Source: Variovorax sp. HW608
GTDB taxonomy: Bacteria > Pseudomonadota > Gammaproteobacteria > Burkholderiales > Burkholderiaceae_C
Assembly (NCBI RefSeq): GCF_900090195.1
Contig: NZ_LT607803.1
Coordinates: forward strand, 5,916,229 to 5,980,228
Length of the DNA stretch: 64,000 bases
Direction: 5' to 3'
Of the stretch, positions 1 through 64,000 are shown piece by piece. Position numbers and translations under genes: made by a program. Under the pieces are notes generated by a model. It was not told the DNA's origin. It made no database searches and saw only the letters and a list, made by a program, of their open reading frames with translations. Position 1 is the stretch's first letter; each line of letters starts with the position of its first letter.

Positions 1-2430
1 GAGATCACGTGGCGCGAGCTGATCACTCGCGACGCGCTCACTCGCATCCTGCGCGACACCGTCGTGCCGTACTACACGCAGCTCTCGATATCGAATTGCC
101 GCCGCATCGCCGCGCTCCCTCCGCTGCACGAGTCGCAGGAGGAACTGCAGATACGCCGAGCAGCTCTGGTCGCCGACAGCCAGGCGCAGATCACGCGGCA
201 AATCGAGCGCGAGGCGGCGATCGCCGGCGTCATCTCGCAACTCGTCTCCGACCATCGTTACGCGCAGTTGAACCAGATCTTCTTCGCCGATCTCGATCGC
301 GACGCGAAGGCTGATTTCTTCCGCGCCATCGAGCAGGCGCAGCAGCGACTCGGCGATCCGTACCTCGCGTTCGACCCCAAGGGGGACGTCAAGAACGTCA
401 CGCTTTCGCCCGTGGGGATCGTCCACCTCTTCCGGCAGTACTTCTTCGAGCTTGACACCTTCCTCGGCACGCCAACCGGGCACGTCTGGCTCAGCCCGGG
501 TGCCACAGTCGAGCTCATCGAGGTCAGCACGCGCAAGACGACCACCGAGCGAGCGGTGGAGATCTCGACCGAGCAAATTCAGAAGGTTGAGACGAGCACC
601 ACGGATCAGGACGAGCTCAGCGAAGCCGTCAAGCAGGACAACAAGGAAGACCTCAAGCTCGGCTTCACCTCGACGATCAATCAGTCGTGGGGAACAGGGA
701 ACATCTCGGCGACGCCGAGCCTCAACATGGACAAGACTCAGGAGGTCGGGCGCGAGACGACGCACAAGCGCATGCGCCAACAGACCGAGAAGCTCTCTAC
801 CGAGATCCGCCAAAACTACAAGTCAACCTTCAAGACCGTCACCGAGGTCACCGACACGTCGAGCAAGCGCTACGTCCTGTCGAACACCACCGACAAACTC
901 ATCAACTACGAACTCCGCCGGAAAATGCGGCAGGTCGGTGTGCAGGTGCAGGACATCGGCTCGTACCTCTGCTGGGAGACGTTCATCGACGAGCCCGGCG
1001 AAGACCTGGGGCTTGCCAGTCTCATCCACATTGCGAAGCCGGCCGACTTGCTGCCGATCCCCGACCAGTCCGAGGTCCCTTATCCCGCCGATCGCCCGAT
1101 CGCGTTTCAAACCAGCGTCGCGTGGGACTACGGCGACAGCGAGAAGTACGGCTTCGTCCACGTCGGCCTCATGGACCCGCCGCCCGCGCCGGAGGGCCTT
1201 GAGGTGGTCCGCGATCCCAACATGGTGCAGGTGATCCAGGTCTCCGGATCTGGCGAGGATTTCACCGGCACATGGGCCTTCGGCGGGCGCTGGACCGCCG
1301 GCGGTCAGCTCGAGATCGGCGTGCTCACGGACAACAGTGGCCTCTCTTGGAACAAGCGCGTCGACTTCGTCGTCGGCGGCTCGCTCCGCTACATTGCGAG
1401 TGCCGCGAAGAAGGCCGAGATCGACGCGGCGAACAACGCGAAGAAGGCCGCCGGACAAGCGGCGACGCTCGAGAACGACCGCAAGACGCGCGAGGCGTTC
1501 GTCAACGCGGCGAAGGAACGCATCGAGATGGCCGGAAGCCTCACGAAGCGGAAGTTCGAGGACCTGCGCGACGAGGAGAGGATCATCGTTTACCGGCGCC
1601 TCATCACTTCGCTGATGACGGCAGCGCAGTACAAGAACGCCGACAACCCGTCGCGGCACATCCTGTCGCAGCTCATCAATTCGATCTTCGACGTCGACAA
1701 AATGCTCTACTTCGTCGCCCCGGAATGGTGGAAGCCGCGCGAACGAGCTCGGGAGTTCGTGAGCTTGCAGCAGCTCCAGAGCCAGATCAGCGACTCGCTC
1801 GTCGCGTGGTCCGACAGCCGGCCGCGGCCAGACAACTACCTCGTCACGGACAAGTCGACGCCGGCCCCGATGGGAAGCTCGCTCGGGTGGCTGCTGCAAC
1901 TTGACGGCGACGACTTGCGCAACGCGTTCTTGAACGCCCCCTGGGTACGCGCCGTCATCCCGATTCGGCCAGGCAAGGAAGAGGCGGCGATTCACTGGCT
2001 GCAGAGCGTTAACGTGGAGGGCAGCGACGGGCTCGACGCGCTCTATGAGGCGCCCGCCGACGAACTGGATCAGATTCGCGCCGGGCTTGGCCTCGCGCCG
2101 GGCGCCGGCATCACGATCGGCGACGCAATTCACTTCTTGTGCAAGGAGGTTGCCGCGAAGAACGCGGAGTCGAATCAGGTGAAGACCTACCCGGCGACGG
2201 AGATTAACGTCGACTCAAAGGTGTCGTCGACACCGGTGGAGAAGGTCTACGAGCACGGCTTCTATCCGCTGCAAGGCGGGTTCCGCGTGAGCCCCAACGA
2301 TCCATCTCCCGATCCGAATAACACCGACAAGAATTTCCAAGTGTTCGATCAGTGGATCGAGATCCTCCCAACCGACCAAGTCGTTCCGGTCGAAGTCACG
2401 TACGATCCGAAGACAGGGCGGCAGCTCTAG
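1..2430 (+). CDS. Large uncharacterised protein, 5' end outside window
   Basis: The reading frame is open from base 1, so the gene starts upstream; the first in-window start-type codon (GTG at 64) would give 788 residues. I do not recognise the family. No signal peptide or membrane segment is visible. Around residues 150-290 (counted from GTG 64) it is rich in Thr, Glu, Lys and Gln and looks helical, with an Asn/Thr-rich stretch. A second charged helical, coiled-coil-like block lies at about 440-510. Towards the C-terminus there are Trp-rich and Pro/Asp/Asn-rich patches. A PLD-fold gene follows 24 bp downstream on the same strand, so the two probably form one unit. Enzymatic function cannot be assigned. 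A structural, delivery or toxin-associated role is possible but is only a guess from the absence of catalytic motifs. Confidence 0.8.
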   Translation, partial: EITWRELITRDALTRILRDTVVPYYTQLSISNCRRIAALPPLHESQEELQIRRAALVADSQAQITRQIEREAAIAGVISQLVSDHRYAQLNQIFFADLDRDAKADFFRAIEQAQQRLGDPYLAFDPKGDVKNVTLSPVGIVHLFRQYFFELDTFLGTPTGHVWLSPGATVELIEVSTRKTTTERAVEISTEQIQKVETSTTDQDELSEAVKQDNKEDLKLGFTSTINQSWGTGNISATPSLNMDKTQEVGRETTHKRMRQQTEKLSTEIRQNYKSTFKTVTEVTDTSSKRYVLSNTTDKLINYELRRKMRQVGVQVQDIGSYLCWETFIDEPGEDLGLASLIHIAKPADLLPIPDQSEVPYPADRPIAFQTSVAWDYGDSEKYGFVHVGLMDPPPAPEGLEVVRDPNMVQVIQVSGSGEDFTGTWAFGGRWTAGGQLEIGVLTDNSGLSWNKRVDFVVGGSLRYIASAAKKAEIDAANNAKKAAGQAATLENDRKTREAFVNAAKERIEMAGSLTKRKFEDLRDEERIIVYRRLITSLMTAAQYKNADNPSRHILSQLINSIFDVDKMLYFVAPEWWKPRERAREFVSLQQLQSQISDSLVAWSDSRPRPDNYLVTDKSTPAPMGSSLGWLLQLDGDDLRNAFLNAPWVRAVIPIRPGKEEAAIHWLQSVNVEGSDGLDALYEAPADELDQIRAGLGLAPGAGITIGDAIHFLCKEVAAKNAESNQVKTYPATEINVDSKVSSTPVEKVYEHGFYPLQGGFRVSPNDPSPDPNNTDKNFQVFDQWIEILPTDQVVPVEVTYDPKTGRQL

Positions 2431-2454
2431 GCACTCGAAGCGAGTCGCACCGCC

Positions 2455-4134
2455 ATGGCCGACGATCCACCGCCGCCGACGATCATTCCTCCGCGCGCGC
2501 CCGCCATCCCGACGACCACCCCGCCGCCAGCGCCGACGATGGCGTTCACGTCGTGCACCTCCGACGACGCGGCGCTGAAGCGAGTTCCGGGCCGGAGAAC
2601 CGACGATCCAGCGTACAAGAAACGCGGGTTTCGGCCCCCGAGCGCCTGGTATCCGACGGGTGTGAAGCCCACCGACGGCAACCAGGTCATCGCGTACACG
2701 TACGGCCTCTGCACGTTCGCCGACATGGCCGACGCGCTGAGCACCGCGCTGTCATCTGACCACCGCATCTACATCATCGGCTGGTCGACCGACAAGGGCA
2801 CGCAGCTCAAGCCCGGCACGGGCGGCACGCTCGAGGACTATCTCACGCGATCGCGCGCGCAGATCCGGGCGATGTTCTACGACGGAAACATCACGCTCAC
2901 GCCGCTCATCAAGGTGAAGACGGACGTCGAAAACAAGTGGGTCAACGACGCGATCAACAATCTTCCGAACGGCGCGTCGGTGATCGATGCCAAGCTACCA
3001 CCGCTGGGCATTCACCATCAGAAACTGCTCGTGGTCCAGGGCCAGTTCGGCCTCGTCGCGTTCATCGGCGGAATGGACATCGCGCCGTCTCGCGCCGCGA
3101 TCAGTCCGCCGGGTGAACCCTGGCACGACACGCAGATCCGGATCGCCGGGCCCGCCGCGCTCGATTGCCGGAAAGCCTTCGAGGATCGATGGCTCGATCA
3201 TCCGGCGACGCTGGTCCTCGATCAGAAGCTCGGTGTCTCGGCCACCTCGACGCGTGACGCTCGCCGCGCCGTCGCCTTTCCCCAGCCCGCCGCGCTGGAC
3301 CTAGAGGGGCTGCAGTCCTCCACGATGGAGAACCGTTCGAGGCGCGCAGACCGGCGCGTGACGGTAGCCGTGGGGCGAACCTTCGCGAACATGAAGAAGG
3401 CCGGCGCATCGAGCGAATATTCCTTCGCGCCTTCCGGCGACTACTCGGCGTGGTCTCTGATCGAGACGGGTATCAAGCAGGCCGTGCGCTGGATTTACCT
3501 CGAGGATCAATACCTAGTGAGCCGCATGGCGCGGAAGGCGCTGCTCGACAAGTTCGCCGATCCGAGCTTCGAGTTCCTCCTCATGGTCATGAACGGCTCA
3601 GGTGCGGCGGGGAAGGACTTTCGCTATCTGGTCACGGCGCGTAACGAGTTCCGCCGCGATCTACAGAAGATCGATCGCAGACGCTGGGGCCTGTACACGC
3701 TAAAGGATTCGAACAACAGCGAGCGCCAGAAGTGGTGCGGCACCTACTTGCACAGCAAGACGTGGATCTTCGATGACGGCTACGTGGTCCTCGGCTCGGC
3801 AAACTGTGACAACCGAGGATACACGTTCGATACCGAGATCGTCGCAGGGATCGCCGAGAAGGATGAGATCAGCATTGCGCTCGGCGAGAGCTTCGCGACC
3901 GACTTGCGCACGCGCCTCTGGTTCAAGCATCTCGGCGTCCCGCATGCGCAGCTTCGCGACTTCGAGAAAGGGCTCAAGTTCTGGAGGCAGCTCCCCACGA
4001 CCGCCATGGTCGTCGACTCGAGCGGCTTGGAACCCGATCCGGATCTCGATCCGCCCGCTCCATTCCCCGCGCCCGACGCCGCCGCGAACGTCGACAAGCT
4101 GTGGAGCAAGGTCATCGATCCGGACGCTCGCTAG
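2455..4134 (+). CDS. Phospholipase D-fold (HKD) family protein
   Basis: This 559-residue protein has two PLD half-sites. The C-terminal one is complete: H433, K435 and D440, followed by a Gly-Ser-x-Asn stretch (LGSAN) as in PLD and cardiolipin synthase enzymes. The N-terminal one has H188 and K190 followed by an IGGMD block, but the expected Asp is Gln195. The family cleaves or transfers phosphodiester head groups, or in some members cuts nucleic acid, through a two-His active site. The first ~30 residues are Pro/Thr-rich (PPPPTIIPP) with no signal peptide, as in some exported effectors. It follows the large unknown gene closely, which suggests joint function. Substrate is unknown. The weakened first motif could lower activity, though both His/Lys pairs remain. 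Confidence 0.85.
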   Translation: MADDPPPPTIIPPRAPAIPTTTPPPAPTMAFTSCTSDDAALKRVPGRRTDDPAYKKRGFRPPSAWYPTGVKPTDGNQVIAYTYGLCTFADMADALSTALSSDHRIYIIGWSTDKGTQLKPGTGGTLEDYLTRSRAQIRAMFYDGNITLTPLIKVKTDVENKWVNDAINNLPNGASVIDAKLPPLGIHHQKLLVVQGQFGLVAFIGGMDIAPSRAAISPPGEPWHDTQIRIAGPAALDCRKAFEDRWLDHPATLVLDQKLGVSATSTRDARRAVAFPQPAALDLEGLQSSTMENRSRRADRRVTVAVGRTFANMKKAGASSEYSFAPSGDYSAWSLIETGIKQAVRWIYLEDQYLVSRMARKALLDKFADPSFEFLLMVMNGSGAAGKDFRYLVTARNEFRRDLQKIDRRRWGLYTLKDSNNSERQKWCGTYLHSKTWIFDDGYVVLGSANCDNRGYTFDTEIVAGIAEKDEISIALGESFATDLRTRLWFKHLGVPHAQLRDFEKGLKFWRQLPTTAMVVDSSGLEPDPDLDPPAPFPAPDAAANVDKLWSKVIDPDAR

Positions 4135-4462
4135 ATCCCCAAGGACCTCCCTCTGAGTCAAGGCTCCATTTCTATAGCCTGCGAGGCCGGCGACATGGCC
4201 GTTGGAGCAGCCGACGAAGCTCGTTGGCAATCGGAAGATTGCGGGGGCGATTGGCGCTTGTCCATCCAGAGCGCTGACTCGGACATCGCAGCCGTCGTCG
4301 CCTCCCCCAGGCTCTGCCCTGCCCGACCTCCCCCTACGAAGGCGCCGGGTTCTGGGGTCCATAACTTCGCCCTATCGCGGCTGACGCGACGGGCGCGGCG
4401 CTGCGGCGCGAGCCCCGTCATACTTCGACCCCACCAACTGAACCACTCGGCGGGGAACAACA
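4135..4462. other. Gene-free stretch between the PLD gene and the IclR gene
   Basis: About 330 bp with no convincing gene. Short ORFs on both strands have no recognisable domain or clear ribosome binding site. The stretch separates the atypical gene pair 1-4134 from the catabolic region and may be a junction of a transferred segment, but no repeat or att-like site was found. Confidence 0.5.
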
Positions 4463-5215
4463 TTGACGGAATCATCTACGTCCAGTCTTGAGCGCATGTT
4501 GAATGTGCTCGATCTGTTCGACGAGACCCATCTGGCTCGGACACCGGAGGACATCGCCACGGAACTGGGCGTCTCGCTGCCCACAAGCTATCGGTATGTT
4601 CGACTCCTGCTGCAAGCCGGGTTGCTTCAGCGTATCGAAGACTCCAGGTACGCATTGGGACCTCGTGTCATCTTGCTGGACTACTACATACGCAGGGCCG
4701 ACCCGGTTCTGCGCGTCGGCCTGCCGATCCTTCGGGAGCTGGTCGAAGCCACCGGCTTCGACTGCGTCGTGACCGAGCTGTTCGGCATGCAGGTCCTCGA
4801 CACCTATCGGGAAGTCGGCGGAAGTCCGGAGCAGCTGGCCTATGGACGTGGCCGCCCGCGGCCGCTATTTGGCGGCGCTGCTCCCAAGGTCCTGCTCTCC
4901 ACGTTCAGCCCTTCTCAACTCAAGAAGGTGTTCGAGGCACGCCAGGACGAGTTGGCCAGGCACGGCCTTCCGACCGATTGGCCGGAGTTCCGGCGCTACT
5001 TCTCTGCGGTACGCAAGGCAGGCCACTACGTCTCGATCGGGCAGCTCGAACCGCAACTCGCCGCGGCGGCGGCGCCGATTCTCAAGACCGATGGAGGGGC
5101 TTGGGCGGCCCTGTCCATCGTCTTCAACACGTCACGCCTCGCGATCGTCGATCTCGACAAGCTGGTTCAACTGGTCACTGATGCCGCCACGCGGATCGCT
5201 GGACGGCTGAACTAG
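4463..5215 (+). CDS. IclR-family transcriptional regulator
   Basis: A 250-residue protein with the IclR layout: an N-terminal winged helix (SSLERMLNVLDLF, then TELGVSLPTSYRYVRLLLQAGLL at roughly 25-55) and a C-terminal effector-binding domain containing LFGGAAPKVLL and the late ALSIVF segment. The start chosen is TTG 4463, preceded by GGGGAA; ATG 4496 in the same frame would remove part of the first helix. IclR regulators of aromatic catabolism typically bind a small acid and act at a neighbouring promoter. The genes at 5175-10336 with divergent promoters at 7291-7340 are the obvious targets. Its 3' end overlaps the convergent oxidoreductase gene by about 40 bp. Confidence 0.9.
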   Translation: MTESSTSSLERMLNVLDLFDETHLARTPEDIATELGVSLPTSYRYVRLLLQAGLLQRIEDSRYALGPRVILLDYYIRRADPVLRVGLPILRELVEATGFDCVVTELFGMQVLDTYREVGGSPEQLAYGRGRPRPLFGGAAPKVLLSTFSPSQLKKVFEARQDELARHGLPTDWPEFRRYFSAVRKAGHYVSIGQLEPQLAAAAAPILKTDGGAWAALSIVFNTSRLAIVDLDKLVQLVTDAATRIAGRLN

Positions 5216-6245
5216 CGCCATCATGGGCCGAGGCGTCGCTCCCGGCGCGCGCCTCGAGGACGATCTTTCCCATCGATTGTCCCGATTCGAGTCGCGCTTG
5301 CGCCTCGGCTGCCATTCGCAAGGGATAGGTCTCCTGCACCCAAGGGCGGATTCTTCTGTCGCGCACGAGCGGCATGGCCACACGGCGCAATTGCTGCGCG
5401 ATCAGGGACTTCTCCGCCAGCGGCAGCGGCCGCAGCAGCGATCCGGTGATACGCACCTCCTTGGCCATGATGGCGCGCAGCGGCGCGCGGAATTCCGCGC
5501 CGTCTCCAGGAGAAAGATGGACGAGCCGGCCGCGCCGGGCCAGCGCATCGACGTTGCTGGCGCAGTGAGCCGATCCGGCCATGTCCAGGATCACGTCGAC
5601 ACCGGCGTGCCGGGTCACCCGTTGGATCTCCTGTTCGAAATCGTGCGTGCGATAGTTGATCGCCGTGCGGGCACCCAGGGCCAACGCGGCGGCGCACTTC
5701 TCGTCGCTGCCGCAAGTGACGTGGACGGGATGGCCCAACGCGCCGAGCATCTGGATGGCAAGGCTCCCCACGCCGCTGGTGCCGCCATGGATCAGCACCG
5801 ATTCGCCAGGTCCCAGGTCTGCCACACCGAAGAAGTTGTGCCACACCGTGAACAACGCCTCGGGCAGCGCGGCCGCGGATTGGAGGTCCAGCGGCGCTTC
5901 GACCCGGAACGCCAGTTCGGCCGGCACGATCGCTCGCGTGGCGTAGCCTCCTCCGTCCACAAGTGCGCAGACCGCGTCCCCTGCCGTGAAACCGCGCACA
6001 CGCGATCCTGCCGCTTGCACGATGCCGCTGACCTCCAGGCCAGGAACATCGCTATGCGCCGGCGTCGGCCCGCGCCGCCGTTGGTTGCAGTCGTGACGGT
6101 TGACTCCGGCAAAGAAGACGTGGATCAGCAGTTCGTCAGGGCCCGGGGCAGCCAGCGGCATGTTTTCGATCCAACGGAGAACCTCGGGACCGCCAGGGGC
6201 CGAGATAACGATGCCGTCGCAGGACGAAGCCGCAAACTCGCTCAC
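5175..6245 (-). CDS. MDR-superfamily NAD(P)H-dependent quinone oxidoreductase-like protein
   Basis: Medium-chain dehydrogenase of the zinc-free quinone oxidoreductase type. It has an N-terminal GroES-like domain (PGPDELLIHVFFAGVNRHD, LEVSGIV) and a Rossmann domain with the nucleotide-binding GGTSGVGSLAIQM motif followed by GSDEK. I chose GTG 6245, 11 bp after the Bug stop codon, giving 356 residues; a longer frame reaches 6299 but overlaps the Bug gene. It is probably co-transcribed with the Bug gene from the promoter at 7291-7318. In this locus it would reduce or oxidise a ring-derived or enone intermediate; the substrate cannot be read from sequence. The C-terminal ~25 residues are rich in Ala/Ser and run into the convergent IclR gene. 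Confidence 0.85.
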   Translation of the reverse strand: MSEFAASSCDGIVISAPGGPEVLRWIENMPLAAPGPDELLIHVFFAGVNRHDCNQRRRGPTPAHSDVPGLEVSGIVQAAGSRVRGFTAGDAVCALVDGGGYATRAIVPAELAFRVEAPLDLQSAAALPEALFTVWHNFFGVADLGPGESVLIHGGTSGVGSLAIQMLGALGHPVHVTCGSDEKCAAALALGARTAINYRTHDFEQEIQRVTRHAGVDVILDMAGSAHCASNVDALARRGRLVHLSPGDGAEFRAPLRAIMAKEVRITGSLLRPLPLAEKSLIAQQLRRVAMPLVRDRRIRPWVQETYPLRMAAEAQARLESGQSMGKIVLEARAGSDASAHDGASSAVQRSAWRHQ

Positions 6246-6256
6246 GGCTGTCGCGC

Positions 6257-7246
6257 TCAATCCAGCTTCACGCCCGCGGCGCGGACGACCTTGCCCCACA
6301 TGGCGCGGTCGGCGTTGATGAATGCGGTGAATTCGGCGGGTGTATTGCAGCGAAGCTCTCCCCCGTAGTCACGCCACTTCTTGGCCAGATCCTGCGACTG
6401 GCAGACCTTGCTCATGGCGGCGCTGAGCTTCTCGAGGATGGCCGGCGGCGTGCCCGCCGGTGCCAGCAACCCCTGCCAGGCGATGGGCGTGTAGTCGGGC
6501 AGGCCCTGCTCGGCGAAGGTCGGCACATTCGGGAAGCTGGGATGACGTTCCTTGCCCGTGATGCCCAGCAGCTTGAGCTTACCGGCCTGCACGCTCGTCG
6601 CGGCGGCCGGCAGGCCGTCGTACATGAGCTGGATCTGTCCGGCCATCAGGTCCGCGTAGGGGCTTTGGCTGTTGTAGGGAACGAGGTTCGACTTCACCCC
6701 TGCCGCGTTGTTGAACCAGACGGCCGACAGATGGGAGTAGCTGCCGATGCCTTGCGTGGCCACGGAAACGGAATCCGGCTTGGCCTTGAGCTGAGCGATC
6801 AGTTCCTTCGCGTCCTTGGCCTGCACGCCGGGGTTGGCAATGAGGCCCGTGTTGAGCACGCCCATCAGGCTGATCGGAGCGAAGTCACGCTCGGCATTGA
6901 AGGGCAGCTTGCTATAGAGGTGCGGCAGCACCGAGAGGGAGCTGGTGGTGCCGATGTAGAGCGAATAGCCGTCGTTGGCGGCCTTCGCGGCGACTTCCGT
7001 GCCGATGATGTTCGAGGCGCCGGGACGGTTATCCACATAGAACGACTGGCCCAGGATCTTGGTGAGCTCGGCCGCCAGTTCACGCGCGTTGGCGTCCGGC
7101 CCGCTGCCTGCGGGGAACGGGGCAATGATGCGCACCGGCTTGGTCGGGTAGTTGGCCTGAGCCCCCGCACCGGAAGCGGACAAGGCGAGACCGGCAGCTG
7201 TGGCAAGCATGGCGGAATGAGAGATGAGTCTCTTGAGGAACGTCAT
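6257..7246 (-). CDS. Tripartite tricarboxylate transporter (Bug) substrate-binding protein
   Basis: Periplasmic binding protein of the Bug/TctC family, 329 residues from ATG 7246 (GGAGA seven bases upstream; a longer frame starts at 7282 without a site). The signal peptide ends in SGAGAQA, and the mature protein opens NYPTKPVRIIAPFPAG, the family's N-terminal signature, followed by the conserved VDNRPGASNIIGTEVAAKA segment. The family binds carboxylated or aromatic acids for TctAB-type carriers, but no membrane subunit lies nearby, so it is an orphan receptor that must share a carrier elsewhere or act in sensing. It is transcribed divergently from the ring-cleavage genes and shares the regulatory region with them, which points to the pathway substrate as ligand. 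Confidence 0.93.
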   Translation of the reverse strand: MTFLKRLISHSAMLATAAGLALSASGAGAQANYPTKPVRIIAPFPAGSGPDANARELAAELTKILGQSFYVDNRPGASNIIGTEVAAKAANDGYSLYIGTTSSLSVLPHLYSKLPFNAERDFAPISLMGVLNTGLIANPGVQAKDAKELIAQLKAKPDSVSVATQGIGSYSHLSAVWFNNAAGVKSNLVPYNSQSPYADLMAGQIQLMYDGLPAAATSVQAGKLKLLGITGKERHPSFPNVPTFAEQGLPDYTPIAWQGLLAPAGTPPAILEKLSAAMSKVCQSQDLAKKWRDYGGELRCNTPAEFTAFINADRAMWGKVVRAAGVKLD

Positions 7247-7290
7247 GAAATGTCTCCGATTGCGAATACGTGCCCGTTGCACGAGGATGA

Positions 7291-7340
7291 ATCATACGAA
7301 AACATGATATATTGTCAAATTATGAGAATATGAATATGAT
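7291..7340. promoter_or_regulatory. Divergent sigma70 promoters with overlapping -35 boxes
   Basis: Plus strand: TTGTCA (7312-7317), 17-bp spacer, TATGAT (7335-7340), reading into the VOC gene. Minus strand: TTGACA (7318-7313), 16-bp spacer, TATGAT (7296-7291), reading into the Bug gene. The two -35 boxes overlap almost completely, so a protein bound there would control both directions; the IclR product is the likely candidate. The stretch is very AT-rich compared with its surroundings. Confidence 0.75.
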
Positions 7341-7393
7341 TTCATCCGTGGCTAGACGAAGCTCGAGCCTTCATTCTCGATAGGAGACAACGG

Positions 7394-7951
7394 ATGCAAG
7401 CGACTCATCTCTCGGATCTGCGGTTCAGCCACATCGGCCTGTACGTGACGGATCTGCCCCGCATGGCGCGCTTCTACAAGCAGGCGCTGCGCTTCACCCA
7501 GACGGACGAGGGCAACCTGGGACCCGTGCAGCTGGTCTTTCTCAGCCGCGATCCGGGCGAGCATCACCAACTGGTGCTGGCGACCGGCCGTCCGGCTGAC
7601 ATGGCCTTCAACGTGGTCAACCAGATTTCGTTTCGCGCGCCCGACCTCACGGCGCTGCGCCGATTCCACGATCGGCTGCTGGCGGAGGGCGCAACGGACA
7701 TGCACCCCGTGACGCACGGCAATGCGGTTTCGGTCTACTGCCGCGATCCAGAGGGCAATCGGCTCGAGCTGTTCATGGACACGCCGTGGTACTGCGAGCA
7801 GCCGCTGCGCGAGCCGATCGATCTGGGTCAGCCGGATGAAGCCATCCTGGCGCAGGCAGAGGCCATCGCCAAGCGATTCCCCAAATTCATGAGCCGCGCG
7901 CAATGGCAGGCCGAGGTCGCGCGCCGCATGCAGGAAGACCAGAATGCCTGA
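7394..7951 (+). CDS. VOC-family (extradiol dioxygenase-like) protein
   Basis: Vicinal-oxygen-chelate fold protein of 185 residues with the usual metal-ligand positions: His in FSHIGLYV near the N-terminus, His in GEHHQLVL near 58, and Glu in NRLELFMDTPW near 130. This is the pattern of single-domain extradiol dioxygenases and related glyoxalase-fold enzymes. It has a good ribosome binding site (TAGGAGA) and its end overlaps the start of the FAD monooxygenase, so translation is coupled. By analogy with the locus at 32302-36100, where VOC, FAH and monooxygenase genes also sit together, it probably opens the ring hydroxylated by the next gene's product. The C-terminal ~50 residues are an extra charged helical tail. 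Confidence 0.85.
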   Translation: MQATHLSDLRFSHIGLYVTDLPRMARFYKQALRFTQTDEGNLGPVQLVFLSRDPGEHHQLVLATGRPADMAFNVVNQISFRAPDLTALRRFHDRLLAEGATDMHPVTHGNAVSVYCRDPEGNRLELFMDTPWYCEQPLREPIDLGQPDEAILAQAEAIAKRFPKFMSRAQWQAEVARRMQEDQNA

Positions 7952-9443
7952 GCGTGCCGACGTCTACGACGTAGTGATCGTCGGCATGGGCCCCACAGGG
8001 GCCACGCTGGCCAACCTGCTGGGCGCGGCCGGTCGTTCGGTGCTGGTGCTGGAAAAGGAAGCCGGCATCTTCCCGCTGCCGCGCGCCATCCACTTCGATG
8101 GCGAAGTGCTGCGCATCTTCCAGGCTGCGGATCTGCGCGAGCAGGTGCTGGCCATCTCGCGGCCCGGCACGCAGGGCATGCATTTCGTCAACGGTGCGGG
8201 CGAGACGATGCTGATCCGCGGCGGCACGGCCGCCGCCGGCCCGCACGGGTGCGCCAACAACTACTACTTCCACCAGCCGCAGCTGGAGACCGTGCTGCGC
8301 GAGGGCCTGACGCGCTTCCCTCAGGTCCATGTCAGCTTGCGCCACGAACTGGTCGGGGTGGAGCAGGACGACGAGCTCGCCACCGTGACCTATCGCTCAG
8401 CGGAGTCCGGCCAGAGCCACGTCGCGCAGGCCCGCTACGTCGTGGGCTGCGATGGCGCACGCTCCCCCATCCGCCAGGCCATTGGTAGCGAGATGATCGA
8501 CCTCGGCCTTCGCCAGCCCTGGCTGGTGTTCGACGTGGTGCTGGAGCAGCCGGTGAACCTGCCGGCCCACACGGTCCAATACTGCGATCCGCGCCGGCCG
8601 ATGACCTACTGCAATGTGGTCGGCGAGCGTCGCCGTTGGGAAATCATGGTGTTGCCCGGCGATGACTGGGAGGAGTTGGTACAGCCGGAGAACCTGTGGA
8701 CGATGGTGGCCCCATGGGTGCGCCCCGACCAGGCGCGCCTGGAGCGTGCGGCCATCTACACCTTCCAGTCGGTGGTCGCCGACGGCTGGCGCGACCGGCG
8801 CTTGTTCCTGGCGGGCGACGCCTGTCATCAGACACCGCCATTCCTCGGGCAAGGCATGTGTGCCGGAATCCGCGATGCATCGAATCTGGCGTGGAAGCTG
8901 GACGCGGCGCTGTCGGGCCGTGCGTCGGTTGCACTGCTCGACACCTACGAGTCCGAGCGCAAGCCGCACGTGCGCTCGCTCATCGAGTTGGCGGTGCGCC
9001 TGGGCAACATCATCCAGACGACGGACCCGGTGCTCGCCGCGGAGCGCGACGCGAAGTTCGAGGCGGGACGTCCCGAGATCTTCGAGCTTCCGCCACAGCT
9101 GCTCGGCGCTGGCGCCTTCGACCCCACCGTGCCCGAACTGGCAGGGCGGCCCTTTCCCCAGCCGCAGCTGGACGATGGGCGCCTGCTCGACGAAGTCCTG
9201 GGACGCCGTAGCGCCGTCATCGGCAGCCGGCAGGTGCTCTCTGCCGTGTCCGCCACGACCGCATCGCTCTGGCAGCACAGCGGCGCCGTCGTCATCGATC
9301 AGCCGGATGCGAGCCTCCAGGAATGGTTGCGCGCGCACGACGCGAGCGCCGTCATCCTTCGCCCCGATCGATACATCGTCGGCGTGGCGCGTTCAGGGGC
9401 TGACCTGGAGCGCATCTCGCAGTACCTCCCCGTTGCACCGTGA
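7944..9443 (+). CDS. FAD-dependent aromatic-ring monooxygenase
   Basis: Group A flavoprotein hydroxylase (PHBH/MhpA fold), 499 residues. It shows the FAD dinucleotide motif VIVGMGPTGATLANLLG at residues 11-27, the DG motif VVGCDGARSPIR near 170, and the GD motif LFLAGDACHQTPPFLGQG near 290, then a thioredoxin-like C-terminal domain. Such enzymes use NAD(P)H and O2 to hydroxylate phenolic acids. The start overlaps the VOC gene (8 bp), and the FAH gene follows, making a three-gene ring hydroxylation/cleavage/hydrolysis unit. It is related to the enzymes at 25794 and 32302 but is shorter than the 25794 protein. The exact aromatic substrate is not determinable. Confidence 0.92.
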   Translation: MPERADVYDVVIVGMGPTGATLANLLGAAGRSVLVLEKEAGIFPLPRAIHFDGEVLRIFQAADLREQVLAISRPGTQGMHFVNGAGETMLIRGGTAAAGPHGCANNYYFHQPQLETVLREGLTRFPQVHVSLRHELVGVEQDDELATVTYRSAESGQSHVAQARYVVGCDGARSPIRQAIGSEMIDLGLRQPWLVFDVVLEQPVNLPAHTVQYCDPRRPMTYCNVVGERRRWEIMVLPGDDWEELVQPENLWTMVAPWVRPDQARLERAAIYTFQSVVADGWRDRRLFLAGDACHQTPPFLGQGMCAGIRDASNLAWKLDAALSGRASVALLDTYESERKPHVRSLIELAVRLGNIIQTTDPVLAAERDAKFEAGRPEIFELPPQLLGAGAFDPTVPELAGRPFPQPQLDDGRLLDEVLGRRSAVIGSRQVLSAVSATTASLWQHSGAVVIDQPDASLQEWLRAHDASAVILRPDRYIVGVARSGADLERISQYLPVAP

Positions 9444-9487
9444 ATCGGCTCAAAGCGGCTTTCATCATCCATTCAAGGAATCAAGAC

Positions 9488-10336
9488 ATGAGACTCATCA
9501 GCTACCAATACAACGGCAAGGACAGCTATGGCGCCGTCGTCGGCGACCGCGTGATCGACCTGGGCGAGGTCTATGGCGCGCGCGCGCCGGACCTCAAGGC
9601 CTTCATCGCGGCGGACCTCTTCTCCGACGCATCCACCAAGGTGGCAGCGACCAAGATCACCCTGCCACTGTCCGAAGCCAGGCTGCTTCCGGTCATCCCC
9701 AACCCCGGGAAGATCTTCTGCATCGGCCTGAACTACGGCGAGCACATCCGCGAGACGGGCAAGGAAGTGACGGAGCAGCCGGTGATCTTCCTGCGCGTGG
9801 CCGATTCGCAAGCAGCGCATGGCGAGGACATCGTCCGCCCACGTGTCTCCGAGCGGCTGGACTACGAAGGCGAGATCGCCATCGTCATCGGCAAGGGCGG
9901 CCGCCACATCTCCGAGGCCGATTCCTGGTCGCACATCGCCGGCTACAGTTGCTACAACGACGGGAGCGTGCGCGACTGGCAGCTTCACACCTCGCAGTGG
10001 GCCCCGGGCAAGAACTTCTGGAAGACCGGCGCGTTCGGTCCATGGATGGTGACCTCCGACGAGATCGCGCCCGACCAGAAGATGACGCTCGTCACGCGCC
10101 TGAACGGCCAGGAACTGCAGCGCGCCACCACGGACATGATGGTGCACAGCATTCCGCGCCAGATCGCCTACATCTCCGCCTTCCTTCCGCTCGCGGCCGG
10201 CGACGTGATCGTCACCGGGACGCCCGGCGGCGTCGGCAACAAGCGCACGCCGCAGCTCTTCATGAAGCCGGGCGACATCTGCGAGATCGAGGTCGATGCC
10301 ATCGGCGTGCTGCGCAACGGCATCCGCGACGAGTAA
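9488..10336 (+). CDS. Fumarylacetoacetate hydrolase (FAH) family protein
   Basis: A 282-residue FAH-fold protein with the catalytic core FCIGLNYGEHIRETG and the metal-binding ERLDYEGEIAIVIG block, plus the C-terminal PLAAGDVIVTGTPGGVG motif. Members hydrolyse acylpyruvates or decarboxylate/hydrate ring-fission products. ATG 9488 is chosen because homologous proteins begin MRLISY-like; an earlier in-frame codon at 9440 overlaps the monooxygenase. It would process the product of the VOC enzyme. Its last 18 codons are nearly repeated in the relic at 23031-23087, showing that a second copy once existed in the region. Confidence 0.92.
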   Translation: MRLISYQYNGKDSYGAVVGDRVIDLGEVYGARAPDLKAFIAADLFSDASTKVAATKITLPLSEARLLPVIPNPGKIFCIGLNYGEHIRETGKEVTEQPVIFLRVADSQAAHGEDIVRPRVSERLDYEGEIAIVIGKGGRHISEADSWSHIAGYSCYNDGSVRDWQLHTSQWAPGKNFWKTGAFGPWMVTSDEIAPDQKMTLVTRLNGQELQRATTDMMVHSIPRQIAYISAFLPLAAGDVIVTGTPGGVGNKRTPQLFMKPGDICEIEVDAIGVLRNGIRDE

Positions 10337-10914
10337 TCGGTGAGCGACGCCGCCGACATCCTGGTGCTGGAGGAGCGGCGCGCAAACATGTTCAACTTCT
10401 TGCATGGCAAGAGGCGGGCCTTGCTCGGCATGCCGTTGGCCATAGTGGCCCTGGGCAGCACCGCTCAGGACTATCCCTCGCGACCGATCCAGATGCTGGT
10501 GCCGTTCGCAGCCGGCGGCGGATTGGACTTGAACGCCCGCAATCTGGCCGACGCCATGGCACAGACGCTGGGGCAATCGATCGCGGTCATCAACCGGGAT
10601 GGCGCGGCAGGCACCGTCGGGCTCACGATGGTGGCCAACGCCCGGGCGGATGGCTACGTGCTGGCCTTCACACCGGCCGTGCCGCTGTCGAGCGAGCGGC
10701 ATCGGCTGAAGTCGATCGCGTACGACCTCGATTCGTTTCGCTACGTCTGCCAGGTCTTCGACAACATCTTCGCCATCGCAGTGCCTGGCAACTCGCCCTA
10801 CCACGGTGTCGAGGACATCCTGGCCGATGCTCGCAAGGTTCCGGGCAAGGTGAACTACTACAACATCCCTTAAATAGCTTTCTTAAAGATAGAGTCTGAG
10901 ATAAGCTTCAAGGC

Positions 10915-12045
10915 ATGGGTCGAGGACGTCGAGCACAGCCTATCAAGCTATCGCGAGAAGAGCGTAAGTCGCTGGAGGCTCTGACCCGGCGCGCAACGGC
11001 CGAGCAACGCCATGTGATGCGAGCGCAGATCGCGCTGAGGGCCCACCGAGGCGAGACGACCGCCTCGATTGCTCAGGCGCTTGGCGTATCCGCACAGACC
11101 GTGTCGCATTGGCGCTCGCGGCTGGCCCGCAAGGGCGTTCAAGGACTGCAGGAGGTGCCCCGTCCTGGTCGCCCCCGGCGTATCGGTGAGACGCAACGAC
11201 TGGAACTGCTGGCCCTGGCCTGCGAGCCGGCCGAACCGCACGGACGGGCGACACCCACGCTGGACGAGTTGGTGGATCGTGCCGTCCAGCGAGGCGTGGT
11301 CCAGCAGATCAGCCGCAGCCATCTGCAACGCATTCTGCAAGCGGGCGACCTGCGCCCGCACCGCGTGCGGCAGTGGCTGCACAGCCCCGACCCGCAATTC
11401 CGGGAGAAGGTCAACGAGATCTGCGCTCTGTACCGCCGGGCCCCCAAGGGGTCGGTCGTGCTTTCCATCGACGAGAAGACCGGAATCCAGGCCATCGAGC
11501 GCAAGCACGCGGACCGCGAGCCCCGGCCCGGTCGAGCGCGTCGGCGCGAGTTCGAGTACATCCGTCATGGCACGCAGGCCCTCATTGCCGCGCTGGACGT
11601 GCACACGGGGCGCGTCATCGGCAGTTGCTCGGATCGACGCACGCAGGCCGATCTCCTGGCCTTCATGGAGCAAGTCGCCATGGCCTACCCCAAGGGTCGC
11701 ATCCACATCGTGTGGGACAACCTCAACACCCACCGTGCGCAGGCCGTGTGGGATGATTTCAATGCCCGCCACGATCAGCGCTTCGTCTTTCACTTCACGC
11801 CCCTGCATGCGAGCTGGGTCAATCAGATCGAACTGCTGTTTGGGATCTACTCGCGTCGCGTCCTGCGCCACGCCAGCCATACCTCCATTGGGCACCTGCG
11901 CCAGCGCACCGAAGCCTTCCTTGCGCAACGCAACCGGGCGCCCAAGCCGTTCAGTTGGACATTCGCCGGCTTTGAGCTTCAAATTGGCGAACCCTTGAGG
12001 TTCAACAACGATGCCAACCCACGACGCCCAAAGAAGGGCCGCTGA
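10915..12045 (+). CDS. IS630-family DDE transposase
   Basis: A 376-residue transposase with an N-terminal helix-turn-helix (GETTASIAQALGVSAQTVSHW, then a second domain) and a C-terminal DDE catalytic domain. The acidic residues lie in SIDEKTG (D186), VWDNLNTH (D268) and WVNQIELLFG (E306), matching the Tc1/mariner-IS630 superfamily. The start ATG 10915 lies 54 bp inside the left end. The frame is intact, so the element may still be active. Its last 35 bp overlap the small accessory ORF starting at 12011. Confidence 0.95.
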   Translation: MGRGRRAQPIKLSREERKSLEALTRRATAEQRHVMRAQIALRAHRGETTASIAQALGVSAQTVSHWRSRLARKGVQGLQEVPRPGRPRRIGETQRLELLALACEPAEPHGRATPTLDELVDRAVQRGVVQQISRSHLQRILQAGDLRPHRVRQWLHSPDPQFREKVNEICALYRRAPKGSVVLSIDEKTGIQAIERKHADREPRPGRARRREFEYIRHGTQALIAALDVHTGRVIGSCSDRRTQADLLAFMEQVAMAYPKGRIHIVWDNLNTHRAQAVWDDFNARHDQRFVFHFTPLHASWVNQIELLFGIYSRRVLRHASHTSIGHLRQRTEAFLAQRNRAPKPFSWTFAGFELQIGEPLRFNNDANPRRPKKGR

Positions 12046-12310
12046 GCTTCAGCGCCAACTCGCCACCCTGACCGGCCACAACCAGGCCAGCGTGCGCCCC
12101 TATGGAAAGCATCTGCTCATCCAGATGCGCCGCGAGGACGACGTGGTGGACACCGTTGCGCGCATCACCGAACTTGCCCGCAACGCCTACTCATCCGCGT
12201 TTCGCAGCCACACCGGTCGCTGGGAGCCACTGCCGGGCACCGGAACGCTCGCCGAAACCGCAGAGCTGGTCGTCACTCTGCTGGCACCTTACCTTGATCC
12301 AAATACTTAA
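12011..12310 (+). CDS. Small accessory ORF inside the IS630 element, function unknown
   Basis: A 99-residue protein starting inside the 3' end of the transposase gene and ending 19 bp before the right terminus, so it belongs to the element. It is a mixed alpha/beta sequence with LLIQMRREDDVVDTVARITEL and a C-terminal ETAELVVTLLAPYL helix. I recognise no domain. The overlap suggests translational coupling with the transposase. It might modulate transposition, or be a passenger. Confidence 0.6.
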   Translation: MPTHDAQRRAAELQRQLATLTGHNQASVRPYGKHLLIQMRREDDVVDTVARITELARNAYSSAFRSHTGRWEPLPGTGTLAETAELVVTLLAPYLDPNT

Positions 12311-12839
12311 ACCTATTTCAGGGATGCTGTACTACGGCACCTCGGGAACAGGCTCCATACCGCACCCGGGCACTTCGGACATCGAGGCGACGACCAAGGT
12401 CACTCTGACGCACGTGCCCTACAAGGGCGATGCACCGATGCTGCAGGACCTGCTGGGCGATCGGCTGAGCTTCGGCGCGGTGTTGGTGAGCTCCCTCACT
12501 GGCCAACTCAACTCGGGCGCGCTGCGGTTGATCGCGGTCTACGCAGACAAGCGTCATCCGTCGTTTCCCGACGTTCCAACTCTCAAGGACGCGGGCCTGC
12601 CCGTGGTGCAAGCCAGTTTCGGTGGCGTGCTCGCCCCCGCCCGCACACCTGACGCCGTGATCGCCAGGCTGGAGGCAAGCTGCCGCGCCGCGGTGGCATC
12701 GCCGAAGTACCAGGAGTGGGCACGGGGCGCCAACCAGATCGTGGACTTTCGATCGGGCAAAGACTTCGAGAACAAGGTTCGCGAGGACAGCCGGCTCAAG
12801 GCGGCCACGATTCTGCGACTGGGTCTGGGCTCTCCCTGA

Positions 12840-13107
12840 CCCCGCCCGTTCTGAATCCCCAGGAGCTGGACCACGAATTCGGCTTCGCTCACCACCTGCG
12901 GGCCGACCCTCCACCGTTGCCCATCGTCGTAGCCGAACCGTTCAGCCACCGACATGAAGAAAACGCGCCAGCGCGTCCACGTCAACTGTGCTGATGCTTT
13001 TGGTGCATCAATAAGATCAAACGTTGCAATTCTCCTAACAAAGGAAGCGCCGCAAACTTCCTCTCCAGAACGGCTGCCGCTTTTGGGCACCGGCAAAGGA
13101 GACGACA
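12840..13107. other. Short gene-poor stretch upstream of the hydratase gene
   Basis: About 270 bp with no supported gene. On the minus strand (about 12860-13000) a frame reads RWRVFFMSVAERFGYDDGQ..., vaguely reminiscent of the C-terminus of cyclopropane-fatty-acyl synthases, but it has no start and no further homology, so it is at most a relic. AAAGGAGAC just before 13108 is the ribosome binding site of the next gene. Confidence 0.4.
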
Positions 13108-13968
13108 TTGGAAGCACGGCAGGATCAGCTGCAATCGTGGATCGGACGCAGCGCAAGAGTCGAAGACACCGTCAATCCCACCCCGGTAGTCGCACTGACC
13201 GCGACCCTGGACCATCCGGCGACGTCGGTCGAATCGGGCAAGCCACTTCCACCTCTGTGGCACTGGCTTTACTTCCTGCCCATGCACCAGCAAAGCGAAA
13301 TCGGAGCCGACGGGCACGCCAAACGCGGCGGCTTTCTTCCGCCGGTTCCGCTGCCCCGGCGCATGTGGGCCGGCGGTCAGTTCGAATTTCGCAGACCCAT
13401 CCGCGTCGGCGACCGTGTCACCAGAACCTCGACCATCGACGACGTCACGACCAAGGAAGGCCGCACCGGCAAGCTCGTGTTCGTGAAGGTGCGCCATGAG
13501 GTGCGGTGCAACGAGGCCAGCGAGCCGGCGCTCGTCGAGTTCCATGACATCGTGTACCGCGAAGCCCAAGGGCCGAACGATGTGGTGCCAGCGCCGCAAG
13601 CTGCACCGGCCGAGGCCGCCTGGCGCCGCCAGATCGTGCCCGACGACGTGCTGCTGTTCCGCTACTCGGCACTGACCTTCAATGGCCACCGCATCCACTA
13701 CGACCGCCAGTACGTGACGCAGGTCGAAGGCTATCCCGGCCTGATCGTGCATGGTCCGCTGATCGCGACGCTGCTGATGGACCTGCTGCGCCGCCAGATG
13801 CCCGAAGCAGATGTGGCGAGCTTTCGCTTCAAGGCCGTCCGGCCCACGTTCGACCTGAATGCATTCCATGTCAGCGGCCGCCCGCAGGCGGACGGCAAGA
13901 CCATCCACCTCTGGGCCTCCGACCACGAGGGCTGGCTGACGATGGATGCCACCGCAGTGCTGCGCTGA
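13108..13968 (+). CDS. MaoC/FAS1-like dehydratase; itaconyl-CoA or mesaconyl-C4-CoA hydratase candidate
   Basis: A 286-residue double-hotdog protein: an N-terminal FAS1-like dehydratase domain (WHWLYFLP, RRMWAGGQFEFRRPIRVGDRV) and a C-terminal hydratase-2 half with the catalytic patch LFRYSALTFNGHRIHYDRQY. This is the architecture of itaconyl-CoA hydratase and mesaconyl-C4-CoA hydratase, which make citramalyl-CoA. The start is TTG 13108 with AAAGGAGAC at a proper distance. The CoA-transferase and CitE-type lyase genes follow on the same strand, giving the three-enzyme order known from itaconate degradation (Ich, Ict, Ccl). Substrate assignment rests on that context. Confidence 0.85.
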   Translation: MEARQDQLQSWIGRSARVEDTVNPTPVVALTATLDHPATSVESGKPLPPLWHWLYFLPMHQQSEIGADGHAKRGGFLPPVPLPRRMWAGGQFEFRRPIRVGDRVTRTSTIDDVTTKEGRTGKLVFVKVRHEVRCNEASEPALVEFHDIVYREAQGPNDVVPAPQAAPAEAAWRRQIVPDDVLLFRYSALTFNGHRIHYDRQYVTQVEGYPGLIVHGPLIATLLMDLLRRQMPEADVASFRFKAVRPTFDLNAFHVSGRPQADGKTIHLWASDHEGWLTMDATAVLR

Positions 13969-13998
13969 CCCTCACCACAACATCAGAAGAGATCGACC

Positions 13999-15189
13999 AT
14001 GCAGCCACTCAAGGGCATCACCGTTGTCACACTGGAGCACGCGATTGCCGCGCCCTTCGCCACTCGCCAGTTGGCCGACCTCGGGGCCCGCGTCATCAAG
14101 ATCGAGCGCCCCGGCTCGGGTGATTTTGCGCGCGGCTACGACGAACGCGTTCGCGGCCTGGCATCGCACTTCGTGTGGACCAACCGCTCCAAGGAAAGCC
14201 TCACGCTCGATGTGAAGCATCCCGAGGCCGCGCGGGTGCTCGAGCGGCTGGTCCTGGAGAAGGCCGATGTCGTCGTGCAGAACCTCGCACCAGGTGCCGC
14301 AGCGCGGCTCGGCCTGGGCTACGCCAGACTTTCCGGCGCGAAGCCGGGCTTGATCGTCTGCGACATTTCCGGCTACGGGGATGACCCACACAACCCCGGG
14401 CCCTACCGCGACAAGAAGGCCTATGACCTGCTGATCCAGAGCGAGGCCGGCTTTGTCTCCGTGACCGGTACGCCCGAAGAGCCTTGCAAGGCAGGCCCCT
14501 CCATCGCAGACATTGCAGCTGGCATGTACGCGTACAGCAACATCCTGGCGGCACTGCTGCAGCGTGGGCAGACGGGCAAGGGGCAACGCATCGACATCTC
14601 GATGCTGGAGTCGCTGGCCGAATGGACCAGCTATCCGCTCTACTATGCCTTCGAAGGCGCCGAGCCGCCGCCACGCACCGGCGCCAGCCACGCGACGATC
14701 TATCCTTACGGTCCCTTCCCGGCCGGCGACGGCACCACCGTGATGCTGGGCCTGCAGAACGAGCGCGAATGGGTCAGCTTTTGCGACAAGGTGCTGCAGC
14801 AACCCGATCTCGCGAAGGATCCGCGGTTCACCGCCAACTTCAAGCGCGTGGCGGAGCGGTCTGCATTGCGGCAGATCATCGTGGAAGCGTTCAGGCCCCT
14901 GACCGGCAAGCAAGTGGTCGAGCGCCTGGAGCTCGCGCAGATCGCGAATGCGCAGGTCAACACCATGAAGGAAGTCTGGGCGCATCCGCAGCTTGAAGCG
15001 CGCGGGCGTTGGACCCAGGTGGGGACGTCGATGGGCCCGGTGCCCGCCCTGCTGCCGCCCGGCAGCTGGGACACAGGCCCCCGGATGGACCCGGTGCCTG
15101 CACTCGGCGAACACACGGATGCGATCCTGGCCGAGCTCGGCTACAGCCCCAGCGAAATCGCCGGGCTGCACGCGGCCAACGCTGTCTGA
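13999..15189 (+). CDS. CaiB/BaiF family III CoA-transferase; itaconate/mesaconate CoA-transferase candidate
   Basis: A 396-residue family III CoA-transferase with the typical start GITVVTLEHAIAAPFATRQLADLGARVIKIE, the SKESLTLDVKHPEA block, and the conserved catalytic Asp in AYDLLIQSEAG (D143). These enzymes move CoA between acids, usually from succinyl-CoA. It lies 30 bp after the hydratase and 10 bp before the lyase gene, so it would activate the acid that the hydratase and lyase then consume. Itaconate or mesaconate fits best; other C5 dicarboxylates are possible. Confidence 0.9.
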   Translation: MQPLKGITVVTLEHAIAAPFATRQLADLGARVIKIERPGSGDFARGYDERVRGLASHFVWTNRSKESLTLDVKHPEAARVLERLVLEKADVVVQNLAPGAAARLGLGYARLSGAKPGLIVCDISGYGDDPHNPGPYRDKKAYDLLIQSEAGFVSVTGTPEEPCKAGPSIADIAAGMYAYSNILAALLQRGQTGKGQRIDISMLESLAEWTSYPLYYAFEGAEPPPRTGASHATIYPYGPFPAGDGTTVMLGLQNEREWVSFCDKVLQQPDLAKDPRFTANFKRVAERSALRQIIVEAFRPLTGKQVVERLELAQIANAQVNTMKEVWAHPQLEARGRWTQVGTSMGPVPALLPPGSWDTGPRMDPVPALGEHTDAILAELGYSPSEIAGLHAANAV

Positions 15190-15199
15190 GGTCACCGTC

Positions 15200-16030
15200 A
15201 TGTCAGCCGAATTACTGCCTCCTGCCCGGACCTACCTCTTCGTGCCCGGAACACGTCCGGAACGCTTTGGCAAGGCGCTGGCCAGCGGTGCGGACAAGGT
15301 CGTTGTCGACCTTGAAGATGCCGTTGCCGCCGATGACAAGACCACGGCACGCGGCATGGTGGCGGGTTGGTTGAAGCGTGCGGCGCCCGAAGACCGATCC
15401 CGCGTCGTGGTGCGTATCAACGACGCCACTTCGTCCTGGTTTGCCGCCGACCTTGCGGCGTTGGGCGACGCGCATGGGATCAGCGTGCTTTTGCCCAAGG
15501 CCGAATCGCCCGCGCAGATTGCCGAGACCCAGGCCGCATTGCCGGCCGCAGACATCCTCGCACTCATCGAAAGCGCGCGCGGGGTCTCGGAAGTGAACCG
15601 CATCGCAGCCGCGGGCGTGCAGCGCCTGGTCTTCGGCACGCTGGATTTCGCGCTCGACCTCGACATGGACATCTCGACGGACAGCTCGGGCCTTGCCTAT
15701 GCCGGCAGCCGCATCGCGATCGCTTCGCGCCTGGCGGGCCTTCCGGCACCGGTCGCAGGCGTCACGCCGCAACTCGACGACCAGGAACGCCTGCTGGCGG
15801 ATCTTGCCGGTGCGCGGCGGCTGGGCTTCGGCGCCAAGCTGTGCATTCACCCACGCCAGGTACAGCCGATTCATGCCGCGCTGCGACCGAGCGCGGACGC
15901 GCTGGATTGGGCCCGGCGCGTCCTGGATGCCGATGCGGCATCACCAGGCGCCGCCCGGCTCGATGGCCGCATGGTCGACCGCCCGGTCGTACTGCAGGCA
16001 CAGCGCACGCTGGCGCTGGCCCGTGCCTGA
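15200..16030 (+). CDS. HpcH/HpaI-CitE family lyase; citramalyl-CoA lyase candidate
   Basis: A 276-residue TIM-barrel lyase of the CitE type. Visible motifs are YLFVPGTRPERFGKAL, the metal-site segment VVVDLEDAV, LALIESARGV, LVFGTLDFALDLD and LCIHPRQV. In this gene set the expected reaction is cleavage of (S)-citramalyl-CoA to acetyl-CoA and pyruvate. Start ATG 15200 is 10 bp after the CoA-transferase stop. The order hydratase, CoA-transferase, lyase matches the Pseudomonas/Yersinia itaconate genes. Malyl-CoA or a related CoA ester remains an alternative substrate. Confidence 0.9.
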   Translation: MSAELLPPARTYLFVPGTRPERFGKALASGADKVVVDLEDAVAADDKTTARGMVAGWLKRAAPEDRSRVVVRINDATSSWFAADLAALGDAHGISVLLPKAESPAQIAETQAALPAADILALIESARGVSEVNRIAAAGVQRLVFGTLDFALDLDMDISTDSSGLAYAGSRIAIASRLAGLPAPVAGVTPQLDDQERLLADLAGARRLGFGAKLCIHPRQVQPIHAALRPSADALDWARRVLDADAASPGAARLDGRMVDRPVVLQAQRTLALARA

Positions 16031-16082
16031 CCTCACTTTTGACCTCCTCCACCACCTTCCCCCAAAGTAAGAGACAAGCACC

Positions 16083-17429
16083 ATGGCCTCCACCATCATC
16101 GACTCGCGCATCTTCGGCGACATGTTCAGCGACGCGCGCATGCGCGAAGTCTGGTCCGACGAGAACCGCACCGCCAAATACCTGGACATCGAGCGCGCCC
16201 TCGCCAAGGTGCAGGGCGAACTCGGCATCATCCCCAAGGAAGCGGCGGACGAGGTCGTGCGCAACTGCAACCTGTCGCAGATCGACTGGGCCAAGCTGAA
16301 GGCCAAGACCGAACAGATCGGCTATCCCATCATCGCCGTCGTCAACCAGATCAATGCGAACTGCCGCGACAAGCTCGGCGAGTACTGCCACTGGGGCGCC
16401 ACGACGCAGGACATCACCGACACGGCCGCGGTGCTGCAGATGCGCGAAGGTCTTGCATTGGTGGAGCAGGATCTGGACGAGATCGGCGATGCACTCGCCT
16501 CCCTCGCAAGGAAATACCGCGACACACCCGTCATCGGGCGCTCCAACCTGCAGCAGGCCACGCCGATCACCTTCGGCTACAAGATGGCGAGCATCCTGGC
16601 CGGCATCGATCGTCACCGCGACCGCCTGCAGCAACTCAAGCCCCGCGTCCTGATGGGCGAGTTCGGCGGTGCGTCGGGCACCTTGTCTTCGCTCGAAAAG
16701 GGTGCCATGGAAACCCAGGCAGGTCTGATGAAGGAGTTGGGACTCGCCCAGCCGCTCATCTCGTGGCACACGGTACGGGACACCATCGCCGAAGTCGGCG
16801 CCTTCCTCGGACTGGTCGGCGGCTCGCTCGGCAAGATCGCGATGGACGTCAAGCTGATGATGCAGACCGAGGTGGCCGAGGTGTTCGAGCCCTTCGCGCC
16901 GGGTCGCGGCTCATCCTCGACCATGCCGCAAAAGCGCAATCCCATCTCCTGCCTCTACATCCACGCCAACATCTCGGTTGCACGCCAGCATGCGGCCGCG
17001 CTGATGGATGCGATGGTGGCCGACCACGAGCGCTCGACCGGGCCGTGGGAAATCGAGTGGGTGTCGCTCCCGGAGATCTTCTGCCTGATGTCGGGCGCGT
17101 TGAAGCAGACCAAGTTCATTCTCAAGGGCCTGGAAGTCGACGCCACCCGTATGCGCGCCAACATCGACATCACCAACGGACTCGTGATGTCCGAGGCCGT
17201 GATGATGGGTCTGGGTCCATACATCGGCCGCGAGTATGCGCACGACCTTGTCTATGACCTGTGCCGCCAGGCGCTGGCCGACAACCAGCCGTTGATCGAG
17301 ATCCTGGTCGCACACCCGGAGGTCAACAAGCATGTCACGCGGGCCCAGCTCGAAGCCATGTGCGACCCGGCCAACAACATCGGCCAAGCCGGCGTGATGG
17401 TCGATCGCGTCCTCGCAGCACGCAGCTAA
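16083..17429 (+). CDS. Fumarase/aspartase-superfamily lyase (PurB/PcaB-like)
   Basis: A 448-residue protein of the class II fumarase/aspartase superfamily. The family signature is GSSSTMPQKRNP near residue 280, and other conserved blocks are WGATTQDITDTA, IGRSNLQQATPITFG and the ERSTGPWEIEW segment. Members include adenylosuccinate lyase, 3-carboxymuconate cycloisomerase and EDDS-type C-N lyases, which release fumarate or lactonise. It follows the citramalyl-CoA lyase by 52 bp and precedes the DctA gene, so it probably supplies or removes a dicarboxylate in the same pathway. The neighbourhood argues against a purine role. The precise reaction is open. Confidence 0.88.
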   Translation: MASTIIDSRIFGDMFSDARMREVWSDENRTAKYLDIERALAKVQGELGIIPKEAADEVVRNCNLSQIDWAKLKAKTEQIGYPIIAVVNQINANCRDKLGEYCHWGATTQDITDTAAVLQMREGLALVEQDLDEIGDALASLARKYRDTPVIGRSNLQQATPITFGYKMASILAGIDRHRDRLQQLKPRVLMGEFGGASGTLSSLEKGAMETQAGLMKELGLAQPLISWHTVRDTIAEVGAFLGLVGGSLGKIAMDVKLMMQTEVAEVFEPFAPGRGSSSTMPQKRNPISCLYIHANISVARQHAAALMDAMVADHERSTGPWEIEWVSLPEIFCLMSGALKQTKFILKGLEVDATRMRANIDITNGLVMSEAVMMGLGPYIGREYAHDLVYDLCRQALADNQPLIEILVAHPEVNKHVTRAQLEAMCDPANNIGQAGVMVDRVLAARS

Positions 17430-17508
17430 GCCCGACATCGACCTTTCACAAATGGATCGAGCCGGCGAAGACCGGTGTGTATCTGTGCCACCGAAGCCTG
17501 GAGACAAC

Positions 17509-18843
17509 GTGAACATCCGAAAGCTGTTGAAGCTGCTCTACATACAGGTCCTGATCGGCCTGATCCTCGGCATCACCGTGGGCCACTACTGGCCCGAGTT
17601 CGGCGCCGCGCTCAAGCCACTCGGCGACGGCTTCGTCAAGCTGGTCAAGATGATGATCTCGCCGGTGGTGTTCTGCACCATCGTGAGCGGCATCACTTCG
17701 CTGGGCGACTCCAAGGAGATCGGCAAGACCCTGCTCAAGGCGATGGGACTCTTCTACGCCCTGACGATTCTGGCGCTCATCACCGGCCTGGTCGCCGTCC
17801 TGCTCCTCCAGCCGGGTGCCGGCATGCACATCGACCCGAAGAACCTCGACGCCTCCGTGGCGACCCGCTTCGCGAATCAGGTGCATATCCACGGCTTCAC
17901 CGACTTCGTCATGCACATCATTCCGAACGCGTTCTTCGGCGCCTTCGCCGAGGGCGAAGTGTTGCCGGTGCTGCTGCTCGCGGTGATCTGCGGATTCGGC
18001 CTGACGAAGATCGGCGCGAACGCCAAGCCGGTGCTCGAGGGTATCGACGGCTTCTCGCACATGCTGTTCGCGGCCTTCGGAATCATCATGCGGCTGGCGC
18101 CGATCGGTGCGTTCGGTGCCATGGCATTCACGGTCGGACGCTACGGCATCAAGTCGATCGGATCGCTGGGAATGCTGATCGGGACCTTCTACGTGACCTG
18201 CATCTTCTTCGTCGCGGTGGTGCTGGGTGTGCTGTCGCGTCTGCACGGCTTCAAGCTGTGGCAGCTGATGCGCTACATCAAGGAGGAGTTGCTGGTCGTT
18301 CTAGGCACCTCCTCCAGCGAGCCCGTGCTTCCCCGTCTCCTGCTCAAGCTCGAAAGGCTGGGTTGCAAGAAGGGCGTGGTCGGGCTCGTGCTGCCGACTG
18401 GCTATTCGTTCAATCTCGACGGCACGGCCATCTACCTGACCTTGGCATCGATGTTCATCGCCCAGGCCTGCGACGTCCATCTGTCGTGGCTGCAGATCGG
18501 CTCGATGCTGGGGATCATGCTGCTGACATCCAAGGGCGCGGCGGGGGTGACAGGCAGTGGTTTCGTCGCATTGGTCGCTACGCTCACGGTGATGCCTGAT
18601 CTTCCGGTTGCGGGCGTGGCCCTGATCGTCGGCATCGATCGCTTCATGTCGGAGGCGCGCGCGCTTACCAGCACCATCAGCAATGCAGTGGCCTGCATCG
18701 TGGTTTCCATCTGGGAGAACGCCTGCGACCGAGACGTGCTGCGTCGTGAACTGGCGGCGAACTATGCCAACACCGAACACGACCTCGAAGAGGGCTCCGG
18801 GAACTTGCAGTTGCCGCTCGGCCACACCGGCACGGCACGCTGA
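17509..18843 (+). CDS. dctA: DctA-type C4-dicarboxylate:cation symporter
   Basis: A 444-residue member of the DAACS family with about eight hydrophobic segments plus re-entrant loops. Diagnostic parts are the serine-rich loop LGTSSSEPVLPRLL, the LPTGYSFNLDGTAIYLTLA segment and SKGAAGVTGSGF, all as in DctA. It imports succinate, fumarate or malate with cations across the inner membrane. GTG 17509 is chosen (GGAGAC upstream, first residues NIRKLLKLLYIQVLIG); an earlier ATG at 17452 adds a non-homologous leader. Placed after the itaconate-type genes, it may import that C5 dicarboxylate. Its end converges with the LysR gene. Confidence 0.93.
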   Translation: MNIRKLLKLLYIQVLIGLILGITVGHYWPEFGAALKPLGDGFVKLVKMMISPVVFCTIVSGITSLGDSKEIGKTLLKAMGLFYALTILALITGLVAVLLLQPGAGMHIDPKNLDASVATRFANQVHIHGFTDFVMHIIPNAFFGAFAEGEVLPVLLLAVICGFGLTKIGANAKPVLEGIDGFSHMLFAAFGIIMRLAPIGAFGAMAFTVGRYGIKSIGSLGMLIGTFYVTCIFFVAVVLGVLSRLHGFKLWQLMRYIKEELLVVLGTSSSEPVLPRLLLKLERLGCKKGVVGLVLPTGYSFNLDGTAIYLTLASMFIAQACDVHLSWLQIGSMLGIMLLTSKGAAGVTGSGFVALVATLTVMPDLPVAGVALIVGIDRFMSEARALTSTISNAVACIVVSIWENACDRDVLRRELAANYANTEHDLEEGSGNLQLPLGHTGTAR

Positions 18844-18882
18844 AACCCAGGGCGAGCTCGGGTATCGTTCTCCTCTGGCTTT

Positions 18883-19812
18883 TCAACTCGCAGCGCGGCG
18901 GCCTGGGGGCTTGCCGCGCTTTGCTTTCATCTCCGAAAAGAAGGCATAGAGCTGCTGCGCAGCCGGGGACAAGGTCCGGCCCTTGCGCCGGATCAGGCCG
19001 ATCTTGCGCGTGATCACCGGGTCGTAGAGTGGCACGCTCACGAGAAGCGGATGGTCAGAGTCCGGCATGGCGCTCGAAGGCACCGCAGCCACGCCGAGAC
19101 CCGCCTCGACGAGGCCGAGCATCGTCGTGACGTGCTGGGTTTCGTAGATGCTCTGCGGGCGGCCCGGAACGCCTGAAAGAGCCTGGTCCAGCAACAGCCG
19201 ATTGCCCGATGCCTTGCTGACCGAGATGTAGTCGTACTGCCCGAGCTCGGTCCAGTTCACGCGACGCTTCTGTGCGAGCGGATGGTCGCGCCTGCAAGCG
19301 GCGACGAAACGCTCCTCCAGCAAGGGCTTGAATTCGATGTCCGGTTCCTTGGCACCGACGAAATTGAGGCCGAAGTCAGCCTCCCCGCGCGACACGGCCG
19401 AGAGCACCTCGTTGGCGCTGGCGTCGAACACCTTGACCCGGATCTTCGGGTAGCGCTCGTGGTAGCGCGAGATCACCTGCGAGAGGAAGTAGTAGACGGT
19501 CGAAGGCACGCAGGCAATCGTCACCTCGCCCATGCGCGTGGCCGCCACGCCGCGGATACCCAACAACGTGTGATCGAGTTCGTCCAGAAGCTGCTGGACC
19601 TTGCGATCGAAATCTCGTCCCACGGAGGTCAAGCTCACGCGACGCGTGGTCCGGTCGAGGAGACGAACCCCCAGAGCTTCCTCCAACTTCTCGATGCGGC
19701 GGCTGAACGCGGGCTGCGAGACATGCAGCGCCTCGGCTGCCTTGCGAAAGTTCTTCAGTTCGGCAACCGCCCGGAAGGCCTGCAGATCGTTGAGATTGAA
19801 GTTGATGGCCAT
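18883..19812 (-). CDS. LysR-family transcriptional regulator
   Basis: A 309-residue LysR protein: N-terminal helix-turn-helix (FRKAAEALHVSQPAFSRRIEKLEEALGVRLLDRTTRRV at about 22-60) and a periplasmic-binding-protein-like effector domain with ITIACVPSTVYYFLSQ-type first strand and GLGVAAVPSSAMP near residue 240. It is transcribed away from the Bug gene at 19976, with a likely operator at 19828-19859, and converges on dctA. It is the candidate regulator of the Bug/PrpF genes and possibly of the itaconate-type genes, by analogy with the LysR regulators of known itaconate loci. Confidence 0.93.
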   Translation of the reverse strand: MAINFNLNDLQAFRAVAELKNFRKAAEALHVSQPAFSRRIEKLEEALGVRLLDRTTRRVSLTSVGRDFDRKVQQLLDELDHTLLGIRGVAATRMGEVTIACVPSTVYYFLSQVISRYHERYPKIRVKVFDASANEVLSAVSRGEADFGLNFVGAKEPDIEFKPLLEERFVAACRRDHPLAQKRRVNWTELGQYDYISVSKASGNRLLLDQALSGVPGRPQSIYETQHVTTMLGLVEAGLGVAAVPSSAMPDSDHPLLVSVPLYDPVITRKIGLIRRKGRTLSPAAQQLYAFFSEMKAKRGKPPGRRAAS

Positions 19813-19827
19813 GGCGCATGCGCTCCC

Positions 19828-19859
19828 GATGCAATTTTCACTGATCCACAGTGTGCATC
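19828..19859. promoter_or_regulatory. Candidate LysR-type operator in the divergent region
   Basis: Between the LysR gene and the Bug gene lie two inverted repeats: CACTG-N5-CAGTG (19839-19853) and an outer pair GATGCA (19828-19833) with TGCATC (19854-19859). Placement about 15 bp before the LysR start is typical for autoregulated LysR sites. Assignment is by pattern only. Confidence 0.5.
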
Positions 19860-19975
19860 AATCGATCTCAAACATGCAATTCACAGAACTCGCCCTGGAG
19901 CGGAACATTCACCCAGGGCCCAAAACAACGAGAAGCCCACGCTTTCGGCATCAGACATCCACCGGAGTAGACAAC

Positions 19976-20953
19976 TTGAACACTCAGAAACCTCGCCTCA
20001 TTGCCGCAGTCGCGCTGGCGGCATCGCTGGCTTGCTCAAGCGGAAGTGCGGCAGCCGCCTTTCCCGAGAAGACGATCACCCTCGTGGTCCCGACGGCCGC
20101 AGGAGGCGCCAACGATGCCATGGCACGCATCGTTGGACAGGGTATGTCGGCCATCCTGAAGCAGCCCGTCATCGTCGAGAACAAGGCAGGCGCCAACGGC
20201 GCGATCGCCAGCGAATACGTGATGCGTGCCGCGCCGGACGGCTACACGATCATGCTGGGCTACATCGCAACGCACGCGATGAACCCGGCGCTGCAGAAGC
20301 TTCGCTATGACCCGGTGAAGGACTTCGAGCCTGTCGGCATGGTCGGATCATCGGCAACGCTGATGGTCCTCAATCCGGCCGTCAAGGCCAGCACCGCAAA
20401 GGAAGTCGTAGCGATGCTCAAGGCGGCCCCGGACAAGACCAGCTATGCCTCGGCCGGCAACGGCACGGCGCCGCATTTCGCCGCCGAGTTGTTCAAGCTT
20501 TCAACGGGCACCAGCATGCTCCATGTGCCCTACAAGGGTTCCGCGCCTGCGATCACGGACACCATCGCTGGCCAGACGCAGGTGATGTTCCCGAGCGTGT
20601 TCACAGCCATGCCGTACGTGAAGGGCGGCAAGCTGAAGGCCGTCGGTGTTGCGGGGTCCAAACGTTCGGCGCTGATGCCCGATGTACCGACGTTGCAGGA
20701 ACAGGGAATCGCCGACGTCGACGTCTCCCAGTGGTATGGCATCTTCGCGCCGGCGAAGACACCGAAGCCCGTGATCGAGCAGCTCAACAAGGTGCTCAAC
20801 GAGGTGTTGGCCGACAAGACCGTGATCAAGCGACTCGAAGACCATGGTGCGGAGGTCTCACCCATGACGACCGACCAGATGCGCGCCTATGTTGCGCAAG
20901 AGCAGATCAAGTGGAAGAAAGTCGTTCAGGCGGCCAAGATCACTGCCGAATGA
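19976..20953 (+). CDS. Bug-family tripartite tricarboxylate substrate-binding protein
   Basis: A 325-residue periplasmic binding protein. The start is TTG 19976 with CCGGAG nine bases upstream. The signal peptide (LIAAVALAASLACSSGSAAAA) is followed by FPEKTITLVVPTAAGGAND, then IVENKAGANGAIASEYV and FPDVPTL-like MPDVPTLQEQGI. It probably binds a di- or tricarboxylate. No TctAB carrier is nearby. It ends 1 bp before the PrpF-Bug fusion gene and is the closest visible paralogue of the fusion's C-terminal half (shared ANGAIASEYV and GTHAMNPALQ-type blocks), so the two Bug domains arose by duplication. Confidence 0.93.
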   Translation: MNTQKPRLIAAVALAASLACSSGSAAAAFPEKTITLVVPTAAGGANDAMARIVGQGMSAILKQPVIVENKAGANGAIASEYVMRAAPDGYTIMLGYIATHAMNPALQKLRYDPVKDFEPVGMVGSSATLMVLNPAVKASTAKEVVAMLKAAPDKTSYASAGNGTAPHFAAELFKLSTGTSMLHVPYKGSAPAITDTIAGQTQVMFPSVFTAMPYVKGGKLKAVGVAGSKRSALMPDVPTLQEQGIADVDVSQWYGIFAPAKTPKPVIEQLNKVLNEVLADKTVIKRLEDHGAEVSPMTTDQMRAYVAQEQIKWKKVVQAAKITAE

Positions 20954-20954
20954 T

Positions 20955-22979
20955 ATGAACAAGTCCATCCCCTGCGTGCTGATGCGCGCCGGCACTTCGC
21001 GGGGACCATTCTTTCTGCGTGAGTGGTTGCCGGAAGGCGACGAGGCGCGTGACCAGGCGTTCATCGGGGCGATCGGCGCGTCCGACCCGCTGCAGCTCGA
21101 TGGCGTGGGCGGCGGCAGTACGCTGAACAGCAAGGTGGCCATCGTGTCGCGCTCGTCCCGGCCTGGATGCGACATCGACTACCTCTTTGCGCAGGTGGGC
21201 GTCGGCCACCAGTCGGTCGACACGCGGCCGAATTGCGGGAACATGCTCTCCGGCGTTGCGCCTTTTGCGATCGAGCAGGGGCTGGTGTCAGCGACCGACG
21301 GCACAACCAATGTTCGCGTCTACAACGTCAACACGGGGTCGCGCATCGACGTCACCGTGCGCACGCCCGGCGGCCGCGTGACCTACGAGGGCGACGCGCG
21401 CATCGATGGTGTTGCCGGCACGGCTGCACCCATCCTGCTGAACTTCCTTGACGCATGGGGAGCGGTCACGGGGAAAGTCTTTCCGACAGGAAAGCGCATC
21501 GACACCATCGACGGCATTCAGGTGACCTGCATCGACGCCGCCATGCCGCTGATGATCGTCCGGGCCGGCGACCTCGGCGTCACAGGGCGCGAGAAGCCGG
21601 CTGCGCTCGATGCGAACACCGCACTTCTTGAGCGGCTCGAGAGGCTTCGCCTGGAGGCCGGACGCATGATGGGCCTGGGGGACGTGTCCAACAGCGTCAT
21701 TCCCAAGCCCGTGCTGGTCAGCGCGGGCGAGTCGGATGACAACATCACGTCGCGCTACTTCACACCTCGAAAATGCCACGCGTCACATGCGGTGACGGGA
21801 GCCATCGGCGTCGCAAGTGCCTTTGCCTTGCCGGGAACGGTCGCAAGCGGGCAGGCACGCGATCCGGGGCGGCACAGGTTGGTCGTGCTGCATCCCGCTG
21901 GCCGGATAGACATCGAAGTGGAGCTGAATGGTTGCGAAGATGGCGCAACAGTCGAACGCGCTGCGCTTGTTCGCACGGCGCGAAAGATCATGCAAGGCGA
22001 ACTGCATCTGCCCGAATACGTCTTCTCGCGCCCCGAGCCGACGGGTGCGGAACTCTCGACCTTTCCGAACAAGGCGTTCACCATCATCGTGCCGACGCGC
22101 GCCGGTGGCGGCAACGACACAATGGCTCGAATCATCGCCGCCAAGCTGGCCCCACTGCTTGGCCAGGAGGTGGTGGTCGACAACCGCGCTGGGGCGAACG
22201 GCGCGATCGCCAGCGAGTACGTCGCACGTTCCGCACCGGACGGGCACACCTTGATGTTCGGCTACGTCGGCACGCACGCGATGAATCCGGCACTTCAAAG
22301 GCTGGGGTACGACCCGGTCGAGGATTTCGCTCCGATCGGCCTCGTGGGATCGTCCCCAACCTTGATGGTCACGCATCCGGAGAAGGGCGCGCCCGATCTG
22401 GACACGCTCATCGCGCGGCTGATGGACTCGCCTCGCCGCTTCAGCTACGCGTCCGCCGGTGATGGGACCCCTCCGCACTTCGCGGCTGAACTGTTCCAGC
22501 TCAGCAGCGGGACCTCGATGTCGAGTTCGACCTTCGAAGGGGCCGCGCCGGCCATTGCCGACACCGTCGCCGGCCGCTCGCAGGTCATGTTTCCGAGCCT
22601 GTTCACGGCATACCCGTTCATTCGCGCTGGACAACTACGCGCATTGGGCGTGGCGGGACCGAAACGGCTTGAGGCCTTACCCGAGGTAGCGACGCTCGCG
22701 GAACAGGGAGTCTCGGGGTTGGATGTCGAGCAATGGTATGGGCTGTTCGCGCCGGCTGGCACGCCCCCCGCTTCCATTGATCGCCTCAATCGGGCGCTCA
22801 ATCAAGTACTGTGCGATCCCGAAGTTGTCGCGCGTTTTCAGAGCCACGGCGCTCGAGCCGAGCCAGGGACAACAGAGGCGCTCGCGCAAAGGTTGCAGAG
22901 AGATCTGGAGCGCTGGCGCAAAGTCGTGGCTCGGGCCCGGATCGCGCCGAAAGAGCAAAGCCAACTCGCGCTTTATTGA
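20955..22979 (+). CDS. Fusion protein: PrpF/GalD-type isomerase joined to a Bug binding-protein domain
   Basis: One uninterrupted 674-residue frame. Residues 1 to ~360 are a PrpF-family isomerase of the type that includes 4-oxalomesaconate tautomerase (GalD) and methylaconitate isomerase: CVLMRAGTSRGPFF at the start, K60 in LNSKVAIV and C94 in PNCGNMLSG at the positions proposed as catalytic in PrpF. Residues ~369 to 674 form a complete mature Bug domain starting FPNKAFTIIVPTRAGGGND, with no signal peptide before it. A cytoplasmic enzyme is thus joined to a normally periplasmic receptor fold. Start ATG 20955 is 1 bp after the preceding Bug stop. The fusion could be a cytosolic ligand-sensing or channelling device, or an accident of deletion between two genes; neither half shows stops. 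Confidence 0.88.
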   Translation: MNKSIPCVLMRAGTSRGPFFLREWLPEGDEARDQAFIGAIGASDPLQLDGVGGGSTLNSKVAIVSRSSRPGCDIDYLFAQVGVGHQSVDTRPNCGNMLSGVAPFAIEQGLVSATDGTTNVRVYNVNTGSRIDVTVRTPGGRVTYEGDARIDGVAGTAAPILLNFLDAWGAVTGKVFPTGKRIDTIDGIQVTCIDAAMPLMIVRAGDLGVTGREKPAALDANTALLERLERLRLEAGRMMGLGDVSNSVIPKPVLVSAGESDDNITSRYFTPRKCHASHAVTGAIGVASAFALPGTVASGQARDPGRHRLVVLHPAGRIDIEVELNGCEDGATVERAALVRTARKIMQGELHLPEYVFSRPEPTGAELSTFPNKAFTIIVPTRAGGGNDTMARIIAAKLAPLLGQEVVVDNRAGANGAIASEYVARSAPDGHTLMFGYVGTHAMNPALQRLGYDPVEDFAPIGLVGSSPTLMVTHPEKGAPDLDTLIARLMDSPRRFSYASAGDGTPPHFAAELFQLSSGTSMSSSTFEGAAPAIADTVAGRSQVMFPSLFTAYPFIRAGQLRALGVAGPKRLEALPEVATLAEQGVSGLDVEQWYGLFAPAGTPPASIDRLNRALNQVLCDPEVVARFQSHGARAEPGTTEALAQRLQRDLERWRKVVARARIAPKEQSQLALY

Positions 22980-22995
22980 GGCGCCAGCTTCGGGA

Positions 22996-23087
22996 GCGTG
23001 GGACCGGCGCCTGTTCCTGGCCGGCCGCGCGTCGAGATCGAGGTCGGCGCCATCGGCGTATTGCGCAACGGCATCCGCGACGAGTAG
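22996..23087 (+). pseudogene. Relic of an FAD monooxygenase/FAH gene pair
   Basis: 22996-23025 reads AWDRRLFLAG, matching the GD-motif region of the monooxygenase at 7944 (GWRDRRLFLAGDA). 23031-23087, in another frame, reads VEIEVGAIGVLRNGIRDE plus stop, almost identical to the last 18 codons of the FAH gene ending at 10336. Most of both genes is deleted between these two pieces. The first match is short; the second is strong. Confidence 0.7.
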
Positions 23088-23115
23088 CCGCTCGGCCGCG
23101 CCGGCCTGCGAGGGC

Positions 23116-23778
23116 TCAAACGCCCTCGCCCAGTGCCGGAAGCTCGCTTCTGGCCAGTGCACGGGCTTCGGCGCGGTCCAGGCCCAGCGCCACGAGAAGG
23201 ATTTCGGCCATATCCGAGCCCACGTCGCGCCAGGTTCCATGGCCATCCAGCACCGGAAGCATCGCCGCCAGGGTGCCGCCGCTGAGCAGAGCCGCCATGG
23301 CAGGCAATTGCTCGCGACCGATGCGATAGCGGCCCGAGGCGATGCCGGCCTGCAGGTCGGTCAGCGGCTCGCTGCCCAGCACTGTCTGCAGCACCGCCGG
23401 GCTGAGCCCGAAGCGGCTCATGAAGCGGCCCCACAGCGGCTCCTCATGGGCGCGGCGGATGTACTGGCGTACGCCGATGGCCAGGCGCAATGCAGGATCG
23501 TCCACGCCGGCAAAACCTGAAACCACCCGCGCCGTCATCTCGCGCGCGAGTTGCGCCGCGACCTCCTCGAACAGGCCATCGACATCGGACACGTGGCTGT
23601 AGATGGTGCCGCGCGCCATGCCGGCCGCGGCGGCCAGCTCGCTGATGCTGACCTTCGTGACGCCGCGCTCGGCAAACAGCCTCATCGCCGCGGCATGGAT
23701 GCGCCGCTGCGCCTGGCTCGGTGGGACGCCGGGGTCGGCTGGCGTGGCGGAAGCGGCGGCAGGGTCGAAATTGAACAT
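23116..23778 (-). CDS. TetR-family transcriptional regulator
   Basis: A 220-residue TetR protein. The helix-turn-helix spans about 25-70 (AAMRLFAERGVTKVSISELAAAAGMARGTIYSHVSDVDGLFEE) and is followed by an all-helical ligand domain. It is divergent from the meta-cleavage operon at 23913 and has a perfect inverted repeat (23835-23854) in the shared region, so it most likely represses that operon and itself until a pathway acid or CoA ester binds. Start ATG 23778 has GCGGAG just upstream. Confidence 0.92.
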   Translation of the reverse strand: MFNFDPAAASATPADPGVPPSQAQRRIHAAAMRLFAERGVTKVSISELAAAAGMARGTIYSHVSDVDGLFEEVAAQLAREMTARVVSGFAGVDDPALRLAIGVRQYIRRAHEEPLWGRFMSRFGLSPAVLQTVLGSEPLTDLQAGIASGRYRIGREQLPAMAALLSGGTLAAMLPVLDGHGTWRDVGSDMAEILLVALGLDRAEARALARSELPALGEGV

Positions 23779-23834
23779 CTCCGCTCAATTCTAGACATAC
23801 CTGGGGTAAACGAGAATGCGCAATCGAGATAAAT

Positions 23835-23854
23835 ATTGAACACTTATGTTCAAT
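23835..23854. promoter_or_regulatory. Perfect inverted repeat, probable TetR operator
   Basis: ATTGAACA and TGTTCAAT separated by CTTA, a perfect 8-bp dyad in the 134-bp divergent region. On each strand it contains a TTGAAC that could serve as a -35 box, so binding would block both promoters. A GGGGC-TTT-GCCCC hairpin follows at 23881-23893, just before the AAGGAG ribosome binding site of the hydrolase gene. Confidence 0.7.
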
Positions 23855-23912
23855 CTAGAGCGTATGTGTTTAACCCCCCCGGGGCTTTGCCCCACTCTCT
23901 GAAGGAGAAGCG

Positions 23913-24770
23913 ATGGGCACCGCAGGACCACAACCCACACACCGCACCGTCTCGCTCGGCTCGCGGCAGATCCACCTTGCCGAATTCGGCGCCGGACCCG
24001 CCTTGTTGATGCTGCACGGCGGCGGACCCGGCGCCTCGGGCGTCTCCAACTACTCGCGCAACGTCGAGGTGCTGGCGCGGCAGTTCCGCGTGCTGGTGCC
24101 CGACATGCCCGGCTATGGACGCTCGAGCAAGGACATCGACGCCGCCGACCCGTTCGGCGACATCGCGTCGGCCATGCGGGGGCTGCTCGATGCGCTGGAG
24201 ATCCCACGCGCCCATGTGGTGGGCAATTCGCTCGGCGGTGCCGTGGCGCTGCGCCTGGCGCTGGATCGACCCGATCGGGTGGGCCGCCTGGTGCTCATGG
24301 GGCCCGGCGGCATCGGCATCGCCCAAGGCAAGCCGACCCCCGGCCTTCTGCGCCTCCTGACGTACTACGCCGGAGAGGGGCCGACCTTCGAGAAGCTGCG
24401 TTCCTTCATCACGGAGGACCTGGTCTACGACGCCAGCGGCGTCAGCGAGGCGATGCTGCGCGAGCGCTTCGAGTCGAGCATCGACCCTGCCGTGGTGGCC
24501 AACCCGCCGCTGCGCGTGCCCCCCAATCCGGAGGCCTTCAGGCGCATGGACTTCCTGCTCGATCCGCGCCTTGCGGACTTCGACCACCCGACGCTGATCC
24601 TGTGGGGCTGCGAGGACCGGGTCAACCCGAGCGCCGCAGCCCTGGCGCTGCAGGCCAGGCTGCCCCGTGCCGACGTGTTTCTGTTCAGCCGCACGGGACA
24701 CTGGGTCCAGTGGGAACGTGCAGCCGAATTCAACGCGACGGTGGCTGCCTTCCTGGGCAACGAGGCCTGA
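23913..24770 (+). CDS. Meta-cleavage product hydrolase (alpha/beta hydrolase)
   Basis: A 285-residue alpha/beta hydrolase resembling MhpC/BphD. The oxyanion region is LLMLHGGGPGASGVSNYSRN, the nucleophile elbow GNSLGG holds Ser near residue 110, the acid is Asp in LILWGCEDRVNP, and the His is in RTGHWVQWE. These C-C hydrolases split the vinylogous 1,5-diketone made by extradiol cleavage. It is the first gene of the operon that continues through the dioxygenase, monooxygenase, hydratase, dehydrogenase and aldolase. AAGGAG lies just upstream. Confidence 0.92.
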   Translation: MGTAGPQPTHRTVSLGSRQIHLAEFGAGPALLMLHGGGPGASGVSNYSRNVEVLARQFRVLVPDMPGYGRSSKDIDAADPFGDIASAMRGLLDALEIPRAHVVGNSLGGAVALRLALDRPDRVGRLVLMGPGGIGIAQGKPTPGLLRLLTYYAGEGPTFEKLRSFITEDLVYDASGVSEAMLRERFESSIDPAVVANPPLRVPPNPEAFRRMDFLLDPRLADFDHPTLILWGCEDRVNPSAAALALQARLPRADVFLFSRTGHWVQWERAAEFNATVAAFLGNEA

Positions 24771-24786
24771 CCGGGGAGTGATTCGC

Positions 24787-25797
24787 ATGAACACCGTCAC
24801 AGCAATCCCTGCCGGGGACACCCTCTTCGACCGCATCAGCCTCGGCTACGTGGTGGTGGAGTCGCGCAAGCTGGCCGAATGGGAGCGCTTTGCGCGCGAG
24901 GGCCTGGGCGTGCATGCCGAAGCCACACGCAGTGGCCTGGCGCTGCGCATCGACGAACACGAACGCCGCATCGTCGTCCGGGAAGGCCCGGCCGAGGATG
25001 TGGTGGCGATCGGCTGGCAACTGCACGACGAGCCGGCGCTGGCGCTGGCGCTGCGGCGACTGGAGGCGGCAGGGCTGCAGGTGCAAAGCGTCGGCGGCGC
25101 CGAGGCGGCGGCACGCGGCGTCGAAAGCCTGTGGGCCTTCGCAGGCCCCAAGCGCGTGCGCTACGAGCTCTTCTTCAAGCCCTTGCTGAGCACGCGAGCC
25201 CTCGAGATGCGCTGCAGCGGCTTCGTCACCGGCCACATGGGCCTGGGTCACTTCGCCATGTCCACGCGCGAGCCGGAAGCCGCATTGAACTTCTTCCAGC
25301 GATTTTTCGACGCGCGCCTGTCCGACACCATCGAGGACCGGCTGAACGGCGTCACGCTGGACCTGAGTTTCCTGCGCCTGAACGGCCGGCACCATTCGGT
25401 GGCCATCGCGGCCACGAGGGGCCAGCGCATGAATCCGCTGCGCACGTCGATCCATCACCTCAACCTGCAGGCACGCAGCCTCGACGACGTGACCGAGGGT
25501 TACCGGCGCCTGCGCGCCATGGGCTGTCGCATTGCGAACGCGATCGGCCAGCACCCGAACGACCGTGAAGTCTCGTTCTATGTCGCCACCCCATCCGGCT
25601 TCGAGATCGAGATCGGCTGGAATCCGATCGTCGTCACGCATGAGGCGGAAGCAAGCTGGAAGCCCGGCCATTACCAGGGCATCAGCCTCTGGGGTCACTT
25701 CCCCGAGGGACTGACGATGGGCTCGCGGCTCGGCCAGATGGGCCGAGGCCTCGCCTCGCTCACCCGCAAGGAACACACCGTTGGAGTTACAGCATGA
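24787..25797 (+). CDS. Extradiol (type I, VOC) dioxygenase, 2,3-dihydroxybiphenyl dioxygenase-like
   Basis: A 336-residue two-domain extradiol dioxygenase. The C-terminal domain carries the 2-His-1-Glu iron site: His in HMGLGHFAM near 155, His in SIHHLNLQ near 220, and Glu in FEIEIGW near 275, with the GRHHSVAI and EVSFYVATPSGFEIE blocks of the BphC family. It cleaves a catechol-type ring next to the diol. ATG 24787 follows the hydrolase by 16 bp; the monooxygenase start overlaps its end (ATGA). The substrate is probably a catechol with a bulky or acidic side chain. Confidence 0.92.
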   Translation: MNTVTAIPAGDTLFDRISLGYVVVESRKLAEWERFAREGLGVHAEATRSGLALRIDEHERRIVVREGPAEDVVAIGWQLHDEPALALALRRLEAAGLQVQSVGGAEAAARGVESLWAFAGPKRVRYELFFKPLLSTRALEMRCSGFVTGHMGLGHFAMSTREPEAALNFFQRFFDARLSDTIEDRLNGVTLDLSFLRLNGRHHSVAIAATRGQRMNPLRTSIHHLNLQARSLDDVTEGYRRLRAMGCRIANAIGQHPNDREVSFYVATPSGFEIEIGWNPIVVTHEAEASWKPGHYQGISLWGHFPEGLTMGSRLGQMGRGLASLTRKEHTVGVTA

Positions 25798-27554
25798 ACG
25801 CCCCTGACTTCGCCTGCGACGTCGCGATCGTCGGACTCGGCCCCACCGGCCTCACGCTGGCCCACGCGCTGGGACAGCGCGGCCACCAGGTTCTCGTGCT
25901 GGAGCGCGAACCCCGGTTCTATGGCAACGCACGCGCCGTCTATACCGACGGGGAATGCATGCGCATCTTCCAGTCGATCGGCATGGCGGATCGACTGGCG
26001 GCCGACATGCTCGAAGACGCGCCGGTGCAGATGGTGCTGCCCGACGGTTCCGTGCTGTTCCAGATCAAGACGACCAAGCGCGAGCACGGTTGGCCCGCGA
26101 ACAACTTCTTCTACCAGCCCTTGCTGGAGACGGCGCTGTCGGAGGGCCTGGCCAGGCATCCGAACGTGACCGTGCTGCGCGGCCGTGAGGTCACGCGCTT
26201 CGAGCAGGATGCCGACGGCGTGGACCTGTTCCATGTCGCTTGCGGGGGCAGCGACTATGGCAAGGCGGCTCCGCAGCTCGGCGTGAAGCCTGCTCCCGCG
26301 CCGCGGGAAGCCCGGGTGCGCGCCCGCTGGATGGTGGGCGCCGATGGCGGCCGCAGCGGCGTGCGCGCACAACTCGGTATCGAGATGAGCGGGAAGAACT
26401 TTCCCAACCCGTGGCTGGTGGTCGACATCAAGGCCAAGGACGCCAGCGACGGCTTGCGCCACGTGCCGTACTTCAACTTCATCTGCGACCCGGCCTGCCC
26501 GACCGTCTGCTGCGTGCAGCCGAACGGCCACCACCGCTTCGAATTCATGCTCATGCCCGGCCAGACGCGCGAGCAGATGACGCACCCCGAGACGGTGCGT
26601 CACTACCTGTCGCGGTACATCGATGTCGACAAGTTCGAGATCCTGCGCACGCTGGTCTACACCTTCAACGCGCTGATGGCAGAGAAGTGGCGCGACGGGC
26701 GCGTGCTGCTGGCCGGCGACGCGGCGCACATGACGCCGCAGTTCATCGGCCAGGGCATGAACGCCGGCGTGCGCGATGCGTACAACCTGGCCTGGAAGCT
26801 CGACGCCGTGCTGCGCGGGCAGGCCGGCGAGGCATTCCTGGACAGCTACCAGAGCGAGCGCCAGCCGCATGCCGCCGCGATGACGCGCGAGGGCATCCGC
26901 ATGAAGGACTTCGTCTCGATGACCCACCCCGTGGGCACCCGGGTGCGCAACCTGCTCACTCGCCTCATGGTGCGGCTGCCCGGGATCGGGCCGTTCGTGC
27001 GCCGGGGCGAGTTCATTCCCAAGCCCGTCTACGAGGCCGGGTGCTACATGGGGCTTGCGCGTCGCCGTTGGCGCGGTGCCGAAGGCACGCTGATGCCGCA
27101 GCCCAGCGTGCGCGGACCCGATGGCCGGCGCCATCTGCTCGACGAGTTGATCGGCACGGGCTTCGTCCTCGTCAGCGCGGGCGTGGACCCACGACGAACC
27201 CTGGACGCCGAGGCGTTGTCGTTCTGGCAATCGCTCGGCGCACGGTTCGTGGCGGTGTACCCGTTCGGCGGGCGGCCCAATGGCGCAGGCATCGACCATG
27301 CCGCACCGGCCGGGCTCATCGAGTGCGAGGATCCCGAGGGCGACTTCCAGTCCTGGTGGCGCAGAAGCGGGGGCCGAGCCGGCCACGTGGCCATCGTGCG
27401 CCCGGACAAGTTCGTCTTCGCGCTCGTCGAAGGGGAGGCCCTGGTGGGGGCCACGCGCGAGCTTCGCCGCCAGATGAGGGTGGACGAGGCGGTGCCTGTG
27501 ACGCATCGGGCGCTGCCGGCCGTCGAGGCGGACCATTGGCGGGAGGCCGCATGA
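25794..27554 (+). CDS. FAD-dependent ring monooxygenase, MhpA-like
   Basis: A 586-residue flavoprotein hydroxylase with the FAD motif VAIVGLGPTGLTLAHALG, the DG motif WMVGADGGRSGVR and the GD motif VLLAGDAAHMTPQFIGQGMNAGVRDA, then a C-terminal thioredoxin-like domain. Its length and arrangement match 3-(3-hydroxyphenyl)propionate hydroxylase (MhpA). It would convert a monophenol to the catechol used by the dioxygenase just upstream. It overlaps both neighbours by 4 bp, so translation is tightly coupled. An insertion near residue 145-180 (FHVACGGSDYGKAAPQL) separates it from the shorter paralogue at 7944. Confidence 0.92.
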   Translation: MNAPDFACDVAIVGLGPTGLTLAHALGQRGHQVLVLEREPRFYGNARAVYTDGECMRIFQSIGMADRLAADMLEDAPVQMVLPDGSVLFQIKTTKREHGWPANNFFYQPLLETALSEGLARHPNVTVLRGREVTRFEQDADGVDLFHVACGGSDYGKAAPQLGVKPAPAPREARVRARWMVGADGGRSGVRAQLGIEMSGKNFPNPWLVVDIKAKDASDGLRHVPYFNFICDPACPTVCCVQPNGHHRFEFMLMPGQTREQMTHPETVRHYLSRYIDVDKFEILRTLVYTFNALMAEKWRDGRVLLAGDAAHMTPQFIGQGMNAGVRDAYNLAWKLDAVLRGQAGEAFLDSYQSERQPHAAAMTREGIRMKDFVSMTHPVGTRVRNLLTRLMVRLPGIGPFVRRGEFIPKPVYEAGCYMGLARRRWRGAEGTLMPQPSVRGPDGRRHLLDELIGTGFVLVSAGVDPRRTLDAEALSFWQSLGARFVAVYPFGGRPNGAGIDHAAPAGLIECEDPEGDFQSWWRRSGGRAGHVAIVRPDKFVFALVEGEALVGATRELRRQMRVDEAVPVTHRALPAVEADHWREAA

Positions 27555-28363
27555 GACATTCGCACGATCCTCAGGACCCGCCCGCGGAGATCCTTCATGC
27601 AGCCGCATCGTCGCTGCGCGAGGCACGCGCGGAGCGCCGCACCATCCCGCGCGTTTCCGAGACCTACGGCATTGCCGGACTCGAAGCGGCCTACCAGGTG
27701 GCGGAGATCAACACCAGAGCCCGCCTCGAGGAGCCCGGCCGGCGCATCGTGGGCCTGAAGATCGGGCTCACCAGCAAGGCCGTGCAGCAGCAGCTCGGCG
27801 TGGATCGGCCCGACCTGGGTGTCCTGTTCGACGATACCGAGTTCCTCGACGGCGATGCCGTTCCGGCCTCCCGCCTCACGCAGCCCAAGGTCGAGGCCGA
27901 GGTGGCCTTCGTCGTGGGCCGGGACCTGACCGCCAGCGCGCCGACCTGGAGCGAATTCCTCAACGCCATCGCGTACGCGCTTCCGGCGCTGGAGATCGTC
28001 GACAGTGCCATCCAGGATTGGAAGATCACGCTGGTCGACACGGTGGCTGACAACGCGTCTGCGGGCCTGTACGTGCTAGGCCACCAGCCCGTGGCCATCG
28101 GGACGCTCGATCTGGGCGCGATCGGCATGGCGTTGAGCGTCGACGGCACGGTGGCATCGGTGGGCAGCGGGGCGGCCTGTCTGGGACACCCGCTGCGCGC
28201 GGCGCATTGGCTGGCAGGCGCCATGGCCGCGCGTGGGCAACCGCTGAGGGCTGGGCAGGTCATCCTCTCCGGTGCGTTGGGACCAATGGTGCCGCTAAAG
28301 GCCGGTGACCGGGTCGAGGCCCGCATCGGCGCCCTAGGCAGCGTGCGCTGCGTTCTGAGTTGA
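27551..28363 (+). CDS. mhpD: 2-keto-4-pentenoate hydratase (MhpD-like)
   Basis: A 270-residue hydratase of the MhpD/XylJ family, distantly related to the FAH fold. It shows GLKIGLTSKAVQQQLGVDRPDLGVLFDD, the metal-site PKVEAEVAFVVG and EIVDSAIQDWKITLVDTVADNASAG, and a C-terminal LRAGQVILSGALGPMVPLKAGD. It adds water to 2-hydroxypenta-2,4-dienoate to give 4-hydroxy-2-oxovalerate. The start ATG overlaps the monooxygenase stop codon; a much longer upstream frame is only a shadow. It supplies the substrate for the aldolase encoded at 29354. Confidence 0.93.
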   Translation: MRHSHDPQDPPAEILHAAASSLREARAERRTIPRVSETYGIAGLEAAYQVAEINTRARLEEPGRRIVGLKIGLTSKAVQQQLGVDRPDLGVLFDDTEFLDGDAVPASRLTQPKVEAEVAFVVGRDLTASAPTWSEFLNAIAYALPALEIVDSAIQDWKITLVDTVADNASAGLYVLGHQPVAIGTLDLGAIGMALSVDGTVASVGSGAACLGHPLRAAHWLAGAMAARGQPLRAGQVILSGALGPMVPLKAGDRVEARIGALGSVRCVLS

Positions 28364-28387
28364 ATCATCGCCCAGGCAGGAAAACGC

Positions 28388-29341
28388 ATGACCCGCAAGC
28401 TCAAGGCCGCCGTCATCGGCAGCGGCAACATCGGCACCGACCTGATGATCAAGATCCTCCGGCACGGCCGACATCTGGAAATGGGTGCCATGGTCGGCAT
28501 CGACCCGGCCTCCGACGGCCTGGCACGTGCCCAGCGTCTGGGTGTGGCAACCACGCACGAGGGTGTGGCCGGGCTGGTGGGCCTGCCCGTCTTCGCCGAC
28601 ATCGACGTCGTTTTCGACGCCACCAGCGCCGGCGCGCATGTCAAGAACGACGCCTTTCTGCGCGAGCGCAGACCCGGCTTGCGCATGGTGGATCTCACGC
28701 CGGCGGCCATCGGGCCCTATTGCGTGCCGGTGGTCAATGGTGAGGCCCACCTGGATGCGCTCAACGTGAACATGGTCACATGTGGAGGCCAGGCCACGAT
28801 CCCCATGGTGGCTGCCGTCTCGCGTGTGACGCCGGTGCTCTACGCCGAGATCGTGGCCTCGATTTCCAGCAAGAGCGCCGGCCCCGGCACGCGCGCCAAC
28901 ATCGATGAGTTCACCGAGACCACGTCGAAGGCGATCGAGGCTGTCGGCGGTGCGAAGAGGGGCAAGGCCATCATCGTGCTCAACCCGGCCGACCCGCCGC
29001 TCATCATGCGCGACACGGTCTACACCTTCAGCGCACCGGCCGACGAGGATCGGGTGGCCGAGTCCGTGGAGGCGATGGCGAGGGAGGTCCAGCAGTACGT
29101 GCCTGGCTATCGCCTCAAGCAGCGGGTCCAGTTCGACCGGCTCGCCGACATCACGATCCCCGGTACGGGCAGCCGCCTGTCGGGCCTGAAGAGCTCGATC
29201 TTCCTGGAGGTGGAGGGTGCCGCTCACTACCTGCCGGCCTACGCCGGCAATCTCGACATCATGACCAGCGCGGCACTTGCAACGGCCGAACGCATGGCCG
29301 CCCGCATGCTTGCGAGCGCCCCAGCGGCCGTGCAAGCCTGA
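28388..29341 (+). CDS. mhpF: Acetaldehyde dehydrogenase (acylating)
   Basis: A 317-residue CoA-acylating aldehyde dehydrogenase of the MhpF/DmpF type. NAD-binding fold at the N-terminus ([17 protein letters not shown]), catalytic Cys in [13 protein letters not shown] near residue 132, and the [20 protein letters not shown] segment. It converts acetaldehyde, NAD and CoA to acetyl-CoA and normally forms a channelling complex with the aldolase, which is the next gene 12 bp downstream. Its presence shows this is a full lower meta pathway. Confidence 0.96.
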
Positions 29342-29353
29342 AGGAGGCGACCG

Positions 29354-30376
29354 ATGAACATGAAGAAGCTCTACATTTCGGACGTGACGCTGCGCGACGG
29401 CAGTCATGCCATTCGTCATCAGTACAGCGTCGAGCAGGTCAAGGCCATCGCCGGGGCGCTGGACGAGGCCGGGGTCGATTCCATCGAGGTGGCCCATGGC
29501 GACGGCCTGCAAGGCGGAAGCTTCAACTATGGCTTCGGCGCCCACACCGACCTGGAATGGATCGAGGCCGTAGCCAGCGTGATCCGACATGCCAGGATCG
29601 CGACCTTGCTGCTGCCCGGCATCGGCACCGTGCACGACCTGAAGGAGGCCTACGCCACGGGGGCGCGCATCGTGCGCGTGGCCACGCACTGCACGGAAGC
29701 CGACATCAGCCGCCAGCACATCGAGGCGGCACGCGAACTCGGGATGGAAGCCGTGGGCTTCCTCATGATGAGCCACATGACCACGCCCCGGAAGCTCGCC
29801 GAACAGGCCAAGCTCATGGAAAGCTACGGCGCCACCTGCTGCTACGTCGTGGACTCGGGCGGCGCGCTGAACATGAGTGATGTGCGTGACCGTTTTCGCG
29901 CCTTCAAGGAGGTCCTCAAGCCCGAGACCCAGACCGGCATGCACGCGCACCACAACCTGGGCCTGGGAATTGCCAACAGCATCGTGGCTGTCGAAGAGGG
30001 GTGCGACCGCATCGACGCCAGCCTCGCCGGGATGGGCGCTGGCGCGGGCAACGCCGCTCTGGAGGTCTTCGTTGCCGCGGCCGAACGAATGGGGTGGAAC
30101 CACGGCTGCGACCTCTACAAGCTCATGGACGCGGCCGACGACCTCGTGAGGCCCTTGCAGGACAGGCCCGTGCGGGTCGACCGCGAAACCCTGGCACTGG
30201 GCTACGCCGGCGTCTATTCGAGCTTCCTGCGCCACAGCGAGGCGGCAGCCGCGAAGTACGGCCTGAAGACCGTGGACATCCTGGTCGAACTCGGACGCCG
30301 TCGCATGGTGGGTGGGCAGGAGGACATGATCGTCGACGTGGCACTGGATCTGCTCACGTCGCGCCAGCAGCCCTAG
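29354..30376 (+). CDS. mhpE: 4-hydroxy-2-oxovalerate aldolase
   Basis: A 340-residue class II pyruvate aldolase of the MhpE/DmpG family, with the HMG-CoA lyase-like TIM barrel: [17 protein letters not shown] at the start (metal-binding Asp and the catalytic Arg), [17 protein letters not shown] loop, and the metal-binding [15 protein letters not shown]. It splits 4-hydroxy-2-oxovalerate to pyruvate and acetaldehyde. A strong AAGGAGGCGACC site precedes it. It is the last gene of the operon; the terminator at 30436-30462 follows. Confidence 0.96.
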
Positions 30377-30435
30377 TCCGGAGTTCCCGCCCTCTGTAGT
30401 CACGCCAACGGCGGCAAGTACCTGTCGCTGCTGAT

Positions 30436-30462
30436 AAATCCTCCTCTGTGGAGGATTTTTTT
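30436..30462 (+). terminator. Rho-independent terminator after the meta-cleavage operon
   Basis: A 9-bp stem, AAATCCTCC and GGAGGATTT, with loop TCTGT, followed by a run of T to 30462. It lies 60 bp after the aldolase stop and before the IS transposase. It could instead belong to the IS left end, shielding the element from read-through. Confidence 0.85.
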
Positions 30463-30526
30463 GGATGTAACATGTAGTCACTAAAATAGGTTGACTATTG
30501 GAGATGCATCGCCTAAAGTGATCAGC

Positions 30527-32263
30527 ATGGCAGCCCGCACCGGTACCGCTCACGTCGTCACTACGACTCGCATCTACAAGGACCAGGTCTATCGCACCCA
30601 CCTGCTGCGTCGCAGCTACCGCGAGGACGGCAAGGTCAAGAACGAGACGTTAGGCAATCTCTCGCACCTGCCCGATGAACTCATCGAGATCATCCGGCGC
30701 TCGCTGCAGGGCGAGACCTTCGTGCCGGTGGCCTCGGCGTTCGAGATCACGCGCTCGCGCCCCCACGGCCATGTGCAGGCCGTTGGCGCCGCGATGGCGG
30801 CCCTGGAGATGGCCTCGCTGCTCTCTTCCAAGCCCTGCCGCGAGCGCGACCTGGTGCTCGCGATGATCGCCGCGCGCATCGCAGCCCCCCACACCAAGCT
30901 CGCGACCACGCGCTGGTGGCACACCACCACGCTGGCCGAGGACTTCGGTGTCGCCGACGCCGACGAGGACGACCTGTACGCGGCGATGGACTGGCTGCTC
31001 GCGCGCCAGGATCGCATCCAGAAGAAGCTCGCCGCGCTCCACCTGGGCGCTGGCGCCCTGGTGCTGTACGACCTGTCGTCGAGTTACTTCGAAGGCAACT
31101 GCTGCCCTCTGGCCAGGCTCGGCTACAGCCGAGACGGCAGGAAGGGCATGCTGCAGGTCAACTACGGGCTGCTCACCGATGCGCGGGGCTGCCCGGTGGC
31201 GGTGTCGGTGCACGAGGGCAACGTCGCCGACAGCCAGACCTTGCTGCCCGAGGTCAAGCGGCTGCGCGAGGCCTTCGGCGTCCAGCAGTTGGTGATGGTG
31301 GGGGACCGCGGCATGATCTCCAGCAAGGCCATCCAGGAGATGCGCGAGTGCGAGGGCGTGGGCTGGATCAGTGCGCTGAAGAGCGCCTCGATCCGCGCGC
31401 TGGTCGAGCAGGGACACCTGCAGCTGGGCTTGTTCGACGAGCGCAACCTGCTCGAACTGAGCTCGCCGGACTTCCCCGGCGAGCGCCTGGTGGCGTGCCG
31501 CAATCCGGAGCTTGCCAAGCTGCGCACGCACAAGCGCGAGGAACTGCTCGCAGCCACTGAGGCCAGCCTCGCGAAGATCAAGGCCCGGGTGGATGCGGGC
31601 AAGCTCGCCGGCAAGGACGAGATCGGCCTGCGTGTGGGCAAGCTCGTCAACCAGTACAAGGTCGCCAAGCACTTCGAATTGGTGATCGGCGAGAACGCCT
31701 TCACCTTCGCGCGCAGGACAGACGCCGTCGCCGCCGAGGCGGCGCTGGACGGCATCTACATTATCCGCACGTCGGTGAGCGCGGCGCAGATGGACTCGGC
31801 TGAGTGCGTGCGCAACTACAAGTCCCTGGCCAACGTCGAGCGTGCGTTCCGCTCGCTCAAGACCATCGATCTGAAGGTGCGCCCCATCCATCACCACACG
31901 GCCGATCGGGTGCGCGCGCACATCTTCTTGTGCATGCTCGCCTACTACGTCGAGTGGCACATGCGCGAGGCCTGGCGCGCGTTGATGTTCGCCGACACCG
32001 ACCAGCAGGCCAAGGCCGCGCGTGACCCCGTGGCACCGGCCACGCGCTCCAAGGCCGCTCAGGCGAAGGCGTCGCACCACGCACTGGAGGACGGCACGCC
32101 CGCGCACAGCTTCTCCACCCTGATGGCCGAGCTCGCCACCCTCGTGCGCAATACCTGCCGCGCGCCCAACGCAGCCCCCGAGGCGCCCACCTTCGAGCTG
32201 CTCACCAACGCGCAGCCACTTCACCTGCGCGCCCTCGCGCTCGTGCAAAACATCAAGCCGTAG
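30527..32263 (+). CDS. IS1634-type (IS4 superfamily) transposase
   Basis: A 578-residue DDE transposase from ATG 30527 (a TTG at 30491 is an earlier in-frame option). The N-terminus has the VYRTHLLRRSYREDGKVKNETLGNLS motif characteristic of IS1634-family proteins. Catalytic segments include VLYDLSSSYFEG near 180, MVGDRGMISSKA near 260, and the late VERAFRSLKTIDLKVRPIHH with the YREK-like Glu/Arg region. The frame is intact. No matching terminal inverted repeats could be found. The right flank is only 38 bp before the end of the next gene, so the element may be truncated on that side. A CTCAAGCA/TGCTTGAG dyad lies at 32284-32301. Confidence 0.88.
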   Translation: MAARTGTAHVVTTTRIYKDQVYRTHLLRRSYREDGKVKNETLGNLSHLPDELIEIIRRSLQGETFVPVASAFEITRSRPHGHVQAVGAAMAALEMASLLSSKPCRERDLVLAMIAARIAAPHTKLATTRWWHTTTLAEDFGVADADEDDLYAAMDWLLARQDRIQKKLAALHLGAGALVLYDLSSSYFEGNCCPLARLGYSRDGRKGMLQVNYGLLTDARGCPVAVSVHEGNVADSQTLLPEVKRLREAFGVQQLVMVGDRGMISSKAIQEMRECEGVGWISALKSASIRALVEQGHLQLGLFDERNLLELSSPDFPGERLVACRNPELAKLRTHKREELLAATEASLAKIKARVDAGKLAGKDEIGLRVGKLVNQYKVAKHFELVIGENAFTFARRTDAVAAEAALDGIYIIRTSVSAAQMDSAECVRNYKSLANVERAFRSLKTIDLKVRPIHHHTADRVRAHIFLCMLAYYVEWHMREAWRALMFADTDQQAKAARDPVAPATRSKAAQAKASHHALEDGTPAHSFSTLMAELATLVRNTCRAPNAAPEAPTFELLTNAQPLHLRALALVQNIKP

Positions 32264-32301
32264 ACAGAAAACTTCCTGGCCAACTCAAGCAAGTGCTTGA
32301 G

Positions 32302-33969
32302 TCACAAAGGAATCTCGCTCGCCGCTTCGGGGAACTTCAGCCTAGTCTGCGGGCCGGCCCCCTGCACGATTCCGAGCGCCGTCCGAACCAGTTCCGGCGT
32401 CGTTGCGAGGGCGCCCTCGGCGAACACGCATCGATCGGGCCGCAACAGTGCCACCCAGCCCCAGGGCAGCCTGCCGTGCCAGGTGTCGTCCAGCACTTCG
32501 ACGCGCCGGGCCGCGGGCGCGAGGTCCCGCGCCTGGCCACGCTGGCACCACTGCCAGATGCAGCCTCCCAGCGCCTGCCAGCGCTCCTGCAGTTCCGGGG
32601 ACAGCTGGGCCGCGGGATCGACGCCGATGCCCACCAGCGCCCAGTTACTGCCGAAGACCTCGTCACTGAGCACGGGCCTGCCCTCGCGTCGGACCCAGGC
32701 TTGCGGGAACGACGTTCCAGCACCCAGCCTGCCCTCGCGCCGTGGCCGGAACAGCCCCTTGTCGAAGGTGTTCTGCGGCTTGATCTTCAGGTCGTCGAAA
32801 AGGGAGCGCCCGGCAGGAAGGATGCGCGCCGCACGGATCGAGCCATGGATCAGGAAGGCCGTGACGCGATTGCGCGGCATGACGAGAGCGCCGAGGAAGC
32901 GCGCGAGCGCGATGATCTTGCGCGCATGGGGGCGGCGCTCCTCGTCGTAGCTCGCCAGGATCGCCTCCGACGCGAGGCCGCGGAGCACCCACGACAGCTT
33001 CCAGCCCAGGTTGGCGACGTCGCGCAGGCCGGCGACAAGACCCTGACCGGCAAAAGGCGGCGTGATGTGCGCGGCATCACCGGCGAGGAAGCAGCGCCCC
33101 TTTCCGAAAGCCGTGGCAACACGGGCATGGAAGCGATACACCGCCGTGCGTTCGATATCGACTTCTTTCCCGTCGCACCAGGGGGCGAGCAGGCGACGGA
33201 TGTTTTCCGGCCGCTCCATCTCCTCGCGCGATTCGCCGGGCCGCAGCATGAATTCCCAGCGATGGCGACCGCCGGGCGCGGCCATCTGCGGCGCCGGTCG
33301 AGACGGGTCGCACAGGAACTCCACGTGGTCGATGGGACGAGGCACGTCGCGGGCGTCCACGATCAGCCAGTCCTGCGCAAACGTGGCGCCGCCGAAGTCC
33401 AGGCCCAGTTCGCGCCGCACCAGCGAGTTCGCGCCATCGGTCCCGACGAGGTATCGCGCCCGTACGCACAGCGGTGCGCCGTCTTCGCCTTCCAGCCTTG
33501 CCGTGACGTGCGTGCCCTGGTCGCCGAAGGAGCGCAGGGCGGTGGCCAGGCGGACCTCGACATTCGGATAGCGCGCCAGGCGCGCCCGCAGCACCGCCTC
33601 CAGTTGCGGCTGATGGAACGTCACCAGCGAAGGATGGCCGTCGCGGACCGTGGCGGTGTTCATCCGCGCGAAGGTCCCGAAGATCGGCGATTGATACACC
33701 ACCTGCGAGATGGCGACCGTCTCGAGTTCGCCTTCGGAGATGCCGATCGCCTGCAGGATGCGCAGCGCCTCGTTGTCGAGCGCGATCGCGCGCGGCTTGG
33801 GGAAGATCGTCGGCGAAGCCTCGATCGCCAGCACGCGCACGCCGTGGGCTCCGAGAACGTTCGCGAGCGCGGCGCCGACCGGACCGAGCCCGACGACGAG
33901 CACGTCGGTTTCGATCAACGCCTCCGGCGCTTCGATGCGCTGGGCTTCAGGATGGGTGGGGATCTGCAC
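32302..33969 (-). CDS. FAD-dependent ring monooxygenase
   Basis: A 555-residue flavoprotein hydroxylase: FAD motif VLVVGLGPVGAALANVLG, DG motif YLVGTDGANSLVR, GD motif CFLAGDAAHITPPFAGQGLVAGLRD. The start is GTG 33969, 14 bp after the FAH stop with GAGGG upstream; longer frames run into the FAH gene in the wrong register. It is the last gene of a minus-strand unit VOC dioxygenase, FAH, monooxygenase, the same trio as at 7394-10336. It probably hydroxylates a phenolic substrate before ring cleavage. The 3' end abuts the IS1634-type element, and its last residues (SEIPL) may have been altered by the insertion. Confidence 0.9.
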   Translation of the reverse strand: MQIPTHPEAQRIEAPEALIETDVLVVGLGPVGAALANVLGAHGVRVLAIEASPTIFPKPRAIALDNEALRILQAIGISEGELETVAISQVVYQSPIFGTFARMNTATVRDGHPSLVTFHQPQLEAVLRARLARYPNVEVRLATALRSFGDQGTHVTARLEGEDGAPLCVRARYLVGTDGANSLVRRELGLDFGGATFAQDWLIVDARDVPRPIDHVEFLCDPSRPAPQMAAPGGRHRWEFMLRPGESREEMERPENIRRLLAPWCDGKEVDIERTAVYRFHARVATAFGKGRCFLAGDAAHITPPFAGQGLVAGLRDVANLGWKLSWVLRGLASEAILASYDEERRPHARKIIALARFLGALVMPRNRVTAFLIHGSIRAARILPAGRSLFDDLKIKPQNTFDKGLFRPRREGRLGAGTSFPQAWVRREGRPVLSDEVFGSNWALVGIGVDPAAQLSPELQERWQALGGCIWQWCQRGQARDLAPAARRVEVLDDTWHGRLPWGWVALLRPDRCVFAEGALATTPELVRTALGIVQGAGPQTRLKFPEAASEIPL

Positions 33970-33983
33970 GATGCCCTCTTCGC

Positions 33984-34940
33984 TCAGGGTGTCACGATGG
34001 CCGTGGTCTGCTCGCCCAGGTCGATCGCACCGTCGTCCGTGCGGATCGTGGCCCTGATCTGGTCTCCGGGGCGCAGATACAGAGGATTGCCGCGGCCCTT
34101 CTTGACGAACAGGCGCCACTTGGTGGCATCGCTCATCAGATGGCGCATCGCGAGCATGGCAAGCTTGCCCGGCGCGCGCGCGGCGCAGCCCGCCGGCGTC
34201 CCGGTGGCCACGAGGTCTCCGGCGAACACGTCGTGCAGGGACGCAAGCTCCGTCAGCGTCGAGGCCGGCTGGTGGATCATCTCGCCGCAATAGGCGTCCT
34301 GGCGCAGTTGTCCGTTCACCGCGAGACGCATGCGCAACTGCGGCCAGCGCTGCCACTCCTGCGCTTCCAGCAGCACCAGGCCGGGACCGACCGGGCCGAA
34401 GCCGCGGAAGCTCTTGCCCTTGTAGAACTGGCCCTGCGGCAGTTGCACGTCGCGCGCCGACAGGTCGTTCACGATGGTCACGCCCGCGAGCCATTCGTGC
34501 AGGCGGTCGGGCGTCACCCTGGTTCCCGCCGGCAGGTCGCGGCGCAGCACCAGCCCGAGCTCGATCTCGTAGTCCAGCAAGTGCACGTTCGATGGGCGAA
34601 CCACCGGCGCATCGGCGGCCGTGATGCAGGAGCTCGCCTTGGTGAACAGCGTGTTGAAGGGAAAGTCGCTCGCCTTCAGCCCCGACTCCTCGACGTGGCT
34701 GCGGTAGTTCACGCCCTGGCAGAGGAACTGCTGGCCGGAGGTGACCGGCGCGAGCACGCGCACGCCGGAGAGAGGTAGCGTGGCGTCTTTCTGCCCCACG
34801 TCCCAGATGGCGTGCCAGTCGTCCGACAGGAGGGCTCCGGTGGATTCGGCGGGAACGTCGAGAGGGGCGAGCATGGTTCCGAATTGCACGGCCCAGAAGG
34901 TGCGCGCGCCATCGTCGCAGCGAAGTAGTGTGCGTGACAT
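33984..34940 (-). CDS. Fumarylacetoacetate hydrolase family protein
   Basis: A 318-residue FAH-fold protein. FLCQGVNYRSHVEESGL gives the catalytic region, LLDYEIELGLVLRRDLPAGT the metal-binding acid pair, and FAGDLVATGTPAGCAARAPGKLA the C-terminal loop. It would hydrolyse the acylpyruvate or ring-fission product of the neighbouring dioxygenase. ATG 34940 is chosen for homology and its position 20 bp after the VOC stop; a longer frame is out of context. An extra insert near 250-275 (PGKLAMLAMRHLMSDATKWRLF-type) makes it longer than the 9488 paralogue. Confidence 0.92.
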   Translation of the reverse strand: MSRTLLRCDDGARTFWAVQFGTMLAPLDVPAESTGALLSDDWHAIWDVGQKDATLPLSGVRVLAPVTSGQQFLCQGVNYRSHVEESGLKASDFPFNTLFTKASSCITAADAPVVRPSNVHLLDYEIELGLVLRRDLPAGTRVTPDRLHEWLAGVTIVNDLSARDVQLPQGQFYKGKSFRGFGPVGPGLVLLEAQEWQRWPQLRMRLAVNGQLRQDAYCGEMIHQPASTLTELASLHDVFAGDLVATGTPAGCAARAPGKLAMLAMRHLMSDATKWRLFVKKGRGNPLYLRPGDQIRATIRTDDGAIDLGEQTTAIVTP

Positions 34941-34960
34941 GGGGGGTTCCAGTAGTGGGG

Positions 34961-36100
34961 TCAGGACCAGGGGCGCGCGGGCGCGTCCATGGCTTGGGAA
35001 AGCAGCTTCAGGCGCTGCACTGTGATGCGCCTTTGGCGCAGGAGGCGCAGCACGAGCCAGGCGCTGCGCAGGTTCATCTTGGGCTTCATGGAACTCGGCG
35101 CATCCGGACCCCAGGCCCAGAGGCTGCCGAACTCCAGCGGCGAGTAGCATGTTTCGGCGTCTGCGGTGAACAGGTCGCCGTCCGTGTAGTGCTCGTATTC
35201 GTAACCTTCGGCATCGCGCCAGTAGTCGAACAGCTGGCTGCCCAGGATGTGCCGGCCGATGCCCCACAAATGGCGCCAGCCCTGTGCGCGCAGCACCTGC
35301 TGGCCCTGGCCGAGTGCGTCCAGGTCGATGATCTCGTAAGCGCTGTGTTCGTACTTGTCCTCGATGGCGCCCACCAATACGAGCGTGTGATGGTCGGCTG
35401 GCTGCGCGCCCAGGTCGAGACGCATGAAGGCGATGCACGGGCTTCCGTCCGCGAGGTACTGCACGTCGGTCGGGATGAGCCCGAGGACGCGCATGTACCA
35501 GCGCGCCATGCTCGGGAAGTCCACGGTCTGCAGCACGAGGTGCCCGAGGCGAACCACGCGCGCGGGCTCGATGGGCGTGCGCACCGTGGTGTTGACGCGT
35601 GGCGATCGCGCAGCGGTGTTGGTCATCGTGCTGGCTGGCTCGCGTGTCGCCAGTGCCGGCACTTCCGCGCAATCCTGCAAAAGCCACACGGGACGCCCGG
35701 AGGGGTCCTGGATCTCGATGCCGCGCGCACGTAGTGGCAGTTCTCCGGCGGCCAGCCACCTGCCGCCGAACTCGCGCTCGTACACGCCCAGGTCGGTGTC
35801 GGCCGACATCTGGAACGCAGCGCCGAGGAAACGATCTTCCGGGCCCGCTTCTGCCACGGCGATGCAGGGGGCGGTTCCCGTTCCGCGGGCGACGAGGCCA
35901 TCCGGCCCCGACCGCACGACGGTGAATCCGAAGTCGCGCCAGAAGCGCTCCGTTTGCGCAAGCGACTTCTTCTGCCAGCGCAGAAATGCGAGGGAGATGG
36001 CACGACCCTTTGCCGGCGGCCGTGCAAGGCGCTGGATCGAGGCGGGCAAGCGGCTCTCCGGAAGCGCTTCCGGCTGGCGCAGGGAATTGGAAGTTCGCAT
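34961..36100 (-). CDS. VOC-family extradiol ring-cleavage dioxygenase-like protein
   Basis: A 379-residue two-domain VOC protein. The second domain has His in VVRLGHLVLQT near 190, His in PADHHTLVLVG near 245 and Glu in GYEYEHYTDGD near 315, consistent with an iron site. The first domain is more degenerate. ATG 36100 gives a plausible N-terminus; the frame is open for another 2.2 kb upstream only as a shadow of the acyl-CoA synthetase. It is the first gene of the minus-strand unit and faces the synthetase gene across a palindrome-bearing region. Confidence 0.85.
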   Translation of the reverse strand: MRTSNSLRQPEALPESRLPASIQRLARPPAKGRAISLAFLRWQKKSLAQTERFWRDFGFTVVRSGPDGLVARGTGTAPCIAVAEAGPEDRFLGAAFQMSADTDLGVYEREFGGRWLAAGELPLRARGIEIQDPSGRPVWLLQDCAEVPALATREPASTMTNTAARSPRVNTTVRTPIEPARVVRLGHLVLQTVDFPSMARWYMRVLGLIPTDVQYLADGSPCIAFMRLDLGAQPADHHTLVLVGAIEDKYEHSAYEIIDLDALGQGQQVLRAQGWRHLWGIGRHILGSQLFDYWRDAEGYEYEHYTDGDLFTADAETCYSPLEFGSLWAWGPDAPSSMKPKMNLRSAWLVLRLLRQRRITVQRLKLLSQAMDAPARPWS

Positions 36101-36182
36101 GGCGTTCTCGCGAGGTGTCGGTGGTTCAACCGGGGGTTCCGGGGATGGACAAACTGTGGAAGTGGCCTTAATAATGACGCAC

Positions 36183-36197
36183 TTGTCATCATGACAA
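36183..36197. promoter_or_regulatory. Perfect 15-bp palindrome, probable operator
   Basis: TTGTCAT-C-ATGACAA, perfectly symmetric, in the divergent region between the VOC dioxygenase and the acyl-CoA synthetase. On the minus strand TTGTCA could be a -35 box with TTATTA 17 bp further on. An overlapping partial dyad (ATGAC-N6-GTCAT) lies just to the left. The TetR protein encoded at 38194 is the obvious candidate binder. Confidence 0.65.
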
Positions 36198-36238
36198 ACA
36201 TGTCGTTTTCCCTGATACCCACCCCCAGCCAATCGACC

Positions 36239-38161
36239 ATGCATCCGCACACACACAAGACGCCCCTCGCGGGCATCGCCTCCCGCCACGACGTGCTGCG
36301 CCTCGAGGCCGCCGTTGCCGAGCCTCTCGGCGGCATCGCCAGCACGTATGAACTGCTGGCGCGCGGCGCCGCGCGCGTGCCCGCGGCACCGGCGCTGTCG
36401 TTCTTCCTCGAAGCCGACGATTACGCGCGGCCCTGCACCTGGACCCACCAGGAATGGCTGGCCCGGATCACGCAGACGGCCAATCTCCTTCGCAGGCTGG
36501 GCCTGCGCCGGAACGACGTGGTCGCCGTGGTGCTGCCCAACCTGCCCGAGACCCATTGGATCGTCTGGGGAGGCGAAGCCGCCGGCACCGTCTTCGCGAT
36601 CAATCCGCTGGCGGAATCGGCCCTGTTGCGGGATCTCTTGAACGCGGTGCGGCCCAGGATGCTCGTGACGCTGGCGCCGACACCGGGACACGGCCTGTGG
36701 CAGAAGGTGGCCGCGGTCGCGCCGCAGGTGCCGGGCCTCGAAACGGTCCTCACCGTCTCGCCCATGCTGTATTCGCAGTCGCCTGCCTCCGTCGACCCCG
36801 CGCCCGCTCTGGAGAATCTCCCGGTGCTGGACCTGCACGAGCAGTTGCACGGCGTGCCGGCCGACAGCCTCGAATTCGAGCCGCCGTGCCTGGACGATGT
36901 CGCGTCCCTCTTCTGCACCGGCGGGACCACGGGCCTGCCGAAGATTGCCGTGCGCACCCACCGTACCGAGGTGGCGAACGCACTGCAAATCGCTGCCATG
37001 TTCGGCTCGCGCCCCCTGCCCGGCCCCTTGTTCTGCGGACTGCCCCTGTTCCATGTCAATGCGCAGATCGCGACCGGGCTGATGCCGTGGTCCCTGGGCG
37101 GCCATGTGGTGCTGGGCACGCCGGCAGGCTATCGGACGAAGGAACTGATCCCGAATTTCTGGCGCATCGCGGATCACTATCGCCTGTTCTCGTTCTCCGG
37201 CGTCCCCACCGTCTACTCCGCCCTGTTGCAGGTGCCGCGCCGGGGACGCGGCCCCGCGTCGCTGCGCTTCGGTCTGTGCGGTGCCGCGCCCATGCCTTTC
37301 GAGCTCCTCAAGCGGTTCCAGCAGGAAACCGGCATCACGATCCTGGAGGGCTACGGCCTCACGGAAGGAGGCTGCGTCTCCACGCTGAATCCCCCGGGCG
37401 GGACGGCAAAGCCGGGCTCGATCGGCATCGGCCTGCCCTGGCAGGAGATCAAGGTGCTGGTACTCGACGCGAAAGGGCGCTACCTGCGCGATGCCCGCAT
37501 CAACGAGACCGGGACCATCGCCATCGCCGGCCCGAACCTGTTTCGCGGCTACCTGAATGCCGCGCCGGAACAGGAACCGTGGATCGAACTGCCCGGCGTG
37601 CCGGGAGCCCCGCCCCGACGCTGGTTGAACACGGGCGACCTCGGTCGCATGGATCGCCAGGGGTATTTCTGGCTGACGGGACGCAGCAAGGAACTGATCA
37701 TCCGTGGAGGCCACAACATCGACCCGAAAGTCATCGAAGAGCCCCTGCATGCACACCCCGCGGTCGCCTTGGCGGCAGCCGTGGGGCGCCCGGACGCGCA
37801 TGCGGGAGAGGTGCCGGTGGTCTACGTGCAGCTGCACGCCGACGCATCGGCCTCCTCCGAACAACTGATGGCCTGGGCGCAGCAGTACATCGCCGAGCGC
37901 GCCGCGCGGCCGAAGAAGATCCACATCATCCCGGCGATGCCGGTGACCGCGGTCGGCAAGTTGTTCAAGCCCGCGCTGATCGATCGCGAAGTCGCGGCGG
38001 TCGTGGACGAGGAAGCGCGAGCCGCCGGAGCGAGCCTGCGCACATGCGAGGTCGTGCGCGACCCGGCACGCGGCATCGTGGTGCGCTGGTCCGCGGACGG
38101 AGAGGTCGAGGCACTGCGCGAGCGACTCGGCCTCTATACCTTCCACCAGGAAGCCGCCTGA
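36239..38161 (+). CDS. AMP-dependent acyl-CoA synthetase
   Basis: A 640-residue adenylate-forming ligase. The P-loop-like motif SLFCTGGTTGLPKIAVRTHR lies near 225, followed by the LEGYGLTEGGCVSTLNP A5-type motif, the NTGDLGRMDRQGYFWLTGRSKELIIRGGHNI A7-A8 region, and a C-terminal Lys in MPVTAVGKLFKP (A10). It activates an organic acid as its CoA thioester. ATG 36239 is preferred because in-frame ATGs at 36191 and 36200 overlap or touch the palindrome, but no start has a clear ribosome binding site. It probably feeds the ring-cleavage products or the starting acid into CoA-dependent steps and forms a unit with the TetR gene 32 bp downstream. Confidence 0.9.
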   Translation: MHPHTHKTPLAGIASRHDVLRLEAAVAEPLGGIASTYELLARGAARVPAAPALSFFLEADDYARPCTWTHQEWLARITQTANLLRRLGLRRNDVVAVVLPNLPETHWIVWGGEAAGTVFAINPLAESALLRDLLNAVRPRMLVTLAPTPGHGLWQKVAAVAPQVPGLETVLTVSPMLYSQSPASVDPAPALENLPVLDLHEQLHGVPADSLEFEPPCLDDVASLFCTGGTTGLPKIAVRTHRTEVANALQIAAMFGSRPLPGPLFCGLPLFHVNAQIATGLMPWSLGGHVVLGTPAGYRTKELIPNFWRIADHYRLFSFSGVPTVYSALLQVPRRGRGPASLRFGLCGAAPMPFELLKRFQQETGITILEGYGLTEGGCVSTLNPPGGTAKPGSIGIGLPWQEIKVLVLDAKGRYLRDARINETGTIAIAGPNLFRGYLNAAPEQEPWIELPGVPGAPPRRWLNTGDLGRMDRQGYFWLTGRSKELIIRGGHNIDPKVIEEPLHAHPAVALAAAVGRPDAHAGEVPVVYVQLHADASASSEQLMAWAQQYIAERAARPKKIHIIPAMPVTAVGKLFKPALIDREVAAVVDEEARAAGASLRTCEVVRDPARGIVVRWSADGEVEALRERLGLYTFHQEAA

Positions 38162-38193
38162 GCCCGCGCCGCGCCATATCGCCCCGGAGCGCG

Positions 38194-38868
38194 ATGCACA
38201 ATCGATCGATGAAGAAAGAAGACCATCGGACCCGCGTTGCGGCAGAGCGGCGGGAGAGAATGCGCAGGCGCCTTTTCGAAAGCGCCATGCAGCTTGCGGC
38301 GACAAAGGGACCGGCGGCGACTTCGATCGACGACGTCATCCAGGCGGCCGACGTGTCGCGCGGGAGCTTCTACAAGTACTTCGAAGCGCCCGAAGCCTTG
38401 TTCGCAGCACTCGCCCTGGAAATCATGAATGAAATCATCCAAATGGCCGAGCCTGCCGTTCAGCGCGTTGCCGATCCGGCGCAACGCGTGGCCATCGGTA
38501 TGCGCCTGGTCATCGAGCTGGCATCGAGAAACCGGCAGGTCGCAGGCTTCCTGGTCCGCCTGGACTGGTCGGATGCCCGCGAGGGCGGCGTGCTGCTGGA
38601 GTTCGTGCGGCGCGACATCGCGCAAGCCATCCGGGAGGGCCACTTCCTCGCCATTCCGATGCGGCTGGCGTTGAACATCGTCTCCATGACCGTGCTCGGG
38701 AGCATCCATGCGCTGCTGGGCATGCGCTCGCGCAAGGCCTACACGGAACAGGCGGTGGCAAGCGGCCTGCGCGCACTCGGCATGCCCCCCGGCGAAGCCC
38801 TGCGCCTCGCGACGCTGGATCTACCCTCGCCGGAGCCGCTCGAAGGCGGGCTCCTGGCACCGGCGTGA
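38194..38868 (+). CDS. TetR-family transcriptional regulator
   Basis: A 224-residue TetR protein with the helix-turn-helix at about 22-68 (LFESAMQLAATKGPAATSIDDVIQAADVSRGSFYKYF). The GGAG site precedes ATG 38194. It directly follows the acyl-CoA synthetase and likely senses an acyl-CoA or aromatic acid and controls both directions through the palindrome at 36183-36197. The C-terminal domain has hydrophobic helices typical of ligand pockets. Confidence 0.92.
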   Translation: MHNRSMKKEDHRTRVAAERRERMRRRLFESAMQLAATKGPAATSIDDVIQAADVSRGSFYKYFEAPEALFAALALEIMNEIIQMAEPAVQRVADPAQRVAIGMRLVIELASRNRQVAGFLVRLDWSDAREGGVLLEFVRRDIAQAIREGHFLAIPMRLALNIVSMTVLGSIHALLGMRSRKAYTEQAVASGLRALGMPPGEALRLATLDLPSPEPLEGGLLAPA

Positions 38869-38996
38869 TCGCGGGAGGCAAGAGGCCTCCCGGCTGAGCA
38901 CGGCACCACGCAATCCCGACCATAAGGAGACGGTTCGGCGACGACTCCCCGCGAGCGAACGGCTAATCTGCCGACATGGAATTCCTCACTCCATGA

Positions 38997-39725
38997 ATGG
39001 AGCGTTCCGTGATCTCCGACTTCATGGCCGCCAATGCGTTCATCGCATCCCATCTCGCAGGCGCGCTGCTCCTGGGGGTCGTGGTCGGCTACGAACGCTC
39101 CTACCAAGGCAGGGCCGCCGGCATGCGGACCTATGGCCTTGTTTGCATGGCTTCGGCCGCGGTCACGATGTTTGTCGGCTATGCGCACTTATGGTTTCAG
39201 GGCTCCATAACGAACGGCATCGCCGATGCCGATCCAAGAAGTGTGGTTCAAGGCGTGCTCACCGGCGTCGGCTTTCTCGGTGCGGGTGTGATCGTTCACG
39301 ACGGGCTCACCATTCGCGGGCTCACCACCGCCGCGTCGATCTGGGCTGTCGCCGTGGTGGGCGTCCTTCTGGGCGTCGGTTTCTACCCCGCAGCGCTGAC
39401 GCTGGCGCTGCTCTGCACCCTTTCTCTCTCGGTGCTCAACCGGGTGAAGGTTCTGCTGCCCGCGCGCAGCACGCTCGACGTCACGCTCACGTTCGTTCCG
39501 GGGCATGCGCCATGCCTCCAGGACGTGGAGCGCCGCGCCCGAGCGCAGGACAGCGTCGTCCAACGGGACTCGCTCACGGTCAGCTACTCGGAAGGCAGCC
39601 TGGTATGGCGATTTTCCGTGGTTGCCCAGGACCGCATACGCGTCATCACACCCGCCGCCCTTGCCGACGAGTTCGTCGCATCTCAAGTGATGAGCAGCTT
39701 CAGCATCGTGCCGGTGCGCTTCTGA
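38997..39725 (+). CDS. MgtC/SapB-family inner-membrane protein
   Basis: A 242-residue membrane protein with the MgtC core: LAGALLLGVVVGYERSYQGRAAGMRTYGLVCMASAAVTMFVG, then VVQGVLTGVGFLGAGVIVHDG and TIRGLTTAASIWAVAVVGVLLGVG, giving about five transmembrane helices, and a soluble C-terminal domain of ~90 residues. Members help bacteria survive low magnesium or acidic phagosomes and modulate ATP synthase. The window shows no magnesium-linked riboswitch upstream. The large regulator gene follows 40 bp later, so they may be co-transcribed. Confidence 0.9.
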   Translation: MERSVISDFMAANAFIASHLAGALLLGVVVGYERSYQGRAAGMRTYGLVCMASAAVTMFVGYAHLWFQGSITNGIADADPRSVVQGVLTGVGFLGAGVIVHDGLTIRGLTTAASIWAVAVVGVLLGVGFYPAALTLALLCTLSLSVLNRVKVLLPARSTLDVTLTFVPGHAPCLQDVERRARAQDSVVQRDSLTVSYSEGSLVWRFSVVAQDRIRVITPAALADEFVASQVMSSFSIVPVRF

Positions 39726-39765
39726 ATGGCACAATGTCACTCGACCCAGCGAGAACTTTTTTCTC

Positions 39766-42564
39766 ATGCGAACACCAGCAACCGGCGCTGTGGAGCAATT
39801 GACACCGCTGCGGGTACGCTTTGCGGACTTCGAACTCGACGAGGGAAATGCCAGGCTACTGCGCGGCGGTAAACCTGTCCCCCTGGCGCCGACGCCCTTT
39901 TCGCTTCTCTGTGCGCTCGTACGCCAACCTGGATCGCTTGTCGTCAAGGACGCGTTGCTGGCGAGCGTATGGGGTCATCAGTTCCTGAGCGAGTCTGTCC
40001 TCAAGACTGCCGTGAGCGAGGTGCGCACTGCGCTGGCCGACGACGCACGCGAACCCCGTTTCATCGAAACCGTACCGCGCCGTGGGTACCGCTTCATTGG
40101 CCTCATCGTTCCCACGTCCGCGGCACCGCCGGTTTCGCCCGCGATCGGCGATGTGCAGCCCTCGAGATCTTTCATCGGTAGAACCGGGGCGCTCTTGCGG
40201 CTTCAGCGCGCATGGCAGAGGGCATGCAATGGCAGCGAGCGCACGCTGGTCTGGGTCACCGGCGAGCCCGGCATCGGAAAGACCACCCTCATCGAAGAGT
40301 TCGTTCATGGGCTCGGCGACATATCCTGCGCGCGCGGCCATTGCGTCGAACACCACGGTCCCGCCGAACCGTACCTTCCCCTCCTCGAAGCCCTGGGCGG
40401 CCTCTGCCGTGCCGACCCCGATCTCCCGGCCACCCTGCGGGCGATGGCGCCGACGTGGGCGCTCCAGCTGCCTTGGCTTCACACGCCCGAAGAGCGCGAG
40501 GCGTTGCGAAGGGAGCTTGCCGGTACCGGCACCGGGCGCATGCTGCGCGAGATGGGCGAGGCGATCGAGCGGTTCGCGCAGGCACGGCCGCTCTTGCTGG
40601 TGACCGAAGACTTGCACTGGAGCGATCCGTCCACCGTGCAACTCATTGACCACATCGCGCGACGACGGGGCCCCGCCCGCTTCATGTGGCTGGGAACCTT
40701 CCGGCTCGCTGAGATCGTCGCCCAAGACCATCCGCTGAACCGCCTGCGACACGAACTGCGCGTCCATGGCCAGTGCGAAGAGATCGTGCTCGATCCTTTT
40801 TCGGAGTCGGAGGTCGCCGATTTCGTGGCACAGCGCTCACCAGCGCTGGTTAACGACAAGGCGTTCATTCGCTCGCTGCACAAGCGCACCGACGGTGTGC
40901 CGCTATTCGTCTCCTCCGTCCTGGACGACGCGCTCGAGCACGCCGGCGAGACCGGGACCGTCGCCACCCGGCTCGCGAGCGTCTCCGTGCCGGAAAACCT
41001 GGCCGCTGTCATCGACAGCTATGTGGTCCGACTTGCGCCCGAGCGACTTGCGCTGCTCTCCGCGGCCGCCGTCTGCGGACTCGAGTTCCGCACCGAAACA
41101 GTCGCTTGTGCCCTTGATCGCAGTCCAGAATCAGTTGGCGAAATTTGCGTCGAACTCGCGCGTCAGCAGCTCTGGCTGATCGCAGCCGCACACGAGGCCG
41201 ACGCCGAATGGGGTGCGCCTTATCGCTTTCGTCACGACCTGTTCAGGCATGTGTTGTACGAGCGAATTTCGCCAACGCTTCGGGCACAGCTCCACCGGAA
41301 GATCGGCGCAGCCCTGGAGGCGGAGCGCGAAACGGGCGCGCCAGTCTCGGCCGCCGAATTGGCGATGCATTTCGACCGGGGTGGGCAGGTCCTTTCCGCG
41401 TTGCGCCACTACGCCGAAGCCGCCCGGAGCGCACAGCAGCAGCAATGGAATCCGGTCGCCAGCATGGCCATGACCGAGCGGGCGCTGGAGCTGATTGGCA
41501 AGGCGCCGGCCAATCCGGAGCGCGACAGCCTCGAGGTAACGCTGGCCACGCTGCACGGCATGTCGTGCGCGCAAGCCCTCGGTGTCGTCGATGCGGCGAA
41601 AGACGCGTTCTACCGGGGTGCGGCCGCGTTTTCGGCCAAGACCGGGCATGCCATGCGCGTCCAGCTCTTCTACGGACTCGGCTACGTGCTGTGTCTGCGG
41701 GCAGAGTACCCGGAGACGCTGGCGCTGGCTGCGCGCACCGAGGCATTGGCTGCGGACGACGACCCCTTGATGGTGCTGGTCGCCCGCATCCTGCAGGGAC
41801 AGGTGCATCAGTTGCAGGGTCAGTGGCATACGGATCGACCCTGGATCGACGACGCCCTGGCCGCCGCGGGGCCACTGTCCGATGTGCACGGAGAGTCGTT
41901 CCTCGCCGATCCGCAGGCCACGCTGTTGGGTATTTCCGCGATGCAGCTTCTTCACCTCGGACGGGCGCAGGAGGCTCGCGAGCGCATGCACCGGGCACGC
42001 CATCGCGCTCGCGAGCTGCGCCAGCCGATGACCCGCCAGGTGGTCCTCTGGACCGAGTGCCTGCTGGAGGTGCGACTGGGCAACGTCGAGCGTGTCGGCG
42101 TGCTGGCCGACGAAATGCGCGCACTGGTCGAGGAATTCGCTCTCGCGCAGGGCCGCGCTGCAAGCCGCTGGTTTCGCGCCTGGGCGGACGCACACGGCGG
42201 CCAAGCGCTTGCCGCCAGCGAGCAGATCCTCCAGGCCCATGAGGAGAACGTGCGTCTCGGCATGCTGGCGGGCGCGAGCGAAGTCCTGGGCTATGCCGCA
42301 GAGGCCCTGTTGCTCGCGGGCGAATGGGACCGCGCCGAGATGCAACTGAAACAGGCGCTCGACATGGCGGATAGCACGGGCGAACGCGTGTATCTGACTC
42401 AGCTGCATCTGCTGCAGGCTTCGATCGATCGAGCGCGCAACGCGCCCGGAAAGGCGCGCGAGTCCGCGCGCCGTGCCCTGAACGAGGCACGCTCACAGGC
42501 ATCGCCTTGGCTCGAACGCACAGCCCTTGCCGCCTTCGGGGAACTCGACGGCGCAGCGACCTGA
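39766..42564 (+). CDS. Large regulator: OmpR/CadC-type winged helix plus ATPase and TPR-like repeats
   Basis: A 932-residue protein. Residues ~15-108 form an OmpR-type winged helix (FELDEGNARLLRGGKPVPLAPTPFSLL, then TVPRRGYRFIG). An AAA/STAND-type ATPase follows with Walker A GEPGIGKTT at 166-174 and a Walker B-like LLLVTEDLHWSD near 276-287. The remaining ~500 residues are helical, TPR-like repeats. Such proteins bind DNA through the N-terminus and sense ligands or partners with the C-terminal scaffold. It ends 22 bp before the 63-bp repeat whose GAACGGT-G-ACCGTTC palindrome could be its target. No membrane segment is visible, unlike CadC. Confidence 0.88.
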   Translation: MRTPATGAVEQLTPLRVRFADFELDEGNARLLRGGKPVPLAPTPFSLLCALVRQPGSLVVKDALLASVWGHQFLSESVLKTAVSEVRTALADDAREPRFIETVPRRGYRFIGLIVPTSAAPPVSPAIGDVQPSRSFIGRTGALLRLQRAWQRACNGSERTLVWVTGEPGIGKTTLIEEFVHGLGDISCARGHCVEHHGPAEPYLPLLEALGGLCRADPDLPATLRAMAPTWALQLPWLHTPEEREALRRELAGTGTGRMLREMGEAIERFAQARPLLLVTEDLHWSDPSTVQLIDHIARRRGPARFMWLGTFRLAEIVAQDHPLNRLRHELRVHGQCEEIVLDPFSESEVADFVAQRSPALVNDKAFIRSLHKRTDGVPLFVSSVLDDALEHAGETGTVATRLASVSVPENLAAVIDSYVVRLAPERLALLSAAAVCGLEFRTETVACALDRSPESVGEICVELARQQLWLIAAAHEADAEWGAPYRFRHDLFRHVLYERISPTLRAQLHRKIGAALEAERETGAPVSAAELAMHFDRGGQVLSALRHYAEAARSAQQQQWNPVASMAMTERALELIGKAPANPERDSLEVTLATLHGMSCAQALGVVDAAKDAFYRGAAAFSAKTGHAMRVQLFYGLGYVLCLRAEYPETLALAARTEALAADDDPLMVLVARILQGQVHQLQGQWHTDRPWIDDALAAAGPLSDVHGESFLADPQATLLGISAMQLLHLGRAQEARERMHRARHRARELRQPMTRQVVLWTECLLEVRLGNVERVGVLADEMRALVEEFALAQGRAASRWFRAWADAHGGQALAASEQILQAHEENVRLGMLAGASEVLGYAAEALLLAGEWDRAEMQLKQALDMADSTGERVYLTQLHLLQASIDRARNAPGKARESARRALNEARSQASPWLERTALAAFGELDGAAT

Positions 42565-42586
42565 AGCGCATTCTCCTGGTGACCGC

Positions 42587-42649
42587 GCCGCATGAAACGG
42601 CGACCGAACGGTGACCGTTCTCTGAGGACTTCCCGCCATCGCGGAACTA
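42587..42649 (+). repeat. 63-bp dispersed repeat, copy A
   Basis: Matches 60959-61021 with two mismatches over 63 bases, in the same orientation. It begins GCCGCA and contains a perfect palindrome, GAACGGT-G-ACCGTTC (42606-42620), followed by CTGAGGACTTCCCGCC. It lies directly upstream of two small ORFs. The identity far exceeds chance, so the block is conserved as a regulatory element or belongs to a duplicated cassette. Confidence 0.9.
42606..42620. promoter_or_regulatory. Perfect palindrome inside the 63-bp repeat
   Basis: GAACGGT-G-ACCGTTC, 15 bp, perfectly symmetric, and unchanged in the second copy at 60978-60992. This is the form of a dimeric-regulator operator. The winged-helix ATPase gene just upstream is a candidate binder; this is inference. 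Confidence 0.6.
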
Positions 42650-42678
42650 TCGTGGGCTTTCATGAAAGGAAGCTTGCA

Positions 42679-42747
42679 ATGAAGCAAAACGCAATTCGGC
42701 TGGCGCGCAGCCAGTCTCGGCCCGCCAGGGCATCTCGGGGGAAGTGA
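42679..42747 (+). CDS. Possible 22-residue leader peptide
   Basis: ATG 42679 has AAAGGAAG at a good distance. The peptide is basic (MKQNAIRLARSQSRPARASR...) and its stop codon is immediately followed by the ATG of the next small gene at 42748. That arrangement would couple translation of the two. It is too short for coding statistics, so it remains tentative. Confidence 0.4.
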   Translation: MKQNAIRLARSQSRPARASRGK

Positions 42748-42960
42748 ATGGGACATCTCCAGAGCGACCCCCACTACCCCAGCCGCCGGGCATTCGTGCT
42801 GAAGCTGCGCGCCGATGCAACACCCGACCTCCTCGCGGGGCGGCTCGAAAACCTCGTCACAGGCCGCCAGTCGGAATTCGAGTCCGGCCGGGAACTGGTC
42901 GGCCTGCTCGCGAGCGAGCTGATACCTGCCGAAACCACCTCCAAGGAGCAAGGTCCATGA
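42748..42960 (+). CDS. Small uncharacterised protein, 70 residues
   Basis: Starts directly after the 22-codon ORF, with GGGGGAAG eight bases upstream. The core FVLKLRADATPDLLAGRLENLVTG followed by EFESGRELVGLLASEL looks like a small alpha/beta fold. A decayed second copy sits at 61049-61126 behind the same 63-bp repeat, so it is a real gene of a small dispersed family. Function unknown. Confidence 0.65.
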   Translation: MGHLQSDPHYPSRRAFVLKLRADATPDLLAGRLENLVTGRQSEFESGRELVGLLASELIPAETTSKEQGP

Positions 42961-43486
42961 CCCAGCGCGTCGCACAGCGACTATTCCACGCGTGCGATGC
43001 GCTCCCCCGACCCTGCGCGCGGCGAGCGAGGTTCTCCTGGAGACGAGGGCCCCAATGCCTCGCAGTGGTAGCCCAGAGCGGCGAGGTGGCGTTGCAGCAC
43101 CAAGCCGCCGGCTACGGCGCCCAGATGGCGTACTTCAACCTCAACACCGCAAGCTGTTCTGCCAGCCCCGAGCGAGATGCCAGCGAAGTGCCCGCGGGCT
43201 TAGTGGCGAGTCGGCGGGTGTACTCGAAGGCCGGCATGGCCTTGATCGCCTCGCGCGTGGCTCCGCGCAGCACCGGGTGGTCCCCTGAAACGCTGAACGA
43301 CCCTACCGGGATCGCGACGTCGTGCCCGCGCACGCTGCGTCGCTCATGCGCCCGTAGTGATGAGTACAGTGCGCGCGAATCCGCCATCGTTCGCAGCGAG
43401 AATTTCGCCGTTCCAGTAGTGATGCAGGTCACCCTGCATGGGTCGCGACGGCTGGAGCCGTTAGTGCGCTCAGTGGCTGCGCAGCG
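42961..43486 (-). pseudogene. Gene-free stretch holding decayed fragments (PRC-barrel-like and IS110-like)
   Basis: No intact gene. On the minus strand, 43211-43327 reads GHDVAIPVGSFSVSGDHPVL then GATREAIKAMPAFEY, which resembles the tail of a PRC-barrel protein. 43032-43115 reads GGLVLQRHLAALGYHCEALGPSSPGE, resembling part of an IS110-type transposase (compare its LGxxCxVVAPSSIP region). Both are broken by stops or frame changes and neither has a start. The plus-strand ORF across the region is a shadow. Assignments are by eye. Confidence 0.4.
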
Positions 43487-43741
43487 TCAGCGCTCAAACG
43501 TACCGATCTTGAAGCAGGCCAATCCGCGCTGCTTCCAATACATCCCATTCAAGCGCCTGCAGAGGTTTGCCGGCGAAGCGATCGTCCCACCAATCAACTG
43601 GAGGATCGCCCCCGGGTGGGATCCGGTGCCTTCCACGCGCATGATGCTCTCGCAGATGAGCTCGGGCGCGTATTTCCGTACCAACTCCTTGATCTCCTCG
43701 TCATTGGTACCCGCCGCGATATTCTCGATCCAAATTCTCAT
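43487..43741 (-). CDS. Small RRM-like (RNA recognition motif fold) protein
   Basis: An 84-residue protein from ATG 43741 (CGGGAGAG upstream). The pattern MRIWIENIAAGTNDEEIKEL, then GAILQLIG, LCRRLNGMYWKQRGLACFKIG follows the beta-alpha-beta-beta-alpha-beta order of RRM domains. It closes the minus-strand operon, 66 bp after FabI. Such short RRM proteins may bind RNA, but the aromatic RNP positions are only partly present, so binding is uncertain. Confidence 0.65.
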   Translation of the reverse strand: MRIWIENIAAGTNDEEIKELVRKYAPELICESIMRVEGTGSHPGAILQLIGGTIASPANLCRRLNGMYWKQRGLACFKIGTFER

Positions 43742-43807
43742 TTTTCTCTCCCGAACCCATTGCACTTGGTGCGCATGCGCTGTCTACGGATCTGCGTTGC
43801 CATCGGT

Positions 43808-44590
43808 TCAGGCCATGATGTTGACGCCGCCATCGACATAGACCGTATCGCCCGAAAGGCGGCGCGCATATGGTGTGGCGAGATAGGCGCACGCAAAACC
43901 GACGTCCATGATGTCGACCAACTCACCAACCGGCGCACGTCGCTGCGCCTCGGTCAGCAGCAAATCGAAGTCCTTGATCCCGGATGCGGCGCGGGTCTTG
44001 AGGGGGCCTGGCGATATGGCGTGGACACGAATGCCCTTGCCACCGAGTTCGAATGCCAGATAGCGGCAGCACGCTTCCAGCGCGGCCTTGACCGGCCCCA
44101 TGACGCTGTACGTGGGCACGACCTTGTTGGCGCCGTAATAGCTCATGGCCATCATTGTTCCGCCGTTCTTCATGAGCGGTGCCGCAAGCCGAGCCATCCG
44201 CACGAACGAATGGCATGACACATCCATGGCCTTGGCGAATCCCGGCGCCGAACAGTTGAGCAGTCCGCCCTGGAGATCTTCCTTCGGCGCGAACGCGATC
44301 GAGTGGACCAGGATGTTGAGTTCGTTCCACTTCTGCTCAACGGCCTCGAATACGGCCTCGAGCTGCCCCGGGACGCTCACGTCCAGAGGCAGGATCAGGG
44401 AAGCTTCGAGCTCCTTCGCAAGAGGCTCGACATGTGGCCGCGCCTTGTCGTTGAGGTAGGTGATGGCCAGCTCGGCGCCGAGCTCACGGAACGCCTTCGC
44501 ACAGCCGTAGGCGATCGATTGCTGGTTGGCGACGCCTACCACGAGCGCCTTGGCGCCCTTGAGCGGTGGATGAGGAATGTCGAGCTTCAT
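43808..44590 (-). CDS. fabI: Enoyl-[acyl-carrier-protein] reductase (NADH), FabI type
   Basis: A 260-residue short-chain dehydrogenase of the FabI branch. GVANQQSIAYGCAKAF is the cofactor-binding start, LVHSIAFAPKEDLQG the central strand, and the catalytic Tyr-X6-Lys appears as YSVMGPVK after SYYGANKVVP. The C-terminal PLKTRAASGIKDF loop is the substrate lid. It reduces trans-2-enoyl-ACP in fatty acid synthesis. Here it sits in an operon with acetate kinase and phosphotransacetylase rather than with other fab genes, so it may be a second, specialised copy. Confidence 0.95.
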   Translation of the reverse strand: MKLDIPHPPLKGAKALVVGVANQQSIAYGCAKAFRELGAELAITYLNDKARPHVEPLAKELEASLILPLDVSVPGQLEAVFEAVEQKWNELNILVHSIAFAPKEDLQGGLLNCSAPGFAKAMDVSCHSFVRMARLAAPLMKNGGTMMAMSYYGANKVVPTYSVMGPVKAALEACCRYLAFELGGKGIRVHAISPGPLKTRAASGIKDFDLLLTEAQRRAPVGELVDIMDVGFACAYLATPYARRLSGDTVYVDGGVNIMA

Positions 44591-44593
44591 GAA

Positions 44594-45262
44594 TCAGGTT
44601 TCCTGGAGTTGCATCTGTGGTACCTGCGACGGCACGACCAGCTCGGCCTCGGTTCCCGCGAGCACCTGCTGCACCGAGACGCCCGGCGCCGTTTCGAGAA
44701 GCGTCGCGCGCCCGTCCGGGAAGCCGATGGTCGCGAGTTCAGTCACGACGAGATGCACGGGGCGCAGCGAAGTCAGCGGCAAGGTGCACTCCCTGACGAT
44801 CTTCGGCTTGCCCTTGGCCGTGTGTTGCATCGCGATCACGACGCGTTTGGCGCCTGTCACGAGGTCCATCGCACCACCCATTCCCGGCACCATCTTGCCG
44901 GGAACCACCCAGTTGGCGAGCCGGCCATGCACGTCGACCTGCAAGGCGCCGAGAACGGTCATGTCCACGTGCCCGCCGCGGATGAGGCCGAATGACATCG
45001 CGCTGTCGAACGTGCAGGCGCCGGGCAGCGCCGTCACCGGGTGGCCGCCGGCGTCGGTCAGCAGTCGCTCCTGCATGCCCTGTTCGGGCGCCGGGCCGGT
45101 GCCGATGAGGCCGTTCTCGGACTGGAAGTAAACGTGCATCCTTTCGGGCACGTAATTCGCCACCAGCGTCGGGATACCGATGCCGAGGTTGACCAGCATG
45201 CCGTCTCGAAGCTCGCGCGCGATTCTTCGGGCGATAAGAGTCTGTGCGTCCATGGTTGTCAT
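44594..45262 (-). CDS. scoB: 3-oxoacid CoA-transferase subunit B
   Basis: A 222-residue beta subunit of a family I CoA-transferase (ScoB/AtoA/PcaJ). The catalytic Glu lies in YFQSENGLIGTGPAP near residue 50; GGHVDMTVLGALQVDVHGRLANW and the closing VHLVVTELATIGF segments are typical. It pairs with the A subunit whose gene overlaps by 4 bp. The complex shuttles CoA from succinyl-CoA or acyl-CoA to acetoacetate or another acid. Subfamily and substrate are uncertain. Confidence 0.92.
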   Translation of the reverse strand: MTTMDAQTLIARRIARELRDGMLVNLGIGIPTLVANYVPERMHVYFQSENGLIGTGPAPEQGMQERLLTDAGGHPVTALPGACTFDSAMSFGLIRGGHVDMTVLGALQVDVHGRLANWVVPGKMVPGMGGAMDLVTGAKRVVIAMQHTAKGKPKIVRECTLPLTSLRPVHLVVTELATIGFPDGRATLLETAPGVSVQQVLAGTEAELVVPSQVPQMQLQET

Positions 45263-45906
45263 AGGTTTGCGATCAGGCAGTCGACCAACGGCGCCGGGGT
45301 GATCACTGCATCGGGTGGGATGACGCCGACCGGAACGATATGCTCCGCGGCGACCATGACCGTGTCGGCGGCCGTCGCGATCACGGGATTGAAATTGCGC
45401 GCCGTCAGCGCGTAGGTGAGATTGCCGAAATAGTCGGCGAGAAACGCACCCACCAACGCGAAGTCAGCGCGCAGCGCGACCTCGACCAGGAACTGGCGAC
45501 CGTCGATGGTCAGGACTTGCTTGCCCGTCTCCACTGGCGTTCCCACCCCCGTCGGCGTCAGGACGCCGCCCAGTCCGAATCCGGCTGCGCGGATGCGTTC
45601 GATCAAGGTTCCCTGCGGCACCAGGTCGACCTCCATCTCGCCGGCCAGCATGTATTGCTGCGTCTCTGGGTTCGTGCCGATGTGGCTGACGATCGCCTTC
45701 CGTATGGCCCGGGCGCTGACCAATTTGCCGATGCCGATACCCGGGGCGGCAGTGTCGTTGGCGATCACGGTCAGGTTTCGCCTGCCCTGGCGCACGAGCT
45801 CATCGACGATCCGCTCGGGCGTGCCGACGCCCATGAATCCGCCGATCATCAGGCTCGCGCCATCCGGGATCCTGGCAACCGCATCCTCGACTGACAATGT
45901 CTTCAT
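45259..45906 (-). CDS. scoA: 3-oxoacid CoA-transferase subunit A
   Basis: A 215-residue alpha subunit (ScoA/AtoD). ATG 45906 is preferred because GAGGAAC sits just upstream; GTG 45918 is an in-frame alternative that overlaps the acetate kinase stop. Conserved parts are SLMIGGFMGVGTPERIVDELV and EVDLVPQGTLIERIRAAG, then TVMVAAEHIVPVGVIPPDAV at the end. It forms the heteromeric enzyme with subunit B. Its position between acetate kinase and FabI suggests handling of acetoacetyl-, acetyl- or acyl-CoA. Confidence 0.92.
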   Translation of the reverse strand: MKTLSVEDAVARIPDGASLMIGGFMGVGTPERIVDELVRQGRRNLTVIANDTAAPGIGIGKLVSARAIRKAIVSHIGTNPETQQYMLAGEMEVDLVPQGTLIERIRAAGFGLGGVLTPTGVGTPVETGKQVLTIDGRQFLVEVALRADFALVGAFLADYFGNLTYALTARNFNPVIATAADTVMVAAEHIVPVGVIPPDAVITPAPLVDCLIANL

Positions 45907-45914
45907 CTTGTTCC

Positions 45915-47138
45915 TCACTGCAATCCCGGGTTTACATCGGCCGCCATCGCCATCGTGACCTGATCACCTGCCAGCACCGCCCGCGTGTGCTGCGCGATCA
46001 TGAGCTCTTCGTTGGTGGGGATAACCCAAACGGCGACCCGACTCTCGGCGGTGCTGATGCGCGGACCCCCGGCATGGTTTGCCTCGAGGTCGAGTTCCAC
46101 GCCAAGCCAGCCGGCAGCGCGACACACCCGCTCGCGCAGCATTGCGCTGTTCTCGCCGATCCCCGCCGTGAACACCATCGCATCCAGGCCCCCGAGCGCT
46201 GCGGCGAGGCCCCCGAGTTCGCGGCCGATGCGGTGAATGAAAAGATCGATCGCCGCTTTCGCACCGGGTTCGGTGCTCGCCTCGAGGACGCGCATGTCGC
46301 TGGAAATCCCGGAGACGCCGAGCAGGCCTGATTGCCGATAGAGCGTGTCCTCGATGGCTCGCGCGTCCATCCCGAGTTCGTCCATCAGGTACAGCAGCAC
46401 ACCAGAGTCGAGGGCGCCGCATCGCGTTCCCATCGGCAGCCCGTCGACGGCCGTAAAGCCCATCGTGCTGGCGACGCTGCGGCCGTTGGCAACGGCGCAC
46501 ATGCTGGCGCCGTTGCCCAGATGCATGATCACGGTCTTTCCCTGGGCGGCGCGACGGTCGCATACGGACAGTACCTGGGTGATGTACTCGTAGGAAAGCC
46601 CGTGGAAACCGTAACGGCGCACGCCCTTTTCCGTGATGGCACGAGGTAGCGCGAAGGCTTGCTCCACCTCCGGCTGATCACGATGGAATGCCGTGTCGAA
46701 GCAGGCCACCTGTGGCAGTTGCGGTGCGCTTATCAACAGCGCCCTGATCGATGCCAGGTTGTGGGGCTGGTGTAACGGCGCCAGCGGGACATACTTTTCC
46801 AGCGCTGCCAGGACGGAGGCGTCGATGCGAACCGATCGGTCGAACATCAACCCCCCGTGGACCACCCGGTGCCCGACGCCGATCAGGCGTTGATCGCCGA
46901 GATCCGCGTGCGAGAAGAGATAGTAGAGCGCACCCTCGTGACCCAGCTTGACGCCATCACCCCAGTCTTTCGCATCGAGGATCTTGCCGTCCCGATCCCT
47001 GGCGACGAAGCGGGGCGATGTGTAGAGGCCCTCGGCCTGGCCGCGTGCAGTCAGCTCGAGCGCACCGCCGACGATTCCGAACAGCGAGAACTTCAGGCTC
47101 GACGAGCCTGCATTGAGAACGGCAATGGCGTCGGCCAT
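45915..47138 (-). CDS. ackA: Acetate/propionate kinase
   Basis: A 407-residue ASKHA-fold kinase. VLNAGSSSLKFSLFG at the N-terminus, MHLGNGASMCAVANGRSVASTMGFTAVDGLPMGTR in the centre and FTAGIGENSAMLRERVC at the end are the standard acetate kinase signatures. It interconverts acetyl phosphate/ADP and acetate/ATP. ATG 47138 is one base after the phosphotransacetylase stop, a typical pta-ackA arrangement; an earlier frame start at 47201 lies inside that gene. Confidence 0.96.
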   Translation of the reverse strand: MADAIAVLNAGSSSLKFSLFGIVGGALELTARGQAEGLYTSPRFVARDRDGKILDAKDWGDGVKLGHEGALYYLFSHADLGDQRLIGVGHRVVHGGLMFDRSVRIDASVLAALEKYVPLAPLHQPHNLASIRALLISAPQLPQVACFDTAFHRDQPEVEQAFALPRAITEKGVRRYGFHGLSYEYITQVLSVCDRRAAQGKTVIMHLGNGASMCAVANGRSVASTMGFTAVDGLPMGTRCGALDSGVLLYLMDELGMDARAIEDTLYRQSGLLGVSGISSDMRVLEASTEPGAKAAIDLFIHRIGRELGGLAAALGGLDAMVFTAGIGENSAMLRERVCRAAGWLGVELDLEANHAGGPRISTAESRVAVWVIPTNEELMIAQHTRAVLAGDQVTMAMAADVNPGLQ

Positions 47139-47139
47139 C

Positions 47140-48141
47140 TCAGGTTCCCCCTTTCGCAGCCGCTTGCCGGCGCGCTTGGGCGACCAGCGCCGCGACCGCA
47201 CAGGAAGCCAGCCGCGTCATGACCGAATCGGCCCGGCTGGTGAGAATGATCGGCACCCGCGCCCCGAGCACGATGCCCGAGGCGTCCGCGTCGGCGAGAA
47301 ACGAGAGACTTTTCGCGAGCATGTTGCCCGCCTCGAGATCCGGCACAACCAGCACATTGGCGCGGCCCGCAACCGGCGAGTTGATCTTCTTGATCTGGAC
47401 CGACTCCAGGTTGATGGCGTTGTCGAGCGCGAGCGGTCCGTCGAGAATGGCCCCGGTGATCTGCCCGCGATCGGCCATCTTGCACAAGGCGCCGGCCTCG
47501 ACCGTCGACGGCACCTTGGGATTGACCGTTTCCATCGCCGACAGGATTGCAACCCGCACTTCGTCGAACTGCAACGCATGGGCGAGGTCGACGGCGTTCT
47601 GGATGATGTCGACCTTGTCCTCCATGGTCGGCGCGATATTGACCGCCGCGTCGGTGATGATCAGCGGCTCCGGATAGGTCGGCACGTCCATCACGAAACA
47701 GTGGCTGACGCGTCTGCCGGTACGCAGCCCCGCGTCGCGCTGAACCACGGCGCCCATCAGTTCGTCGGTATGAAGGCTGCCCTTCATCAGCGCCTCTGCC
47801 TTGCCCTCACGGACGAGTGCGACCGCCTTGTCGGCCGAGGCATGGCTGTGGGGCGCGTCGACGATGCAAAGGCCGGCAATGTCGATGCGGCTTTCCTTCG
47901 CAACTGCCTCGATGCGCTGGCGCGGGCCGACCAGGATCGGCACGATCAGTCCCATCCGGCCTGCGTCGACAGCTCCTTGCAGCGAATGCTGATCGCAAGG
48001 GTGCGCGACAGCCGTTGGCGTTGGCGGCATCGATTTGCAGTACTCGATGAGGCGCCGGTATTTTTCGTGGGCCGGCGCCACAGTCCGGCCGTGCGCAGCG
48101 TCTTGCGCTGCCGCTGCAGGTGGTTTCAGGGACGTTTGCAT
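47140..48141 (-). CDS. Phosphate acetyl/butyryltransferase
   Basis: A 333-residue phosphotransacylase of the Pta/Ptb family (short form, no N-terminal DRTGG domain). ALMKGSLHTDELMGAV, THEDKV-like ITDAAVNIAPTMEDKVDIIQNAVDLA, and VADRGQ... ILDGPLALDNAINLES are conserved. It moves acyl groups between CoA and phosphate. ATG 48141 has GAGGTGA upstream; GTG 48150 overlaps the previous gene. With AckA it makes an acetyl-CoA/acetate ATP-yielding pair. Acetyl versus butyryl preference cannot be told. Confidence 0.93.
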   Translation of the reverse strand: MQTSLKPPAAAAQDAAHGRTVAPAHEKYRRLIEYCKSMPPTPTAVAHPCDQHSLQGAVDAGRMGLIVPILVGPRQRIEAVAKESRIDIAGLCIVDAPHSHASADKAVALVREGKAEALMKGSLHTDELMGAVVQRDAGLRTGRRVSHCFVMDVPTYPEPLIITDAAVNIAPTMEDKVDIIQNAVDLAHALQFDEVRVAILSAMETVNPKVPSTVEAGALCKMADRGQITGAILDGPLALDNAINLESVQIKKINSPVAGRANVLVVPDLEAGNMLAKSLSFLADADASGIVLGARVPIILTSRADSVMTRLASCAVAALVAQARRQAAAKGGT

Positions 48142-48146
48142 GGCCG

Positions 48147-50486
48147 TCACCTCTTTGCGGTTTTCCGCACCCGCGCCACGCGCGGTGCGGGCGGCACGTC
48201 GGTGCGCAAGGTTTCGCTGATCGACTGGAGCATGGCGAGCTGCTCCGCCGACGCAGCGCTGCGCTGCACGCGCTCGTCGGCAAGCAGGCGATCGGCGAGT
48301 GTTAGGAGCCGTTTCCGATCCGCAGGCTTGGCGAGCAGCCGCGGCAGCGTGGCGAGTGCTCTTTCCCGTTCGTAGTGCACGATGATGTCCTGCTCACCGC
48401 CAATGCGGCGCCATTGTTCGGGCGTCAGGTCGGGAAGCAGGTTGGCATATTCGTGTTCCAGTTCCTGCTTGAGCGCGATCTTCGCGAGCGGAAACCGCTC
48501 GCCTCGCGGCGCCAGAAGCGAGCCAACGCGCGTCAACGCCTCGGCGTAACCACCTTCCTCGATGCTGGCGAGCGCGTCTTTGACGGCGGGCAATTGCCGC
48601 AGATCGGCAGGCTCCAGGACCGACTCGGAGTGTTCGGCCTCGCGCTTGTCCGCGAGGTAGAGCGAAAACACGTTGCCATAGGTCTGGAAGAACGCGGCCT
48701 CGCTCGTCGCGTCGCGGATGTCCCGGTAATAGTCGAGTGACGCACTGATGATTTCAGAGCCCATTTCCTCCCACTTGCGCGAGCCCGGTTCGGACCCAAC
48801 GCCCTTGCGCTGCGCCTTCACGATTTGCGCGGTGGGCCCGAGCCACATCAGCCAGGGATTCAGGTCGGACACTGCCCAGCGTTGTACGCGCAGGGGGTGC
48901 AGCTGACGGATGAGCTTCGCACTCGACTCGCTTGACATCGACTGGACCAGCGGTTGCAGGAACAGCTCGTAGGCGCGTTGGTTGAACTCCGAGATCTGCG
49001 CCACAGCCTCGAACGGCTTCTCGTCGGCGCGCTTGAACCGGTTCAAACGCACGGCGATCTCCTCGAGTTCGCGCTCATTGAATTCGACTTCGTATTCAAC
49101 CTTTCCGTCGTCGCTCTTGATTTCTCGGATGGCCATCTCGTACAGGCCCGGCGGCAGCGCCTCGATCGACTGGAGAACTGAAACGATCTGCGCGTGTTCC
49201 TTCTGGGCCACCTTGCCAGCGACAAAGATGCCGAGATGGCCGATGCTTTCATGCACGAGCCCGACGATGACCTGGCCGCATGCCTTGATTTCGTCGGTCG
49301 ACCCGTAAACGTCGGCAACCCAGTTGAAGGCCTGCTGCGGGGGCGTGATGTTGTCGCCCATCGATGCGAAGAGAACGATCGGAGCCTTGATCTGGCGCAG
49401 ATCGAAGACCTTGCCGCCCTTGGCTTTCGTCGTCCCGGACCAGAGCTTGTTGCCGACAAAGAGATTGCGCGTGATCCACTCGATCTCCTCGCGGTTCATC
49501 AAGTAGAAGCCTCCCCAATAGCGTTCGAACTCCAGGAATCGCGGCGGCTCGGTATCGATGTTGGCGAAGAGGTGGTAGTACTTGTTCCAGAGCGTGTTCG
49601 CAGGGTTGAGGTTTTCGAAGTTCTCGACCAGGTAGGCGCCATCGAAGACGCCGGCGCCCAGGTCTGCGCTGAACGACGACAGCCATGTGCCGCCGAGCAT
49701 TCCGCCCGAATAGCGCATCGGGTTGTTGCCTGCGCCTTCCTGCCAGGCGCCTCCCCAATAGGACATGGGTGCGCCATTGATGACGATCGGGCCGGTATCC
49801 TCGGGCTTGGCCGCGGCCAGCATCATCGCGGCCCACCCGCCCTGGCAGTTGCCGATGATGGCCGGCTTCTCGCTGTCGGGATGAAGCTCGCGCACCTTGT
49901 GGATGAACTGTTGCTCAGCCTCGCAGACGTCGAGCAGCGTCTGCCCCGGCTCCGGTTGTGGAAAGAAGATGACGAAGTACACCGGATGGCCCGCGCGCAG
50001 CGCCACACCGACCTGCGAGTCGTCCTTGAAGCCGCCGATTCCCGGGCCATGGCCAGCCCGCGGGTCGATGATGACGTAAGGACGCCGTCCGGGATCCACG
50101 GTCACGCCTTCGGGCGGCACGATCCTGACCAGCGCGTAATTGACCGGCCGCGCGAACTGTCGCGCATCGAGCACCATATCGAAATCGAAGTGCAACACCG
50201 GCGGCATGCCCTTTGCCTCGTGCTCGATGAAGTTGTTGCCACGTTGGCGCAGCGTGTCCCAGAACAAGATCGAGCGTTGGGCGAAGTCGCTCGCATAGGC
50301 ACTCCCCAGCGCCCAGGCATCCCAGGGCGCGGGGGGCCTGGCACCCTGCTCGGCGAAGGTGTCGGCCTGCGTTCGCCGCACACGTTCGATCAGTCTTTCG
50401 CTCGCCGATTTCGTGCGTTCCTGAAATAGGAGCGATACCTTCGCTTGGATGTCTTGGCTCATAGCCAGATGCTTAGGGGCGTTCAA
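48147..50486 (-). CDS. DUF3141 protein, PHA synthase-like alpha/beta hydrolase
   Basis: A 779-residue protein. An alpha/beta-hydrolase domain resembling polyhydroxyalkanoate synthase contains a lipase-like box with Cys nucleophile, IIGNCQGGWAAMM near residues 210-222, a later acid in FASMGDNITPP, and a His in HESIGHLGIFVAG. The ~300 C-terminal residues are helical and charged. The family is annotated DUF3141 and often sits with pta-ackA genes. The start is TTG 50486 with GGAGA upstream; ATG 50462 is an alternative. It is the first gene of the minus-strand operon and may act on hydroxyacyl chains. Its true activity is not established. Confidence 0.9.
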   Translation of the reverse strand: MNAPKHLAMSQDIQAKVSLLFQERTKSASERLIERVRRTQADTFAEQGARPPAPWDAWALGSAYASDFAQRSILFWDTLRQRGNNFIEHEAKGMPPVLHFDFDMVLDARQFARPVNYALVRIVPPEGVTVDPGRRPYVIIDPRAGHGPGIGGFKDDSQVGVALRAGHPVYFVIFFPQPEPGQTLLDVCEAEQQFIHKVRELHPDSEKPAIIGNCQGGWAAMMLAAAKPEDTGPIVINGAPMSYWGGAWQEGAGNNPMRYSGGMLGGTWLSSFSADLGAGVFDGAYLVENFENLNPANTLWNKYYHLFANIDTEPPRFLEFERYWGGFYLMNREEIEWITRNLFVGNKLWSGTTKAKGGKVFDLRQIKAPIVLFASMGDNITPPQQAFNWVADVYGSTDEIKACGQVIVGLVHESIGHLGIFVAGKVAQKEHAQIVSVLQSIEALPPGLYEMAIREIKSDDGKVEYEVEFNERELEEIAVRLNRFKRADEKPFEAVAQISEFNQRAYELFLQPLVQSMSSESSAKLIRQLHPLRVQRWAVSDLNPWLMWLGPTAQIVKAQRKGVGSEPGSRKWEEMGSEIISASLDYYRDIRDATSEAAFFQTYGNVFSLYLADKREAEHSESVLEPADLRQLPAVKDALASIEEGGYAEALTRVGSLLAPRGERFPLAKIALKQELEHEYANLLPDLTPEQWRRIGGEQDIIVHYERERALATLPRLLAKPADRKRLLTLADRLLADERVQRSAASAEQLAMLQSISETLRTDVPPAPRVARVRKTAKR

Positions 50487-50517
50487 ATGAATTCTCCAAT
50501 GGTCAAAGTCAAAGGCG

Positions 50518-50831
50518 AGTTGAAAGTCGCGGCATCGGATGTTTCGCGTGGATTCGGGGTGGTGTGAGCGTAGGGCGCATTGCGCACGAAGTCGTCAGCG
50601 TTGCGTCGGCATTCGGTCGCCATATCGAGTGCTCCTGCGCCCTCGCCGGTTCCGGCGCCCGCGCCCAGTCCTCAACGAAGGGTCGCCCGTCAAATCGCGA
50701 ATGGTCGGGCCCATAAGGGCGCCGAACATCGACCAAACGCCGACTCTTCGCTGACGACTTCATCCGCACCGGGCCCTACGCTCACGCCATCTCGAAATCA
50801 CGCCAGATCCATCCGATGCCGCGACTTTCAA
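50518..50831. repeat. Imperfect inverted repeat of ~105-bp arms in the divergent region
   Basis: The left arm (50518-50624) and the right arm (50727-50831, read on the other strand) share blocks such as AGTTGAAAGTCGCGGCATCG, GTGAGCGTAGGGC and GAAGTCGTCAGCG in the same order, about three-quarters identical overall. About 100 bp separates them. The right arm covers the start codon of the efflux outer-membrane gene, so that gene acquired its 5' end from the repeat. It could be a decayed palindromic mobile element or a large hairpin. No transposase or target duplication was found. Confidence 0.75.
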
Positions 50832-52330
50832 CTTTCATTCCGCTGACCCGCCACGCGGGTCAGACCACCTGGCTCCATCCGGATCGAGCCGCCACCTGCG
50901 TCGTTGCGGCGCTCGCTGCATCGATCGGTCTGCTGATCTCCGGGTGTTCGACCCCCGTGGCCAAGCCGGAGGTGGATGTGCCCGCCAGCTTCGCCGCGAC
51001 GCCGGCCTCCGCCATGGAGCCGGAGGCCGCCTGGTGGGACAGCTTCCACGATCCGGTGCTTGCCGAGCTGGTGCGACGGGCCGAGCGCGAAAACCGCGAC
51101 GTAAAGATCGCCGCCGAACGCCTGTCCGCCGCGCGTGCGGGCGTGACCGTGAGCCGCTCCTTCCTGGCGCCCAGTGTGAGTGCCACCGCCTCGGCGAGCG
51201 ATCGCAAGAGCGGCTACGGCGACGTCATCAAGCAGCAGATGCCCGACACCAGGAGCGGGAGCGCGGGTCTCGACGTCTCATGGGAGATCGACCTCAGCGG
51301 CCGCCTGCGCGCGGGCGCGGCCGCAGCCTCGGCCGACGCGCTGGCGGTGGAAGACGGCTTGCGCGGCGTTCGCCTGCTGGTCATGACCGATGTCGCCACC
51401 AACTATTTCACGCTGGTCGGTGCGCTTCGCCAACTCGACACCCTGCGTGCGATCTCCGCCGCCCACGACGAGACGCTCCGGTTGGTGAGGGCGCGCAACC
51501 GCGCGGGCCTGGCGACTCCCTTTGACGTGGAGCGCGCGCAGACCGAGGCCGAATCGGCGCGCGCGCAGATCCCGCCACTGGAGACGATCGCTGCCGTCTC
51601 CCGGCATCGCATCGCGGTGCTGGTCGGCGATCAGGCCTTCAATGCCGCGCAAATCGACCCCTGGCGCGGCGACGTGGTCGTGCCGGAGGCTCGGCCAGGC
51701 CAACCCGCCACGCTGCTCGAGCGGCGGCCGGACGTGCTTGCCCTGATGGCACAGCTCGATGCAGCCAATGCGCGCCGCCAGCAGGCCGCGGCCGAATGGT
51801 TTCCGCGGCTCTTTCTCGATGCATCGTTCGGGCGCCAGAACCTGGAGCTCAACGGTGTCGGCATCGGATCGGCCCGCTACACCAACGTGGCGGGCCTGCT
51901 CGCGATGCCGCTCTTCAACGCGGGCCGCACACGCGCCATCAACGACATCGCAGAAAGCGGCCAGCGCGAGGCGCTGCTGCGCGCCGAGGACGGGATGGTG
52001 CGCGCGCTGGAGGACGTGGAGAACGCGCTCGTCACGCTCTCCTCCCAGCGCCAGCGCTCGCAGTCGCTGCAGGCGGCCGCCACGTCGGCCGACTCGGCCC
52101 TGGGGCGCGCCCAGTCGCTCTACGACCGCGGGCAGATCGACCTGCTGCCGCTGCTCGATTCCCAACGCACGCGCCTGCAGGTGCGCCTGGCTGCCAACGA
52201 CAGCAACACCCAGCTGCTGCTCGACAGCGTGCAGCTCTACAAGGCGCTGGGCGGCGGCTGGCAAGTGTTCGAGCCCGCCGAGTCCGCACAACCCTCTGCC
52301 GCCGACGCCGCTCGGGCGTCGCAATCCTGA
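50816..52330 (+). CDS. Efflux outer-membrane lipoprotein (NodT/OprM-type)
   Basis: A 504-residue TolC-superfamily outer-membrane factor. The lipobox LLISGC near residue 44 marks a lipoprotein, then WWDSFHDPVLAELVRRAERENRDVKIAAERL begins the first helical repeat; later TLLERRPDVLALMAQLDAANARRQQAAAEWFP is the family signature. It forms the outer-membrane exit duct for the adaptor and pump encoded next. The ATG at 50816 lies inside an inverted repeat, giving an unusually long pre-signal region (~20 residues); a shorter true start is possible but no better codon is obvious. Confidence 0.92.
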   Translation: MPRLSTFIPLTRHAGQTTWLHPDRAATCVVAALAASIGLLISGCSTPVAKPEVDVPASFAATPASAMEPEAAWWDSFHDPVLAELVRRAERENRDVKIAAERLSAARAGVTVSRSFLAPSVSATASASDRKSGYGDVIKQQMPDTRSGSAGLDVSWEIDLSGRLRAGAAAASADALAVEDGLRGVRLLVMTDVATNYFTLVGALRQLDTLRAISAAHDETLRLVRARNRAGLATPFDVERAQTEAESARAQIPPLETIAAVSRHRIAVLVGDQAFNAAQIDPWRGDVVVPEARPGQPATLLERRPDVLALMAQLDAANARRQQAAAEWFPRLFLDASFGRQNLELNGVGIGSARYTNVAGLLAMPLFNAGRTRAINDIAESGQREALLRAEDGMVRALEDVENALVTLSSQRQRSQSLQAAATSADSALGRAQSLYDRGQIDLLPLLDSQRTRLQVRLAANDSNTQLLLDSVQLYKALGGGWQVFEPAESAQPSAADAARASQS

Positions 52331-52359
52331 AAACCCGTCGCCTTCCTCGAGGAACTGTC

Positions 52360-53478
52360 TTGAAACACTCTCTTTCCGCGGCCGGCGCCCTGGCCGTCGC
52401 CGCCATGCTCTCTGCATGCAGCTCCCATACGCCGCCCGTCGAGGCGCCGCGGCCGGTCCGCATGACCGAGATCCGCTACGACACCGCCCGTGAATCCAAC
52501 CGCTACGCCGCCACGGTGCAGTCCCGCTACGAGGTCGACCAGGCCTTTCGCGTGGGCGGCAAGGTCGTGCAGCGCAAGGTCGAGGTGGGCCAGTCCGTGC
52601 ACGAAGGCGACGTGATCGCCGTGCTCGACGACGCCGACTACCGGCTCGCCGAGGAAGCCGCACGGCAGCAATGGCAATCCGCCGCGACCCAGGCGCGACA
52701 GGCGGAATCGGACCGCAAGCGCCTGGGCAACCTGAAGGCCGACGGCTCGGTGAGCGTGTCGGACGACGAGCGCGCGACGAGCGGCGCCCAGACCGCGCAG
52801 GCCGCCGAGGAGGCGCAGGCGCGCCAGCTCGAGCTCGCCCGCAACCGCTTGAAGTACACGACCCTGCGCGCATCGCGCAGCGGCGTGGTCACGGCGGTGC
52901 GCTTCGAGGTGGGCCAGGTGGTCCCCGAGGGCCAGCCGGTGGTCGCGATCGCCGACCCCGGCGTGCCGGAGATCGTGGTGGACGTGCCCGAGGACCAGTT
53001 GGCGACCTTCAGGCAGGCGAAATTCAAGGCCATGCTGGCGAGTGCGCCGAACGAGAGCTTCGATGTGACGCTGCGTGAGCTCGCGCCCCAGGCCGCGGCG
53101 CAGACGCGCACCTACCGCGCGCGGCTGAAGCCCGACGGCGCGAGGCCGCTACCGCTGGGCGCGACGGCCACGCTGGTGAGCGACCGCACGATGTCGGAGA
53201 CGCCGGTGGCATCCCTCCCGGCCAGCGCGCTCACGCAATCCAACGGCCAGCCCGCGGTATGGGTGGTCAAGCCCGCCGGCAAGGAGGCGGTGGGAACCGT
53301 GGAGCTCGTGTCCGTGAAGGTGCACGGCTATCGCAACGAGGACATGCTGGTCTCCGGGCCGAAGGCGGGCGACCAGGTCGTCACCGCGGGGGTGCAGAAG
53401 ATGGCCCCCGGATTGAAGGTGGCGCTGCCCGGTTCGGTCATGGCTGAAGCCGACAACGCACAGCAGGCCGCCCGATGA
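52360..53478 (+). CDS. RND efflux periplasmic adaptor (membrane fusion) protein
   Basis: A 372-residue membrane fusion protein of the AcrA/MexA type. Start TTG 52360 with GAGGAA upstream; the signal peptide ends in a lipobox LSACSS. Lipoyl/barrel segments flank a coiled coil of ~100 residues (AARQQWQSAATQARQAESDRKRL to EAQARQLELARNRLKYT), with FRVGGKVVQRKVEVGQSVHEGD and LRASRSGVVTAVRFEVGQVV forming the biotinyl-lipoyl halves. It bridges the pump and the outer-membrane duct. It overlaps the pump gene by 4 bp. Confidence 0.94.
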   Translation: MKHSLSAAGALAVAAMLSACSSHTPPVEAPRPVRMTEIRYDTARESNRYAATVQSRYEVDQAFRVGGKVVQRKVEVGQSVHEGDVIAVLDDADYRLAEEAARQQWQSAATQARQAESDRKRLGNLKADGSVSVSDDERATSGAQTAQAAEEAQARQLELARNRLKYTTLRASRSGVVTAVRFEVGQVVPEGQPVVAIADPGVPEIVVDVPEDQLATFRQAKFKAMLASAPNESFDVTLRELAPQAAAQTRTYRARLKPDGARPLPLGATATLVSDRTMSETPVASLPASALTQSNGQPAVWVVKPAGKEAVGTVELVSVKVHGYRNEDMLVSGPKAGDQVVTAGVQKMAPGLKVALPGSVMAEADNAQQAAR

Positions 53479-56400
53479 ACGACTTCAACCTCACGGAATG
53501 GGCGCTCAAGCACCGCGCCTTCGTCCTGTTCATGCTGCTCGTCGTCGCGGTCGCCGGCGTCTTCAGCTTCAAGAAGCTGGGCCAGCTCGAAGACCCCAAC
53601 TTCTCCGTTCCCTCGATGACCGCCATGGTCGTCTGGCCCGGCGCCACCGCCCAGCAGATGCAGGACGAGGTGCTCAACCGCATGGAGAAGAAGTTCGAGC
53701 AGATCGACCACTTCGAGAAGGTCGTCACTTTCGCGCGGCAGGGCTTCGGAGGCATGACGCTCACCGTGAAGGGTGGCACCTCCAGCGCCGCCCAGCGTGA
53801 AGCCTGGTACCAGGCGCGCAAGAAGCTCAACGACCTGCGCCTGGAGATGCCCGACGGCGTGATCGGGCCGATCGTCAACGACGAATACGGCGACGTCTAC
53901 AGCCTCATGTATGCCGTCAAGGGCGACGGATTCAGCCATGCCGACCTGTCCGACATCGCCGAGGACATCAAGCGCAGCATGTTGAAGGTGCCGATGGTCA
54001 AAAAGGTCGACGTGGTCGGCAAGCAGGCCAAGCGCATCTACATCGAGTTCTCCAACGAACGCCTGGCCACGCTAGGCATCACGCCGCTGGCCATCGCCGA
54101 AAGCCTGAAGAGCCAGAACGCGATGCAGCCCTCCGGCCAGTTCGACACCCAGGGTGACCGTGTGATGGTGCGCGTGAGCGGCCAGTTCGCGAGCCTGGAC
54201 GACATCCGCAACGTGCCGGTCGCGGCCGGCGGCCGCACGATCAAGCTCGGCGACATCGCGACCGTCACGCGCGGCTACGAGGACCCGCCGACCTACACCG
54301 TGCGCCACAACGGCCAGCCGGTGCTGATGCTGGCCATCTCGATGACGAGCGACGGCAACGTCGTCGAGCTCGGCAAGGCGATGGAGACCGCCGTCGCGAA
54401 GATCCAGTCCGAGCTGCCGCACGGCGTGGAGCTCGAACGCGTGGCCGACCAGCCCACCACCGTGAAGGATGCGGTCTGGGACTTCGAGCGCTCGCTCATG
54501 GAGGCGTTGGTCATCGTGATCGCAGTCAGCCTGGCGAGCCTCGGCTGGCGCGCCGGCCTGGTGGTGGCGACCTCGGTGCCGCTGGTGCTGGGCGGCGTGG
54601 CGGTGGTGATGCTGGCGATGGGCTGGAATCTCGAGCGCATCTCGCTGGGCTCGCTGATCATCGCGCTGGGCCTGCTGGTGGACGACGCGATCATCGCGAT
54701 CGAGATGATGGTCTCGAAGATGGAAGTGGGCTGGGACCGCGAGAAGGCGGCCGCCTTCTCCTACTCGGCCACCGCGATGCCGCGCCTGACCGGCGCACTG
54801 ATCACCGCCGCGGGCTTCATGCCGATCGGATTCTCGAAGTCGACCACCGGCGAGTACGCGGGCGGCATCTTCTGGATCGTCGGCGCCGCGGTCCTTTTCT
54901 CATGGCTCTGCTCGGGCATCTTCACGCCCTATCTCGCGGCGAAGATGCTGCCGGCCGATTTCGGCAAGCACCATCACGGCGGCGATCCGTACGACAGCAA
55001 GTTCTATCGCAAGCTGCGGGGGCTGATCGAAATGGCGATCGACCACCGCTGGCTCGTGATCGCCGCGACCGTGGGTGCGCTCGTGCTCGCCCTGGCCGGC
55101 ATGAAGCTGGTGCCGCAGCAGTTCTTCCCCAACAGCTCGCGCCCCGAGCTGCTGATCGACCTGCGACTGAAGGAAGGCGCGTCGTTCCAGGCCACGACCG
55201 AGCAGGTCAAGCACATGGAAGCGGTGCTGGCCAAGGAAGAGGACGTCAGGTTCTTCACCGCCTACACCGGCGCCGGCGCTCCCCGCTTCTACCTGGCGCT
55301 CAACCCGGAACTGCCGAACCCCGGCTTCGCGCAGTTCGTCGTGATGACCAAGGACATGGCGGCCCGCGAGCGCGTGCGCTCCAAGCTGATGGCCGGCGTC
55401 GGTACGGAGTTTCCGCAGGCGTGGATCCGGGTTACCCGGCTGGAGATGGGGCCTTCGGTGGGCTACCCCGTGCAGTTCCGCGTCGTCGGCCCCGATAAGC
55501 AGGTGGTGCGCAACATCGCTCGCGAGGTCGAGCACTTGATGCGCGCAAGCCCGAAGCTGCGCGACGTGCAGCTTGACTGGAACGACCCGGTGCGCGCGCT
55601 GAAGGTGGATCTCGACCAGGACAAGGCGCGTGCGCTCGGGCTCACGCCGGCCGATGTCTCGCTGGTGACCCAGAGCGTGATGAACGGCGCGACGCTATCG
55701 CAGCTGCGCGAGCACGAGGACCTCGTCGACATCGTGGCCCGCGCCGTGCCGGGCGACCGCCTGAACGTCGACACGCTGAAGGACATCAACCTTCACACGC
55801 GCCAGGGCACGGTGGTTCCGCTGTCGCAGGTCGCCACTGTGCGCTCCGAGATGGAAGAGCCGGTGCTGTGGCGCCGCAACCGCGACATGGCGATCACCGT
55901 GCGCGCCGATGCGATCGACGGCGAGCAGCCCGTGTCCGTGACGCAGGAGATCCGTCCGCTGCTGAAGGACATCGAGGCGAAGCTGCCGTCCGGCTACCGA
56001 ATCGATGTCGGTGGCGCCGTCGAGGAAAGCGACAAGGCCAACGAGGCGCTGATGGCGGTCGCCCCGATGATGCTGCTGACCATCCTGGTCCTCCTGATGC
56101 TTCAATTGCAGGACTTCTCCCGCATGTGGATGGTGATGCTGACGGCGCCGCTGGGCCTGATCGGCGTGGTGCCGGCGCTGCTGGCGTTCCAGGCGCCGCT
56201 GGGCTTCGTGGCGATCCTCGGCAATATCGCGCTGGGCGGCATGATCATGCGCAACTCGGTGATCCTGATCGACCAGGTGCAGACCGAGATTGCCGAAGGC
56301 CGCGACCCGTGGAACGCTGTGCTGGACGCGGCCATCCACCGGACGCGCCCGGTGGTGCTCACGGCGCTGGCCACCGTGCTCGCGATGGTGCCGCTGACGC

Positions 56401-56570
56401 GCAGCGTGTTCTGGGGTCCGATGGCGATCGCGATCATGGGCGGCCTGACGGTTGCGACCTTGTTGACGATCTTCTTCGTGCCGGCGCTGTACGCGGCCTG
56501 GTTCAAGGTCCGCCGCGACAGCCCGCAGCCGCAGGCCGCCGGGCTGCCACAAGCGGCCCCTGCCCACTGA
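53475..56570 (+). CDS. RND-family efflux pump (HAE1-type inner-membrane transporter)
   Basis: A 1031-residue proton-driven RND transporter. The first TM (FVLFMLLVVAVAGVFSFKKLGQ) and the large periplasmic loop start (FSVPSMTAMVVWPGATAQQMQDEV) are typical, and the proton-relay acids are D403-D404 in LGLLVDDAIIAIEM in TM4. A second half repeats the pattern after residue ~520. It exports drugs, lipids or aromatic compounds from the inner membrane/periplasm. With the flanking outer-membrane factor and adaptor genes this is a complete tripartite set. Substrate unknown; the patatin, permease and MlaA genes downstream hint at lipids. Confidence 0.96.
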   Translation: MNDFNLTEWALKHRAFVLFMLLVVAVAGVFSFKKLGQLEDPNFSVPSMTAMVVWPGATAQQMQDEVLNRMEKKFEQIDHFEKVVTFARQGFGGMTLTVKGGTSSAAQREAWYQARKKLNDLRLEMPDGVIGPIVNDEYGDVYSLMYAVKGDGFSHADLSDIAEDIKRSMLKVPMVKKVDVVGKQAKRIYIEFSNERLATLGITPLAIAESLKSQNAMQPSGQFDTQGDRVMVRVSGQFASLDDIRNVPVAAGGRTIKLGDIATVTRGYEDPPTYTVRHNGQPVLMLAISMTSDGNVVELGKAMETAVAKIQSELPHGVELERVADQPTTVKDAVWDFERSLMEALVIVIAVSLASLGWRAGLVVATSVPLVLGGVAVVMLAMGWNLERISLGSLIIALGLLVDDAIIAIEMMVSKMEVGWDREKAAAFSYSATAMPRLTGALITAAGFMPIGFSKSTTGEYAGGIFWIVGAAVLFSWLCSGIFTPYLAAKMLPADFGKHHHGGDPYDSKFYRKLRGLIEMAIDHRWLVIAATVGALVLALAGMKLVPQQFFPNSSRPELLIDLRLKEGASFQATTEQVKHMEAVLAKEEDVRFFTAYTGAGAPRFYLALNPELPNPGFAQFVVMTKDMAARERVRSKLMAGVGTEFPQAWIRVTRLEMGPSVGYPVQFRVVGPDKQVVRNIAREVEHLMRASPKLRDVQLDWNDPVRALKVDLDQDKARALGLTPADVSLVTQSVMNGATLSQLREHEDLVDIVARAVPGDRLNVDTLKDINLHTRQGTVVPLSQVATVRSEMEEPVLWRRNRDMAITVRADAIDGEQPVSVTQEIRPLLKDIEAKLPSGYRIDVGGAVEESDKANEALMAVAPMMLLTILVLLMLQLQDFSRMWMVMLTAPLGLIGVVPALLAFQAPLGFVAILGNIALGGMIMRNSVILIDQVQTEIAEGRDPWNAVLDAAIHRTRPVVLTALATVLAMVPLTRSVFWGPMAIAIMGGLTVATLLTIFFVPALYAAWFKVRRDSPQPQAAGLPQAAPAH

Positions 56571-56588
56571 CCCGGCACGAGGCCGACC

Positions 56589-57992
56589 ATGATCGCCCGT
56601 ATTCCCCGCGCAGCAGCGGCCGGCCTCGCGCTGCTGCTGTTGACGGCCTGCGCGTCGACACGCCCGTGGATCAACCACCCGGCCGCAGTCGGCGCGGAGG
56701 TGGTGCAGGAAGGCACTCTCGCGCCGGCGCCGCGGCCCATCGTCGGCGCCGTCACCCTCTCGGGCGGCGGCGCGCGCGCCGCGGCCTTCGGGCTCGGCGT
56801 CCTGCAGGAGCTGAAGGCTACGCGCTACGAGATGGACGGCCGCGAGACCACGCTGCTCGACGAGGTCGGACTGATCAGCGGCGTGTCGGGCGGCAGCGTC
56901 CTTGCAAGCTACTACGCCGCCTTCGGCGACGAAACGTTCGAGCGCTTCGAACGCGACTTCCTCCTGGTGAACTTCCAAACCGGCCTGATCCGGCAGGCCA
57001 CGTCGCCCGGGACGCTGTACCGCCTGTCGTCGCCCTGGTACGGACGCAGCAATGTGCTGGCACAGCGCCTCGAGGGCGTGTTCCGCGGAGAGACCTTCGG
57101 GGACGTGCGCAAGCGGCGCCCCTGGCCCCGCCTGCTGGTGACGGCCACCGACCTCACGACGGGCGCGCCGTTCGAGTTCACGCCAGAGCAGTTCTCGCTG
57201 ATCTGCTCTGACCTCGATTCGGTGCCGCTGTCGGTCGCCGTGGCCGCATCTTCCTCGGTCCCGCTGCTGCTCAGCCCCATGACACTGCGCAATTACGGCG
57301 GCACCTGCGCGCCGCCGGCCCGCCATCCCGATGCGGACGAATCGCATCGCAACCTGTCCGCACGATTCCTGCGGATGATCGCGGACAGCTACAGCAACGC
57401 GCAGCAGCGACCGTACATCCACCTCGTGGACGGCGGGCTCGCCGACAACCTGGGCGTGCGCGGCCTGGTGGATCACGTGACCGCCAGCGGCTCCCTGCAC
57501 GAGAGCTTTCACCAACTGCCGACCGGATCGGTGCACAAGATCGTCCTCGTCGTCGTGGATTCGGAACGCGACCTGGCCGACCGCATCGACGAGAGCGAGC
57601 GGGTGCCGAGCACGGCGCAGGTGCTCGACGCCATGATCTTCGGCGCGGGATCGCGCTGGACGGCGGAGACCACCGAGATCGTCAAGGAGACCGCGCGCCG
57701 AGCGGCGGAGGAAGTGCGGGCGGCACGCGGCCGCGACGGCAGCGCGTTCGCGCCAGACGCCGAGGTCTTTGTCATCAATCTGCGGCTGCGGGACCTGCAG
57801 GATGCGCGGACGCGCCAGCGGCTGCTCCAGGTGCCGACTGCCTTCGAGATCCTGCCGTCCGATTCACGCCAGCTCCAGGCTGCGGGACGCGAAGTGCTGC
57901 GCGCTTCCCCCGAGTTCCAGCGCTTGCGGCGCAGCCTGGGACTGGACGCCGGCTTCGCCGCGGCCGCCCATGCCGAACCGGAGCGCAACTGA
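56589..57992 (+). CDS. Patatin-like phospholipase lipoprotein
   Basis: A 467-residue protein with a lipobox signal (LLLLTACAS) and a patatin domain: oxyanion loop LSGGGARAAAFGLGVLQEL and the nucleophile elbow GVSGGSV (GXSXG) near residue 100, with the catalytic Asp in HLVDGGLADNLGVRG near 280. The Ser-Asp dyad hydrolyses phospholipid or other acyl esters. It follows the RND pump by 18 bp and precedes the AI-2E permease by 3 bp, so it is in the same envelope operon and probably anchored to a periplasmic membrane face. Confidence 0.93.
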   Translation: MIARIPRAAAAGLALLLLTACASTRPWINHPAAVGAEVVQEGTLAPAPRPIVGAVTLSGGGARAAAFGLGVLQELKATRYEMDGRETTLLDEVGLISGVSGGSVLASYYAAFGDETFERFERDFLLVNFQTGLIRQATSPGTLYRLSSPWYGRSNVLAQRLEGVFRGETFGDVRKRRPWPRLLVTATDLTTGAPFEFTPEQFSLICSDLDSVPLSVAVAASSSVPLLLSPMTLRNYGGTCAPPARHPDADESHRNLSARFLRMIADSYSNAQQRPYIHLVDGGLADNLGVRGLVDHVTASGSLHESFHQLPTGSVHKIVLVVVDSERDLADRIDESERVPSTAQVLDAMIFGAGSRWTAETTEIVKETARRAAEEVRAARGRDGSAFAPDAEVFVINLRLRDLQDARTRQRLLQVPTAFEILPSDSRQLQAAGREVLRASPEFQRLRRSLGLDAGFAAAAHAEPERN

Positions 57993-57995
57993 CCC

Positions 57996-59876
57996 ATGGA
58001 GCCGAACCTCATTCGCCGGCACCTCTCGATCCGCTGGCTGGTGCCCGCCACCTGTGCCATCGCGCTGCTGCATTTCGGGCGCGACGTGCTGCAGCCCATG
58101 ACCGTGGCCGGCATGCTGACGCTGGCGATTGCGCCGCTCGTGCGACGCCTGCGGCACCTGGGCCTCGGGCGCACGGCCGCCACGCTGGCGGGCGTCGTGC
58201 TGGTGGCATGCACCGCCGTCGCGGCGCTCTTGGTGCTCGCTTACCAGCTGGCCCAGGTGGCTGCCGATCTGCCGCAGTATCGCGCAGCCATCGTGGACAA
58301 GATCGAACAGGCGCGCGAACACACGGTCCGCCCGGCGGAGAAGCTGAGCGCCGAACTGGCTGCGCTGGTGCCGCTGGGCGACCAGGCGAACGGCAGGCGA
58401 GGGGCGGCGGGCCACGCGTCCGTGCATGAGCCGAAGAGCGTGGAGGTGGTGCCGGCGCCGCCCTCGCCGGGCCAGCCCGTCAGCCGCCTGCTCGGGTCCG
58501 CCTGGCACGCGGCCGCTGCCGGCGGCCTCGTCCTCGTCCTGCTCGTGTTCAGCCTGCTGGACCAGGACGGGCTGCGCGACCGCCTGCTGCGCCTTGCGGG
58601 TCGTTCGGAGCTGGCCACCACGCTGCAGGCGCTGGTGGACGCCGCGAACGGCGTCTCCCGTTTCTTCGTGAGCCAGTGCACCGTGAACCTGTGCTTCGGC
58701 ATCGTCGTGGGCATCACACTCTGGGCGCTCGGCCTTCCGCACGCGGCGTTGTTCGGGGCGCTCGCCGCCAGCCTGCGCTTCGTGCCCTACGTGGGCATCC
58801 TCGCGGCGGGCGGGGTGATCGCCGGCTTCGCGGCCGCGGTGGACCCGGGCTGGTCGCTCATGCTCGCGGCGCTGGCGCTCCTGGTCCTGCTGGAGCTCGG
58901 CGTCGCCTACGTGGTCGAACCGCATGTGTACGGCCACAGCAGCGGGCTCGCGCCCGTGGGCATCATCGTGTCGGCGCTGTTCTGGAGCGCCGTCTGGGGC
59001 CCCGTCGGCCTGGTCCTCTCGACGCCGCTCACGCTCTGCCTCGTGGTCGCGGGGCGGCACATGCGCGCGCTGGAACCGATCACCATCTTCTTTGCCGAGA
59101 GCCCCGGGATCACGCGGGCGCAGCGCCTCTATCACGGCGTGTTCTCCGGCGACCTGCGCGAACTCGAGGAAGACGGCCGCAACTATCTGCGCCGGCGCAG
59201 CTTCGCGTCCTATTGCGACCACCTCCTGCTGCCGGCCGCCGCCCTGGCGGCAGACGACTATCGCGCCAAGCGCATCGGCGAGCAGCAGTTGCAGGCGCTG
59301 CGCCTCACCCTCGTCGGCCTGGTCGAATCGCTGACAGTCGCCAAGGCAAGCCGCCGCGGCGCCCGCCGGCCGCGCGCGGCGACCATCGTGGAAGCCAACC
59401 TCGGCGCCCACCTCCGCCTGATGCGGGAAGCCCGCCTCGGCCGCTGGCAAGGCCCCTTGGAAGGCCCTTCGGCGCCGATCGTCCTGTGCGCCAGCCTGGC
59501 GTCCGAGCGCGATGAATTCGAGGCCGAGCTGCTGGTACGTGCGCTCACCGAGGCGGGCGTCGATGCCAGGAGCGTGACGCTGCCGCACCAGCCCGACCCG
59601 CAGGAGGCGGAATCGGGCGTGGCCGGGCGCATCACGACGGTGTTCGCCTCGTATCCGGAAGACGCCACGCTCGAGCAATGGCGCAGCGCCTGCCGCGAGT
59701 TGCGCAGCCATCTGCCGCGGGCCGTGCTGGCCACCGTACGGCTGCCGCTGGACCTTGGCGGGCCCGATGAAAAAGCCATCCAGGGCGAGGTGGACCTCGT
59801 GCTGCGCTCCTTTGCCGAGGCGATCGCCTTCGTGCAGGCGGGCACCACGGCCCACGGCAGCCACATATCCCCATGA
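57996..59876 (+). CDS. AI-2E/PerM-family permease with a long C-terminal domain
   Basis: A 626-residue membrane protein. Residues ~15-370 match the AI-2E exporter/PerM family with about eight hydrophobic helices (first TALLHFGRDVLQPMTVAGMLTLAIAPLVRRL-like; late ALAASLRFVPYVGILAAGGVIAG and LGVAYVVEPHVYG). Most family members are ~350-400 residues; here a soluble tail of ~250 residues adds ARRPRAATIVEANLGAHLRL and ASLASERDEFEAELLVRALTEAGVDARSV, which looks like a Rossmann-type or B12-like fold. Its role is unknown. The gene overlaps mlaA by 4 bp. Confidence 0.88.
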   Translation: MEPNLIRRHLSIRWLVPATCAIALLHFGRDVLQPMTVAGMLTLAIAPLVRRLRHLGLGRTAATLAGVVLVACTAVAALLVLAYQLAQVAADLPQYRAAIVDKIEQAREHTVRPAEKLSAELAALVPLGDQANGRRGAAGHASVHEPKSVEVVPAPPSPGQPVSRLLGSAWHAAAAGGLVLVLLVFSLLDQDGLRDRLLRLAGRSELATTLQALVDAANGVSRFFVSQCTVNLCFGIVVGITLWALGLPHAALFGALAASLRFVPYVGILAAGGVIAGFAAAVDPGWSLMLAALALLVLLELGVAYVVEPHVYGHSSGLAPVGIIVSALFWSAVWGPVGLVLSTPLTLCLVVAGRHMRALEPITIFFAESPGITRAQRLYHGVFSGDLRELEEDGRNYLRRRSFASYCDHLLLPAAALAADDYRAKRIGEQQLQALRLTLVGLVESLTVAKASRRGARRPRAATIVEANLGAHLRLMREARLGRWQGPLEGPSAPIVLCASLASERDEFEAELLVRALTEAGVDARSVTLPHQPDPQEAESGVAGRITTVFASYPEDATLEQWRSACRELRSHLPRAVLATVRLPLDLGGPDEKAIQGEVDLVLRSFAEAIAFVQAGTTAHGSHISP

Positions 59877-60683
59877 ACAGGAACATCTTCACCAAGGCGC
59901 TGTCCAGCCTTCCCGTCCTGGTCGGCTGCGCGGCGCTACTCGCCGGCTGCGCCAGCGCACCGCCCGACGCAGAATGCGATCCCCTGGAGCAAACCAACCG
60001 CGAAGTAGGCAAGGCGAACGAGGCCTTCGACAGCGCCGCGCTCAAGCCGGCGGCAAAAGCCTACGAGCGCACCGTGCCCCGGCTGGTGCGTCTAGGGGTC
60101 GCGAATTTCTTCGCCAACCTGCACGACCCGTGGTCCGCCGCGAACAACCTGGCGCAGCTCAAGCCCGGCTACGCGGCCCAGGACACCATGCGGTTCGCCG
60201 TGAACACGGTGTTCGGGCTCGGCGGCGTGCTGGACATCGCGACCGATGCGGGGATCGAGCGGCACAAGCAGGACTTCGGCACGACCCTAGACAGCCGTCT
60301 GGGGCGTTCCCGCCGGTCCGTACATCGTGCTGCCGCTGCTCGGACCCTCGACCCTGCGCGACACGCTGGCGCTGCCGGTGGACTGGGTCGGCGATCCGCT
60401 CACCTACATGACGCCCGTCGTCGGTCGCGATGCGTTGCTCGCGGGAACGGCCGTGGACGCCCGCGCCCGCCTGCTGCCGGTGGATCCGGTCCTCGATGGC
60501 GCGCTCGACCGGTACACGATGGTGCGTGACGGCTTCCTGCAGCACCGGAACGCGCTCGTGCATGACGCGGCCGGCGGCGGGCCACTGCAGGAGGGGCAGG
60601 CGGATGCGGAAGAGCCACCTTCGAGCGAACCGGCCGCAAGCATCTCCGCAGCCGCGCAGCGGGAAGCGGTCCTGTCGCAATAG
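59873..60683 (+). pseudogene. mlaA: MlaA (VacJ)-type lipoprotein with a frameshift
   Basis: The first part (from 59873) has the lipobox LLAGC and the MlaA start EQTNREVGKANEAFD, then FFANLHDPWSAANNLAQLKPG and HKQDFGTTL. At 60286-60302 the frame shifts; in the next frame the protein resumes WGVPAGPYIVLPLLGPSTLRDT and runs to 60683. In intact MlaA these parts are continuous, with about one net extra base here. MlaA removes misplaced phospholipids from the outer leaflet with MlaBCDEF. The lesion may be a real mutation, a sequencing error, or a programmed shift; the first two are likelier. Confidence 0.85.
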
Positions 60684-60958
60684 ACGCGCGACCGGGAGAA
60701 GGTGCCTGCAGCGGGCCACGGCGGCTGCAAGTTCGGGCGCAAGCTGGCCTCGCGCAAAGAGCCACAATTCCATCATTAGTCGTTTTGACGCTGGAAGATC
60801 GGCATGCGCAAGCTTCACGCGGTCTCGAAGATCAAGAAGCGCATTCCTGACAGCGGGCGCATCGAGTCCGATGAGTCATCGCGCTAGGGCGTTCCCCCCT
60901 GGCACCGCGTCAAAGCCTCGCGCGCCCCCAAGTCCTGGGGGCGTCCTCTCGTTGACTG

Positions 60959-61021
60959 GCCGCACGAAACGGCGACCGAACGGTGACCGTTCTCTGAGGA
61001 CTTCCCGCCCTCGCGGAACTA
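60959..61021 (+). repeat. 63-bp dispersed repeat, copy B
   Basis: Same block as 42587-42649 with two mismatches. The palindrome GAACGGT-G-ACCGTTC is conserved at 60978-60992. It lies about 170 bp before the pagL-like gene, so it might regulate that gene now that its own small gene is lost. Confidence 0.9.
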
Positions 61022-61048
61022 AGCTGCGGGCTGATCCAAACCCGGACT

Positions 61049-61126
61049 CTCGCAGGACGGCTCGAAGAACCTCGTCACAGGCCGACGGGCGCTGATCGGC
61101 TCGCGCGCGAGCGAGCTGGCACCCAT
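61049..61126 (+). pseudogene. Decayed copy of the 70-residue small gene
   Basis: Matches the 3' part of the gene at 42748 (shared GACGGCTCGAAGAACCTCG-like, CCTCGTCACAGGCCG and GCGAGCGAGCTG stretches) but lacks the 5' half, a deletion of roughly 150 bp compared with copy A, and has internal length changes. No start codon remains. Confidence 0.75.
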
Positions 61127-61191
61127 CTGCCGCGCGCGGCAGGTGCAGTCTTTGCTTGGTCCAATCCCTTTCATTCACTGGAGTCAGATCC

Positions 61192-61776
61192 TTGAGCAAC
61201 TTCACGACCCGCGCCGCGATTCGCGCGTTCCTGGCGGGCATCGGCACGATCGCGGGCCTCGTCGTCGGCGCCGGCGGCGCCGATGCGCAGGAATTGGCGC
61301 GGCCCACATCCTTCTTCGTCCAGCTGGGCAACGCCAACAGCACCAACAGTGTCACGGGTGGCCTCGACTGGGACTGGGACCGAAAGTGGGACCTCGGATC
61401 GGGGCAGCTCAGCGGCTACTACGAAGGCTTCCTTTCCGTGTGGTCGTATCCCGATGGGACCGCCCCGGGTCACACGCAGCTCGCCCAGGTGGGCTTGACG
61501 CCGGTGTTCCGCTGGACGCCTTCGCATGGCGCGTCGCCATGGTTCGTCGAAGGCGGCATCGGCCTGACCCTGACCTCGAAGCTCTATCAGCCCGTAGGCA
61601 AGCGGTTCTCGACCGCTTTCAATTTCGGCGACCAGATCGCCGTGGGGCGCCGCTTCGGCGACGAGGGCCGGCATGAGGTCTCGCTGCGGCTGCAGCACTT
61701 CTCGAACGGCGCGATCAAGCATCCCAATCCGGGCGAGAACTTCTGCGAAGTCCGGTACGCGTATCGCTTCCAGTGA
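61192..61776 (+). CDS. pagL: PagL-like lipid A 3-O-deacylase
   Basis: A 194-residue outer-membrane protein. TTG 61192 has GGAG nine bases upstream and begins a signal peptide ending ADAQ. The catalytic segment LQHFSNGAIKHPNPGE carries H169 and S171 with Glu182 nearby, matching PagL's His-Ser(-Glu) site. Alternating hydrophobic strands fit its eight-stranded barrel. It removes the 3-position acyl chain of lipid A, softening endotoxicity. The FNR-type gene follows 11 bp later, hinting at redox control, and the repeat copy lies upstream. Confidence 0.9.
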   Translation: MSNFTTRAAIRAFLAGIGTIAGLVVGAGGADAQELARPTSFFVQLGNANSTNSVTGGLDWDWDRKWDLGSGQLSGYYEGFLSVWSYPDGTAPGHTQLAQVGLTPVFRWTPSHGASPWFVEGGIGLTLTSKLYQPVGKRFSTAFNFGDQIAVGRRFGDEGRHEVSLRLQHFSNGAIKHPNPGENFCEVRYAYRFQ

Positions 61777-61786
61777 CTGCCGCACA

Positions 61787-62500
61787 GTGCCCACGAAGAC
61801 CGCGACCCCCGCAAGTCATTGCCATTCCTGCGCCATCCGCCATGCATGCGTGCTGGGCCAGCTCGGAGAGGCAGAGCGCGCCCTGATCCAGCCGCAGATT
61901 CGCCAGTGCATCCTCCACCGCGGCGATGTGCTCGTCGAGGAGGGCAAGGTCACGCGCGTCGTGCGCATCCTCAAGCTGGGGATGGCCTTTGCCTACCGCC
62001 GCGGCCTGGACGGCCGTTCACGGCCGATCGGGATGCTCCACCGTGGCAATGCGCTCGGGATCTTCGGCATGTTCGACAACCCGAACCAGGCCTCGGGTGT
62101 CGCCCTGACCACTGTCCTCGTCTGCGAGGTTCCGATCGATGCCTTGCGCGAGATGAGCGCGTCCAGGACGGCGCTGCTCGTCCATCTGGTGCGAGCGCTC
62201 ATCGGGAACTTCGCCGCCATGGCCGCCTGGTCGGAAGCCATGAGGCTGTCGGGCGTGACGAACCAGCTCGCCTACGTCGTCCTGCTGCTGGCGGATGCGA
62301 GCAAGTCCCCGGTGGTGGAACTCCCGAGCCATTCGGACCTGGCCGAGATGCTGGGCACCCGGCGCGAAACGATCGCACGTGCCCTGGCCACGCTCGACGA
62401 CGAAGGCAGCATCCGCCGGCTGGAGCGAAAGCGCTGCGAGGTCCATCGCGGCCGGCTGCTCGCGCGCCTCGCGCAAGGGCGCGACGACGAACCCAAGTGA
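61787..62500 (+). CDS. FNR-type [4Fe-4S] oxygen-responsive Crp-family regulator
   Basis: A 237-residue Crp/Fnr protein from GTG 61787. Cysteines C12, C15 and C21 (C-X2-C-X5-C) plus C113 in LVCEVPIDAL reproduce the four cluster ligands and spacing of FNR. The cyclic-nucleotide-like barrel and dimer helix follow, then a winged helix with DLAEMLGTRRETIARALATL; in the recognition helix FNR's E-SR becomes E-AR, so target preference may differ slightly. It should activate anaerobic genes when the cluster is intact. It is probably co-transcribed with the pagL-like gene. Confidence 0.88.
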   Translation: MPTKTATPASHCHSCAIRHACVLGQLGEAERALIQPQIRQCILHRGDVLVEEGKVTRVVRILKLGMAFAYRRGLDGRSRPIGMLHRGNALGIFGMFDNPNQASGVALTTVLVCEVPIDALREMSASRTALLVHLVRALIGNFAAMAAWSEAMRLSGVTNQLAYVVLLLADASKSPVVELPSHSDLAEMLGTRRETIARALATLDDEGSIRRLERKRCEVHRGRLLARLAQGRDDEPK

Positions 62501-62700
62501 TGTTTTCAGGCACGTGCCCCGAGGGCCCGCTGCGCGATCCGTCACTTTCGATGTGGATAGTCTTCAAAACAGGAGGTCACCCTGTTGATGGTTGACGAGC
62601 GTGCTTGCATAAAGACGTGGAATTGATCTAGGCGATCGACTACGCCCCACGTCGGCAAGACTGCCGCCGTGGCTTTTGACGAGCACCCAGGAAAGGGTCG

Positions 62701-64000
62701 AATGCGCGACAACCAGCCAGTGACACAAAAAGAGTTCGATTATCCCGATGACGCGACCCTGATGTCCGTCACCGATACGCAGAGCCATATCGGCTACGCC
62801 AACGCGGCGTTCATCGCCGTCAGCGGATTCGAGCGCAATGAGATCCTGGGGCAGCCGCACAACCTCGTGCGTCACCCCGACATGCCCCGTGAAGCCTTCT
62901 CGGACATGTGGAAGACCCTGAAGGGCGGGCAATCGTGGTCTGCGCTGGTGAAGAACCGGCGCAAGAACGGCGACCACTACTGGGTGCGCGCCAACGCGAC
63001 ACCGGTGCGTCGCGATGGCCAGGTCGTCGGGTACATGTCGGTCCGGACCAAGCCCACGCGTGCCGAGGTCGAGAGCGCCGAGGCACTGCATCGTGACTTT
63101 CGCGAGGGCAAGGCGGGCGGACGAGGATTCCACAAGGGCCTGCTCGTGAAAACAGGCCTCGTGTCACGGCTCCTGTCGCTGCAGACCCTGTCGCTGCGGT
63201 GGCGAATCCGGTGGGGCTCGCTCGCCAGCGCGGCCATCCTGCTCGTCGCGTGTGCCGCGGCAGGGCTGGACGCCGCATCCCTCGGCGTCGTGGCTGCGGC
63301 CGCGGTGCTGGCTTCCCTCGTCTCGGCCCTGTGGCTCGAGTCGCAGATCGCGGCACCGCTCGCGACGGTCCTGCGGGTGGCGCAAAAGGCCGCCGAAGGG
63401 AACCCCGAGCGCAACGTGAGCCTCGACCGGGTGGACGACATCGGCCTGCTGCTGCGAGCGGTCAACCAATGCGCGCTGAACCTTCGCTCGCTGCTCGACG
63501 ACGTGAGCGAGCAGGCCAGGGGCGTGCATGCGGGCGCGGTGGAGATCGCCTCGGGCAACAACGACCTGCGTTCCCGCACCGAGCAGAGCGCGGGCAGCCT
63601 GGAAGAGACCGCGGCCTCCATGGAGCAGTTGGGAGCGACCGTCATGCAGAACACCGAGAGTGCCCGGCAGGCCAATCAGCTGGCGCTCGGCGCTTCCACC
63701 ATCGCCATCCGGGCCGGGCAGGTGGTCAGCGAAGTCGTCGAGACAATGAACCGTATCCACGAGAGTTCGACCCGGATCGCCGACATCATCGGTGTCATCG
63801 ACGGCATCGCGTTCCAGACCAATATCCTGGCGCTCAACGCGGCCGTGGAAGCGGCACGGGCTGGCGAACAAGGACGCGGCTTCGCGGTGGTCGCCGCCGA
63901 GGTGCGCAGCCTCGCCGGCCGCTCGGCCGAGGCGGCGAAGGAGATCAAGAAACTGATCGGTGCCAGCGTCGAACGCGTGGCGCAAGGCACGGAGCTCGTC
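62701..64000 (+). CDS. Aer-like PAS-containing methyl-accepting chemotaxis protein, 3' end outside window
   Basis: The frame is open from ATG 62701 to the window end (433 codons). Residues ~20-115 are a PAS domain of the Aer type ([37 protein letters not shown]), usually binding FAD to sense redox or energy state. A hydrophobic segment near 175-225 anchors it, a HAMP-like linker follows ([22 protein letters not shown]), and the signalling hairpin [20 protein letters not shown] with [26 protein letters not shown] is unmistakable. It steers flagellar motion through CheA/CheW. The preceding 200 bp holds no gene. Confidence 0.93.

Follow-up and report, generated by a model that had tools for sequence, protein, structure and literature searches.

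A PrpF-family isomerase fused to a Bug (TctC) domain without signal peptide in Variovorax sp. HW608, and its possible role in aconitate metabolism

Why should a Bug (TctC) domain, of a family that is exported by signal peptides, form the C-terminal half of an isomerase? The question is raised by a 64,000-nucleotide stretch of the Variovorax sp. HW608 genome (contig NZ_LT607803.1, positions 5,916,229 to 5,980,228; hereafter the window), in which such a fusion had been predicted from the letters of the DNA. The fusion gene, its parts, and the Bug gene preceding it are as follows.

20955..22979, + strand: fusion gene of 674 residues, PrpF/GalD-type isomerase and signal-less Bug (TctC) domain (translation, Pfam)
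20955..22025, + strand: isomerase half, residues 1-357 (PF04303 at 4-353)
21132-21134, 21234-21236 and 21774-21776, + strand: isomerase residues K60, C94 and C274
22026..22061, + strand: linker, residues 358-369, without Met and without a Shine-Dalgarno site
22062..22943, + strand: Bug (TctC) domain, residues 370-663 (PF03401 at 391-659, TM-score)
22092..22118, + strand: first pincer loop, P380-T-R-A-G-G-G-N-D388 (conservation; motif from PMC5812351)
22530..22541, + strand: turn at residues 526-529 with TFEG in place of PYKG, the likely second pincer arm (placed by the first structure model)
19976..20953, + strand: separate Bug with signal peptide LNTQKPRLIAAVALAASLACSSGSAAAA (TTG start selected by eye, preceded by GGAG at 8 nt)

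Translation confirmed the single continuous frame of the original prediction: the 674 codons are followed by one terminal stop codon, with none at the junction. The PrpF profile (PF04303) matches residues 4-353 with 370.5 bits over profile positions 3-371 of 371, and the TctC profile (PF03401) matches residues 391-659 with 181.9 bits, the cut-off being 27 for both. The catalytic residues K60 and C94, also predicted, are conserved in all 55 isomerase rows, and C274 in 54 of them, the remaining row having a gap. The fused Bug half starts at F370 (FPNKAFTIIVPTRAGG), the position at which the upstream Bug starts in its mature form (FPEKTITLVVPTAAGG), in line with the original placing of the join almost exactly at the site of signal cleavage. 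The upstream paralogue itself ends with a stop codon at 20953, one base before the fusion ATG at 20955, and shares 56% identity with the fused Bug over 294 residues. By reading of the sequence, neither the region before the isomerase nor the linker contains a hydrophobic segment; the fused Bug thus lacks a signal peptide for export, and the fusion protein would presumably be located in the cytosol.

The original prediction regarded the two-domain architecture as unfamiliar and offered a deletion artefact as the alternative. The architecture turned out not to be rare. All 120 protein matches listed, including the window's own, bear both domains, which makes at least 119 other proteins among the matches listed (four of the 120 are pieces shorter than 480 residues), and so do the best-matching 80 named loci. 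The same domain order without a signal peptide occurs in 13 of the 299 family genomes searched and in 64 of the best-matching 80 named loci, where L186 and L188 were assigned by reading (VPTVAGG, VPTFAGG). Because the fusion recurs and is under purifying selection (see below), an assembly or deletion artefact, for which we saw no argument, was rejected, its probability being negligible. Since many relatives keep it, the fusion is real and probably useful. Such proteins already carry the JGI label PrpF/tripartite-type tricarboxylate transporter receptor; their NCBI name is 4-oxalomesaconate tautomerase.

How could such a gene have come about? We read 55 genomes, the window's included, out of 59 matches, leaving out four matches of 46-48% identity, and found four forms: the isomerase alone (class 1, 8 genomes), a separate Bug gene downstream of the isomerase (class 2, 10 genomes), one open frame within which a ribosome site, a start codon, and a signal peptide are found (class 3, 24 genomes), and the signal-less fusion as in the window (class 4, 13 genomes), classes 3 and 4 being assigned by linker length. 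The class 3 form was beyond the reach of the original prediction, which was made from the window alone. The internal-start motif GGAG-N4-9-RTG is present in 24 of 24 internal-signal linkers and in 0 of 13 signal-less linkers, with a background of 8 occurrences in 39,933 nt of isomerase coding region. A looser pattern gave a site-like match in two of 62 class 4 linkers of the named set (L166 and L197; L186 and L188 were outside this test).

The four forms suggest a stepwise order of events. We propose that the isomerase stop codon was lost ahead of a downstream Bug gene, which would account for one frame retaining an internal start and signal peptide; such a frame could yield the fusion protein and, in addition, an exported Bug, and the signal peptide would have been lost subsequently, two to four times. 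Bacterial genes with an internal start giving two products exist, and the internal-signal relatives look alike, except that their predicted internal product would be exported. A literature search on bacterial internal-start isoforms listed no pertinent paper. Alternatively, the class 3 frames might encode a membrane-spanning protein with the isomerase inside and the Bug outside, of which the window's form would be a derived remnant. All 24 class 3 frames have a longer linker and an internal start, and a signal-peptide-like stretch was recognized by reading in the linkers printed. However, the internal start with its good ribosome site could produce an exported Bug alone, and a membrane-spanning form says nothing of the role after signal loss; we consider this alternative improbable.

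The signal-less form appears, from the trees, to have arisen two to four times. In the isomerase tree, a single group of signal-less forms is rejected (AU p = 1.3e-8) and four changes are required in 66 rows; in the 55-row isomerase tree, the bootstrap had not settled. The Bug half, in contrast, is compatible with a single origin (p = 0.17), and joining two class 3 relatives to the Pelomonas row is not rejected either (p = 0.166). This conflict may stem from recombination of the Bug half, or from long branches. A descent of the fused Bug from a duplication within the window's Bug pair found no support: separate Bugs of signal-less genomes, of which the trees took in four of ten, branch outside the group of classes 3 and 4 in two trees, while another tree lacks resolution. 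Ten of the 13 signal-less genomes hold a further exported Bug of the same group, and in the other three the fused Bug is its only member.

Does the fused Bug still serve a purpose, or is it a passenger, a tail tolerated after stop-codon loss that folds to keep the isomerase soluble and binds no ligand? Purifying selection acts on the fused Bug: its dN/dS is 0.076-0.293 in 11 pairs, which is not above the class 3 range of 0.053-0.400. Relative to the isomerase, it evolves faster in the signal-less fusions (Bug:isomerase dN ratio of 1.2-3.7) than in class 3 (0.57-2.1), which could indicate partial relaxation and speaks for a passenger. The conserved residues speak against one. The fused Bug contains the P-F-x-A-G-G-x-x-D loop of Bug domain 1, as given in the excerpt of PMC5812351, with T in place of F; P380, T381, G384, G385, N387, and D388 are found in 77 of 77 cytosolic rows and A383 in 70 of 77. 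Together with N410, G413, G416, Y437, T440, H441, S467, S500, G502, G504, W594, and Y595, those six make up 18 loop and presumed pocket residues that are invariant in all 77 rows, the ones past the first loop presumably lining the pocket. Seven of them (T381, N387, Y437, T440, H441, S467, and Y595) are not constant when the genome's other 40 Bugs are compared. In all 80 named loci, which were picked for good matches, the Bug half also keeps a length of 280-309 residues, and in three of the 13 signal-less genomes it is the sole member of its Bug group.

The turn at residues 526-529, on the other hand, favors a passenger. A P-[YFC]-[KR]-G turn is found in 54 of 54 sisters and in 0 of 77 cytosolic rows. 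Of the genome's other 40 Bugs, P is present in 36, Y or F in 40, K or R in 35, and G in 37; the P-Y-[KR]-G turn, which the window's fused Bug lacks, is a common feature of this genome's Bugs and is not known to be a published criterion. Signal loss and turn change agree in all supported pairs of an independent-pairs test, but with three such pairs significance is out of reach. Judging from the model, the remodelled turn probably grips the ligand; its alteration could also mean that ligand binding is weak or gone. Taken as a whole, the passenger explanation seems rather unlikely to us. With its loop and presumed pocket residues kept as in the exported sisters, the fused Bug probably binds the same tricarboxylate as they do, i.e., aconitate, tricarballylate, or a relative.

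The modeled Bug domain shows the TctC fold, with target-normalised TM-scores of 0.92-0.93 to the TctC structures 8hka and 7nds. Like BugD, MatC, TphC, and TBP, with which it shares the fold at a target-normalised TM-score of about 0.9, it keeps the first pincer loop; unlike them, it has no signal peptide, is fused to an enzyme, and has an altered P-Y-[KR]-G turn. In the second model (pTM 0.53), pLDDT is below 50 at residues 358-371, which include the linker, and no confident contact or arrangement between the domains was found in the two-domain model; the Bug half is predicted to sit on a flexible tether. The second model is also unsure at residues 527-540 around the turn, with pLDDT below 50 at 527-533. 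The mean pLDDT of the isomerase half is 65 in the first model and 79 in the second.

What does the isomerase act on? The neighboring genes are relevant here.

18883..19812, - strand: divergent LysR-type regulator (Pfam)
17452..18843, + strand: DctA-type dicarboxylate symporter (NCBIfam NF002461, 577 bits, cut-off 513)
16083..17429, + strand: lyase closest to trans-aconitate decarboxylase Tad1 (phmmer against PDB)
15200..16030, + strand: CitE-like C-C lyase, nearest NCBIfam RipC_Ccl of itaconate degradation (154 bits, below cut-off 375)
13999..15189, + strand: family III CoA-transferase, CaiB-like (PF02515 344 bits; best NCBIfam 246, below cut-off 750)
13108..13968, + strand: MaoC/FAS1-dehydratase-like hydratase, start codon unsure (PF13452 50.3 bits, cut-off 22; PF01575 MaoC 24.1 bits, below cut-off 27; no NCBIfam match)

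The databases name the enzyme a 4-oxalomesaconate tautomerase, and a true tautomerase of gallate or protocatechuate breakdown with a fused Bug would agree with its score of 493.2 bits to the NCBIfam equivalog NF033377 (cut-off 440) and with its fold, closest to YbhH and LigU. The neighborhood nevertheless does not match that of protocatechuate 4,5-cleavage: in the stretches around the loci, LigK-like or LigJ-like genes were found at 0 of 47 class 2-4 loci and 0 of 80 named loci, whereas both lie near 8 of 8 class 1 isomerases. Moreover, at 19 sites the fixed residue is not that of the class 1 isomerases, and the stretch 266-284 around C274 accounts for seven of these sites. A Tad1-like lyase is also encoded nearby. 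Adi1 of Ustilago maydis is an aconitate delta-isomerase for which the excerpt of PMC4720413 lists the oxalomesaconate tautomerase of P. putida as the characterised match; by this analogy, GalD-like proteins can be aconitate isomerases. We therefore regard a genuine oxalomesaconate tautomerase as quite improbable. The predicted PrpF family stands, while "GalD-type" probably misnames the substrate, the neighborhood pointing to aconitate.

By sequence, Tad1 is the closest solved relative of the neighboring lyase (9h3i, 541.9 bits, compared with 466 for the fumarate lyase 3c8t and 379 for the CMLE 1re5), and the lyase of a class 3 relative scores 538 bits to Tad1. Within the fetched stretch, a Tad1-like lyase is present at 20 of 24 class 3, 7 of 13 class 4, and 0 of 8 class 1 loci. 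As this lyase stands beside CoA-transferase, MaoC-like, and CitE-like genes, we read the enzyme as an aconitate isomerase feeding itaconate breakdown: it would most likely interconvert cis- and trans-aconitate as a PrpF-family delta-isomerase, and aconitate would pass through the Tad1-like decarboxylase to itaconate breakdown by the CoA-transferase, the hydratase, and a citramalyl-CoA lyase. The CoA-transferase and CitE-like genes miss the curated cut-offs of the closest NCBIfam families by a wide margin, and the fetched stretches of 5 of 13 class 4 and 10 of 10 class 2 loci hold no lyase, CoA-transferase, CitE, or MaoC gene. TcuA/TcuB, which convert tricarballylate to aconitate and score above the NCBIfam cut-offs, are encoded at 9 of 47 class 2-4 loci.

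Several known systems resemble parts of this locus. The window shares with Adi1/Tad1 a PrpF-family isomerase near a Tad1-like lyase, Adi1 being likened by its description; the excerpt of PMC4720413 does not describe Adi1 (443 residues) as fused to a binding protein, and its context is fungal production, whereas the window's looks like bacterial breakdown. TarA and TbrA, bacterial aconitate isomerases of the PrpF superfamily according to the excerpt of PMC11495376, are comparable at the superfamily level and in the proposed reaction; unlike the fusion, TarA comprises 376 residues and works with an MFS importer. LigU, YbhH, and GalD share the isomerase fold, and K60/C94 correspond to K66/C100 of LigU by matched-range offset and mutant names rather than residue-level alignment. 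Their solved chains have no Bug domain, and the class 1 relatives have other neighbors.

A cytosolic Bug could also signal the presence of its ligand to a regulator, for instance the neighboring LysR protein, a homologue of which accompanies the isomerase at 44 of 47 class 2-4 loci; in the excerpt of PMC5812351, exported BctC signals its ligand to a sensor kinase. We find such signalling very unlikely, as the LysR protein has its own ligand domain (Pfam), its gene is no less frequent at loci with a separate Bug (all 10 of class 2), and the fusion to the isomerase would be left unexplained. Our preferred reading, held with moderate confidence, is a cytosolic PrpF-family isomerase, most likely for cis-/trans-aconitate, with a flexibly tethered tricarboxylate-binding Bug module that arose stepwise. 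The Bug half would most likely bind the substrate or product of the isomerase, as an allosteric sensor or a local substrate holder. A tie between the Bug half and the isomerase substrate is plausible; we infer the substrate, the ligand, and the role, be it sensing, holding, or feeding.

More tentatively, and with a good deal of doubt, a transport receptor may have been repeatedly turned inward: stop-codon loss would have created a two-start gene with two products, one a fusion and one an exported receptor. Once the internal signal peptide was gone, the receptor would have become the built-in cytosolic substrate sensor of an early enzyme in the pathway for the nutrient that it formerly caught. 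If true, living relatives would offer a stepwise view of a periplasmic receptor becoming a regulatory or substrate-holding enzyme domain, and a natural experiment separating Bug residues needed for ligand binding from those needed for life in the periplasm. The locus also puts the widespread database name 4-oxalomesaconate tautomerase in question and points to a bacterial route of aconitate-to-itaconate breakdown.

The isomerase-Bug gene of the window, its domains and the genes ahead of it were placed as follows.

13108-18843: MaoC-like, CoA-transferase III, CitE-like, Tad1-like lyase and DctA genes
20955-22979, + strand: isomerase-Bug fusion, a single open frame of 674 codons by translation
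Residues 4-353 of the fusion protein: PrpF domain (Pfam)
Residues 391-659 of the fusion protein: TctC (Bug) domain (Pfam)

The frame and both domains bear out the original prediction of a PrpF enzyme joined in frame to a Bug domain, and reading of the linker agreed that the Bug half lacks a signal peptide. The paralogous Bug gene proposed 1 bp upstream ends at 20953, one base ahead of the fusion ATG; its mature part and the fused Bug share 56% identity, against 41% for the second-best Bug in the whole genome. The same two-domain order, suggested as a search in other genomes, was found there: a search of proteins in which just the Bug half was scored, and candidate lengths were taken from the whole protein, gave 1305 matches among 8000 scored candidates, and all 120 matches listed, including the window's own, contain both Pfam domains (four are pieces of <480 aa). 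Genera among the matches listed are Variovorax, Ramlibacter, Rhodoferax, Hydrogenophaga, Ottowia and Pseudorhodoferax. The fusion is real and conserved, and likely functional. It combines known domains in an unusual arrangement, visible in databases; we found no description of either a fused PrpF-TctC protein or a TctC domain lacking its signal peptide in the open-access literature, subscription papers lying mostly outside the search. In PMC5373536, the one paper there in which the whole words PrpF and TctC both occur, they are separate genes.

The isomerase half matched 59 of 299 family genomes (E <= 1e-90), of which 55, including the window's, were sorted into four architectures, leaving out four of 46-48% identity. 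Signal peptides were judged by reading, and classes 3 and 4 assigned by linker length. Class 1 (8/55) has a lone isomerase, 45-50% identical to the window's. Class 2 (10/55) has an isomerase with its own stop followed by a Bug gene, out of frame in eight cases and in frame behind the stop in two. Class 3 (24/55) is a stop-free frame of isomerase, linker, signal peptide and Bug, holding an internal ribosome site and an ATG or GTG. Class 4 (13/55), the form of the window, lacks the signal peptide. An order-level search matched the isomerase in 36 of 300 genomes, four at >=77% identity: the window's own and three from outside its family; both of the two read among these three are signal-less fusions. 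A named-genome set, the best 80 of 126 loci by match to the window's protein and hence favouring full fusions, comprised 16 class 3 and 64 class 4 loci by linker, with L186 and L188 assigned to class 4 by hand reading. Class 3 here includes Rhizobacter, Piscinibacter, Sphaerotilus, Ideonella, Rubrivivax, Roseateles and Paucibacter; class 4 includes Variovorax, Ramlibacter, Caenimonas, Hydrogenophaga, Polaromonas, Limnohabitans, Cupriavidus, Verticiella, Pelomonas sp. KK5, Massilia niastensis, Noviherbaspirillum suwonense and the MAG REEB379.

The motif GGAG-N4-9-RTG is present in 24/24 class 3 linkers, which have ten different lengths, and in 0/13 class 4 linkers; across 39,933 nt coding for isomerase it occurs 8 times. 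In the named set, a slightly looser pattern found the internal site in 16/16 class 3 linkers and also matched 2 of 62 class 4 linkers examined (L166 and L197). Class 3 loci such as L023, L028 and L074 (in the last at about 9800-9890) display a signal peptide within the continuous isomerase-Bug frame, together with a start codon and its Shine-Dalgarno site. With these elements inside it, one class 3 gene may therefore yield both the fusion and an exported receptor. When a class 3 frame served as query, most of the 120 matches listed were single proteins of 676-718 aa and the remainder shorter pieces, four with the TctC domain alone; such full-length database proteins reflect gene calling and are no proof that the fusion is made.

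In the isomerase-half tree of 55 rows, whose bootstrap had not settled, class 4 formed a clade of 12 (100/99) plus Pelomonas sp. KK5 within a class 3 clade (98/92), and a single class 4 clade was rejected (AU p 1.3e-8). A 66-row isomerase tree, sampled from both the named and the unnamed set, gave four changes to class 4, three forced by starred branches: a 25-row clade, Pelomonas, Massilia with Noviherbaspirillum, and REEB379. The Bug-half tree (70 rows) gave two, placing Massilia and Noviherbaspirillum apart with a class 3 row (100/97) and joining Pelomonas and REEB379 to the large class 4 group at 92/95; here one class 4 clade was not rejected (p 0.17). Taken together, the two half-trees put the origins of the signal-less form at two to four. 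In both, class 4 is nested within class 3 or adjacent to it, which makes class 3 the probable ancestor. At one class 2 locus, L039 (genome G258), the Bug falls together with a pair of class 3 rows (100/99), though in the 66-row tree the isomerase splits off close to the class 3 base; the stop codon may have returned once there.

Neighbourhoods were counted in stretches of 7-18 kb, the window itself being 64 kb. At least one of the lyase, CoA-transferase, CitE and MaoC genes lies near the isomerase in 20/24 class 3 and 8/13 class 4 genomes, and in none of the class 2 (0/10) or class 1 (0/8) stretches; in the named set, the best 80 of 126 loci, the counts are 14/16 and 40/64 for classes 3 and 4. 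TcuA and TcuB occur nearby in 4/10 class 2, 3/24 class 3 and 2/13 class 4 genomes. For the window's lyase the match to trans-aconitate decarboxylase (PDB 9h3i) reaches 541.9 bits, against 466 for a fumarate lyase and 379 for CMLE; the lyase of a class 3 relative gives 538 bits to trans-aconitate decarboxylase. A Shewanella PrpF was solved with trans-aconitate (PDB 2pw0). Since the CoA-transferase and CitE-like genes score under curated cut-offs, an itaconate branch is likely, short of proved. All eight class 1 stretches contain LigK (TIGR02798, 403 bits, cut-off 304.5) and a PF04909 amidohydrolase, presumably LigJ-like, and six a lactonase-like gene, none of which appeared in stretches of the other classes; the class 1 isomerases and those of classes 2-4 have different fixed residues at 19 sites. 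NF033377, the NCBIfam oxalomesaconate tautomerase equivalog, accepts the fusion protein, although the operon resembles aconitate/itaconate breakdown, a possible over-annotation. Downstream, 23913-27554 is an aromatic cluster, whose hydrolase, FAD hydroxylase and extradiol dioxygenase-like genes resemble families of steroid, biphenyl and 3-hydroxyphenylpropionate breakdown, of which only the hydroxylase passed a curated cut-off.

A second AF2 model, from 63 alignment rows, has both halves largely folded, with pLDDT <50 in the linker (358-371) and a pTM of 0.53. Foldseek (target-normalised) matched the isomerase half to YbhH (0.88) and LigU (0.84), and the Bug half to TctC proteins such as 7nds (0.93), 8hka (0.92) and BugD (0.91). 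Linkers differ among relatives in length and letters, which favours a tether over a rigid joint.

We aligned 77 class 4 Bugs with 54 sisters, made up of Bugs from classes 2 and 3 plus four separate ones from class 4 genomes; eight genomes are counted twice in each set, and class 3 Bugs may be exported and fused alike. Among positions looked up, P380, T381, G384, G385, N387 and D388 of the first loop and N410, G413, G416, Y437, T440, H441, S467, S500, G502, G504, W594 and Y595 are invariant in 77/77 class 4 Bugs, as is G529; T505 (76), H508 (74), P547 (74), F546 (73), A383 (70), T469 (69) and F509 (57) are less kept. Of these regions, only the first loop (380-388) has been published as a ligand loop, in the review PMC5812351, and we infer that the conserved residues beyond it line the pocket. 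The turn 526-529 reads P[YFC][KR]G in 54/54 sisters vs 0/77 class 4 Bugs; at residue 528 the K or R of the sisters is replaced by E or D in 33 of the 77. The scan that picked out this turn covered the first 51 rows; outside that scan, it is PYNG in Massilia and Noviherbaspirillum and AHKG in REEB379. Across 40 further Bugs from this genome the turn is common, with P in 36, Y/F in 40, K/R in 35 and G in 37, while T381, N387, Y437, T440, H441, S467 and Y595 vary. A first structure model puts 526-529 between beta 7 and the following helix, where the same review places the second pincer arm of Bugs; the second model has pLDDT <50 at 527-533 and no helix there. The turn probably grips the ligand. 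From residues kept here that vary among other genes' Bugs, and from the change in a general turn, the fused Bug would appear to bind the same ligand with altered closure.

The genome gave 147 matches to the fusion query, and apart from about five these fall solely on the Bug half. Set beside 5 TctA membrane components, they amount to a large excess of orphan Bugs. One Bug gene of the window is apparently split into 10340-10873 and about 12309-12707 (match C1:5928537-5928935) by a transposase gene with DDE_3 and HTH domains (10915-12045); another transposase-like gene (DDE_Tnp_1) lies at 30491-32263.

In the NG86 dN/dS comparison some dS values exceed 1 and are rough. The 11 class 4 pairs, hand-picked, partly overlapping and without Pelomonas, gave 0.076-0.293 for the Bug and 0.047-0.141 for the isomerase, compared with 0.053-0.400 and 0.051-0.268 in class 3 (n=11) and 0.046-0.352 and 0.247-0.330 in class 2 (n=3). 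The Bug/isomerase dN ratio is 1.2-3.7 in class 4 vs 0.57-2.1 in class 3. The fused Bug is constrained, yet relative to its isomerase it changes faster than the class 3 Bug.

With the upstream Bug as query (E <= 1e-80; the best 55 first-look candidates scored in many genomes), 10 of 13 class 4 genomes, the window's own supplying the query, hold a separate Bug of >=64% identity besides the fused one. None was found in G121, G039 and G116 (Pelomonas sp. KK5), three exceptions that keep the fused Bug without an exported counterpart. Among the 19 of 24 class 3 genomes searched in this way, none has a second Bug of >=62% identity, and some hold weaker matches of 41-45%. This pattern fits a division of two jobs between two genes.
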